Shown here piece after piece: positions 1 to 64,000 of a stretch of DNA of 64,000 nucleotides (positions are counted from its first letter, which is position 1; every line of letters starts with the position of its first letter). A program made the translations under genes and the position numbers. Under the pieces are notes generated by a model, which saw only the letters and a program-made list of their open reading frames with translations, searched no databases and was not told the origin of the DNA. This DNA comes from Lutjanus erythropterus (taxonomy: Eukaryota; Chordata; Actinopteri; Lutjaniformes; Lutjanidae). The DNA lies in assembly GCA_020091685.1 (NCBI GenBank), contig CM034601.1, forward strand, positions 37,160,034 to 37,224,033, written 5' to 3'.

Positions 1-1545
1 TACAAGTGTCTGATGCCTCCCAAATACCAAATGCAAAACCAGTTGAGTGCCATCCAACAATGTCAACAAGAAGAAGTATGATGGTGGAGGAAAGATAAAA
101 ATTTTTACTTTAAGCCTTTTTCCCTCTCTGTCTTCCTACCTTTAAAAGGTAAAGGTAAGAACACTGGGAAAGGGAGGATGATGCACACTTGTTTTGCCAC
201 AAGTGTTTGCAGTGAATGCATTTTTTGTAAATATATACATTTCTTTGTACAGTTTTTCTAAGCAATAACTGTTGCCTGAACTATCAGACGCCCAGAGCTG
301 ACCTCTGTGGAGTAATAATCAACACCCGTTTGGAAATAAGAGAGGAGAAAGAAGCAAGTTCACTGATGTAGTAATGTCAATGACATCATTGTTAACTGGC
401 ATATTTCTGGCGCTGATGTCCATTGATGAAACACTGGGTACAACAGGCTTAAAAGAAACAAACCTTGTTCATTTAGCACTATAATAATGTCTTTCAGTCT
501 CCTTTAGGTGCGATGAACGTGCAGGGAAAAGATTCACAATCTCACTCCAGTAATCTAATCCAATGACTGCGGCAGCAGAATGTTTATGTCTGTATTCACT
601 ATGTGTGAAAGAAAGCATTTGGGAACATTTAACACGTGTGTGACTGAATGTAAGTGTTAAAAAAACACCCAGATCAGGAGGAAGGACAAACCATGTGAAG
701 AGCTTGAGCACAACTGTGGGAAGATGGTTAGATGAAATTTAGGTTAAATTATCAGACATTGCACTCCTTTGAAATTTCTTTACTGGCCAATAACTTGTGT
801 TATTAATACCATATATTTGCTAAGTGATTAAGCATCTGTTTGTGAGTCATGATAAATTATTAATTATCTTTTAGAATAAGTAGATGTTTATAACAGTTAA
901 ATTGAGAAATATTTTAGCTGAATCTGGCAGGCAGTAAGACAGGCAGTCACTGAACCCAAACCCCAGACAGTGCACTTTTGGAGTAGCAGGCTTTTATTTT
1001 CAGGATAATGGGCATAACTTTACATTGACAGCTGAAAGTTATAAAAAGCTGATCCACTTACAGTGTAGGACTTGTCATCATGTGTTATTGTCAAAATATA
1101 ATGTTGTGCTTGTCTTGCACTGCTAAGTATTGCCCAAGCCTCCTGAGTCTGAGGAGGAAGTGACAGGGGCTTCAACCTTATAGCGTATGTTAAATAGGGA
1201 TTCAATCTATTTAATATACCATCTATGGCTCCAACTTGCTATTTGGACTGCAGTGCACAATTTGAGATGCGCAATTGTTACATATTGTGCATCTAAAAGA
1301 CAAAAGACACTTCATGTTTTTGTCCTCCAACATGACAATCCATAGGACTGTAAGGAGCTGTTTTGAATGAACTAAACACAGATAAGAGTTAAGTGCCATG
1401 ATGTAGTGTGTTTACATGTAATCATGACCTTGTAAAGATGTGGAGAGATAACTACAGGTGGATGCCAGTAATCAAAACACTGCAAGCAGAGATTTACACA
1501 CATACATAAAACACAAACACATGAATGTGCGCATGTGCACGTTCA

Positions 1546-1547
<2 letters not shown>
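1..1547. other. Intronic sequence, no gene seen
   Basis: Unique-looking AT-rich sequence. Open frames here are short and without recognisable domains. No repeat family was recognised. Confidence 0.6.

Positions 1548-1597
<50 letters not shown>
1548..1597. repeat. (CA)25 microsatellite
   Basis: Uninterrupted CA dinucleotide run of 50 bp. It produces a His/Thr open frame that is not a gene. Confidence 0.97.
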
Positions 1598-1601
<4 letters not shown>

Positions 1602-3890
1602 CATACTGTCTGTCTGAGTTCCGAGCCAGGACTTCATTTGGAACTCATTTCTAAACACAAGTCAGCGGGCGATTTGGACAGGGGTCCGGTTGAGGAGGGG
1701 AAAAAATGGGCTCCAGAGAGAAATACGCAAGAGAAAAAGGAGGGGAAATGATTCCATGTTCCAATGACTTACAGATGCATGAGCCAATGCCAGCTCCATG
1801 ATGTTTCAGTTCACCTCCTCCCTGCCTAAACGCCTTCGCACGCATTCACCCTCTCTTCTGTGAGGAACGCAGCCCACAGACCCAGCTGTCCCGGCGTCGG
1901 TCAGTGGACAGATCAGATGAATGCAGGAAGGAGGAGATAAACACAGATTAATTGCTCACAGACAGGAGAGACTTGGGACAGGGCGAGTGGGGGCTTTGGG
2001 AGTTGTGAGGCAAAGGTTCAGAAACAGGATGGCTGGGAGTGGAGTAGAAGCTGGACTGATGCAAGCCAGGGCCTCTGTTACATGTGCACCTTGGACGACA
2101 ACACTTCCGAATGATTACAAGAAAAAAGAAAAAGGGAGGAGCTTGAAAGGAGAAAAAACAGAAATGAAAAGAACTGAATGAATAATGTGAAAATAAGTAA
2201 AGAAACCCGTTGGAAGTTAGAGAAAAAGTGCAGAAAGTAGTTTAATCACAACAATCACAACACGTGTAAATAGCATCTTTCCAGTGTTTACTTAATAACC
2301 CACACAAGACAAGAGAATAGCTCTACCTGGGACTGTTAAAAACAGTACTGCATACCATAACAAAGACAATGAATCAGCTGGTGGGAGAAAACAAGCTTTC
2401 AACATCAGAATTATTGCTACAATTATGAGCAGATTTTCTGTTGTTTTTGTCACGTATCGAACAGTGGACAAGGTTGCTTATCTCTCATACAATGCAGGGT
2501 TCTATGCTTACATTTATTTTCATGTTAACCATCAGTTAACATTACTGTAGGGCTGTACCAAATATATATATTTTTTACATTCAAGCTTCTATTAAGGTTA
2601 AAAAAAATCATTAAACAAAATCTTCAATTTGAATAAAGTGATTAGTCAGATTAAATGAGTTAGTCTTTTTTATTAGAGACAAAATAGATTTTTTGTTAGA
2701 GCAGTTATATAAATATGATTTATGGTGCTGTTAAAACACCTCACTAATACAAGTGTGTGCCTTTGTCTGAGGCAAGACAGAGAGCAAACATTTTTGACCA
2801 CACTGTTGTTTTTGAAAGGCTAAAAACCAACAAATATGAACTGAATCATATTTGAATTTTGGAAATGATTACATTTATCTTTTTTTCCAATTAATTTTGA
2901 CTTTTGGACTTAACACACTGGAGTTAAGGGGAATGTTTGGATCACAAAAGTCCGAAACATACACAGCCAGCACTGAAATCTAGTACTACAAATAGTATAA
3001 TACTGATAATATTAGTGTAACCTAATCTTTATCTGCAACTGTGCAGATATATTGGTTTTAAACAAAATGAATAAGCATGCAAAGACGAAAAAAGCTGTGC
3101 AGCATTCGAATGTTGACTTAGAATTGAATGTTATGAATGAAGGTTTGAACAATTCAGCACAGTTCTACATTAGTGCATATCTTTTTCAGCACGTCTTAAA
3201 GGACAATTTATACCTTCAAAGTCTGCTAGAACCTGCTGATCAGCGATGTAGAGAATGTCAGTCTCTCTGTGTGAACGCTGGCAAGACAGGTAGTGTTTTG
3301 GAGCTTTGACAGCCTCTAGAGGAACTTAATGGCCCTTTGATAGAGTCACTGTGTGGGTACCTGTGTGTAGGTTGGTGAAGAACATAGCCGTAGCCATGTT
3401 GTTTATTGCAGTTAACGTTACTGGCACAAGCTCTCACGTGTCTATAAGGTGTCCCTTTAGCAATGTTTATTCCACAGTGGGCTACACACATATGGGTGCC
3501 TGCATACAAACATGGACAGGCACTTTTTCCAGCTTAATTCTTCTGCAATAATCTCTAGTAAGAGCGGTGGAAGCTAAGCCATATGTGTGCTACAGTCTGG
3601 TGTGTTTAGCCAGCTTTGACAAGCTGAGTGGAGACAGGACATGGCAATAGTGGACTCAGGTCAGATACAGCTCAACCACTAAACATGTCCACATGTAGCA
3701 GTCATTAACATCACTGATGGGAAAACTCAATGTGCTCTTTTCAGTTTTCTGACTGCTAAGAAAAAGTCAATTGCATCAATCAAAATATTCCTATAATATG
3801 CAAAAAAAAAATACAATTTGTATGTGCTGAGTCACATAAACCCTTATCACGCTGACCTTCAGTAACTCTACAACATAAAATGAACCACCT
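1598..3890. other. Intronic sequence, no gene seen
   Basis: Mostly unique sequence. TAGGGCTGTACC at 2548-2559 resembles the left end of a hAT MITE, but no matching right end was found, so no element is called. Confidence 0.5.
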
Positions 3891-3896
3891 GTGTGT

Positions 3897-3952
<56 letters not shown>
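3891..3952. repeat. (GT)n microsatellite
   Basis: 62 bp of GT with a single GA interruption at 3901-3902. Confidence 0.97.
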
Positions 3953-3954
<2 letters not shown>

Positions 3955-6900
3955 ATAAATGTGTCCTCATATGAGCAAGTGTGTCTCTTGAAGCCGGACA
4001 GAAATATCGAGGGGATTAAGCACAAGCTGTTGAACAAATCTACTGGAGCAAAGAACAGAAAATAAAAATGCAAAATCATAATTAGAAGCTTGAGTGGGCG
4101 GGATAAGTAATGAACAAGCAAACAATCCCAGAGAGATTTTTTTTCTGCACTCACTCTGACCTACTGCACTGCACACTCCAATTGGGCTTTCGGCCTCATC
4201 ATGGTTGAGGTATCTACTGCATGAGGATCTTTTATCTTGTAATTACTTAATTTACTAATAAAGACAATTATAAACTGGGTGTATGGACAGCAGAGTTCTG
4301 TTCTCATTATATTGCAGCTGCTGTCTTCATCAATTTGACCTTCATAATTCACATCTTTTAGCAAGCCCTTGAGCGAAATGAACTGTATGAAAATTGGTGC
4401 TGCATTTGCTTTATACAGGAAATCTGATAGATTTTTTAAACTAAAAAACACACATTGCCTTCGAGCAAAAAAAGAAACAAATTTCTTCCAGGTTTCAGCA
4501 AGACTCAAACCCTCCATAATTTTACACTGGCACACAATAAAAAAAACTACAAGCCAAGAAACACAAACTACAAAAAAACAAACTACAGCCACTGTAGCAA
4601 CTGTGCAAGGCTGTACTTGTTCAAAGCAGAGTGCTGAGGTAAATGTTGACATGCTAATTTCTCACAGGTTTGCTATTTACCATGTTCACTATCTTAGTGT
4701 AGTTTGTTATCATTTTATAAATTGTCCTAAACACAAGGTACAGCTGAGGCTTGTGGGGAGGTTATTATTTTAACTTGCATTTGAACATAAATGCAGGGTT
4801 TTTACCAGTGTATAACAAGCCCTGCAGCCGCCTGGACCCAACTTGAGCCAAATTGGGTCCTACAAAGTTGGCTCAAGTTGGCTCAAGTTGGCCAACTTGG
4901 GTCCTACAAAGGCGTAAGATTTTTGTAAAGGTTTTTTTCAGATGTTGTTTTAAACTAAATGTGTGAAACAAGTAACAAAGTCCTTTAAGGAATAACTCTG
5001 TACATGGGTTGTGTGCATAACATCAGTGAGTGTGCAGTTCAGAGAGTGTGTTCTGAAAAGTTAGCAGTAACATTATAGCTGTGAACAATCAAAGGCCAGG
5101 ATGTCAACAGAGTTAGTAGGCTCCATCTACTATAAGGCGAGAATTTATGGCCATAAATGCCAAATATTGTGTCAATAGACACTTTCATTGCAGCCATATT
5201 GATTTGAAATAGTGAGATAAACAGAGGTGTTACCAATGCAAAGTTCATGTTCCATTTAGTGTAGCAGCACCCTGTGTCTATTTCACCTGCATGGAACAGA
5301 ATCTTAATCATGTATCAGTTATAATGTATTTGCCTTTCTAATTCAAGTCAAAACAGCTACTTTGAAAAGGGTCTATTCACCTGATAGTATTTGTGATATT
5401 TCTGTTCGGCCCAAAGACGTGCACTGACTGACCAACTACTAGGGTGGCAAAAACTAATCTAGAAAAGAGAAAAAATGTGTGCAGAGTGATCCCAAGGAAG
5501 GAAGGAAGAGATGGAAATATTAATATTAAAACATACTAATTAACAAAAGAATAGGTGCGAGATAGAACCTCCAAATTATCTAACCTGTGTGACCATGTCC
5601 CTTATTTGTAGTAATTACAAGATATAATTTGACACTGATGTCATGAAAAAATGTGTACATGGATGGCCTTTAAAGGTCATGATGACATGTCCCATCTAGT
5701 TTTGGCAGCACAAACTCAGCTAGGTTGAGTTTGAGGTCACTGCAACACAAATAAATACCAGTGCATATCTATTTGCTCTTCACCAATTTTGGCTTGTTTG
5801 CTTTGTAAGTATAGGCAACAAAATCCATTTTGAGGACCTCTCTCTGACTTTTTTTCTGTGGCAGAGGATAAATCAGCATGGGACCAGAGGATAATGACCT
5901 CTGAGGTATAACACTCATGATTCCGGAGTATGGAGAGGATGCCTGCTCATTCTGCTGCCCATTACCACAATCCACACAGGGGCTCTTATGTGGGAGTGGT
6001 GCCATTAAAAACTTTGAAACATGCCTGAAAAATAGACTGCATCCCATTACCCATGCTCCTTAGCAACAGCCATTACTGTGGATTGGTGGAGGTTGGGCCA
6101 GCTCTCTTTGAGAGGGGTGGAGAGTACAAATTATTGATCGTAACCTGTGAACTACATGTGTAGCATTGACAGGGGAAATGCATCTGGGTAGGAAGGGGGG
6201 GTGTAAAGGGAGAGGAGGAGAGAGATGTGTGGTACGTGGCCTCTTGACTCCCATCGTTCTTACATCACTCACTTCCAGAAGATAACAAAACTTCACAACA
6301 TGCACACACAAACACATACATGTGTGCTCTCTGCATGCTCCCTGACACACATTACACCCTTCCCGCTGCTCAGCTTGTTTTCTCTCCACCATTTCTTCTG
6401 ACAGTCTTCTGTGTAAGTGTATTGTATAGCTGCAGGCGAGTCGGAGAAGCAGAAGATGCAGCATAAAGGCATCAAAGCAGCCATCTCCACTCCAGCTCTT
6501 AGCGGGTCAACTCAAAGAGATAGCAGCGAGCCAGAGACACTTGAATCAAGGTTAACGGCAGCTTGGGGGGTGGGGGGCTATCAAAGTGATCTAAAGCACA
6601 CTTAAAAGGAATAAAGGTAGATCCTATTAGCACTGCCATATTGATCTGTGTGAACCTCACCTTTTGTGCAGAGGCAAATCTGTTTTTAAAAAATAATGAT
6701 GGTTGCTCTTAACCCTTGAAAATGTGAGGGCGGTGTACAATGCATCAAATTGTATATAGTTCTTTATAGTCATTATACATTCACTGTATAATAAACAACT
6801 ACTGAAGATACTTGAAGGAACAATATATTCTTAATAGTATAATACCCATACTGTTTCCAAATATCTTTACAAATCTATAATTTCTGATAATTCAAAACTG

Positions 6901-7184
6901 TTTAACTTGTGTAGTCATCATTTTTTTTTGTATTTGCTTGATGTGTTTATTTTAGTTGCGACTGATTAATTGATTGAATAACAATTAGTATTAGGTTCAG
7001 CCATGTCATACAGTCCTAATGGTAACTAAACCTACTCCAGGTTTAGTAGGTTTAACTGAGTGTACAGCTGTAAGCCTAAAAAATATATCAACCAAAATAA
7101 TACAAACTGTGGGGTTTTATATTATATCTTGTCAATAAATTCTGGAGGTCAATTGATCTGCAAAGGTACTGAAAAAACACAAAA
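3953..7184. other. Intronic sequence with a small inverted repeat cluster
   Basis: No gene supported. The only structure noted is the TTGGCTCAAG repeat cluster at 4834-4911. The 163-residue minus-strand frame at 4161-4652 has no recognisable domain and no splice context. Confidence 0.55.
4834..4911. repeat. Inverted and tandem TTGGCTCAAG repeats
   Basis: ACCCAACTTGAGCCAA (4836-4851) is the reverse complement of the later TTGGCTCAAGTTGG units. The 10-mer AGTTGGCTCA is tandemly repeated from 4866, and TTGGGTCCTACAAAG occurs twice (4853 and 4897). Confidence 0.85.
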
Positions 7185-7196
7185 ATTCACAGTGAT

Positions 7197-7558
7197 GGGG
7201 CAGCATGGTGGTGCAGTGGTCAGCACTGCCGCCTGGTCCTGAGTTAGAATCCCCCAGGGGCAGGGCCTTTCTGTGTGGAGTTTGCATGTTCTCCCCGTGT
7301 CTGCGTGGGTTCTCTCCGGGTTCTCCGGCTTCTTCCCACAGTCCAAAGACATGCATGCTAGGTTAATTGGTGACTCTAAATTGCCCATAGGTGTGAATGT
7401 GAGTGTGAGTGGTTGTCTGTCTATGTGTCAGCCCTGCCATGAACTGGCGACTTGTCCAGGGCGAACCCCGCTTCTCGCCCAATGTCAGCTGGGATAGGCT
7501 CCAGCAGCCCGCGACCCTTCAGGAATAAGCGGTTACAGAAAATGGATGGAATGGATGG
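7197..7558 (+). mobile_element. tRNA-headed SINE with ATGG-rich tail, full length
   Basis: The insert is flanked by a perfect 12-bp target duplication, ATTCACAGTGAT (7185-7196 and 7559-7570), which fixes both ends. The head has a box-A-like stretch, GTGGTGCAGTGGTCAGCAC, and a degraded box B, GAGTTAGAATCCC. The body includes the phrase GGGCCTTTCTGTGTGGAGTT that I know from many teleost genomes. The 3' end is ATGGATGG-like, as in RTE-mobilised SINEs. It has no coding capacity and depends on a LINE for movement. Confidence 0.8.
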
Positions 7559-7570
7559 ATTCACAGTGAT

Positions 7571-10500
7571 TTACACAGTACACCAATGCAGAACGACATA
7601 GTAACCTGATAAAATGAACTGAAAGGAGTTGAGAGCACAGTAAGCAATGAAGCATCTGCATATTTCACTCAAACTGTGCACATACAGCCATTTCAAGCAC
7701 ATAATTCACTAGTCAAATCCTTTGCTAACACTAAAAATATTTCATTTAACTCAATCACAATTTTTTCAAAGATGTAAAGTATCTGTTCAGACCCTGTACA
7801 TACCTGTTGATGCTACACTGTGTCAGTAAGAAGATTTCAGTAACTGACGACAATCAAAAGAATTTATTTTTCTGCTACAACATTTTTTGCTCATTATACC
7901 CAGTTAGCTCTGAAGTGTGACATTCAGACACATGGGATCTCTGCTTTACACAGAAGAGAAAGCCTCAGCTACACACACATACAGTACACATGGCGCTTCA
8001 GCCTTCTACACTAACAAGCTTGTGTCCCCGCGAGTTGATCCCTTTAGAGTGGCATATTTTTTCTGCAGAAATGACTGCTGTGCATGCGCTTGTGTGGAGA
8101 GAGAGCCCTGCATAGTTCCAATGTGCCACTGTATAATAAGCTCTACTTATTTTAGCTTCATTATCGCCAACCAGTTCCCCTGCATCACAGAACATTACAG
8201 CAAATTGGCTCTGAGATAGACAGTAATAAGAGAGTGAGAGAGACAGGGAATTTGTGTGTGTGTGTGTGTGTGTTTTTGTGTGTGTGCATGTATGTGTGTC
8301 AATCAGCATGTGTACCACTGTGCCTACATTAAACAAAGCACACTGAAAAGTCATATTGGCTTGCGGGGTACAACCCAGAGGTGTGAACTTTAATGATGTG
8401 AAATGCTACTTTGTTCTGAGTGTGGCTTTTGAAAATTTATCATTTGCAGGAAATATTGGCACATTTTTCAGAATTGCTGTACATGTCAATTGCCCCTCTC
8501 TACATTACAGCTACTCACCAACGAATCAATCACAGTGCCTTTTCCCTGTGGAACTAAGAACAGATCAACCCTGCAAAGCTGCAATGCAGCCAATTAAAAG
8601 TGTAGATTGCATTCAACTTAAGATTCAAATATACCACAGTCTGAGCAGCAGACGGTGAAAGGAGAGCTCTAGTGGTAAAACTAGCACTTCTTAAATGAGA
8701 TTCCTTCATAAAAGGGGTCCAAAGCATTCTGCTTAGCTAGCAGCAGAGGGTGCCAGCACATCACAAAAATACCACAGCATGCCACATATTCAGCACAACT
8801 CCAATCCAGTTTACTCATCTGAAAATACCAGACAAAGAAAGAGAGACAGAGATGGGACCCATTGTCGGTGCTTTTTCTTTTCTGCTCAGGATTCAATTAT
8901 TCCATCTTTTCTGGCAGCCACTGAAGGCCATGTCTGGGAGAGGAGGGGACATGGTCTAGACATGCTGTGTTTATTCCAGGAAACCATATAATGGGGTTTC
9001 ACATGGTGACTTAATATCATAAACTCAAACTCACTGACAAGGCATTCTAGTTAAGTTAAAACTTTATGTGAGGGAAATGGAGGTTGCTGAAAGTTAAAAT
9101 AATTTGTCTGAGCTTGGAATGTAGAAACTATCAGCACTGTTTTGGATGTGGTGCAATTCTTGCAAGAGTATTACTTTGCAGAAGAACAACAGAGTATACA
9201 CAGAGCTAAATAGGTGTCTTTGTTAAAGCAGTTTGGAGCGCACTTGGGTGCATAGATGTTTTCAGGAAGATTTAGCACTCCTCATCCCTCCCCTTGCCCG
9301 TGGCAGACGATGGCCAGAGTCTGGGTAAATCACAGATGGCTATTTCTCTCCCCCTGCCCTGGGGTGACAGGAAAACCAGGCTGAGACTGCCACCTCCTCA
9401 GCCCGCGGTGGCAAAGAGCTGGCACTGTCAAGAGGACAGGGAGAGGAAAGAGGAGGATAGAGTCTGGCCTTCCCTGCGGGTTCCTCGGAGAAACCGTCTC
9501 CATCTGCTCATCTGGGCCAAATCTGACAGTAAACAGATTTCACTATTTCCTTTTATACTCTACTGTATGTGTATCTGAGCATGCAGGGGATACAGCCTGT
9601 GCTTTTTCAGAATACTTCACATTTACATTCAGTATGTGTACAACACTTTAGCACTAACTTATTCACTCATGCAGTGAAACATCAGAAATTGATTGCGTTT
9701 GGCAGTGTGAGACCCTGAAGAGGGTTTTTTTTTTCTTTCTGAAGCACATCCAGTTTTTCTGACAGTACATTGTAACTTACATCTGTAGCTCTACTCCTTC
9801 CTATTGAGTGGCCTGTAAGGTTACAGGATCAATACCACTATGGTGCCCTGGATCCCTGCATGTGTGCCAGGTTAAGAGGAGTTTCCAAACAGATCTGGTT
9901 AAGATGGAGGAGCAGTGTCTAATGAAAGAGCAGTGGAGGCAGTGGAGCTCAAGGTCAAGGGACGATAACTCTTATCCCCTTCCCACTTAAGATCTGTCTG
10001 GATTCAAGTGGAGGTGCACTGCTGATTCCACAGAGACAGTGGTAAACGTGTGATGAGCTGTGAAAAAATTGAATAATCATAACTTGCTACAGGGCGTTTG
10101 AATTTTGAGTGCATGTAATGCAATGAAATGGAAAGAATGTGTTCTGATGTTATCAGCCAGATGTCTCATATCAGGCTTAACTCTCTGCGTCCTAACAGCT
10201 TGTTCAGCCGCACCATGACATTGGAACAGTAGACAGAGAAAACAACAGGCTCTGGTCCTTTTGTCCGTCTTTTCTTTTTACCATGCTGCTGTTGCCATGG
10301 TTCCATGGTCATCACTCAAGACGGAAATACAGGAGAGTCTGTCAATATGTCAGGATGAGACTATATTCGTTTGTAGATACTGAGTGTAAACATCAATTCT
10401 CAAACTAAATGTTTATGCTCTACCGAGAACAATTAAAGTAATAAAAGTTAGAAAAAAGGTCTGTGATTAAAAAATTGTTTCACACATCAGCAATGCTCTT

Positions 10501-13500
10501 CTCATTTTCAGGGGAAGCTATTTATGTATAATTTTTCCTGATTTCCTAATTTATATACTAATTTACTTTGCAAGGCCATTGAGAGCTAGGAGATATTTCT
10601 CAAGTGCACCATTTGCACTCAATTTGTCATTACATGATAGTGGAACCTATGAAGTTTGCAGTGGGCTCAGGTTCACGCCAGCCCTGTCATGTTTAGTGCT
10701 TTGATTAGTGGTCCAATCCTCAGCAAAAAAATGACACATAATTTATCATTATTATCTTGAACTACAGTTCTCGTGGTATCCAATATACTAGCTAATCATT
10801 GCTCAACAGCATTTTTCATTTCTGTTGGCAACACAGATACATGTTAAAAGGTCATTTAAATTCATTTTTCTTTAATATTCATATATAAATGGCCAAATTG
10901 TAAAACCCCATAACTGAATTAATACCTACTTCACTGTATGGCTCAGTTTTGCAGTACTGCTCAGTGTGTCAGCTGTGAAACTCACCACTGCAGTGTTTCC
11001 AAGTGGCAAAAAAATTCACTGTTTTGGTTGTGCAAATGTCAAACAACTGTTGAGATAAAATGTTGATTTGGGCAGTGTAGAGAAAGGCTTGAGCAGAGGT
11101 AGAATGAAAAGCCCACATTTTTTTCAACAAGGGAAATGGGTCAGTCATCTAGCACACAATGTGGCCATAATGCTGCTTTCCATTATCAGTCTAAATTTGT
11201 TGCGTCTGGAATAAGTTACACTTCTGTGTTGCAACAATGTTTGTTTCTCCTGCATTCTTTTCTTTTTGTTTGTATTGCATGTACAAGTTCGCATGATGAT
11301 TACTGTATGCAAGTTTTTTATTGAGTTTGTGGAGTTCAAACTTCTGGTGTTGATTCTTCCTGTCTAAAGACTGACACTGCAAACTTGTGATCCAAGATCA
11401 GTTAGTACTTGTCCTCCAAGTTCAGAAAAAGACTGGCTGTACACAGAATTGACAGATTTTGTCTGGCACAATGACACAAAACAGTAGTTTCTTGGTTGAA
11501 AAAACTACCAATCCAAAGAATGCTGTGGGGCAACTAAGAGTAGCCAATCAGCACCATGGACAGGACTAATGTCTTCATCAAGACGTCTGTGTGTCAGAAT
11601 CAAGGAGGTGTAATAATAACAGTGACAGCTATAGACAAGCTTGACTCTGCTATCGAGGTTCTTCTCCTTCCATTCCACTCTTAAAACCCCAGAAAAGCCA
11701 GAATATTGGCATGGCAATGCATCCATGTCAACCTAAAATGACATTAGATTCAGGTGGATGATTGGTTAGGGGGTATCGAATTCCTGTCAGCCAATCAGTT
11801 AGTGGAGGGGGAATGCCAGACTGAAGAAGGAAACAAGAGTTGATAATTCTGTTTGACATCAGGCAAATTTATAAGGGTGTTTCATGGTCAGTTGCTTGTC
11901 AACAGTTAACACTGGGTTGTAAATTTTATTCTTCCTGACACTCAATCGAGTGTTTTAGCTAGATTTGGACCAGTACTGAGTAAAGGATGCACCTCGAGCA
12001 CAAGCTCTCTGTTTCCCCATGCAAACTTTATGCAAAGCAATCCCCTCCCTGTTTGCTATTCCTAGCTATTGCTCCAGAGTTGATAGCTCAATTTAAAGAA
12101 GAGGCAGCTCTCTTCCACAGATGTTTACTTTCTCTTCACCTCTATTTATCCATTTGTAAGATGTGTATATAGGCATGTGTGTCTGAGAGAGGAGTTAACT
12201 ATATGATAGAAAATAACCTAAAATCTGAAAATGCGGGGAAAACCCTGACTGAAAAGATCCTGCCCTAATTTGGACACAATGTGCAGAGAGAAATACTGAT
12301 ACCTAAATCAGAACAGAACCAATGCTCTGCAGTTTTGAGTTTATGTTAGGAGCCCAATGGGTAAAGCCTTCACTTATTAAAAAACAACAAAGACAGATAT
12401 GATGGAAAGTGCTAGTCTTCTCTACATAATTCTGTATATTCTCAGCCTTATAATGTTGCATTGGTACATGATCTGTTGTCAGATGATAGGGTAACTAAGG
12501 ATGACATTACAGACAATTAGCTGTGAGATGACATGTAGTAATTATACAATAGCCATGAGAGTGCCCTTATCAGAAGCAGCACAGCAGACATCCTGTGAAC
12601 ATTATCCTCCATTATTACACTCAATTTCATGGTGCTACGTTAAGTTACATCACCAGTGGACTTGGAGTAATCAAAAATCAGAGACAATTCACTGGGAAGA
12701 ACGAAACTCCTATATGGACAAATTACTAAGAGGATATGGTCTACCATGTTATCAAAAGCAGGGAAATGAGGCGGAAGGGAATGCAGGGAAATTGATTTTC
12801 TTTTTACCCCGTCAGGGAATGTGGATCTGATGAAAAGCGAAAAGAGATAAGAACTTTCCAGCAATGACTCAACACATGCAAATATGAGCTTTCAGATTCT
12901 TCCTCCTCCCTGCAGCCATTTCTTGCCATAGTCATTAAAGCCTTACTCTCATTTCCGGCATGATGAAGGACTACTTATGCTGACTTGAAGTGCTCATCAT
13001 CAACTCATACTTCCAAGTTTGGGAGTCATAAATAGGACTTGTCACACATTTAAGCAGTTGTATTTGGAACTAATTTAAAAAATGGACAAAACTGTGTTTT
13101 TTTCAGGGCCAATTTCTAGAGCAGCAGGAGGATGGAGAGGGGAGTGTGTGCACCAGATCTGTAAAAGATGTTATGATTATTCTACTGAAAATAAAAATGA
13201 ATGACTACTTGAACAAAAAGGGAGAGGTTAAACAAAGTTCATTGCTGATTATTTCCAGGACTTAATTACATTTAATCATAGTCACTCACACAGCTTCACA
13301 GCTTTTCCCCCCTGAAGTTACAACTCAACAAGGTGGAGATCACAGACCATTTTCATCACTAAATACCATAAGTTCACTCTAGAACAGTACATCCCCTGGC
13401 CCCTGTCTGATCACATGCCAAAATACAGAGCAGAAATCATATTGTTTTCGACTGATAAGTGTGCAGTCTTTGGATTCCCTGAAGTTAAAGTACACAGGAT

Positions 13501-13951
13501 GATGTGATTCAATACACTGACAAAAAAGTCAAAACAGGAGTTTTTTTTTTAAATCACTCAGCAGTGATTTATTATCTTGTCATTCTACATTATCACCAAA
13601 ACAAGTGTCCTCCTCCTTGCTTTGAAGGATACAAGTAATGATGATGTGGAGATTAGGATTAGACTGTTTGATCCCGCTGCTGAAAATCAAGCAGACACCT
13701 GTCGTTTTATAAAAATTGGATAGCGACTGGTCATACGGTTGAACCCTGATATCATGAAGGTTTCCCTCAACTCCTTCCTGGCCCATCACTAGTCCAAATC
13801 AACTTTTGGCTCAGAAAATTTTAATTTGTGGTACAGTTTAGAAAATACAGATACATTAAACATATAGACACACTAAAGCACATCAGGTAAACAAACGCAG
13901 CATTAATCTAAGATCATCTGTAACAGTGATCACAGTCCAGGCAAGCATTTA
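7571..13951. other. Intronic sequence, no gene seen
   Basis: One TG microsatellite (8253-8299) and one GC-richer patch (about 9290-9520) with a 94-codon open frame on the plus strand. That frame has no recognisable domain and no clear splice sites, so it is not called. The rest is featureless. Confidence 0.5.
8253..8299. repeat. (TG)n microsatellite, interrupted
   Basis: TG runs broken by TTTTTG, CATG and TATG steps. Confidence 0.9.
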
Positions 13952-14010
13952 ATAATTGTTGGTATACAATTACTGGCATGCACTGTCAGTAACTGTATAC
14001 CAACAATTAT
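13952..14010. repeat. Imperfect 27-bp inverted repeat with 5-nt loop
   Basis: The left arm 13952-13978 and right arm 13984-14010 are reverse complements at 25 of 27 positions (core TTGGTATACA / TGTATACCAA). The spacer is TGCAC. It could form a hairpin RNA or be a MITE remnant. No family was recognised. Confidence 0.85.
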
Positions 14011-14074
14011 CATAAATATAAATTGTGAGTATACTATACATCCCCTATGTATCCATGTATGTCACATCTCCTAA

Positions 14075-14190
14075 TCCATCCATCCATCCATTGTTCATAA
14101 CTGCTAATCCTGATGGTTGCAGGGTGGCTACAGCCTATCCCAGCTGACACTGGGTGAAGGGAGGGGTACACCCTGGACAAGTCGCCAGAG
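14075..14190 (-). mobile_element. SINE 3' fragment, same family as 7197-7558
   Basis: Read on the minus strand it carries GGCGACTTGTCCAGGGTG, CAGCTGGGATAGGCT and a terminal (ATGG)n, shared with the 3' half of the full-length SINE. The tRNA head is missing, so it is 5' truncated. Confidence 0.8.
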
Positions 14191-14200
14191 CAAAAGGAAT

Positions 14201-14446
14201 AAAAGGCTCCCAAACTGGGGTGGCATTGATGACCAAATGAAACATATAGAGTGAAAAAAAAATTAATTAATATGATTTATGTAGGGAAAATCAACAGACA
14301 GGAGTTTGCTGATGCTATCATGCTGGCCTTTATTGCACTACTTGCTTTCCTAATCATTGTTAATAATTGATAATAACTGTGGAGTGGAGACTGAATTTTT
14401 TTGGCCTCTGAAGGGGGGCATGCCAAAAAAAGTTTGAGAACCACTG
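14201..14446. mobile_element. hAT-type MITE remnant (CAGTGGTTCTCAAAC termini)
   Basis: The right end, read outward on the minus strand, is CAGTGGTTCTCAAACTTTTT. The left end, AAAAGGCTCCCAAACTGGGG, is a degraded version. No matching 8-bp target duplication was found, so the left edge is approximate. Confidence 0.45.
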
Positions 14447-17400
14447 GCCTAAGTCTACACTTTTCCTCAGACTCACCATGGCTGCTCTATATTGTTTGAC
14501 TGATTTATTTTTTTCCCAACTGATTCTGATCTCAGGGTAGCTGCACCTCTGACCAGAAGGCAGTGGTTGGAACTGCACTGAAAGTTGATGGAATGAATCC
14601 ATACAGATCTTTGGGGCTTCTCCATTGGCACTTTTGGCTGCACAGAGTCAAACAGTGCCACACTGATTTGCATTTCTATTACCACTTATATCATACTGAG
14701 CTGTGCTGAGTCACGCCTGAGATGGACCTGCTCTGAAGAGGGGCCAAACTGAGCCTGACTTGCCTCCAAGCGGGCTGTAATGATAGCTCACCAACCACAG
14801 CCAACCCGTGATGAAGCCCCCTTTGCACCCAAACGAGTGTTGTGACAGTCACCGTTTTAATGATGAGGTAGCTGAATTTTTTGTCATGTTCTCTATGAGC
14901 TGCATGGAAGCTGTGTCAAGTTACCGCCAATAAAAAACAAAAAAATGTCTTGGTTTTGTTGCTTCATATTAAAAGCTTTTGAATAACACAATAACACAAG
15001 ACTTTTACTGTGAAGAATTTATAGAATGCTCAGTGTTTATTCACTGTTTTACAGCCGCTCGACCTGAGCTCAGCTGCTCGTCTTCAGTTAAAAGACACAC
15101 CTTCAAGAGAGTAGCCCTCCTGTAATGGAAATGCAACTCCCTGCCGTGCTGGGCTGACGTGCCAAATCAAACCAAGTCAAGCCAAGCATGTACATGTGTA
15201 TGGAAAAGTGGTACTTGTCTACCTTTTCTGTGAGCCTGGTCAGGTGCATGTAGTACAACTCGGCCTGGTGTTGCCCCATGATTTTCCCACAGGTCATTTA
15301 TTCCCTATTTCTTGCTGCAAGTGATTTCGTGTTCCATACCAGCATACAATAAAATACCACAGGATACTTTCACTAAAATGTCTGGAGGACAGTGTAAGAA
15401 TTCTGTTTTTTGCATTGAAAACTTTCAGATTTCTAAGAAGGAAATGTGCTACTGGCCCCTGTTGGCATCAGCACATGGTCTAAGGAGAGTTTGTAATCAA
15501 TTGGATTACACAACTAATTCACAACAAGACAGTGTATAAAACAATCTGCTCAGTTAAAAGGTCAGTGGGTTTTTAAAGGATTTTCCACTTAAAATTTAAA
15601 TCCAGGTCATTGTCTTGTACATGCTGCTTTCTGTGAACAAAGGGACTATTCTTTTTTTTTCTTACTATTATTTGTTTTTTGATTATGATGATGTTTTGAT
15701 GATCTATATCAACTGATTGTTAATCACCAGCAGGCTCTTGGCCACTGTTTAATAGGGGACACACTCACAAATGTCTCAGAAGCATTGAAGAAAGCCTATA
15801 GCTGAAACACATCCACTTTCTTCTGCCCCTGGGAAGCATTAAAGGCGTTACATACTTATTTGCTTTGAGCGCTGATGACTTAATTTTCCATTTCCTTGTG
15901 CATAACAATGGCAAAAGTAAAAATAGTGTACATAATAACCCATTATAGTCTAATGCAGGTGGATAGGAGAATTAGCTTTAGCTTTGTAGCTGTAGCAACA
16001 AACAAAAGCAAAGTTCAGCTAAGTAAAATTAGTTCATTAAAAGGCACAAGCAGCAGCAGTGTGCAAAACTGGGGCAGAATACTGTAGACTGAATTTTAAA
16101 AAGGTTTCAGCAAAAGGGAGGAAAAATAATAGCTCACTAAATTGCTTTTATGTTTGCTTTATACTGTATCTTACCCAAAAAGTCCTCATTAAATTTCATC
16201 TAGTAATATCTGGATATGATCCAAGTAGGATAATAACTTTTTTTTAACCCTCTGCAAGCTTTAATCACTCATAAAAGTTATGGTTTTAGGATGATTAAAC
16301 TGCTTGTAGTAGTTCTTACAGTGTGGTAACAAATGTCACAGAGACTCGATGTTGAATGAGTGAGAGTCTATGTTGTCTGCAGCAGTGGGAACAGACGTTT
16401 ATTTTCACTTCTAGTGTTTATTGTACTCAACACCTTTACTTGTCAGAAGTCAAGAAAACATTAGCGAGGAAATGTTGGAAAAAGGTAGAATATCATATCC
16501 AAATTAAAAACACGTGTTTGCTGGATTTAGATGCCCGTGGGGCCAAGCTGTGAGAGGAGGTCATCCTTCTCAACATATTCTCTCTCCAACTAGACAAAAT
16601 CCTCCTGAGAGAACAGAATGGAGACAGAACGACATTGTGAAAGGAGGTTAGCTCCTGGAACTCACTATGGATTTATTTCAAAGCTCAAAAAAGCACAATA
16701 AAGCTAGGTGTTTTAAGCTGAGTCACATCTCAGTTGCCACTCAAGCGTAGTTAGTGGGGGAGAGGGTTGGCAGGCGGTCACGGATGAAGCAGGACTGGAA
16801 CAAAGTGGTAGTGTTGGGCACATGCTGAGTAAATACCAGCCCCCACTATGTCCTCTTCTTAAACTGGAGATACTTTAACAGTCAGAGTTGCCCCCACATG
16901 GGAATATTTCACTCCATGAGCCTTTGGTGCTCCCATAAATACTCCACTTTCCCAGCCAGCACCTGCTCCCTGACCTCCTCTTTTACAGGGGGCAACAAAG
17001 TGTACTAAAGGGAAGACAGAGAGGAGGGGGAAGAGTGAAAAACACATGTCTGCAGAGCTCTTTCTCCGTACCTATCATCCACACACATACATGCAAGATA
17101 AAGTACATATATAGAGCAATTTTCCATGTATCTGGGCATAGCTAAAATCCAGGATATGCCTAATTGATATTTACAGAGCAATTGCCTTTACAGTGTGCAG
17201 GCTGCATCAAAGAGGAGAAGGAGAAGCTGGGTTGGGCAATTATACACCTTATTAAAGCCTATTAGTGTGCTGCAATACAGAGGAGGGCACAGTATGTGTG
17301 CATATGTGAAGGAGTTAGTATGTGTGTGAATATTTAGTGTGTGGCTGCAGCCCATATGGTTCATTATGTTGTTCATTTACACATGGTTGAAATGTTCACA

Positions 17401-19614
17401 TTAAGACTTATTGAGCAACACTGCGAGGATGTGATTCTCAATACAGAGAATAAAGCTGCTGAATGGATGAGAAATTACAATTACAAATTTGAAATTCCAC
17501 ACCACTGGTGGTGCCTGAGGAAAAGCCATGTGGGTCTATAAATTAAAATGGTTTATCCACACATGAGAATGGACAGTGCACAGCAGTCCTAAATGAGGTG
17601 TTAAACTTAAACTCCATCATCGGGCTGCATAACATGTTAAGTCACCCAGTCATGGTATCATGCCCCATGCCTGGGGGACAGCATGAATTACTCGACAAAT
17701 ATCAGTTATTGTCCCATTGGAATTTGTAATACTATGAAAAAATGTCAGGGCAGTTTGCCTTGAGGTTAATACTAGACGGGGTGTATTTGGTCATTAAAAT
17801 CCAAAGGATCCATCTTTCATGGAGCATGGCTGTATTCAGAAAATGTCACAGTTATTCACTTCCCTGATTTTGATGTACAAGTGGAAATTTCAGACTGTCT
17901 GGCAGATCATCCCTCGAGCCCTGCCACTTTGGCAAAAGCATGTTTGTGTGTCTTTAAGACACAGACAAACACAGAAGAGAAAAACTGCTTTCATTCATCC
18001 AGTGGAAACTTTTTTTTTAAATGAGAGACTGAGTGGGAGGACGAGGAGATGACACTCCAGAAGTTACACACAGCTACACAGTGTTATGATAGTTTTGGTG
18101 AGATGGACAGAAAGGGAAAAAAGTATTTCCAAATCGAGATGGACTTGAACTATCTTGAGTGTTCATCTGTGGGTCTGTGTGTTGTAAACGGTAACAGATT
18201 GGATTAGACGCAAGCCTGACTGCTGCGCTGGAGTGGTATGTCTGTGACAGGGGCTGGACAGCCATGATAAAAGGATCTTCAAACACCTCCGGCCCACTGC
18301 CCAGCACTGACTGACAGCTGAGATGGGCTTGGGCTTTAAGTGGGGGGACACTTTGGTTTAAAGTGCAGCCACTTAATTTTCACAAATTGACTGTGAGGGT
18401 TGTCAAGACTGAGAGCTAGCGTCAGGTTGGACAGTGACTAGTGATAGCAGATGCTGTCTGTCTGTCATTTCATTGCTCTGCCTCCCTACAGCAGCTACAG
18501 TCTTCACCGCACGAGCGCAATGAAATGACTCCGTTTAACAGTCATGCAAGCGGGTAGTCCAACCCCCACCCTCCTCCTGCTCGTCCTCCCTTAGAGAAAA
18601 ATGACACTTCAAAAGAAAAGGTTCCTCAATGGAGGGCAAGCAGGGGGAGAGCAAAAAAAAAAAACAAAAAAAAAACATTAAACCGTTTTCAAAGACATGT
18701 TGGCCTAGACTTGTCAAACAGCATCAGGGGCTCGAGCTAAAGACAGGCAGTTGGCGGAGGGGACATGTAACACACAAGTCGTCAGTAGGATATGCAGACA
18801 AGGCGGGTGGATGCATGTAGTTAAGAGTTGCGGGGGTGTGAATGTGCTGTCAGAGGGCCTCAAGCAGGATAGGGCCTGCTCATACAGAAAAACAAGGCTA
18901 ACCCAAATCCCAGTATATGTGTTATATTATGGTCCAGTTGTGACATGAATAGTCAACAGTAGAGTCTTAAGTAAATTACTGGATATGAAATGTTCATCTG
19001 CTATTTTCTGTATTGGTTCCACTAATGTTTGGTTCTTAAGGTGTACTGAAGGAGCAGAAAAATGTTAGAAATCTAGCTGTAAGAACAATATTTGAAGATA
19101 TCTGATACAACAGAGAATTTATTCTACTTAAAATTATAACTATTCTAATTATCTACACACTCCTCCCTGCACTTTCATTTGCTTCTATCTGGGGATGTCT
19201 CTTGTTTTTTTAAAGACACACTGTGTTTTGTGTTATGTTGTGCTCCAGTTTCATTCCCTTGAGCTGAATACCAAGTATTGTACTGTCTGTGTATCATCTG
19301 TGTGCATATGATACACTATGATGCACTATTACATTTGTAACGTTACTGATTTCTCATGAAGTGCATGTGTGTTGTGTGTGCTGACCCAGTGAGGCACTGA
19401 CTGCAACACCTATAAAATGTCAGAAAATAGTGAATATCAATTACACTGTCTCAAAATTCAAGGTGATGTCTTTAAATGTCTTGTTTTGTTAGTCTAAAAC
19501 CCAAAGATATTAACTTTTTACATGATAATAAACACAGAAAAGTAGAAAATCTCCATATTTAAGAAAACAACATTCATTCATCATTAATCAAAATCATTTA
19601 ATAATCTAATTCTT
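14447..19614. other. Intronic sequence, no gene seen
   Basis: Unique-looking sequence without recognised repeats. Open frames are at most about 77 codons and have no domain signature. Confidence 0.55.
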
Positions 19615-19718
19615 TTTAACCACTTGCCTGGTCGGACAAGTGAGTTGCCTGATTTACTTGCCCGACATGCCATTTTACTCGCCCCGGGAAAGTGGGGAAG
19701 CCTTATTGTTGAGCCCTG
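19615..19718 (-). mobile_element. hAT-like terminal fragment
   Basis: Read on the minus strand from 19718 it begins CAGGGCTCAACAATAAGGC, a terminus I associate with teleost hAT elements, followed by CCCGGGGCGAG and repeated ACTTGTCCGAC-like motifs. The opposite end is not identifiable. Confidence 0.45.
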
Positions 19719-19756
19719 GATAGCCTTAAAGGGCAACTGACACAGGACCAAATCAA

Positions 19757-19823
19757 TGTTTTGCAAGTCACAAGTAAGTCTCAAGTCCAAAGTCAAGAGT
19801 GACAAGTCAAGTCCTGAGCCCTA
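19757..19823 (-). mobile_element. Short element end with CAAGTC repeats
   Basis: Read on the minus strand it begins TAGGGCTCAGGACTTGAC and continues with repeated GACTTGAG-like units. It lies 39 bp from the preceding fragment. Truncated; family uncertain. Confidence 0.4.
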
Positions 19824-21929
19824 AACACGTCATTATGCACTCTTTACTAAATGTAATGCCTTTTTAATGCCTATATAAGTTTTCAACAAAGTCTTTCTGT
19901 CTCCATTTTCGATCCACACATTTTGCATACTGCAATTCAGTTTTTTTGCACCCTATATTTTTTGCACACCAATAGTATTATCTTTGGCATAATTTTTTTC
20001 CTCTAAGCTGTGAGAGCCTCAAGAAAACACTGTTTTGGGAGCCACGTATTCAGTCTCAGCTCAATTAAACACAATGTGAGCCTGAAGTGGGGCCCATGTA
20101 GTAAGTGAGCATAGACTAAAAGATTTCAGGTGAGGGATGAAACCAGTTGGAAAATCCTTAGAGGGCTGTGACTATACTCGTTGAGTCTGGAGTTACAGTA
20201 TGTAACTAATGTTCACACCTAATTATTTTTATACTGAAGTCACAGCTTTTTGCACTTACAGGGCTGGTCCCTGCTTTGCTGTGGTCTAGCCAAAAATATA
20301 GTAGGTTACAGGGACCTCAGCATCACATCTTGACAGAGGATCCTAGGTTTCTAGCAGTACTTGCATCACACATCATAGTAATACACTAACATGAAAGTAC
20401 AAAATGCATGATGAAGCTGTATGGAGATGTGGGAATCTGCAGTCAAACTGACACATGATGCTGTAGTAACACCTCGTCACATACCATTATATTCCACACA
20501 ATTTTGCTGTGTTAACATGAACATTACATACAGTGCCGTAAAAACACATGTACACAGTAATTACACACAGCCTTGTCAAGTCACTGGATGCATTAAAATA
20601 TTTACAGATTGTTGTCATGTGTGCCACAAAGACACAAAGACCACAAAACAAGCCGTCATGATTGGATTTGATTTGATCCAGTGCTATAAACCGCCACTGT
20701 GACAGCAACAATTATCATCCCCACAACCGAGGCCCCCACCAGAATGGATTTAGCATCTTATCTGACAATCAGGACATTGCTTTTCTTCGAATCTCTTATT
20801 GGCTTAGCGGATAAGCTTATTAAGGGTGACCCGCGAAGCTGAAAGAGCTGAACATTATATTACATTTTCACTGCAGATTGAAAAGCGTGTAAGCTTGCCC
20901 CCGTCCTGACAAAATCAGGGCTTCAGTCCAAATATTTACACACACACAACATTACCAACCCAGGAGATGTGCCATTAGTGCTTTTAGCTTGATCTCATTA
21001 CATATTTGGCCACCAGCAGGTTGAAATGAGAGTTCAGTCTAGGTAAGAGACTGATGCTGAATGATAATACAGCCTCTGGCAGGCCTAAGGCAGGGCTTTT
21101 CCATCAGGGCAGGTGGAGTGAGAGTCTACCCAGTGAGATGATTCAGGGAGCCAGAGGCCAGACACCAGAGCCCTCCGGTTGACTGGCTGACCTGGTTAGA
21201 GCCTCTCAAGGAACAGTCTTCAAACCCCGGGGCTAGACACCGCTCAGCAGTCTCCACAGCAATTACTCCTCACCGCTGGGACAAAGACCAAAGACCACAG
21301 CTCTCTTTTTACATGTGACTGACAAATGGGGACAGCTGTGAAGTGGTGGCTTTTACTTTATTCTTTTAATAGAAGAACTCAGATGGACAATCTGTAAAAA
21401 AAAAAATACTGTCATGTAAGTCCTACGTAGCAGATATTCAACTGCATTACACTCACTGCCACCATACTGTATGTGTTCATAAGGGTTTTGTGTCTTTTTA
21501 ATGCATGACTGCTGACACTACAAACAGCACAATATGTGAGACTTGGTGACACTACCGTGTGTGTGTGAAAAGGTAATACCGCTTAATTACTCAGAGAAGA
21601 AAAGGCTCATAAAAGACCTTCTCAGTTCCAACAGCCGCTACCAGTAATGCCAGGGTGGTCTGCCCAGTGACTGTGCCTGTTATCCCCATTGTACTACACT
21701 GCCTTATAATGAGCCAATACCAGCTGACAGTGCCTGATGCCAGGATCCATTTAATCCGTGGTTCATTTAATGTGCTGGAGAGGTTTAAACAAGGATATCA
21801 TAGTGGAAAGTATTTAAACTAAGATTAAACTAATTGCACAGTTTTGTATTGCCATGTACATTTGTGAGACCATTAAAAATGTATTTATACAGAAAAACTA
21901 CAGACAATTACAGAGCTAAAAAAAAATCA
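19824..21929. other. Intronic sequence, no gene seen
   Basis: No repeat or coding signal recognised. The stretch about 20710-20930 has mixed composition without simple repeats and includes GGATAAGCTTATTAAGG. It could be a conserved non-coding element, but this cannot be shown from a single sequence. Confidence 0.5.
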
Positions 21930-22297
21930 GTTATGACGGCCAAGAGGTAAGCGACAAAAAACTGACATACTGGAAAACCGACCTGTCTATTGGTAATTTC
22001 CTCACTGTTGGTACTCAGTTTCTCTCTCCAGACTGTTTCTGTAGTTGTTTCACATGTATCAATGGTGCAACTAAACACACCTATTAAATGATTGGCTGTT
22101 TGCGTGTCACTTGTGTCATTATACAGGGATGTAATGGGCTGTTTAGGAGCCAGGGCATTTGTTATGTGCTGTCATGGCAGTTTGCATTTAATGCCTTTAT
22201 ATGGAATTACTGACCATTTTATTAAACAAATTTCATATTGCTATTGATGGAGTGTCTATTGCTGATAAATATCAGTATTTTTTATTGCCCAGGCCTA
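21930..22297 (-). mobile_element. hAT-like remnant with one recognisable end
   Basis: The right edge, read inward on the minus strand, is TAGGCCTGGGCAATAAAAAA, matching the TAGGGCTGGG-type termini seen at 23479 and 28856. No partner end or target duplication was found. The left boundary is a guess. Confidence 0.4.
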
Positions 22298-22772
22298 TGT
22301 TAAGTCTTCCTCTGTGTTTACAATGAACAATGAATGAACAACTTGCTAAAAGTTTGATATTTATGTTAAAAAGAATCAAGTAAAAATCTTTAACTGAGAC
22401 ACTCAATAAAATTTGTAGACAGTAAATTCTGTGGACTTGTAGTAATTAAGGAATGATTTCAGGTACAGTCAATGGCTTCTTTTTGGAGGAGGTGGAGGAG
22501 CAGTCCTGCTATTATTGTTATAATGGTGGAGTGAAAGGAATTTTCTATGCAAGTTTTCCTAGTATTGTTATCTTCATCTAATGACTGATTTTTTGACATT
22601 ACTTTTGCTTTAAGTAATAAAGGAGTATTTGACTATCATCATTGTCATCCAGGGTTCACATATCAGACTGTGTGTGCATTACATTTTTAGGGCACTTAGT
22701 GTTCTGGGAGGTGAATGAACTTATTTGTTCTTTCTCACCATCGCTGGGTTTCTATATCTGATTTATAATATA

Positions 22773-23291
22773 CAGCTCTGGAAAATTAAGAGACCACTGC
22801 AAAATGATCAGTTTCTCTGGTTTTACTATTTATAGGCATGTGTTTGAATAAAATGATCATTTTTGTTTTATTCTATGAACTGCTGACAACATTCCTCCCA
22901 AATTTGAAATCAAAATATTGCCATTTAGTGCATTTATTGGCAGAAAATGACAACTGGTCAAAATAACAAGAAAGATGCAGTGTTTTCAAACCTTGAATAA
23001 TGCATATTCATTTTTAAACAACACAACACTAATATTTTAACTTAGGAAGAGTTTAGAAATCAATATTGGTGGGATCATCTCAATCTTTAATCACAGCAGT
23101 GTTTTTTATCATCTTCCTCATAAAATAAGATTTGGTTCAGGTGATCATCTAATCAGTGTCTCATTAAGTAGAATGATGAGGCTTGTGTTGGAATCCAACA
23201 AACACTGGAATGGACTGACTGTCATACATGTAGAGATGCTGATTGAACAAACACTTGTGAGAGTGCTCTCTTATTTTTTTTACCAGAGCTG
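22773..23291. mobile_element. Tc1/mariner-like non-autonomous element
   Basis: The ends are CAGCTCTGGAAAATTAAGAG and, on the other strand, CAGCTCTGGTAAAAAAAATA, flanked on both sides by the TA dinucleotide (22771-22772, 23292-23293). The left half, read in reverse, has GAAACTGATCATTTTGCAGT and ATAGTAAAACCAGAG, which I know from a common fish family. The 519-bp length leaves no room for a transposase. Confidence 0.75.
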
Positions 23292-23478
23292 TATGTTTGA
23301 TATGTGCACAGCTTGTCAAGTGGAGTAACAGACACTTATCATTTGTTGATACAGCTTAGGATGAAACTTGGAGCATTCGGTTTAATGTAAAGGATCTCCC
23401 TGCTAATGTAATCATGGTAGAATCATAAAAATGAGATCGTACAGTGGCCCAAATCAAGATTGTGATCTTAATACAGCC

Positions 23479-23938
23479 TAGGGCTGGGTGATATTGCTTA
23501 TAAATAATATCTTGATATTTTTAGGCTATGCTGTGATATACAACATATACATCAATGTACATTTTCTCTAAACTGTACCGTAAATTCTCAAATAGTGGCC
23601 AAGGCCGTATATGTTTGACCAAATACCTTGATTTTGATGCTGTGACAATATTACAGGGATGACTATTGGAGCTTCCACAAAACATTAACACAATGAAATA
23701 TTTGACAAATAATCATCAGTACTGTGGATATGATGACTAAATGGCTAAAGCAAAAATAATAGAACAGCTAGAGCAGTCTGTTAAGTTCAGAAAATTACGT
23801 CACTTTATTGCAATGCAGCCTTTAAAACCAGGAAAAGACAACACTTATGTCACGTCACAATATAACAATATCCACAATTTAAGACAATATCCAGTCACAC
23901 ACAGTATTCATATAATATCAATATATTGCCCATTCCTA
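23479..23938. mobile_element. hAT MITE, TAGGGCTGGG family, 460 bp
   Basis: It begins TAGGGCTGGGTGATATTGC and ends ATATTGCCCATTCCTA. A perfect 8-bp target duplication, ATACAGCC, flanks it (23471-23478 and 23939-23946), as expected for hAT transposition. The interior is AT-rich and non-coding. The 69-codon open frame at 23741-23950 runs across its right end and is not a gene. Confidence 0.85.
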
Positions 23939-24507
23939 ATACAGCCTTGAGAATTACAGTAGTAGTGTAAATAGTAGTATTAGTAGCAGTAGTACATAAT
24001 GGAACTTAGTCATGTCACGAAACATGTTTTCAGTCAATTTGGTGACTTTGGAGAAGCCAGACATGAAGAAAAACACATACAGATAAAGTTTATGTAGAAA
24101 TCTTCAACTAAAATGAATGTGAGAGGAATTGCCCCAAAATCCTATATTTAGCCAAACCAGCATTCCTTCCAGAGTGACCTGAGTCCAATTTCAAGCATTT
24201 CACCAAAATGTCTGGAAAACAGACAAATAAAGAAAGACAAACAGTCAGACCAGCAGACAGACAGGCAGGTGGTTGGACTGAGATGTGGGGGATCAGAGGG
24301 GGGAGGTCCAACCTGAGCCCTCCTTGCTCACCCCGTCCCCCACTCATCGTCTCCCCACTTCCTTCAGTGCCAGAGAGCAGATGGGCTTCACAGCACGTCC
24401 CTCTGTTCACCAGAGCCACTGTACAAAGCAGCACACACCACAGGCCACCAATCCAACATCAGTGAGCTGAACACAGCCTAACCAGGACAGAACAACACCC
24501 CCACCCG

Positions 24508-24508
<1 letters not shown>

Positions 24509-24576
<68 letters not shown>
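24509..24576. repeat. (CA)34 microsatellite
   Basis: 68 bp of uninterrupted CA. Confidence 0.98.
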
Positions 24577-24577
<1 letters not shown>

Positions 24578-24670
24578 CAGTGTTTCAGTGCCAGAAACAT
24601 GTATCCTGCAGGTCAAAATCCAGGCAGATATAAAGATGTGACCTGTAGTTACAACATCATCACCGCCAGC

Positions 24671-25318
24671 AGGGGTGGGGGAAATTTCCGAAGATGCATC
24701 GCGATTCGGATGTGGACGAATCTGAATCGATTCACAACGCCCAAATTTCGATTATTTAAATCTGTTAATTAAAGTGATACAGAAGGTTCTAAATAATGCG
24801 GAACTAAGAAGCGCGTGACGCGTCATCTCCGACACTTTGGGATGTGCACCTGGAGGACACGCTGACACGCGCACAGAGGAAAACAAACATGGCTGACCGC
24901 CAGCCACCTTGCCGTGAGATCCGAACAGCTCCTTCTAATTTAAAAGCAGACGTGGAAACACTTCGGCTTCTACAACGCCAACGGCGAAGCGAACTGACAA
25001 GAGCAAGTTATATGTAAGCTGTGTCGTGCTAAAATAAAATACTTTGGCAACACAACAAACATGAGAAGCCATGTAACTCGATTAGTTTAATAAAATATAA
25101 TGGAAATTAATTCAACTCTTGTTTCTTATTACAAATGCACTGTTTTTAAAAATTGCAAATGATGAATGCTTATTCAGTGAGACAAAAGAAATGTGTGTTG
25201 TGAAAAAGTGCATCAATATACATAAATTAAAGATGCATCAATAATCGCTTTATAATCGAATCGTAGCCCCTGAATGGTAATCAATCGACCGGCAGGTGCC
25301 CAAAGATTCCCACCCTAA
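24671..25318 (+). mobile_element. hAT element, internally deleted, with BED-finger remnant
   Basis: It starts AGGGGTGGGGGAAATTTCC. The other end, read inward, is TTAGGGTGGGAATCTTTGG. The flanks CCGCCAGC (24663-24670) and CCACCAGT (25319-25326) match at 6 of 8 positions, an aged 8-bp target duplication. The left part is GC-rich (GCGCGTGACGCGTCATC) and is followed by a broken transposase N-terminus. Confidence 0.75.
24889..25090 (+). pseudogene. Broken hAT transposase N-terminus with BED zinc finger
   Basis: An ATG at 24889 opens a short frame (MADRQPPC...). After a frame change near 24953 the sequence encodes WKHFGFY, an in-frame stop, then CKLC, KYFGNTTNMRSHVTR and a stop at 25088. The order W-x2-F, C-x2-C, N-T-x2-M-x2-H is the BED-type zinc finger of hAT/ZBED transposases, which binds the element's termini. 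At least one frameshift, one internal stop and loss of the whole catalytic part make it non-functional. Confidence 0.75.
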
Positions 25319-26470
25319 CCACCAGTGTGATATTTAAAGGTAAGTAACATTTCCTGAAGTTGTCAGAATCTGTTCTGAGACATCACTTGGGACACATGAA
25401 TAAACAAACAAAAAAGATGCAAAATGTTTTACCTTCTGGGTTTGTAAATGTTTTCTTAACTTGTGAAGTGATTATAAGTCTCTACATTGCAGCTGAGCTC
25501 CTGAAAACAGCTTAAAACCACAATCTGACGCAATGAATATGTGAGGCAGGTTCTAATAAGCTCTGCTATAATCCTACATGTGACTGAGTTGTAACCTTCC
25601 TGTTTATGTTTGCACTTTTCTAAACTGAAGACATCCATGACAAGTGGACTGACTGTAGACTTGCATAATTAAGGTTGCTGCTTGGTTTAACTTGCACACT
25701 CATGCAAATTCACCGTAGTGCCTCATTTGATTTCAAACAGGGACGAATAGACACAAAAATCTTTTACACAAGGACAGAACACTTACATTGAATCCTCTTT
25801 GCATGCCTATTTCAATAAGGAATGCACTCAATTTTAATATATCTTGGAAAGTGATGGGAATGGATATTTCTGAAGTTCTCATTATTATTTGGAAAACGTT
25901 AGCTCCATGATACAGTTGAGTGATTCGAAGAAATATCTAATTGGAATTATTTTGACTGATTCTGCATTGCGATATGATTTGTGATATTACAGGAAAGGAT
26001 CATTTTTACATGAGTATTAATCATTTTGATTGAAAAAATTATGGTATGGTATTTTTAGAGATCTTTACTAAACAAAGATGTTTTCTGAAGTCTAGAGACA
26101 CCTCTGCAGCAACAAAATATTTAATACAATATGTTATTTTGACACAAAATTCACCTTTAACAAATATTGTGCATCCAGTATATTGCAAGTTCTATAAAAT
26201 TTAGATTAACTGTTTAGGTCTACTCCATGATGGAGCATAGTTAAAGACAATCAAATACCTTTATCAATCACTGATTTAATGCATCAAGATTATTCCCTTC
26301 AACTGAAGGATATTTTCATAAACTTCCATGACTTCAATGTCGAGTTTATTTCCAATACAAAACAGAAACTCAATTTAGGAAAACACTTTTTCACTTTCTG
26401 ATTTGTCAGTATCCCCAGGTTACAGGAGGTGGTGGGCTTCAGACAGTTCATAAAATTTAGTTTAGCTAAA

Positions 26471-26577
<107 letters not shown>

Positions 26578-26725
26578 AAAGTACAGTGTGATGACAAGAA
26601 CATTTTGACATGACTTCCCACTTCTAGTCCTCTATCCAAATACAGATAGAGAAACAGATATTTTTGGTTGGGAAAATACAGACACAAATACAAACAATGA
26701 CATCTCTGAGCTCCTCTGGAGATTT

Positions 26726-26800
26726 ACCCTAACCCTACCCATAACCACTACTTGCCTAAACCACTTAGTCAAACTCCTTAACCTGACCTTAACCTAACTG
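26726..26800. repeat. Degenerate CCCTAA / CCTTAA repeats
   Basis: The sequence begins ACCCTAACCCTACCCATAAC and continues with spaced CTAA, CCTTAACC and CCTTAACCTAA units. It resembles a decayed interstitial telomere-like tract but has only two adjacent perfect units. Confidence 0.5.
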
Positions 26801-29006
26801 ACCCAAAATTCAATGTTTTCAACACAGGATATGGCTTTTGTTCCCAGCTGCACCAGCCATCTCCAGTTAACTGGTATTGAGTCTGAAATGTGTCCCTGAA
26901 AAAGGTCATAAACAGACACACACATAGCCTTGAGCTGACTGACCACAGAAAGCAGTGATAAGTTCAATACTTCTGCATTAAAGTCTCTGGTTAACTTTTC
27001 AGAGCCATAATACAATGACTATAGTCCTAAATCAAAATCTCAAAATCTGTCAATTAAACAAAAACATACCAGTGAATAAAAGCTCCCCCCAATATGATAA
27101 AAGACAAGAAGAGTTAAGGAGTCATATAATTTGTGGCTTGCTACTGTACTCTCATCCATCTCAGCTGAAGCTTCCTCTATCTGAGCTCTTTTTTCACTGT
27201 GAAGCAATATGTCAGAGGCGCTTATAAACATTTCTCTATTTTCCCCCCCTTGAGCTTACAATATCTCATAGTTCAGTACATTGGGTCAGTGCCAGAGATC
27301 GAAAACATTTGCTGCAATCTGCGAGCTCGGCTGGAAGAGGAACAAAAAAAGAGGGAAAGAAAAACACCTCTTGCTTTATTCAACACCAAATTCTCTCTCT
27401 TCCCTCATTCTGCTTAGAGTCAGAGAGAACAAAAGTGCTGATAACAGGTACTCTCTCACCAGGCTGAAGCAGTTCTAAATGGAGAATTAAACCTTGAGAC
27501 AGACCTCTGACATTTAAAATGTAACCTTGTGGGAGGACAATGCCTTAACGTTTATTTACAGTGAAGCCAAAGGAAAGAAAATAGTTCTGCTAGATAACTC
27601 TGCAGCTTGTTTCTCGTCACAGAGGACAAAAAGGGGTGGTGTAGGGCACAGATGATGATCTTTTCAATTATGCAGATGTCATAAAGCGCGACAGATTAAC
27701 GTGTTATTGAACACCAAGGTTGATAGGTCTATCTGCGTCTTGCAGGGAACAGAAAACTATTTTTTATTATTGAGAATGGTGATGGTGTAACAGTCTGGGC
27801 CTCAGCTGCCCTCAAAGCCATATACATTAGGTTATCATAATCATCAGTAATATAATCATTAAATCATTTTTGATCATTACCAAGATTAAAGGGAGCCATT
27901 GTAATTGAGAGAGCTCTCAGTGGTGACTAAGCCAATATGCCTTGTATTTAACCCACCGAGTTGTTGCGATCATGTCAAAGCCACTTGTGTGTAGAGGGTT
28001 CATGTTTGTTTGTGTGTTAACACATATGTGGGTGAACAGAGGAGGGAGGTGAGAAACAGAGTGGGTGAGAATGTGGTGGATGTGTTTGTGTGTGTGAGAG
28101 CTTGCATGTGCATGAATGCATCTGCCAGCATTTGTGTGTGTGCTCTCAGGAGATCAGGGATGGGCTTCCTTGCGTCAACAGCTGAAACACCAGTCATGAC
28201 TGAAACATGCCACTGCAGCCACCTGCCAAAGTATCCATCAAGTACACACACACACACAGTCAGACCAACAATATGAGACACATTTGAAATCAAAGTCCAG
28301 TTGAACACATTTATGCACACACATTGTCACACAGACATACATCCACACAGTCATTTCTGTAGTGTATGTACAGCTGTCACAGCAGTATAAGACAACCTTG
28401 AAACTAGCAGGTAGCACCATCTGTCCATTAGCTGGTACAGGAACAGACATGACACATATGCAGCAGTGGTGACCCTCACAACAGAGGTCTCCCTCTGTTA
28501 CAGGATAAAATCACTGTACGCTGCATTCACAACACTACTGTACTTTCTTTGTCATGTGCCTTGTTAAAAATAGGAGCCTTTCAAAACAGTTGGAACACCA
28601 ACCAACATTAGTAATGATTACAGGCTGAGGGGATCGTCTTCTCAGCAGTGGAGGACAGACACAAGAACATAGCCACAACAGCTCAACTGCCTGATACAAA
28701 GCATCTTGCATAAAAAGTATCATAAACAGTATGTAGTGTATCTGTAGGATTACATGGGTATGAACTTTGTGTTCTGTAGGTACAATGACGGTATCTCATA
28801 TTTAAAATGCTTGACAATTTTCTGAAATTTGTTCAAGAGACACCAGAGTATATACTAGGGCTGGGTCATAGATTTTGGATACTGTTGTGTCATGATATGG
28901 CATATATGTTGTCTCTTCTTGCTTTTAAAGGCTGCATTCCAGTAAAGTGATGTAATTTTGTGTACTTACCAAAGTGTTATACTTGTTCTGTTATTTGTCT
29001 TTACTC

Positions 29007-29839
29007 TAGAGATGCACCAATTTCCGTTTTTTTTTTTTTTGAAGGGTCTGACCTACCGATTCCGATTTTGGCTGATTCAGATTTTCAATGATTCCTTGTA
29101 AAAATTAAATTAGATGTTCATAATAAGACACTGACTATTAAATATTCATTAAATACTATTTAAATTTTCTCCAAAGTCCTCCAGGTTACAACCAGGCCTT
29201 ATTATAGTTTTATATTAAGATTATGAATCAGGTGAACATGATCTCGCGAGATCATGGAATCTCGTGGGATTTCACAGGACGCGATTTCATGTGATCTCCT
29301 GTGGTAAGATGTAAACAAACCAGAGACAGACACGGTGCAACAGTTTGCTGCAGTAAAACTTTACCATGAAAAAAACAGACGCAGAAGTTAAACAAGTCTG
29401 GATGAGAAAATGTTTGAAGAGACACATCAACACAGGTTGTTTATTCTTCAGCCAGAACAGGAGGTGAGATTTTAAATGTCCCTCTGTGAACAGCAGTCTG
29501 CTGCTGGCTAACATTAGCCTGAAGAGTAGAGAGTTTACGGCTGTTCTGCGACATTGTCAGCTGCTCTGTCTCGTTGTAGACTGTCTGTCTTCTCTTTATC
29601 CTGTTCTTGGAATCTGTCGCTGACACCAACTTCATGCAAGCATGTGTCTGAGTGTATAGCTGTTATCAGCACTGTGGTGATATCACGGTCAGTTTGTCTG
29701 CTGCACACATGACGTGACCATCGTGCAGAACATGTGTGACAATGACTGGCAAAGAATCGGATTTATGATGCCGGTCAGGGCCTGTCACGTGAAAAACTGT
29801 CCCAATTCCAAGCATTGCCGATTAATCGGTGCAAGTCTA
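29007..29839. mobile_element. Inner hAT element, copy 1 (833 bp)
   Basis: It begins TAGAGATGCACCAATTTCC and ends ATCGGTGCAAGTCTA. A perfect 8-bp duplication, CTTTACTC, flanks it (28999-29006 and 29840-29847). The right terminus has decayed from the GTGCATCCCTA seen in copy 2. The interior is alignable with 36392-37268 over most of its length. It contains the palindrome at 29237-29256 and a 33-codon plus-strand frame from about 29366 ending near a GAG|GTGAGA donor-like site. It is non-autonomous. Confidence 0.9.
29237..29256. promoter_or_regulatory. 20-bp perfect palindrome centred on TCTCGCGAGA
   Basis: CATGATCTCGCGAGATCATG is its own reverse complement. TCTCGCGAGA is a known core-promoter element of vertebrate TATA-less genes. 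It lies inside the inner hAT copy, upstream of the short open frame, so it may be part of an ancestral transposase promoter. In copy 2 the centre reads ATCTCAGGAGAT and the palindrome is lost. Confidence 0.6.
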
Positions 29840-30438
29840 CTTTACTCACAGTCATTATATCCACATTACTGATGACTGAAAATCTCAAGGATCCGATTAA
29901 TCATTAAAGATAAGTGGAGGGATTTTGAGAAGACTTGGCACCCTTTATTCTTGCATCTTGCAGATGGAACCGAATCCTAACTGCAGTCCGGGGTTGGGGT
30001 GGGGATGGGGAAGACGTAGATGGGGAGAAGTTGGGTTAGAAGTCTTATATTTTTCTTTTTTATATCTAGGGAGTATGTTCCTGCTGTGTTTTATATTTCT
30101 TATTATGTTTATTCATATGGAAATTAAGGACGGCAATACCATATATTTTTTTTTAATTAAAGATTCTTCACAACAAAAACATCTGAAACATATTCATTGA
30201 AACACTCAGTGTTAATATTCTGTGAGAGCACTAATAGTCATCCCTACAATATTGTCACAATATCTATATTAAGGTATCAAGGTATCAAAAATATTGTGAT
30301 ATTGATTTTGTCCATATTGCTCAACTTTAATGGTATACTATTTTAGAGTAAATGTGTATATCAAGATATATATCGTGGAATAGCCCACAAATAACAAGAT
30401 ATTATCTATAAGCTATACCACCCAGCCCTAGTATGAAC

Positions 30439-30754
30439 CCAAACATCTATCAGGTTTTAATCAAATACTAAGCAATCTGAAAATCCTACAAAATTGTGAC
30501 CAACAGGGCAAAGCTGGAATGGAAATCAAGAAATACCACCACAATACTGCTCCTACAAAGCTACCATGGAGTCAACAGTGTACAGTATACATAAGCAAAC
30601 TATGTGCCTGCTAACCCATGGCTTTGTTTTCCCTCATGTCTGCTTGTCCTGCAGTGACCCACACAAACATGTCCTTGAATGTGCAGCTCAGGAGGACCGA
30701 CCCTCTCCCAGAGAAATGGCGGAGCATAACCTCAGAGTCTATGCTTGCGTGTGA

Positions 30755-30799
<45 letters not shown>

Positions 30800-32142
30800 T
30801 GTCTGTGCTGTAACAAAGAGTCCTTGCTGGTGGTGGAGATATACCACTGCATCAGTGTAAGCATAAATATTCATTAGTGACCTTGTCACCTTCCTACACA
30901 TAAAAATATGTTCAGGTATACAGTACACTGATATGCACGTACCCTAGAAACTATATTTCACACTGGAGAGCATTTTGACTTCATTCATTCAACTAACACA
31001 AGTTAAACACAATAGGCTACCATTAATCATGGGTGTGTTGAACATGCTTGTGATGTCGCTTAGTCTGTCTTTTTTTGTAAAACACAGAAATGTGATCCAG
31101 CCATTAATTTGTTTCTGTATTCTGCTTTGCTTTTTTCTTTTGCACAATTGAGTTTTACTTGTTTGTAATTGTCAGAAAAACAACATCTACATGGAATATG
31201 ACTATGTAACAATCCTTGTGAGAATACGTAAAAATGACTTGCTTCCAAAAGCCACCAACAGAACCAATGTCTATCATTAAACCAACACCAGAGCTGTAAA
31301 CACAGATGAGGTGTTTACTTGCAGATTTCTGCAGTGACACAGTTCTCTTGGGATGGTTAAGTTATTATGTGATGACACAATAAAAATCTAATACACTGAA
31401 CACTGTATTGCTTAGTCTGAACGACAATCCCACCATCATAAAAATGTACAACTGAGTAGAGTTATTTTTTTTCCTGTAAAATGACCACAGATAAAGCAGC
31501 TTTGGCAAAGTATTAATTCAGTTTAAACATCAAGGCCATGCTCTGAGAAACTGTGAGAAACTACAAGCAACAGCAGCATAAGGCCAGTGAAAAGCCTCAA
31601 AACCTTCATATTTCTAGATGCACATTTTCCAGAGAAAGTACAATAGTAGCTGCTACTTTTTTCCAAACATCCCCAGCTACCCCACCTCCAGTGCCAGTGT
31701 GTAGTGAACAATGGACTGCACAAACACCCCCACAGAAGCTTGCATTAACAAAAATAGCTGTTTTACATTTGCCCTAACTACAGATTTGATATAACAACAT
31801 GGACACTTGGTGCATCAACAAGTGAACACTGAGCCAAGAGGAAGCAAAACAACTGCAGAAGTATTTAAAGATACTTGAACTCACTGTATTGACAATTCAT
31901 TTCAATATGACTTTTCTAGGCATATCTGTTACAGATATCAAAAATCTCATTTCACTGACTACATCCATGGCATTATCTTCTCACTTTTTCTCTCTTTTCT
32001 CAGCGTGATCGCACTGAAAGGACACATTGTCAAAAAGGCTGTGTAACAGAAATCTAAAATCTGCTATACATGATTTAATGTTCATATGATATGATTACTG
32101 TATCAATACAATACAAAGGAATAAATAAAAAAAATATCTTAA
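30439..32142. other. Intronic sequence, no gene seen
   Basis: Holds the CGTG microsatellite. The rest is unremarkable and lies directly 3' of the auts2 exon in the sense of transcription. Confidence 0.5.
30756..30802. repeat. (TG)n(CGTG)n microsatellite
   Basis: A short TG run passes into about eight CGTG units, strictly alternating purine and pyrimidine and GC-rich. Confidence 0.95.
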
Positions 32143-32148
32143 ACTCAC
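32143..32148 (-). promoter_or_regulatory. Splice donor GTGAGT of the auts2 exon
   Basis: The minus strand reads ACCATG|GTGAGTTTAAG. All six intronic consensus bases are present. Reading through adds only hydrophobic codons (SLRYFFYLF...) unlike the charged exon, which supports ending the exon here. Confidence 0.75.
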
Positions 32149-32361
32149 CATGGTGTGTTTCTTGTTCAGGTGTTTCTTCTTCCTCTTGCCTTGTGTGTGT
32201 GCCAGGCGGGGGTTGTTCTCCTGGTCTGAAGGCTGTTGGTGGTGGTGATTGTTCTTGCAGGGCTCAAGGCTCAGGCCGTTGGGGACCCTGGCAGGCTTCT
32301 TCTTGTGCAGGGGCCCTGCCTGGTTGTCTCTGCACTCCTGGGGCTTCAGTGTCATATTCTT
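32149..32361 (-). CDS. auts2: Internal coding exon of an AUTS2-like gene (probably coding exon 2)
   Basis: This 213-bp exon is open for exactly 71 codons and reads Lys-Asn-Met ... His-Thr-Met. Seen: on the minus strand a TACTAAT branch-point match (branch A near 32393) lies 31 nt before the acceptor. A pyrimidine-rich tract and TAG follow, and the exon ends ATG|GTGAGT. Residues in order include LKPQE (5-9), PLHKKK (17-22), NGLS (28-31), HHH (39-41), SDQEN (45-49) and a basic GKRKKK cluster (58-63) that resembles a nuclear-localisation stretch. Known: human AUTS2, as I recall it, has the same order of blocks just after its EALEKD segment. AUTS2 is a nuclear protein of non-canonical PRC1 (PCGF3/5 type) that recruits CK2 and p300 and activates neuronal genes. 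Inferred: this is an auts2 co-ortholog; a or b cannot be decided. The paralogs FBRSL1 and FBRS fit less well because they lack the NGLS-His-SDxEN stretch as I recall them. No other exon of the gene was recognised in the window. Confidence 0.75.
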
Positions 32362-32398
32362 CTAGAGAAAACAGCACAAGAGAAAGCTTTAATTAGTA
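32362..32398 (-). promoter_or_regulatory. Splice acceptor with branch point for the auts2 exon
   Basis: Read on the minus strand, TACTAAT (32392-32398) is followed by a pyrimidine-rich tract and CTAG at the exon edge. The first three exon bases are AAG, so the site reads TAGAAG, a NAGNAG tandem acceptor. Use of the second AG would remove one Lys codon without changing the frame. Confidence 0.75.
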
Positions 32399-33802
32399 CC
32401 AAAACAAATGTTTTATCACCAACGCTGGTGACATGTTTTATAGCACGTATGAGCTGTGCAGCTGGCCTTTGAGGACTCAGCAATCATACGGTCCATTAAC
32501 AGTCAAATCAATGTTTCATAAAATTTTATACCTGAGAAAACCAGCTCATTAGCACACTCAAGAGCTTGAACAAAAAAGAGCTGAGTATCCTACTCATAAG
32601 AGCCTGTTTTGACAGATAGCAAATCTCCACTCAACAGTAAGCAGTGCAGTGAATTTGCTCCAAATTGAGGGGCAATCGTGCAGAAAGGCTTTAGATACAG
32701 TGTAGTATCACAAGATTTTCTTCCACAGAGAACAGCATGAAAGTGGTTCTATGTTAGATTTGTGTGGGGTTTTGCCACTTGGTTTTATATGAAAGTACAA
32801 AACAGAGAGGCCAACAGGAACAATGATGATAGGGAGAACAAAATGAGACCCAAACTGGATTCAAAGAATGATGTTGCAGTTAGATGGTGTGTGACTAAGA
32901 CAGCAAACAGGATGCCAAAAGCAATGGGAATTTTCAATTAGTTGCCTCATTACAACTCTGCAGAAGGACAGCAATAAACATCAAAATGTTTCATTTCAGT
33001 TTTCCCGCCACAAAAACTACATCTGGACACATTTCTTTTCATGAGGAGAACTGGATTCTGAAAAGAAACCGATAAGTTACAACTCCAATATTGCAGGGTA
33101 CACACATGGGGTTATACAGTTTGACAGGGCTGATCAATAGAGCCACTCATCTGCTGCTGAGGGACTGTGTAATGTTTCACAGCTGCCCACAGTAAAACTT
33201 ATGGAACAAATCAGCTTTGTTATTTGAAGGGGTGACCTGTTTTGCTCCATTGTGGACCAAAGAGCCATTGGTGTTAATACCCCCAGGGAGACATTTAAGC
33301 TGGTGAGGCAGTCATCTGAGTGGAGGCTGGCTGACTGTTTAAGAAGAAGGTGCAAAGCTGCTACAGCTCCACTAATGACTTGTCAATACTGTGCAACATT
33401 TTAACAAGAAGGCTGGAGAGACAGGCTTGTGAGCACCTAGTGGCATTTACACCACTGATGTCTGGATACATGAACACTTTCAAGGCCAAGAAAAGTAATA
33501 TATGTATGATATGTTAGCCTGAAGCACTTATTCTCTGGGTGCATGTGTACTCTTTTAGCCTTTAACCTTGATTATGGGTGTATGAGGATTATTCCTGCAG
33601 GACCAATAACACTGCTCTTTGCCATTTTTCAATACTCTTGCCATGTTTACCTTATTCTATCCTCTGCTTTCTAAATCCTCCATATCTGTGCTACTTGAAA
33701 AGTTGACAATTTTCCACTGAATGACAGGGATTATTTTACTCATTTCTGCGCTGTCACAAGTTTAGGCTAAATTAAGGTCCAGATGGATTATGGACCTGCT
33801 CC
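32399..33802. other. Intronic sequence just upstream of the auts2 exon
   Basis: No repeat family and no coding segment recognised. Confidence 0.5.
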
Positions 33803-35010
33803 ATTGGTGGAAAGAAGCTAAGTACATGTACTTTACTTGATAATTCCATTTCATCTTACTTTATACTCCCACTAAACTCTATTACATTTATTTGACAACT
33901 ATACAGTTGCTAGTTAGGCAGCAGGGTTGCAGACAATCTCAAATTATGGCAAAACAGTACTCTAAAATGTGTTTTGGACAGTGGGGGAAAGAGTACTGAA
34001 AATCTGTACTCAAGTACAAGTACTATTACATTGCTAAAATATCACTCAATTACAAGTAAAAGTACTAGTGTTAGAAAAATACTTAAGTAAAAGTACAAAG
34101 TATTTGTCAAAAAAACTACTCAGAGTATTAGTTACTTTTAACCAATGATGTTACCATCACCTCTCCAGACTAGGGCTCTAAATTTTCTGTTTTGCTTTAC
34201 CAATAGTTAAAACACTAACAATCATTAATAACTGACTTGATACAAAAGAAGTAGTTTTTTCCCCTCATTTTGATTGGCTGATTTCTTGTCTTTTTTTTTC
34301 TCTCATTTCAAGTTTTTATTTCCTTATTCAGCAAATGTCTCCAGCAGACAAAACAAAGCTAGATGAGGTGCAGTTACTGCCATGACTATTGATTAAATAT
34401 CCATGAATACATTTTTAACTGGTTAAATTCTTAATGAAAAATCAATTAAAGCTCAGTCATTAACATACTTTTTTTGTTTTGTTTTTTGTCCATATGTCCT
34501 GGTTTTCTTTGGCTTTTTGCTACCAAATCATTTTATTGGCTACTGGCTAATTGCTAAATGCAGATAAAAGGTCTGGATATGAATTCAAATTGTACTCAGT
34601 ACTCAACTATGATTTTAAAAGTAACTAAGTAGATTACATGGCATAATGAATACTTAAGTACAAGTAAAAGTACAGACTTGAAAATCTACTCATAAAAGTA
34701 CAAGTACCCCAAAAAACTACTTAATTACAGTAATTTGAGTATTTGTAATTAATTACTTCCACCCCTGGTTTTGGAAAACATTTGAGGCGAGAAATGAGCA
34801 ATGTTGTAACAAAATCGACGAGTCAAGGATGGTGTAAATCTGTTTGAATGGGAGGGAGACCAGAGGTATCTGTCAGAGAAAATGAAAAATGAGCTTGCAG
34901 ATTTCTGGTTCCAAGTCTACTGTAAATTAATTTGGCTATTAATACTTACATACTTTTACTTAAGTCAAATTTGGAATGCAAGACTTTTATTTGAAGTTGA
35001 GTAAGGCTGT
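33803..35010. mobile_element. Outer hAT-like remnant (TGGTGGAAAG / ACTTTTACTTAAGT type)
   Basis: The left part reads TTGGTGGAAAGAAGCTAAG and ATGTACTTTACTTGATAAT. The right part, after the inner element, has ACTTTTACTTAAGTCAAAT and GGAATGCAAGACTTTTAT. These are the two halves of a common teleost element as I remember it, split by the element at 33979-34767. The terminal right end is decayed and no target duplication was found. Confidence 0.55.
33979..34767. mobile_element. Inner hAT element (CAGTGGGGGAAAGAGTAC), 789 bp
   Basis: It begins CAGTGGGGGAAAGAGTAC. The other end, read inward, is CAGGGGTGGAAGTAATT. A perfect 8-bp target duplication, GTTTTGGA, flanks it (33971-33978 and 34768-34775). 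Both subterminal regions are rich in AAGTAC motifs, likely transposase binding repeats. No coding frame of useful length. Confidence 0.9.
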
Positions 35011-35540
35011 GTTCTAACCAACTTGAGCAACAATAACAAAAATGCAGCTCTCTTATTCATTTGAATGGGGCCAGTCTGTTGCCGCAATGGTCACCCAGCA
35101 ATAAACCTGGCTTCACTTGAACCTGGCTTAACTTTTAATACGACGAAATGTGACCTCATCTGGCAAGGCACTGCCTTGGCCAATTAAAAACATGCAAGTG
35201 CACATGCTTGGTTGATTACTTTGTTACATCAATGGTGTAATTGTATAGTATACCATCATAGTCACAGAAGATAACTGTGATTAGGGCTAGGCAATAGACC
35301 CTTTTATAGCCAATGCCATTTTAAAAGTTTGCACACCTTTTGGCAGCGGAAGTAGCCGTCTCCCCAAGTCATTCAGATGAGTTAGCAAGATGCAAATGTT
35401 GAATTAAGAATTTAACCAGCACCAAATTAACCAAAATGCCTGGTTGCTGTGTATATGATGCGTCAGAATTGATATTCTACTGGTCGACTTAATTTGTACA
35501 GAATTTGGATTAGATCACAATCATTTCAGAACAATTGGTG

Positions 35541-36030
35541 GCATTTGTTTATTTTATTAGGATCCCCATTAGCTGCAGCAAATGCCGCCGCTATTCTTCC
35601 TGGGGTCCGAACATGCATAAAATTATACAATATATGCACATAATACGTACATACAACAAGAATACACAGCACAGACTGTGCTGTTATTCAAAAGTGAGTG
35701 ATGTTATGGAAAAGTCCTTATCATTGCCATTTCCATTAATAACACAATATTATACATTATATATGTTATTCCTATAAACCGTCTCCTAAATCATATTACA
35801 TGTGATATAATTATACTATATACGATACTGACACCAATGACAATAATAACAACAGCAATAAGTATTACCGTTATCATTACCGCCATTACAATCCACACAA
35901 CATCCTTATAGTTTTAATATTATTGGCAATAATATTATCCACTACAACCATCGTAGTACTGATAATAGCAATAACAACAATGAAAGCAGCAGCAACTGTG
36001 ATAACAATAATTGAGATAGCTGCAAGCTAT
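35541..36030 (-). mobile_element. Probable retroelement 3' region
   Basis: On the minus strand the end reads CTGCAGCTAATGGGGATCC followed by TAATAAAATAAACA, a polyadenylation-like tail. GGATCCCCA (35560) and TGGGGTCC (35601) form an inverted repeat. I remember this GGATCCCCATTAGCTG motif as frequent in teleost genomes, but the family is uncertain. The body to about 36030 is degenerate ATA/ACA-rich sequence. Confidence 0.4.
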
Positions 36031-36202
36031 TAAATGTGTTGACTGGACTGAGAACGTGATCAAAACTGCTCGTTTGTAGCACCCATTGACAAGCAGTTGT
36101 GGTCCACTATACTTCCATTGCCATACTGCAACACAGCTTGCTCACTGTATATATATATACATATTATATATATCGATATTATATCATGTTGTAATATGAG
36201 AC

Positions 36203-37310
36203 TAGCTATCTTGATAGATTTTGGATGTCATTATAATGTGATATGACATACGTGTTTTCTTTCCCACTCATTATATCCATGTTACTGATGATTATCAAAA
36301 ATCTCACTGTATTAATATTTTAGAAAAACTCCAACAGTCATGCCTACAATACTGTTGCAATATCAATATTGAGGTATCTGGTCAAAAATATTAGAGATGC
36401 ACCAATTTCAATTTTCTTGGCTGATTCTGATTTCATTTTTTTTTTGAAGGGTCTGACCTGCCGATTTTGATTTTGGCCGATTCCTATTTTCAGTCTCTCT
36501 AAGAACTATAACTGAAAGCATTCACAAATATTTTCGCAACTTTTCTTATAAAAATTAAACTGGATGTTCATAATAAAACGGTAAGTAATACTATTAAATA
36601 TTCATTCATTACTATTTTACAGTCCTCCAAGTTACAGCCAGGCCTTATTATAGTTTTATATTAAGATTATGAATAGGGGGAACGCGATCTCAGGAGATAA
36701 TGGAATTTCATGGGATTTCACAGGACGCGATTTCATGTGATCTCATGTGGAAGCAGATATTAACAATCCTGAGATAGACGCGGTGCAACAGTTTGCTGTA
36801 GTAAAACGCAGAAGTTAAACGACTCTGGATGAGAAAATGTTTGAAGAGACACATCAACACAGGTTGTTTATTCTTCAGCCAGAACAGGAGGTGAGATTTT
36901 AATTGTCCCTCTGTGAACAGCAGTCTGCTGCTGGCTAACATTAGCCTGAAGAGCTACAAAGTTCACGGCTGTTCTGCGACATTGTCAGCTGCTCTGTCTC
37001 GTTGTAGACTGTCTGTCTTCTCTTTATCCTGTTCTTGGAATCTGTCTCTGACACCAACTTCATGCAAGCATGTCTGAGTGTGTGTGTAGCTGTGATTAGC
37101 GCTGTGGTGAGTGAGATATCACGGTCAGTTTATTTAATGCGCGCATGACGCGACCATCGTGCAGAACACGTGCGTGACAATGACAGGCACAGAATTGGAT
37201 ATGTGACGGTCGGTCATGATGAAAACTGGATGGTTCCGGTCTCTGGCTGATCGATCAGTGCATCCCTAAAAAATATTGTAATTCTGATTTTGTCCATAGT
37301 GCCCAGTGAT
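36203..37310. mobile_element. Outer hAT element, second copy, interrupted
   Basis: ATAGATTTTGGAT near 36214, TCATTATATCCATGTTACTG at 36269 and GATTTTGTCCATAGTGCCCA near 37287 parallel segments of the element at 28856-30430. It is split by the hAT at 36392-37268. Its own termini are decayed (TAGCTATCTTG at left, GCCCAGTGAT at right), and no target duplication is visible. Confidence 0.55.
36392..37268. mobile_element. Inner hAT element, copy 2 (877 bp)
   Basis: The termini TAGAGATGCACCAATTTC and GATCAGTGCATCCCTA are inverted repeats. A perfect 8-bp duplication, AAAAATAT, flanks it (36384-36391 and 37269-37276). It is the same family as 29007-29839, and a segment such as GAAGAGACACATCAACACAG is identical in both. 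The insertion point differs from copy 1, so the two arose by separate transpositions. Confidence 0.92.
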
Positions 37311-39623
37311 AATACAATACTCATTCTTGGAGCACACAACATGTTGTCAATAATTATCAATATAGACCGACATAAAACTTCAGTATTGTGATAGGTTTTT
37401 CAGCTATGAGTTGCAAAATGCTTTCTATGAGTATTATAAAGTGTTATCTAGTGTTTTTGTGTTTGATTAGCTTTTTAATGCATTAATCTGTTACTCCAAC
37501 AGGACTTTCTGAATCATATTTCATTGTCTCACTGGTACATGAAACCACGCTTCCACTAACACAGGATGCTAAATTCCATACGACATTGCTACTTTTACCT
37601 ATGTAAAAGACCTGAGTGTTTCTACCACCACTGACATACTGTCTGCCTCATGCATGCTGGAACATCTTCTTCTACTTTATTTCATTTCAGTGTGAAGAAA
37701 AACAAAAACTGTCTCAGTCCAGTAACATTTTTAGGGGTGGTTTATGTAACAGCACTCACTGGACTCCACAAAACCATGCCGAAGTCCAGGATTTATCCCA
37801 CAGCCCACAGAAACCACAGTGTATCTCTTATTTATATCACAGTACATATGAGGAGGACATCAAGGCAGATTTTCTATCAAATACTGCTCAGAAAAAATCC
37901 ACCACATCTTGAGCAGCGGCAGTTAGTCATTGAAGGACCACCTCGAAGCAACCTTAGCGTGCCTGTAGAGAATTACTTACCAGTGTTACAGATATGCACC
38001 GCTGTCAGATGGATGAGTTTGATGGGTGTGCTACTGGCACTGACTCACTAAACCATTTCTAAAGGCCTCAATTCACTTGTAGAAAAACAAGTGCATGCAT
38101 CAACTAATCTTGTTTGCCTTTCCCGCCCACACTCATCCAAGGCAAATAATGCAACATGACATGCATTGTCAGTGCACAGAATATGTGACAAAGTTATGAT
38201 GGGGCTGAGAGAGCTTCCATTGTGCCTGCTTTCTGCATGCTTCTAAGCCGCCAAACCAACTGATTGCTTGGAATAAATGATGCACATTATGTTTTGCCTG
38301 CTCACAGAACAATAGCAAGACAAATTCCTTATTTCAGCGCCTTATGATGACACTGGGAAAAAAGTAATTGCTCAATATGGCTCACTCTCTGCTAGCTTTC
38401 ATTACTGTGATTGTCTGGCAGTGTACAAAGTAATTACACTGCGGTATTTAGTGCCGATGCATGTCTGCAGGTATCCTTACAACAGGTTACCATCTGGAAG
38501 GCAGCTATTATGATCAACTCTATTTGAAATCTTTTTGGAAACCAGGCTGGATTTATACAAAGGTTGTACAATGTTTCACATGTAGTGTGGGATAAAAACT
38601 TGCTACTTTCAAATATATTGTTATTAATCTGATATTTTCAGACAAAACTGACTTGCATATTTATAGATTCTGGGTTCATTTCAAGAAAGAGGAGATGCAA
38701 TTTTAAGTTGAATATTGAAAAACCACATCATAACACTTACTATTCAAAGCAGAGTAGTTTTATATGTCTTAAAACATGTCTGGAGGGGATCTACTGTATA
38801 ACTCTCACAGTTAATGTGCCATTATAGTAGACACCCAGATATGTTTGCAAACTGGATCTGAATCTAATGCCAGAAGCTACCTGCAGTCGATTAATATTGT
38901 GCGCTCCATGCAATTTTCTGTTGAATATTCCAAAGCTGCTCATTAACAATTCATATACAGTAGAATTATGATGAACATTCCCCATACTTCCTCTGGAGCT
39001 CGCAATAAAAGTGGAACAGTACGTCTATGATACTACTTTCACAGTCAGGGAGAGGCTGAATGAAACAATGGAAAGCTCTGTCTGCCAAAAGAATAACTAC
39101 CGTTTAAAATAATAAATTGGAATGAATCAGTACATAAAGATGATGAATTGAAGGGACAGAGTGCGGTCAATGAATGATTCCAGGAGCAGGTTCAATAATC
39201 TCTGCAGTATGGGATATGTCTTATCCAATCAAAAACTTCACTGATTTACTTGCTTTTAAATCTGAAACATTTTCTATGCACGGCAGGCCTATTCAATTAC
39301 TTTCTTTTTGAAGAGACAGATTTTAAAAAGTGAAGTGCTAAGATGCCAGATGTTTAGATTTCCTATGTGTGACCTGTGAAATTAGGAGTTTAAATGTGGA
39401 AAACAATGCATCTTTTTTTTTTTTTTCTCTACTTTAATACTGGAGAAAAAAAATTACATACAAAGGAACAGGAAAAATGCATCTTTGCAATCCTAGATTA
39501 GAAGCTTGTTGTTTTAATAAACACAATGTTGCACTTGACAAATTCCCTCTGCTTAAATAGCCTGAGTTAAGACTTCTTAAAATATATCATCTCTGCGTTT
39601 AACAGCAGACTTAACCAGTGAAT

Positions 39624-39637
39624 GGGCTAATTAGCCC
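39624..39637. promoter_or_regulatory. Perfect palindrome GGGCTAATTAGCCC
   Basis: 14-bp self-complementary site with a CTAATTAG homeodomain-type core. It is followed within 50 bp by CAATGTAAATA (forkhead-like). Function is inferred only. Confidence 0.35.
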
Positions 39638-40896
39638 TCTAATAAAATGATGATCTTTCAATAAACAATGTAAATAACCATGAAAAATTGATAACTGATT
39701 AAAAGATCTGGATTGAGTTTATTAAAGGGGCTGCCAATTAAATAGGCCTAATGTATGGTATTTCAGCTCAATAAGTCTTCAGACCATCTGCCTACTTTCA
39801 TTGTACAAATTACATGAAACTTGTTTTGACACTGTTGTCAAAACAACGGTCCTTTAGACGACTATTTATCTCCACATTATGTGTGTGTGTGTATGTCTTA
39901 CATTTCTCTTATTTATCTATTTTTTACTCTCTCACACATTGTAGTGGTTTTCCTTCTTCTCCTGCTTGGCTCACTTATTTCCCCTCCCTTTCTTCACTCT
40001 CCTTTGTCTTGTGTTTGAACACCACCATGAAGAACCTTCGCCATCCCTCCTCCGTTTGCACTGAACTCAGTGACTACAGCAGTATATTAAACAAGCTGGA
40101 CCTTCTCTGGTCTCCCACAGCCTGCTGGCTTTTGAGCCACCAAACAGACGAGCCTGTGAAAGGCTGATCAAAGAATCTGATCACCTCGTCTAACTGAGAC
40201 AATTTAATTAGTTTATACAAACTGGGCTCACGGCAGAGAGAAGAGAGAGGGATGGATGGTGGCAGAAAACAGGAACAGACAGAGATGGTGAGAGACGGAG
40301 AAGCAGAGAGAGCACTCGAATGAACCAGAGGCTTAATGAATCTGGCTTCCCACGATACTGCTGCATTCAACAGTGAGCTCCATTACATCTGAGCACACGC
40401 ACACACACACACAAACATACACACACAGAAACACAACTCACATCAACAAGAACAGACAAAGTAAACAATAATTGGAGATGTAATGAATGCTAATAAAGAC
40501 TGATAAGTACAATCTCTCCTTGTGGGGTACTTGGGGACTCCAGGACAACAGCCCATATTAACTTCAGCTAGCTAGTTAAGTTGAGCAGTGAATTGTCTCT
40601 CATTCTTTTGGGAGTCCTTGACCTGATTATCACATTTTCAGTCGGTGTGAAAAAGCATTAAGCGAGCTCTAAGTGTTGAGTGTAACAAATTGCTGGGTAA
40701 TTCACTGCTGCTGTTTGTGGTGATGTAACCTATTACAGGTGTGATTAGAGCAGCTGAACTACTTTGAATGTAATGGGTCAAGTGCAGGTGAGAATGACAC
40801 GTAATAGTCACTGGCCCAGAACTTTCTTCAAACCTATTAGCATAGGATGCACAAAATATTGATCATAATCATCCACTGTTCTGAGTGGTCTTCAAT

Positions 40897-40920
40897 GTTT
40901 GTTTTGTTTGTTTGTTTGTT
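40897..40920. repeat. (TTTG)n microsatellite
   Basis: About five TTTG units with one TTTTG variant. Confidence 0.9.
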
Positions 40921-41434
40921 TTAAACACATGCCTTTTAGTTTCTTAATAATCATAATAACAACAATAAGTAAAAATTTGTTACAGAAACAATATTCATCC
41001 ATTTATTGGGAGTCAACCCTCACAACACATATCAGTACCAACAGAAATCGTGTGTCTTTTGGCACAGCAGGGAAATAACTGGGGGAAAGTAATGCACACT
41101 GACACATTTCTCTAAATGTCATTGAGGGAACAATGTTAAAAACATTGCAGTTTAGATTCCAAATTATTTTTTTTAAAATACTACATTAAGTCACATAACA
41201 GTTGATGATGGTAAAAACAAAATACTAAAAGATTTATCTAAAATCATTGAAAAGCTAAAAACTCAAACATTTTGCCTTTTGCCTTACACATTGTTCAACC
41301 ATCTCCCAAACACCTCTGTTGGAGTACAGTGATCCCCATAGTGACATTAGCTCCCAGTACAAGACACTGCTGGAAGACGAGCTATAATAAGCTGAAAATA
41401 CACTATACAGCAAACTCTAAATTTACTACAGAAT

Positions 41435-41747
41435 TAAGGCTGCACAATTAATCGCAATATAATTGAATTCACAATATGGGCAAGTGCAATATCCAGAAGA
41501 ACCCTACCACTTTTTGCTGAAATGTGTGACAAAACAGCATTATAATGCACTGTAGTGCTGCTGAGATGCTCTGACCTAAAAATCTTGTTGTCCTGATATA
41601 AGACAGACTTGTTTGTTTGGTACAGAGCCCAACAAGTTTAACTTTTTTGTGATGCAAAAATAATCATTTCCACTAATTGTATTGCATATCACAATTTCAG
41701 TGAAAATCATCACAATATGGCTTTTTTTGCCATATTGTGCAGCCCTA
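41435..41747. mobile_element. hAT MITE (TAGGGCTGCACAATATGG type), 313 bp
   Basis: It begins TAAGGCTGCACAATTAATCG. The other end, read inward, is TAGGGCTGCACAATATGG. The flanks TACAGAAT (41427-41434) and CACTGAAT (41748-41755) match at 6 of 8. The right end also forms a local hairpin, ATATGGCTTTTTTTGCCATAT. Non-coding. Confidence 0.75.
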
Positions 41748-41755
41748 CACTGAAT

Positions 41756-42226
41756 TGTTTCTTACCGTGAATTAGACAGGATTCATTTTTATTGATTTAA
41801 TAGTTGACTGATAGCTGATTCAAGGGAAAGAAATAATTTTTCAAGCAAATATGTCAAACATGGAGATACACTAGTTCACTAGAACCTCTTCTTCCACCAG
41901 ATATTGATTTGCTGTTTTTCTCTACATTATTTTAAAACTGAACATCTTCAGGTTTTGATCAGACAAAAACAAGCAACTCTTGGGCTCTAAAGGACTGTAA
42001 TAGGGATTTTTCCACAACTTGTGTCATTTTGTATATTAAATAATTAATTGAGAATATAGTCAGCAGATTAATTATAATAATCATTAGTTTCAGCTCCAAA
42101 TTAATATCTTTTAAAAGTTTGTATTTCACAAAGGCTACTAACCAAATCTTTGCAGTCAATGTGATTCTGTAAAGTTGTTAAAGTTTTAACAACGTGAAAA
42201 AAAATCCATATTTCAATTTTTATAAT
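41756..42226. other. Intronic sequence, nothing recognised
   Basis: AT-rich, no repeat or gene signal. Confidence 0.5.
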
Positions 42227-42526
42227 TATCTTTCACTGTGGAGGTTGCCAATCCAATTTACCAACACGGCGGCCAAGAACGGAGATCATTATACAAAGTG
42301 ATAATATGCAACAACAAAAGTCAAGCTTTCTACTTTCAGTCCATGGTTCTGCTTATTTTCAAATCTCTCCACCAGATTTAAAGATTTTTTTTAAGGGGGG
42401 GGGCTTTTTGCCTTTATTAAGATAGGACAGCTGAAGATATGACAGGAAAAGGGGAGAGAGAGAGGGGATGACCCCCAGCAAATGTACCGCAGGCAGGAAT
42501 CGAACCGGCAGCCACTGCAGAGGACC
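42227..42526. repeat. Segmental duplicate, source copy (300 bp)
   Basis: Identical to 45134-45434 except for one T in a homopolymer (8 against 9 T). It comprises 141 bp of ordinary flank, the SINE's left target duplication and about 145 bp of the SINE. Confidence 0.97.
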
Positions 42527-42582
42527 AGCATCAACATATGGTGTGCACGGCCTACCAACTGAGCTATATGGGCGCCCCTCTT
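42382..42582 (-). mobile_element. tRNA-derived SINE, complete
   Basis: Read on the minus strand: GGGCGCCCATATAGCTCAG (box A within TAGCTCAGTTGGTAGG), box B GGTTCGATTCC (42496-42506), a TCTC-rich stretch, then TTAATAAAGGCAAAAAGC and an A-rich end. A 14-bp target duplication, TCCACCAGATTTAA, flanks it (42368-42381 and 42583-42596). This organisation is a tRNA-promoter SINE and not a true tRNA gene, because no acceptor-stem pairing closes after box B. Confidence 0.9.
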
Positions 42583-43655
42583 TCCACCAGATTTAATATA
42601 ATAATGCAAAACCACATGGCTAAAACACAGAGAATTAAAAAAAAAGTGAAGACCCAGTAATGCATGGAAATTAAGCTGGTTTTGCAAGGATAATTCAAAT
42701 CTTGTGTTCTGATGGAACAAACCACTGCATCACTATCAGCTTTATGTTCCAGTTGGCTCTCTAGTAAAGTAATTTAAGATTAAAGACAGCTGGAATAACA
42801 ATTCAGCACTGAAGTCAGACACAGAAAAGTACTGTTTGACCAGACTTAGTGTCAAATAGTTGTGAAAAGTAGCAATGGCCAGAAATGTTTGACAGATTCC
42901 TCATCATGGCTAAAAAAAGCACTAAGCAACAACCAACTCCTTCCGTAGCATGCATTAAAGTCATAATGGCAAAATCGTCTGAAGTGGATACAACACCACC
43001 TGCAATTCTTTCTTATTTGTGGCACTTTAACAACTGGTGGAATAATGCTAAATCCAATCCTTTGTGTCAAAACAGAGTAGTTCCAACAAAAATACATTTC
43101 TTTGAATTAAAGACAACACTAGAGAGCAACACGTAACTGTCCACAGAACTGTGTACTGCTAAAAACACATGCTCCAGTGCAAGATGTGAGGAATTCAACC
43201 AGCCAGACGGCCATATGGATATCCATGTACACTTCAGTACTCGTGCTTTCACTCAGCCTTCAGTTTCTGCATCTTGAATGGCTGCCAAGCACCAAGCAGC
43301 TCAAGTAGAACTATTTTCTTATAAGAATGAGACGAGAAGTGGAGAAAAGAGTTGCAGGGAAAGAGCAAGGTCCTACAAAAAAATCATTCAGCAGTCCATC
43401 CAGCAACCTGACCTGCAGCTCAGAGAAATCAAACACAACGAAAAGACCTGAGAGTCTTTGTCTGTATTCAGGGCTGCTTAAGAGGACAGCAGTTCCTGAA
43501 TACAGACCAAGGAATGGAAAGTTTAGGTGTAGAGGACAGAGTTTCCCACAAAAAAAAAAGAAAAAAAGAAGTTGATAATATAACTTCAGAGATATTGACC
43601 GTAGAGATGCCTTCTCTTCAATATAATGGCACACCGCATGTGCCACCGCAAGACC

Positions 43656-43658
<3 letters not shown>

Positions 43659-43723
<65 letters not shown>

Positions 43724-43728
43724 AAAAA
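43659..43728. repeat. (AC)n microsatellite with adjoining A run
   Basis: About 61 bp of AC (43659-43719) followed by an A tract. The reverse strand gives a Val/Cys open frame that is an artefact. Confidence 0.97.
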
Positions 43729-43877
43729 TTAAAAATCAACAGCAATGCGTCTTTTCAGAAATCATGACCTGGTTATTCAAAATAATTCACAGATCTTGTT
43801 GTGAGCAGTTTCATATTGGAACTATTTTCTTTCTACTGTAGAATCATCTTGAACTACTTTAATTCTACTACAGAGAA

Positions 43878-43896
43878 AGTAGTAGTAGTAGTAGTA
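43878..43896. repeat. (AGT)6 microsatellite
   Basis: Six AGT units, followed by a short inverse echo, CACTACTAC, at about 43902. Confidence 0.9.
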
Positions 43897-44439
43897 CAAT
43901 ACACTACTACACGTTGAAGTCTGGCTCAATACCCTGCCCACCATCTGATTTGGTGGAAGTCACGAGTAATAACCAGTCAACACAGACACACTGTATCACA
44001 GACAGGCAGGCACAGAGCTGCACCAGTGAGCAGAAAGGAGATGTAAAAGTTAAGACAGCTGATACCGCCAAAGTTTCGATAAATATCACAATCTTGTGAT
44101 CTGTTTCTATGACAACAGCATAGTTATACCAGTGAAAATGTCTAGAGTCATGGTTGGGATTTAATTTGAGATGATGATGTGACGGCTTTTAAATCAGTCG
44201 CTCTTCCTTTTTTTAGACTCTTCTACCTCACAGAGATGCGCTGCAGAGTGAAACACAGCGGCATCTGTAGCAACTTTGCATTGAGATTTCAGGTATTATT
44301 ACTTATATAAAAGTAACAGTGACAGTAAAACTGTGTTTCACACTATGATGTTACATGTAGTCTGCAGACACATGCATGCAAAACCATGGGGGGAGATCTG
44401 TGTGGGACACAGGACAACTGCGATACGTTGCACCCCTAG

Positions 44440-44572
44440 TAATTACTATACTGGAGAGAAGGCTGATATGTCCTGAACTTTGCAGTTTACACCAAAACTA
44501 TCTAGATGGATAAACAGTACAGCCCAGAGGAAAAATACGCATTTTAGATTTTGGGGTGAACTGTCCCTTTAA
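44440..44572 (-). mobile_element. TTAA-type element end, fragment
   Basis: Read on the minus strand it starts TTAAAGGGACAGTTCACCCC, matching the ends of the element at 61041-61624 and a very common fish repeat. No opposite end was found. Confidence 0.5.
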
Positions 44573-45133
44573 CATCCATGTTGGGCACCACATTTGGGCT
44601 CATTTAAAAGTTGTGGATAAAAACAGTAGTATGAAGAATAAAAGGTGAACACACAATTGAAAATCTGCTAAGAACTAACAAAACAATCTAGCTACATTTA
44701 CAGTCAAGCAGATAGGGCCTTGAGAAAATCCTTGAGGCAGAAGACAGGAGCTTTCATTGCTTAGAAATTTGAATTAGACATTTCTAGGCTGATTGCAACC
44801 AAAATTTGGAAATGTTTAAACATGAATTTAGGGAAGTTAACTGTATTTATTTGATGGTAAGTGTCTCAAGGCTGCCATTAAAAGTAGCTCAAACAACTGC
44901 TAAACGCAAGACTTCATTACAACTTGGCATCATTCTTATCTCGTGATCTAGAGCTTCTTTGGGTGTGGTGCACAAACAGGATATGATTCAATCCCTCACA
45001 CTCGCACATAATACTGTCATACTTCACCTGTGAGGACTCTGCAGTGAGGACATAAAAACAGTCTTCACCTTTCCAGAGCTCTTCTGCAGTTCACACACCT
45101 CACAACAGAAGTAGGTATTAATACAATACAGCA

Positions 45134-45434
45134 TATCTTTCACTGTGGAGGTTGCCAATCCAATTTACCAACACGGCGGCCAAGAACGGAGATCATTATA
45201 CAAAGTGATAATATGCAACAACAAAAGTCAAGCTTTCTACTTTCAGTCCATGGTTCTGCTTATTTTCAAATCTCTCCACCAGATTTAAAGATTTTTTTTT
45301 AAGGGGGGGGGCTTTTTGCCTTTATTAAGATAGGACAGCTGAAGATATGACAGGAAAAGGGGAGAGAGAGAGGGGATGACCCCCAGCAAATGTACCGCAG
45401 GCAGGAATCGAACCGGCAGCCACTGCAGAGGACC
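45134..45434. repeat. Segmental duplicate, derived copy (301 bp)
   Basis: It carries the left target duplication, the SINE tail and box B but stops before box A and has no right-hand target duplication. It must therefore be copied from 42227-42526 or from a sister of it, and is not an independent SINE insertion. Confidence 0.95.
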
Positions 45435-45813
45435 CATGGTGCCAAGATGATTAATCCTTGGTGATCTGTGCCACCAGTGGCTCAGGTTATCACTTATCCA
45501 GTGAAACATCTCAACATTTATTGCATAAATTCGTACAAAGGTTTGTACAGACATCTATGAATTCTAGATGATGAATACGAATTACTTTACCTCTAGTCCC
45601 ACCGTGAGACTGATATTTGTGTTCTTTAAAAAAAATGACGTCCACTATTGGATAGATTGTCATGACATTTGGTTCAAACATTCTTATTCTCCTCTGAATA
45701 AATTGTGATTACTTTGGCGATCTCTTCTCATTTTTTATTTGTCAAACACTTATTTTTATGACAAAAGAAAAGTTGTTAATTTGCAGATAGAACAGATAAA
45801 TAATTTTTAAATT

Positions 45814-46235
45814 TAGACTTAGACTTTATTGTCTCCAAGGGGAAATTAATTTCTAAAGCATTGAGCACAGTGGTCAACAAACAAACAACACACAGGGACA
45901 ACATATTTAGACCAGAGTACACTCTAAAATACACTCAAATCATCTTATTTAAGGTGGCCATGGCAGCTGGGATCAGGCTTTTCCCAGAGCAAGCCCTTAT
46001 GCACCTCAGAGCTCTGTACCTGCACCAGAGGGCAGCAGGGTCAGATGGTAGTTGAATGATGTCCTGTGCTATTGTGGTTGCAATGTGTGCTACGGCCTTA
46101 TTGTTTAGTTCTGTAAGGTTGGTGTGGGGAGACCAATTATTCTGGTTATACACGATTTTGCCCTGGTTAGTAACAGATATCAAGTTGAAGAAGCAGGTGG
46201 AACAGTACAGTAGGATGGGCTGAATAATACAATTT
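45814..46235 (-). mobile_element. Non-LTR retrotransposon (LINE) 3' end with ORF remnant
   Basis: The minus strand encodes IIQPILLYC, NLTELNNKA, RYRALRC, GKSLIPAAM and ATLN in order. I recognise these blocks as the C-terminal region downstream of the reverse transcriptase domain in CR1/L2/Rex-type LINEs. A UTR ending GGAGACAATAAAGTCTAAGT gives the typical short-repeat tail. It is severely 5' truncated. The reading frame continues into flanking sequence upstream, so the protein's apparent start (46324) is not real. Confidence 0.75.
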
Positions 46236-49200
46236 AATTTCCTAAAACATGTTGCACTCCAAGGAATATTAATCAAACTAGTGTTGTTGTTTTTTTTATG
46301 AGACATTTCTTTTTTTATTTTCATAAATCATGATTTTCTGATTTTGCAGTCAGGGGAATATCAACCAAACTGGTGTTGGTTTATTTATTTTAAGAATGGT
46401 GTTTCTGTTTTTGCTATTGAACTGTTGTTTGTTTGTTGTCAGTACTAATTAGCAAATGTTAGCATACTAATGCACTAAACTGAGATGGTAAATATGATAA
46501 CATCATAGCTGCCAAACATAAGCATGCTAGTCACTGTGAGCAAGTCAGTATGCTGATTTTCACTTTTAGTGCAAAGAACTGCTGTGACAAAGTACAACCT
46601 CACAGAGCTTGTAACATGGCTTTGAACTTTTTTCTTTTCTTGTATCACTGTATCACATCTAAGTCATAACTGATATCATCCCAAGATTATTGCAAATGTT
46701 TTGACACATCATTAACTCTGCCCTGCAACCACAGGAGGTTTAAGCTTGTTACTAACAAAGAGTGGCAGGGTTTTGTATCTTTACACTAGTGCCTATTCCA
46801 GATCAACAGTAGCTCATATTCATCTGCAGTAATGGATCAGTGAATGTAGCCCAACATAAACCACACCAACCACTAGTTACCAGTAACTATTAGTAAAACA
46901 TTTTTTCTCACCAGTCTATGATCTGGAGGCTTAATGCTGGATTTGGCAAATAAGATAAGCAGAAAGTGCAGATAATAGTTATTAGCTCATTGTGTAAATA
47001 AGATTATGAGAATTATAATGAACATTTATGTCACTTCAATCAGGGATGATGTTGTCACCAAAAATGGGTTACATGGATCTCCCTCAATCACCTCAACAAT
47101 AAAACCATTAAACTAATAGAGGGTGAGAAACTGAGAGCACAGCTCTGTAGAAGACAGATTTGTCACACCACATCTACTGTATATACTGTGCTTTGCAGTA
47201 GGAGACAGGCTAGAAGTGTGCAGCAGGAAACCCAAGCAAAACTTCAAAACTGGAACCCCCCTCGTTCCATTTTTCACCCCTAAATCCATGATCTGAAAGT
47301 CTGTCTACCTTCTGTACTGTCTCAGAATAGATGCAGGTGTTCACCCAAAAATACACACATACACACACACACACACACACACCTGCTGAGAATGTTCAGG
47401 TGCAGATCAGCCAATGTCTACATTATACAGAGAAACAAGTAGGGGGAGTTATCTGAGGCTAGAAGAGGTTTTCGGGTAGCAGTAAATTATTCCCCTGACA
47501 GACATAACCATCTACAAGATGTTTGTTCACCTGCATTAGTTTCCTTGTTTCTCATGATAACACTCTGACAACAACAGTGGGGCCTGACAAAATAATGTCC
47601 ACTTCAAAAATGCGCGCACACCCCCACACACACACACACCCCCACACTATAAGTCACATACGCACCAGACAAAGACACCTAGCCAATTTCCTGGCACTAA
47701 TCTCATCATACTAGAGATTTTTTTTTCCATTTGAGTCAGAGGGTTGCATGAAAAAAGACAAGGGGATATCCTGTGTATGACGATCTGATTTCCTGGCTCT
47801 GTCTGGCTGTTCAACAAATATGGATTCTTTTTCTTTCTGGGAGAGCAGACAGGATCGAGGGGAGCTGGGGTAATGGGATATCTCAGCAACCGGGCCCCAT
47901 TTGTGTCATTCAGTCTTATCAGTCGTCCTGTGAGAAACACAACAACTGATTTTCCCAAATAAAACAAAGCAGTGTGGACCACACATATTGTATCAAAGAT
48001 AGTGATCAAATGGCTGCATTGTGGCCGCAATAATCGTCCTTGGAAAACGAGACATGCCCAGGGTGACAATGTAACAGCAGGCCTGTAGTGGATGGGAGTT
48101 TGGAGTTATTCCTAAAAAGACTGTTGCTAAAAGGATCTTACAACATTGTCCAGATTGGCAACAAGAGATCTCACTGAGCACCAAAGTCAACAGATCTGTA
48201 TTCATGTGAGTTCGTATGTGTGACACTGCATATGTGTGTGTGCTTGTGTGATTACATGTGTTTCCAGTATGCATCTTAACAGGAGGGAAATTAGGCCTTC
48301 TGCAGAGACGCCAGCAGAGCACAGGACTTAATGAAAAACAAACATATTCGGCATGAGCCACAAGAACCCACAACATTTACCCTGATTAAATAAACATGAG
48401 GAGCAGATACAGCCTGGCTTTTTTCATGTTAATCACAGAGTAAGCAGAGCAGGCAGAGTGGCCCTTTAATGGGCGCAGAGAGATGTGAACCAACAGTGTT
48501 TGTGTTGCTGTGTTACTGAATCACAGCACTGAATTTTTGTTGTGAAAGCCTATATTAGACTATTTCAGACATAGACATCAGCTGGCAGGTCTGTGTGTGG
48601 AAGAATATGAATAAAAGGATTTCGGTGTAAAACAAACAAAAGCAAGATAACATGCACACTAGCAATGTGGTGACAACCTGAATAAGCAAAGCATACTGCG
48701 AAACAAGATGAAGTGCAGACTGTCCTGATCAAATGAGAACAAACAACAAGGAGGAAAATAATGTTGTGCTGAAAACAATCTCAGCCCGAGCAGCATTGTG
48801 GGATGGATTTCACCCTTTGAAGCTGCCCTTGTTGGCTTAAATAATTACACCTAATTGCTGACAGATGTAAAGGCAAATGAACCATTTGCTTAAACAGGCA
48901 CACAGATTGCTTACGGTGACTGCACTGGGTCAGAGCTTTTATTGGATTCTGCCATTCGCTATTACCAAAGAAAAATCACTTTCTGTGGAACTGGCCAATT
49001 TGATTAACTGTCTACAACTGACAACTCCGTCATCGTTAAAAAATCATCTCACGACTGGGAAGAATGAGTTATTTAAAATCTGTTGTGATACAGCATTCAT
49101 AAAATAAAATATTGTATTTAATTGAAAATTAGTCAACTCATTCATTTTAAGTTAACATCCACAGTATTAGATATTTCTTACACATTTAATCTAAAAACAA

Positions 49201-50025
49201 CTCTATGAGAGCTTTGAGGTTGAACCAAACCAGTAAAGCTGCAGATGAACGGCTAAACAATGAGTTAAAACTCACTTTAAAGCTTTATTAACCCAAGGGG
49301 AGCTGCAGATTCAGGCGATAATTATATTTAGGTTCACTACAGGTGACCCCTTTCACACACTGTCAATGGATACATTGTTATTGTGAAAATATAGATTATA
49401 GCTACAAGGGATGTCACAATATCATTTTTTTTTATTCTTTGCTAAAAAGCATTTCACACAACTGCAGTGAAGCATGCAGAAGGACACCATGAAACATTGT
49501 ATTAACACAGACGTTTTAATTTCTCTTCTGTGACAGCAAACACAATGCACAGTCTTTCGTTAATTATAATTCTATCTAACCATGTCACAGCTAACTAAAG
49601 TAATTTTATGACCTCTTATGGCTTGCAGCTCTTTCCACCAACACCAATGTGCTCAGACTGAGAACTGGAAAAAAGAATTTGAGTGTGAATGATAGTTAAC
49701 AGGGAATAAAACTAAGATCAGGTGATCTTTACAAATCAAGACTCCATAGTCTACCAATGGTATAGCTGACAATGCTGAAAAATAGTTTAAATCTAAAATC
49801 AACTCAAATTGTGACCCTAAAATTGAATCAAATCATGGCCTTAAAATCAAATTGAATCATGGATTTGGAAAATTACCCCAATTTTATTAATCACCCCAAG
49901 TAGCTACTTTAAGTACCTAAACTACCTCCATGAAATGTGTTTCACAGTCGCTGTTGCACCTCCAGTTGCTTACTGTATTGGCAAAATTAAAAATAACTAA
50001 CATCTGGTTGTTTTCAGGACACCAA
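46236..50025. other. Intronic sequence, no gene seen
   Basis: Contains two short CA runs (47353-47382, 47618-47646) and a diverged local duplication at 46263 and 46354. The interval about 48800-49090 is free of repeats and rich in TAAT/TGACAG-type motifs, a possible regulatory element. Confidence 0.5.
47353..47382. repeat. (CA)n microsatellite
   Basis: About 30 bp of CA with one TA step just before it. Confidence 0.9.
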
Positions 50026-50033
50026 CATGCACC

Positions 50034-50721
50034 TAGGCTTGGGCAGTAGTTGTTACTGCATACCTGGGTATAAAGAAATCTTGACAGTGTGATTTTTCAA
50101 TACCGTCATAAATACAGTCACTCCTCTTTCTATTAAACTGAATTGCAGTGTACAGCTTATGCCAGTAGGGGTCAGTCTCTACACTGCAGAGCGGCTGAGA
50201 AGACTAACATGGCGTCTTGGAGATAAAGTTACAGGACTAACTAGCAAAAAAGAGGAAAAATCCTCCTGGCCTGGGACTATTTTGAGTTTTGTTCCAATGA
50301 TAAACGTAAGCAAGCAAACGCTGCAAACTACCAACTGGTCAAAGCACAAAGGGTCTAGAGTAGCACAGTGATTGTGTACCAAGCACGAGAGAGGGCGACT
50401 AGTAGTCTGGCAGCATACATAGAACGACAGCACTGTAAATGTACAGTTTAGATTTGAGTTTGTCAGTGAATAAAAACAGCAGCGCCTCAAGCACAAAGCC
50501 GAGCTCCTGTGTGTGAGAGAGTGTTTGTTGTTTCCCAGCTGTGGAAACAGTGTTGCTATGATGATTAGCTCTACCTATGTTAAGACAGTACAGTACAGTG
50601 GAGTACAGTCAAGTTGAGCCATTTTAGTCAAGTTTTACACAAATACCACCTAATACCATATACCGTGAGAAAATGTCAGGAGGGTATGAAGGCACAAGAA
50701 AATAAATACCACCCAAACCTA
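50034..50721. mobile_element. hAT-type element (TAGGCTTGGGCAGTAGT), 688 bp
   Basis: It begins TAGGCTTGGGCAGTAG. The other end, read inward, is TAGGTTTGGGTGGTATTTA. The flanks CATGCACC (50026-50033) and CATGCTCC (50722-50729) match at 7 of 8. It contains GCCAGTAGGGGTCAGTC and an ATG at 50210 with a short frame, but no transposase domain. The 70- and 105-codon frames here are not genes. Confidence 0.8.
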
Positions 50722-50729
50722 CATGCTCC

Positions 50730-53700
50730 TGCCCCTTTCAGATCATGCAGTATGATTGCCTCATATCTCTTTTGCTGTGGCACCTTCAAGTCTCTCACAC
50801 AGTTTAAAAATCTCTGCTCTAGTTAGACCAGGTGTCAGAAATGCCCCATTACAGCTCCATATAAGTTCCTAGAACTCTTAGTACAGTAACTTTGATTCAG
50901 CATTTTGGAAACTGCAGTTTGGGTTTTGCAAATTTTATTACACCATAATCAAGTATGTTTGGTGATATACCCCTGAATAGCACTCCTTGACTGTAATAAA
51001 TGCAATTGTTCATGGAAGCTTGAAGATGGGGAAAGTTGCAGTCAATACTGTTGGAGTATCTTGATACAAGAATAATATTCCACCCCATTAAATGTGCCTG
51101 AAGCTAAAGTGAACAAAAAGCGCACAGTAATTTTCCTTGGCTGCTTGCAAAGCCATTTTGGTTTGATGAGTGAGCTTAGAAAACATACTGCCACCTTAAA
51201 TGAACCTGTGCTAACATACTGCTCAGTATTCTGTGAAAAGGGAAATATTCTAAACAACTATTTCACAGTGATATATTGAGCTGCTTTACATTTTTATATT
51301 ATCATCTACAATCTGATAAATTGTTCTTGTCCCTGAGGTGATAGCTGAGAACCTGAGACCCCCATCACAATAAAACACATATCTATTTAGGCTAACTGAA
51401 ATAACTTCAAATGAAAACAAAGCTTAGCCAGCCACCACCAGTGATTTACATTTATCACTAATGTACTCAACCACACAGATCAGCTGCCAACATTATGAAA
51501 GCAAGTCTCTGGGCAACAAGTGCCATGTCTGATGCATCACCAACTAAAACATATGTAAGAGTATCATAAATCCCACATGACAAATTTACTTCCTGCAAAG
51601 TGCTGCATTCAACTACAGTCAAACATGTTCAAGCGACATGCATCTTGCGCCAAGCTTGCAACCAGTTTTAGGAAACAGCCAGCAGCACTGGCACCCTCAT
51701 ATGCATGCCAAACACACGCAAACAGTGCTCATACTGCTGCTTGTTTTCAACTAACTACAAATTGACAAGCTTGCCACGTGGTGACAGAAAATCTGCTCAG
51801 TGTAAAAACAGAGCTTAGGAGAAGGGAAGCTGTGGAGACTGATTCACTTAAAAAAAAAAAAAAAAACTCCAGTAAAAGCTTTTGAAGGGGAAGCCAAGGG
51901 TATGAAGAGCTGGAAGGAAGATGACGAAGAGCTGCTAGCAGCGAAAGTGGCATTCATATAATGAAGGGCAGCATATAATGAAGGCTGTAGTGGTGGCATG
52001 CTAAGAGCAGTAGCAGAATGTGCACTATTATTTGAGTGTCAGAGGCAGTCATCATGCTTGCCACTAAATCTACAATTTATATTATGAGCTGTGCTTTAAA
52101 GAAATATGACGTAACACTGAAAAATACTGTATAACAAGGCAAGGGTATAATTTTCACTGGGATAGAGAACACATGTCACTCCAACTTTTCAAAACCATAT
52201 TTCTGTGCTCCTATTTTCTTTGGTTGGATTTTTATCCTAAAATTTATCAAAACATTGTCCTCTTGCTGTCCTAACCCAAAGAGGAGATGATAAAAATGTT
52301 AATACACTCATTTCAGTCACCTTCAATTATGACTGTGTGTTCACAAGAATAAGCAAGCAGCAGTGAGTGCTTTTTGCACTGTGTTTAGCCTCTCAAGCTA
52401 CATATAGTCAACTCTATCTTCTTGCTGGAGTGTCTTGAGTCCTTCTGCAGACCAACACTCAGGACCTCCACCATCTCTGCATTTTTTGGGGGGTAAAAAA
52501 ACAAAAAACCCTAAAAAATCATATTATATTTACCGGTATTATTGTCATAATACCAGATCAATACTAGTTTTTAAAAAAATGTATACTCAATAACTTATTC
52601 AAAACCATGGCAAAAATAATAAAATAAAATAAGTCCAAGCACACAAAAAAATAGGGTTTCCTTTTCTTTTTGTAACAACCTACACCAACACCAAGACAAA
52701 CACATCCTCCTACATTTACAAAAGAACAGATTGATTGTCAGTTACTACCAAAACATAATATATTACCACTGGAGAGTACTTGCAGCAACAGATTACTGGA
52801 GTCACACTGGAGCCAAGCCCCGTGACATAACCCATGTGATACATGTGGTTTACGTTGCACAATAGTCGTACTTTGGTTAGGTTTACCCGTAAAAACGACA
52901 TGGATAGGTTTACTAAAAGATTGTGATTGTGGTTAAAATAATGTCATGCATGTCGCGTGATGGAAGTGATGTACATAACAAAACTTAAGTAATTTGAAAC
53001 TTCAAATTACTCCATTCTTACTTTTTGTTTCACACAACAATCCAACCCCAGTCTCCTAAGTTAAAAGTCCTGTGTTTGTACCCTGCTGCCTCCATATGTG
53101 GATTTTTTTATATTTCATAATTTCATAATTTACCCACCGACACTGTCATCCTCTTCGGTCTGAAAAGGTGAAGAATTTAGTGAGTTGTTGTTATGTTTTG
53201 TACATTAATGTCTAAGGTTTATATTGCACAGCACAGTAGTGTGCATTTCAGTGGCATTTAAAGTACGATTTGGCGATTGTAGATTGTGATTAGTGGCTTC
53301 AATTGGCTCTTCATATACACAGAATTTTTTTGGACAATGTTTAACATTTAACATAATAATTAATAAATTCTGCTAAATTTTAACTGCTTTCTGAGTGTTT
53401 TCCTAGTGTTAGACTAGTCGAGTAGTCTAAATTAAACTTTGCGTTTAATTGACAGGGAAACTAGTCACCCTGATAAAATATGTGGCCTCTCAAGGAAATG
53501 TAAAAGTAGAGTTAAACATAGCATTTCTGTTTGTATTTGCATACTTACATTGTTATGAGAATAATCCTGAAAAAATAACAATGTGGGTTTTTTTTTCTTT
53601 TCTTTTTTACTTTTACTGACAAGACTAGAGGTGATCATCAGTGCCTCCAGATATTGCTGACTGGCTGAAAGGAAAAAAAAAAATCTAAACATGAGAAATC

Positions 53701-56700
53701 ACTACAACCAATAGACTACTTACTGCATCTGTTTAGGAGTATGACTGTAATATGAGCAAAGGATGTTGCACAAAAGCTTATTGCAGCACTTGAAATATGT
53801 GTAAAAAGTTGAATTATAGTGCCTGGTTAATTAAAAGGTGAAGTGCAATCATGAAAATAAAGCTTAACGATATTGAAAGTAACATAATAGAAAAACAAAA
53901 GAGGTCTCAGAAATGTTAACCCTTCAGGGATGTTTAACACTGACTTGGAATTCCTATAATCATATACAGACACCATCAATTGCCTTAGTGGGCAAAACGT
54001 GCAATTCTGACATCTGTCCTCTCAGAAGTTTACGAAGCCCATTTGTTGTCCACTGTTGTCTTAAAAAAAAGCTTTGTTTTCTGTGATTTCTGTGAGCGGT
54101 GGAGCCAGAACAACAACCACAGAAAGAAAAGCAGCCCTCTCCTGGGATTTGGAGAGAAGGGAAACAGAAATGCTTGATTTCGCTCAAGCTGTGGCTTTGT
54201 AGCAACAGCTCTCACTCCCTCTTATTTCTCTCTTTTCCCCTCCACCTCTATGATTCACAGCAGAAAATTGACTCAGGGAGGGAGTGAATAGTGGGTGATG
54301 CTGAAGCCTTCCTGTCCTGAATGTGCTTCTCTCCTGCTCGCTGCCAAAACCAGACTGCTGTCAGGCCCTGAAGCAGTGGTTTTCAGAGGGAGAAACTTAT
54401 AGCAGTTGGTTTAATTCACTCCTTTTTTTCTCCCCATACTACACTACAATGCCGTTAACCGGTGTTCGGTTAATGGCATTTGAACAAAAGAGGACCCTCC
54501 AAGGGCTCTCCAGAAAAGGAATGGTTGTTAGATTAGCCCAGCAGGCTATACACAACGGGCTCCAGTCTTGACTACTGTAACAGTCATGTCTTTATGCTGA
54601 GACCACCAAGCAGTAGGCCATTAAATCTCTTCATGTGATCACACCTTTGGTTACATTGAAATAGCTGCTTTAAATTTACAGAGGTGCTATTGAGAACATA
54701 GCATGTCATGCCTTGAGAGAGTCAACATGCAGAAAGAAGACTATGGTTAAACCTCGATGGCTTTGCATTCCCTGCTATCATTCCTCCGCTCCTCAGACCA
54801 ATGACGTGATGTTTCTTTTGGGACGCCGTGGCTTCAGACAGAATGGTGCAGGTTGCTTAGCAACTGGTTACAGAAAGAAGATCATTAAATTGCACTGATG
54901 CTCACTCAGTCCTTCGTTATGTATCTGAGAACTTGTTGCTCCAACCCGCAGTGAATAAGAATCTTCCCTCAGATGAAAGCGGATGTCTCAGAAGTTCAGC
55001 TCAGCATCAAGATGCAAGTGATGGCACCTAAGGTCATCCAAAGAATCATGCAGCTGCAGTAATTAATGAAAATACAAATAAATAAGTGACTGTGTGAATG
55101 ATGAGGCAATGGGGACAGCAAAATCCCACTTTGCTAACTCATTCCCAGCCAAATACAACACATATATTTAGGGTTATTAACCCTAACCATCATATAGTCA
55201 AACTGAAATGTTCAGTATTTCACATTACAGCAGTTCAGACATTTTCATTTGCTTGCTGTGGTTTTCTGTGGAGCATTTCACTTGCCTTTGTCTTTTTTCA
55301 AGGAGTACTCAAGCTATTTTCCTCGCTGAAATAATAATAATAATAGTTTCACACATTTGACTATAAAAGCACAGCATCTTGCTTAAAGCGAATATGAACA
55401 TTATTCATCAGCCAACCAAGCACCTCATATTAATATTTAGTAAATACCTTCAGTCAGTCAGTTTCCAACTGCAAATACTGCAGAGTACACATCAGGACAT
55501 ATTTGCTGTCTTGAGGTTATCTGAGGTGAAAATTTCCCCTCACTATGCTAGATCTCATTTCCTCCCAGGATGAAACTGGAGTTCTTTCCATCAGAAAACT
55601 ACATTGCACAAACACAGCTTACCTCATCTCAGTTAACATTAAGTTAAATCAATGGAGCATGCTGTGTTTGTGCATGCAGAGCTCTTTCCTTCTTCTGTAG
55701 ACTGTGAGCATAGGCTGCTGCTCACCAGAGAGCCGACACCTGCACTATTTATAGCCCACGGACATTAAAGCTAACAGTGTAACAAGAGACCGCAGACATG
55801 CCCCTCCACTGGTAATTAGAAACCCAGTGAAAGCTCACCATGTCCACAATGGAAGAGAAAGACAGTGCCAGAAAAGGCACACCGGGGATGTTCCAGAATA
55901 CACTTGCAGACCTCCTCAGCTAGTTTCACACTGCAGATCTCTTATACAGTCATTCCAGGATTAATGAAGTGAAATCCAGGCACTTTTTTGGATTTAGAGC
56001 TGTTGCTACGCTGTAGCTAAGCTTGTGTAACGATTACGGTTTCCACGCAACAATTCATTTAAGTTCTCAACTGTCTAATGCAGCCCATTGTTGCACTTAC
56101 TGTAAGCCATGTGTGAAGAGTACTTGCCATGGCATTTATAACAATGAGCTCTACTATTTGCTACAGCTTACTATGCAATAAAAAGAGAAACAAATTAAGA
56201 CCATGTAGATGGAGTGGACACAATACACTGCTGACTGCAGCTGTCTTATAAACAGTCTGTCTTAAAACAAGAGTCAAGTGCCCATATCCACAATGACACA
56301 GGTTTATCTTACTGGCCATTAAAAGATCTTTTCCTAATGTGTGTCTCTGATGTAAGAGGTGGGGAACACAATCGTTTAAGCTTGAACGTGGAAAAAAGAA
56401 AAAAGAAACAAAAAGAGTATCAGGGGAAAACAGCTTTTCTTTTGTTGCAGTTGTGTGTTATGACAGTGTCTACCTGTCTACCTATTTTTCAAATGTCTGT
56501 ACATCACACATAAAAATCTTCATACATACTGCACATGGTAAGACTTTAAATTAACATCATTAATAACTTGTAAATTGAAAGTTAATTAAACTTTAGGTTT
56601 TTTTTTCACTGTTAAATAATGAAATAAGATAATTGACTAATGTAATCAGAATACAATTATTATTAGTTATCATCTCCTATCAGCTAGGATATAAAATATA

Positions 56701-59448
56701 ATCTTTATTTAATTTTACACACATAATGGTAAAAATAATAAATAATAATTCAATTGCTAATTGTTTGTTAACAGTAAAATAAATATCAACTAAGTTTAAT
56801 CAATTTAGCATTTTTAAATGATCATTATTATAAAGCCTGAGTCATCAGCTGGGATCCTCAGAGTTACTGCAGGGGGTCCACCAAATAATTGTTTCAGAAT
56901 TTAAACTTTCTTTTTTGAAAAAATAAAATATGTCTAAAAAACCAACACATCCAAGAAATTATTAGCTGTATTATTATCCTAGGTGTACAGACACTCTTGT
57001 GAGTTAAAATGGACTGTTGTGTTACTTCAAATGACTCTGACATACCCTCCAACTGAGAAACCACTTCTGTGAAAGTGCAGAAGGTGAGGCTAACACAGCT
57101 AACATTAGCCATGTTACAACTACTGAATTGCAGCTACAGGTAAGCTCAAACAAGAGAAGACCCAAAAATATTTGATGCAATATATGTAGTGGGGTCCCTA
57201 CTTCTTCTCTCTATCAGCTAAGAGGTTGTAGAGGACTAATGTTACAAAGCATTACCCAGCACACCTTCAGTTTAAATAGTACAAAACTACACAGAGGTCT
57301 CTGGGGGAGGGGGAGGGATTGAGATGCATTAGATGAGTTGAATGTAGACAAGACTGACTTACAGGATTATAAGGTTTCGATACTGAATGAGGATGATGTG
57401 TAAAATGAGAAATGTCCTCTCTGGGTGAACGGGATAAGAGGCATGGTGCTGGCTCTTTGGGAAGTGTGTGCTGTGAGCAGGAGGTCATTTCATTACACAG
57501 AGCTCTCCAACCACAAGTATATTAGAGAGCTGAATAAGGCTCAGGAACAATGTCTATCACATAGAAGTCAATTCCTCTCAAAGCCTTCATTTGATAAAAA
57601 TGTTGTGCTTCAAGTGTGAGAATGCACCAGCATTGTGCATTCATTCACTGTTTATCTGGAGGTTTACTTTTTCACATCTTTCAAGTGCTGTTTGACTTGC
57701 ACGCACCTGTCACCAAAACTAGTGAAATCTCTTGAAATCAGTTTTTTTTGTTTATTTGTTTGTTTCCTTCCTTTTTTATGTCTGTTTATATGTGACTTGC
57801 ATGTCTGACTTCATATCTTAGACAAAAGTACACATCAAGTGCACATGAACATCTACACACAAAGAAGTTAGCCAGAAGTACCGTTTTTTTAATTGATTCC
57901 CTCAATTAACCTTACACAGTTACTTTAATTAAATTCTATTCTGGACTGGCTGTGTGCAGGTTTTTAAATTTCCATCCTGCTGCACTCATTATGCTACACT
58001 TCATCTTTCCTCCATCAGCTTTATTAAATGTAATCCTGAAACACATCACTATATACCACTACAGGAAAAATCCCACATGAAACACAGAACAACTATCTGT
58101 GTAAATCAGGACACAGTTAAGAAAAGATGACTTCAACAATCTACTTAGTATCAAACTGTGAAAAGATAATACTTTGAAATAGTCACTGATTTCTGGTTTC
58201 CTGTAATGAATAAATCTATTTTATAAGAGCTCTACAGGGTGGGATGCTTTTTTAAAAAAAGCACCTGTCTGACTGTGAGCCAGATGTAACAGGAGCAGCT
58301 GAGGCTATGAAGGTGCTGAGGGATACACAAACAGGCAATTAAAACATTTATTGCAAGCATCTGGTGATCCAAGACTGATAATAATATGCTTCATCTTTTG
58401 TGCTGAGAGCGTGCCAGAGTCATTAGGAGCATGCACAAGTCCGTTTGTACAGAGCTCAAATGAAGTGCCTTCATTTTCACTTTAAGTGACAAGCTCCTTG
58501 ATTTATCAACAAAAACAAGTGTTTGTCCAACAGTGTCACAGAAAAAGAGGGGTTTAACGGCTACTGATTGTATTTCCTACACGACCCACTCTTGGGAACA
58601 ACATAGACATCTGAGTTGTGAAATCCAGCAGACAAATACTCATGTAAGTGATCATTACTACCTCATCGCTGACAGCTCCAAACTGAGAGTTACACTACAA
58701 TGACATACTCAATATGAAACATCTGTGTTGTTTTACTTTAACTGAAGGGTTAGGAACATGTGTTTTGTATTTCAAAAGGAACATTTCAACTGGAAAAAGG
58801 ATTGCACAGTTGAATGCATCATCAATCATTACTCTGACCTTATTGATCTCCTTTCATTAACATCAAACTGTGGTTCTCCTAAGGACAACAAACACCTCTG
58901 TTTACCACGGGGCTCAAGACAATGATTAGCTGTTAAAGCAATAATCAACAATATTTTCATACATATATGAATATTTGTTTTGCTACTCCATTTCTTAAAG
59001 AGCAACTCCACTGATTTTGCAGAAATCCAGTGCATATGTGAACAAAGTTGTATAAAGGTTTTGTGGTTCCAGAAAGAGCTGTATGAATGTCTAAATGAAT
59101 AAATGTCAGCATCAGTTTGGTCTGAAGACCACAAGTTTTAAAATGAAACAAATATGGTGGAGTGAAGTTAGAAAGCAGCAAGCTTAGCAGACCTCTACAG
59201 CCCGCTCATCTCTGCTTGAAGCTAGCAGCTTCAAGCTACATTAACCACTACTACCATAACACACCCATATATCCAACTGAACTGTCAGCAGTCAAATGAA
59301 TTCTGGTCAATGTTGGCACCTGGTTTTGACAAAGAAGAGTAATGGGTGGAATAAGAAAGATGATATTCACTGATTCTGTTGCATGGATTTTGACACAGTC
59401 ACTGGGACAAAACATGTTATTTGGGGTGAAATGCTGTGGAGTACTAAT
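50730..59448. other. Intronic sequence, no gene seen
   Basis: An A17 run at 51850-51866, a small hairpin at 54448-54480 and a few AT-rich patches were noted. No repeat family or exon recognised in the remainder. Confidence 0.5.
54448..54480. repeat. 14-bp inverted repeat with 5-nt loop
   Basis: AATGCCGTTAACCG and CGGTTAATGGCATT pair at 13 of 14 positions around GTGTT. Confidence 0.8.
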
Positions 59449-59452
59449 TTAA

Positions 59453-59625
59453 AGATGCCATGTGATTTTCTCATAAACAAAAGTCATATTTACATTGAGC
59501 CTTTCTTACCAAAATGCATTGTGTGTATCTTTGAGGCCTAACAAATGAGCTGAATTTCTCCTTCCCATGGTCAGGTCCCACTCATAAAAATATCACTCCA
59601 CAGTTAAAAACTCTACAGGGTCCCT
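59453..59625. mobile_element. Possible TTAA-flanked MITE
   Basis: TTAA occurs at both edges (59449-59452, 59626-59629). The ends are AAGATGCCATGTGATTTTC and, read inward, AGGGACCCTGTAGAGTTTT, an imperfect inverted pair. About 173 bp, non-coding. I remember the second end from teleost repeats. Confidence 0.5.
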
Positions 59626-59629
59626 TTAA

Positions 59630-61036
59630 CAACCAGAGCTGGGTACATCTTTCCTGAGACAAGTCCTCAAATGAACCTAGATTTAAACATAGAGAAGAGC
59701 AACAATATAAAAGAGAATTCAAAGTAAAGTCAAACCATCAGCAAAAGATGTAGCAGTACAAAAAACAACTGACAGGAGATGAAGTTAAGTGCAGTTCGGA
59801 AAGCTTTGCACCAAAGACAGAGACAAAACAAAGTAAAACAAAGATTTTGAGAGTGAAGACTTAAATGGCCTAATTGGATTTTTATAGAATACTTAATGAT
59901 TCACAGCATAAATTACATTTAAAATTTGACATATGACAGTTATAATCAGCAAAGACAAGTTTTAAAAGGCAGTATCTCAACAGACACATTAATGCATGTA
60001 CAGTCATTACTAAATATAAACTTAACAAGGGAACTTGAATCAATTTGTCAATTTGTTGGTTGAGAAATGTATGAACCCCATACAGAGTACAGTTACAGTA
60101 CTTATATGTGATTATGATTATATTTCCACTATCTTTTTTAAATGAATGTTGAGAACTCCTGTCTCTTTTCTGTGTAAAAGTCTGGTTCTGGATTAGCTCA
60201 GTAACTTTAGCTGCTCCTGCTGCTCTTGGTCTGCTGTGACATAAAAGCCTGAGACCTGTTAAATCAAACTATGCTTCATACTTGTCAAGGATGTCCTTGG
60301 GGTGGAAGAGAAATGATTGCAACTGATATTGTTGGTCTGCAATTTAAACCCAAAAGAGTAGACAATTTATTGTACAGAGAAAAACTAGAGTGTAGTCTGG
60401 CATAGGCAGACCTTTTCTCTACTTCATTTCACTGGTTTAACTCTGTTACAGCAAAAGAAATGAGTAGCTGAAGTCATCAGTCACCTTGGATAAAGGCTGC
60501 TCCAGCAACTGAATTTCTCTGTAAAATCAAAGCTTCAATAAAAGGCAGACAGTACAAGTTGATGTTTTGTGTGTACTTTAGCTGGCGTTTTCCATCACAT
60601 CAAACAGGACTGAGGATGAAAATGATGTAATTTAGCTTTCTGCTGTGCCCACTTTCAGTTAGTGACTTCTCACAATGCCTTTGAGCAACCAGTAGGGAAC
60701 ATGTCTTAAAAATATCCAAGCATTTTAGCTGTAGGTGGAGAAAGCAACAACAGTAACACAGATATTCTACATCAATGGATCTTTCTCTGTATCACTGCTG
60801 AGTGTCACTATAAGACGAGAAGTCTGAAAAGCTCTTGCTCTGAAAAACTGCTCTCCACTGATGTACTAGAGATGTTTTTTCTCCTGTTAAAATTGCTAGA
60901 AATATGTCAGTGTGACGTCTGGTTATCCATCACAGGAGAAGAAAAATGAAACCCAAAAGAACAAAAAAGAATCCAAAATTTAATCAAGCTACCACTGGAT
61001 GTCTTGAACACATTCTTTGCTCCAGATCTTTTGATA
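59630..61036. other. Intronic sequence, nothing recognised
   Basis: No repeat family or coding signal seen. Confidence 0.5.
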
Positions 61037-61040
61037 TTAA

Positions 61041-61624
61041 AGAGAGCGTTCACCCACAACAGAATTATCTAGTCACCCTCATGCCAATTGAAGGTCAGGT
61101 TTAGTTTTTTAGTCCACAAAACACTGCTGGAGTTTCACAGGAAAACAGCATTGCAAAGTTTCCCTAATAATGGAATGGTGACCAATTTACAAACGTTTAA
61201 AAAAAAAAAAAAAAAAACATAAAATACCTAAAATAAAATACTGCTCTTCTGGTGTAATCTCTCCTAAAGCCCGTACATGCCGAGTTGGCTTGAAAGACAT
61301 AATTTACACCAGTTTTCACCCTGAATCTGCACTGTAGATCCTTAGCTTGAAGCTATGTTCACATGTGCATGCACACCATCTGAACTGGGTGTGTGTGGTG
61401 TGACGGTGTACATGCGTAAGTGAACAACATGTCAGGACTTTAGGAGATTTGGATTACACCAGATGAGCAGTATGAAGACATTTTATGTTTTTGGGGTTGT
61501 TTTGCTGTTGGAAAACTGGTCACAATTCACATCATTTTTTGTGAAATTCTGCAATGCTGTTTTTGGGTGAAATTCCAACAGTGTTTTGTTGACTTGAATT
61601 TTCAATTTTGGGTGAACTATCCCT
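61041..61624. mobile_element. TTAA-flanked non-autonomous DNA transposon with long inverted repeats
   Basis: TTAA flanks both ends (61037-61040, 61625-61628). The right end, read inward, is AGGGATAGTTCACCCAAAAT; the left end is AGAGAGCGTTCACCCACAAC. Homology between the arms continues inward, with CAAAACACTGCTGGAGTTTC on the left facing CAAAACACTGTTGGAATTTC on the right, so the arms extend more than 120 bp with gaps. A TTAA target suggests a Kolobok or piggyBac-type mobiliser. An A19 run sits inside at 61199-61217. Confidence 0.75.
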
Positions 61625-61628
61625 TTAA

Positions 61629-64000
61629 AAATCTGGGGTTTTGTCATTTCTGGCAATTTTTCCCTCATAATACAATTGTACAGAGCATGCTTCGTCTACA
61701 GTAAATAAACATTAAAAACTTCATCTGTGCCCAGGAGCCCACTGTCTTATAGTCTGTCCATGCACATGTAGCTGTTTTTGTTTAAACATTGTAATTGATT
61801 TATGATGGATTTTTTTCTTAACATGACAGAGAATTAAGAGATCAGTGACATTTAAGAGCCATCTGATGATGGAGGAATGTGTTTACAGCACAACTGCAGA
61901 TCGCCTGGGAGGGGGGGCAAAAACAAAACACTGGCCACAGTATTTAATCACACAATTAGCAACATTTTATTGTTTTAATAAAGAGTAATTGATTACCATC
62001 AGGTGTCTCAAAATAGTTCAGTGGAATCACTCTGTGCAGCAGCTGTTTACTAAGGCTTACAAGAGTGATATGAATATGCAATGCATTCACACTATTACTG
62101 CAAATTACAATGACGATCAACCTTAACTACTTGGTATTCACCACCCACACTATTCTGTCCACTCCTCTGCTCCCTTCAAATTAATCCTGATAAATGTTAC
62201 TTCCCAAGGTGGCAGAAAAGATTATAAGGAGGACATCTGAAGCAATTTGAGGTTGTCCATGAAAGGTTACATCATTTGAGTTTTTATCGTTTAACCACAA
62301 TATAAATTCTTTTGTAAAATGTAAACCCCTACTCGATTCCCCTTGCTGTCATTATTAGATAAGATTAGAGCTAAGAATGTACGTGCAAAACTACCTGATT
62401 TATTTCTCTAAGAAAGTTTTAAGTTCACGTCAAGTGAAATTGGTGAAAATAAGTTATATATGTCACAGGAAGGTTGCTTTGGCATGTCCTGACCTTGGTG
62501 CACATCTGACAAAAGATGCAACCAGAGGTGTTCTACCTCCCATCTATTTCTTCTGAAAAACATTACTCACCTTCCTGATTTTGTCTTTGAACTCACTCCA
62601 GCTGATCACACAGGTATTTTGTTTGTTAATGGAGCTATTCTGGGAATTCAGATACATAGATCAGTTTACTGAGTGGTATAACTCAACGTGTGAAAACGGT
62701 TACATCATGTCTTCCATGGCTCTAGAGGGAGGCTTTCTAAAGTTTAAAAATGAAGTCATCAGTTTGAGCTTGAGAATTCATATCTTTAACTGAAATCCTG
62801 TAATAAACTTGTGAGGATAGAAAGGCGTGTGCATTTACAAGGAAGGCCTCTTTTTGAGGAGTGGAAAAACAAAGAGAGGTTTTAATAGATGTCAATGCAG
62901 TTTCCCTTGTGTTTGAATTAGGATTTGGGTTTGATTTTTCTTCCAATTATTACATGTTTGTATATGTTCCTTTAAATATTAAGCAAAACTTTGTTTTATA
63001 GACATGTCTATTAATCATTTTGTGACTTGCCTGAAACTTAGACATTGTGATAACTAATTTCTTAAGACCGTTCAGCCATCATACCCCTTCAATCTTCCCT
63101 GTTCAGGTTTCAGCTTGACAATGATTTGAAGCACTATGTGGAGTTACGTTAAGTGTTGTCTGTAACTAACCAGCCTCTTAATAACCAACTGTATGACCTG
63201 GGCTGAGCTCTAGCTAGACATCACAGTCATGCCTTACTGCTTGATGCCACTCTAGGTGCGATAGCTAGCTACCTAGCTTTGGACAAAGACTGTAAACAGC
63301 TTTCCAGATTCTGAAAAGAAATCCATCCATCGGCACCTGTTCAGCTCACTAATTAACAGGCTATATCTCATTTAATCTCATCATTTAATTTGTACAAAAT
63401 GTGTAAAAACAAGTTGTGGTTTTACAGGGAATTAATCTGTCTCTTGTTAGTCCAAACTTAATAGGGGAGTCATGCTAAATTGATTGGGTGCCCATTTGAA
63501 CATTCAAAACTTTAACTAGTTGACATTGGCATATTTGAGTTTACAAATATTGATTGGTAAATGATAACTTATTTCAAGGTGAGGAAAACACCTAATATTT
63601 TCTGATCACTGTTGGAGATGAAACAAGGGATGAAACAATTTGCTGTCAACTAGCAGGATTTAAAAGCATATTCATATTAACAATCTGTTTTCACCTTCTG
63701 TTGAGCCAGCTTGATAACTTTTTTGTATATCATACAGAAGGTGCTTTCTAAGAGTAAAGGTACAGAACTACACAAGACCTAGATTTGTGGCTTAAAGGCC
63801 TAAAAAGCAATATAGGAAGCTTATCTTCCAAATGACACCTGTTAGAAGTTATGGAGGCTTTTGTTATTAAAAGTGGTTAAAGGGCTATGGGCCAACCAAA
63901 GTGCATGTGTGGTTCAGTCAAAAGAATCCTACTGGTTACACTGTACATATGGCAAGATATCATGAATATGTGTCATGTTAACAGGACTTTGCACAACATG
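61629..64000. other. Intronic sequence, nothing recognised
   Basis: No repeat family, exon or structured element seen up to the window edge. Confidence 0.5.

Follow-up and report, generated by a model that had tools for sequence, protein, structure and literature searches.

We report that a 64,000-nucleotide stretch of genomic DNA (the window, C11:37160034-37224033) carries one recognizable exon, found at positions 32149..32361 on the minus strand (C11:37192394-37192182), and that in this teleost-like genome the exon is very probably the second coding one of auts2a. It is 213 bp long, comprises 71 codons in phase 0/0, and is the equivalent of human AUTS2 exon 2 (exons are numbered here as in human AUTS2, in part by inference). 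An earlier note on this DNA had described a 71-codon auts2-like exon with clean splice signals at these positions and had taken the surrounding sequence to be a 5' intronic region; the coordinates proved exact, the intronic placement was borne out by exon equivalents beyond both edges, and the present work adds the minus strand, auts2a as the most likely paralog, and the assignment of the flanks to intron 1 and intron 2 as numbered in human AUTS2.

Reading of the minus strand from 32361 to 32149 gives the peptide KNMTLKPQECRDNQAGPLHKKKPARVPNGLSLEPCKNNHHHQQPSDQENNPRLAHTQGKRKKKHLNKKHTM, 71 codons with no stop. The sequence directly before the exon, ...gctgttttctctag, is a pyrimidine-rich acceptor ending in TAG, and the 5' splice donor GTGAGT (32143..32148, minus strand) follows; both were read directly. 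The GC content is 56% in the exon vs 39% in the window, and reaches 79% at third codon positions of the exon. Six blocks of the AUTS2 type were found in order, as previously noted: LKPQE, PLxKKK, NGLS, a His cluster, SDxEN, and GKRKK. A splice rule was applied to the window, in which a segment must combine a GTRAGT donor, an open frame, and a pyrimidine-rich YAG acceptor (exons with other splice-site types are missed); this exon was the sole segment of at least 213 bp among 33 GTRAGT donors on the minus strand and 24 on the plus strand, and with the limit lowered to 90 bp there were 13 rows, of which one is this exon and the other 12 measure 99-181 bp. By itself, the exon peptide had no match in Pfam or PDB at E values up to 10; the Pfam Auts2 model describes the C-terminal part of the protein only. 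When the exon was searched against the 937.6-Mb genome, two matches were obtained, and the convincing one was the exon itself. The other (E 0.54, on C13) is a short exon-like stretch encoding LPGVRIIIANPETKGPMGE, which we presume to be like a DIP2-type exon and which was discarded as unrelated.

The human AUTS2 protein used as reference was a working copy, and 15 residues of its exon 2 were verified in print: the peptide VALKPQERVEKRQTP is given as the AUTS2 wild-type peptide in a passage of PMC6325142. The window exon aligns to residues 104-167 of this human reference with 44% identity over 64 columns. The homology search proposed earlier, run here against this reference protein and the genome itself, gave a significant match: the tblastn E value was 1.2e-10 with the exon piece of the AUTS2 reference as query, 1.1e-7 with the whole reference protein against the window plus the loci, in a listing that reached about query residue 724, and 2e-8 with the whole protein against the window alone, or 1e-4 with the low-complexity filter and composition correction turned on. 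In the filtered search of the window the exon was the single match at E values up to 1. The unfiltered search gave 38 matches at E values up to 1, of which 33 were excluded by rule as matches of the His/Thr-rich repeat or HQ region, and four more (E 0.2-0.4, one of them in another frame of the exon) were taken as chance and vanish with the filter. In translation, CA/TG microsatellites look like the HQHT repeat of AUTS2, which is rich in His, and produce false matches; long CA/TG and AT/AG microsatellites are present in the window at 24509-24576, 26471-26574, 43659-43719, 1544-1597, and 3890-3952. When AUTS2 was searched piecewise, the best window match besides the exon had an E value of 0.44 among the matches listed, at most 14 per piece. 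The exon-2 piece also matched part of the C9 locus (E 0.033), in antisense orientation to the gene there. The exon shares with human AUTS2 exon 2 the residue blocks in their order and the phase of the upstream join, but differs by a gap of two residues ahead of the His cluster and by its last nine residues, which are unaligned; the 44% identity is modest. Membership in the AUTS2 family is supported by this similarity to the human reference exon 2, together with the auts2 exons that appear to lie around it on the same strand of C11.

Those exons are collinear along the minus strand of C11. The exon-1 equivalent was located 93 kb upstream of the window exon, at C11:37285491-37285222, through two matches (E 6.3e-13 for the main part, and 0.085); it starts ATGGATGGCCC... 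and ends LEALE, followed by a gtgagt donor in phase 0, in agreement with the 71 whole codons of the window exon. The exon-3 equivalent, 76 kb downstream at C11:37116475-37116359, shows 72% identity over 39 residues (E 8.7e-8). No equivalent of human exon 4 was located. The locus sequence retrieved from C11 lay outside the 60 kb of 37100001-37160033. Two small candidate exons with splice-like edges follow, CDTESDQDDK between gcag and gtaagc near 37036676 (best E 0.13) and VSDASSEKFFSTAAVK (VSDASSEKFF) between cag and gtact near 36952667 (best E 0.033), both suggested by short matches and position, with worse E values for other query pieces. Further downstream are exon 7, near 36930088 (E 2.4e-14 in one search and 0.2 in another), an exon with the PPPY motif and HQ repeats at 36925602-36925384 (99% identity to the human reference, or 87% as cut and gapped in another alignment), and five Auts2-domain (PF15336) stretches above the curated cut-off in the profile search at 36921916-36916394. 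The latter are 270-276 kb downstream of the window exon on the same strand and, judging from the collinear exons, would belong to one gene with it; from the exon-1 equivalent through the last Auts2 stretch, the matches cover 369 kb. Med13_C exons are found at 37.52-37.53 Mb, 238-245 kb upstream of the exon-1 equivalent. The exon is thus placed as in human AUTS2, between an exon ending LEALE and an exon matching LKPGQNSC..., with like distal domain exons and with med13 nearby, as for teleost auts2a and human AUTS2.

The AUTS2 family has several members in this genome, and N- and C-terminal blocks are common to all of them, so we considered whether the exon could come from fbrsl1, fbrs or auts2b instead of auts2a. 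The genome search with PF15336 gave 21 matches at E values up to 10, 13 of them above the curated cut-off: five on C11 (minus strand), four on C9 (plus strand, ~32.52 Mb), and four on C20 (minus strand, ~26.54 Mb). The C9 and C20 copies, presumably fbrsl1 and fbrs, share with the C11 gene both the Auts2 domain and a segment that resembles exon 1 and has a similar end, but have lower identity in the Auts2 exons and no convincing match to the window exon. According to passages of PMC7732068, the PPPY motif occurs in all AUTS2 orthologs and is absent from FBRS and FBRSL1. C11 carries PPPY and HQ repeats (GPPPYLRTEFHQHQ...), and the identity of this exon to the human AUTS2 reference is 99% on C11 vs 69% on C9, while no match at E 0.001 was seen on C20 among the 150 of 18057 candidates scored. 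Seventeen of the 19 matches of the PPPY/HQ exon fell outside C11 and C9 (E 4e-7 to 9e-4) and were taken as His-repeat noise. In the stretch matching human residues 669-716, the identity is 94% on C11, 57% on C9, and 47% on C20. The paralogs also differ greatly in size: AUTS2-family matches span ~381 kb on C9 (C9:32146935-32527832) and ~20 kb on C20 (C20:26539593-26559903).

The sister copy auts2b, derived from the teleost whole-genome duplication, appears in this genome as a lone stretch at C4:28212560-28212622 (QRPGRWGALHVCIAWRIYYHEQ) resembling the conserved AUTS2 exon 14, with an E value of 0.07 and a score below the Pfam cut-off. Of 12 Med13_C matches, four each lie on C11, on C4 (28.199-28.202 Mb), and on C18, the C4 set being 10 kb from the AUTS2 stretch; a passage of PMC9454499 names med13 as one of the genes neighbouring auts2 in teleosts, and, with a Med13_C set near both C11 and C4, med13 alone cannot tell auts2a from auts2b. 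Excerpts of PMC9454499 and PMC5555464 describe auts2b as lost in acanthomorphs, with conserved-exon remnants in the eight species examined, and auts2a as kept, and the C4 stretch looks like such a remnant. Zebrafish auts2b is described, in the portion of PMC5555464 that treats it, without the region of auts2a exons 1A-6, while the 5' exons here are retained on C11 and auts2b is reduced to the C4 remnant. The pattern of C11 and C4, i.e., auts2a kept, an auts2b remnant, and med13 nearby, fits the published acanthomorph picture. Taken together, identity, the PPPY motif, and med13 synteny point to auts2a as most likely the C11 gene, rather than the C9, C20 or C4 copies, and an origin of the window exon from one of the other family members is very unlikely.

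It was also considered that the segment might be a pseudo-exon or a decayed exon that is spliced in no more, since its identity is below that of most other exons found. The open frame, the conserved blocks along the whole exon, the consensus splice sites, the fit of the upstream phase, and the high third-position GC stand against such decay, to which we assign only a slight probability. That the frame is open by chance and its resemblance to AUTS2 a coincidence might be suspected from the short length of the exon, from its biased composition (K, N, H, Q), and from the weakening of the match under low-complexity filtering. The local alignment score to the reference exon 2 is, however, 117, a value reached by none of 5000 shuffles of the exon residues (best 61) and by none of 1000 shuffles aligned to the whole AUTS2 reference (best 66), and auts2 exons lie on both sides on the right strand; coincidence is thus so improbable as to be negligible. 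We retain the reading as an auts2a exon, for which the sequence, the splice motifs, the homology, the collinear exon order, the phase of the exon-1 junction, and the nearby med13 were observed directly, and we infer that the exon is transcribed and spliced as drawn and that the organism is a teleost, presumably an acanthomorph fish.

With the exon-1 equivalent 61 kb past the right edge of the window and the exon-3 equivalent 43.6 kb past the left edge, the remainder of the window can be assigned to introns. Positions 32362..64000 (minus strand) would be the 3' part of the upstream intron (intron 1 in human numbering, ~92.8 kb in total), and positions 1..32148 (minus strand) the 5' part of the downstream intron (intron 2, ~75.7 kb to the edge of the exon-3 match), so that intron 1 would account for ~31.6 kb of the window and intron 2 for ~32.1 kb, with the one exon between them. 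The earlier statement that the exon is the only coding signal stands for what was scanned and not as a blanket claim: none of the 20 frames scanned with Pfam, out of 49 that run from stop to stop over 90 aa or more, exceeded a curated cut-off, the window had no Rfam match and no tRNA by ARAGORN, and the splice rule at 213 bp or more gave this exon alone. A 130-aa open frame at 45935-46327 (minus strand), with no Pfam match above the cut-off, is reminiscent of a fragment of a fish LINE reverse transcriptase.

The acceptor of the exon has the form of a NAGNAG tandem, TAGAAG (32359..32364, minus strand, read directly), of which the inner AG would remove the first lysine codon. In the zebrafish auts2a gene, as described in parts of PMC5555464 and PMC9454499, exon 1A carries no coding sequence, translation begins in exon 2, and the acceptor of exon 3 is NAGNAG; a zebrafish transcript starting in intron 3 is without 166 N-terminal residues (PMC5555464). 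The exon-1 equivalent and the window exon together encode 90 + 71 = 161 residues, and from the closeness of 161 here to 166 in zebrafish the window exon probably corresponds to zebrafish exon 3. TAG-AAG may then be the same alternative site as that of zebrafish auts2a exon 3, and may be used here as well; that it is a retained site common to both, by which one lysine is included or omitted at the join of the Tay-homology segment and the linker, is a tentative proposal to which we give limited credence.

In the predicted protein the exon would be spliced between the N-terminal exon carrying the nuclear-localisation and Tay-homology segments (ending LEALE) and the human exon-3 equivalent, and would extend the N-terminal domain of the long Auts2a isoform by 71 basic, Asn/His/Lys-rich residues that probably form a disordered linker. 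Since whole codons would be joined in phase 0, the exon could be skipped, or could start three bases later (TAG/AAG), with the frame intact. The N-terminal domain of AUTS2 is presented as largely disordered, and divergent between conserved regions 1-3, in sections of PMC7732068, and the exon is positioned essentially between regions 2 (69-105) and 3 (199-240) as given there. The best-supported role is that of a flexible, basic, frame-neutral linker; the KKK and KRKKK clusters may confer a weak nuclear-localisation function, and any help of the Lys clusters in nuclear import is a guess. Patients in whom combinations of AUTS2 exons 2-5 are deleted in frame are described as milder in a passage of PMC8750789, which fits an exon that encodes a linker and leaves the frame unchanged.

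The exon is an ordinary ortholog part of a known and well-studied brain-development gene. Disruption of AUTS2 in humans leads to AUTS2 syndrome. From sequence alone, one 71-codon exon was sufficient to give an anonymous, intronic window of 64 kb its right place, and the result adds the positions of an auts2a exon and its introns in one more genome.
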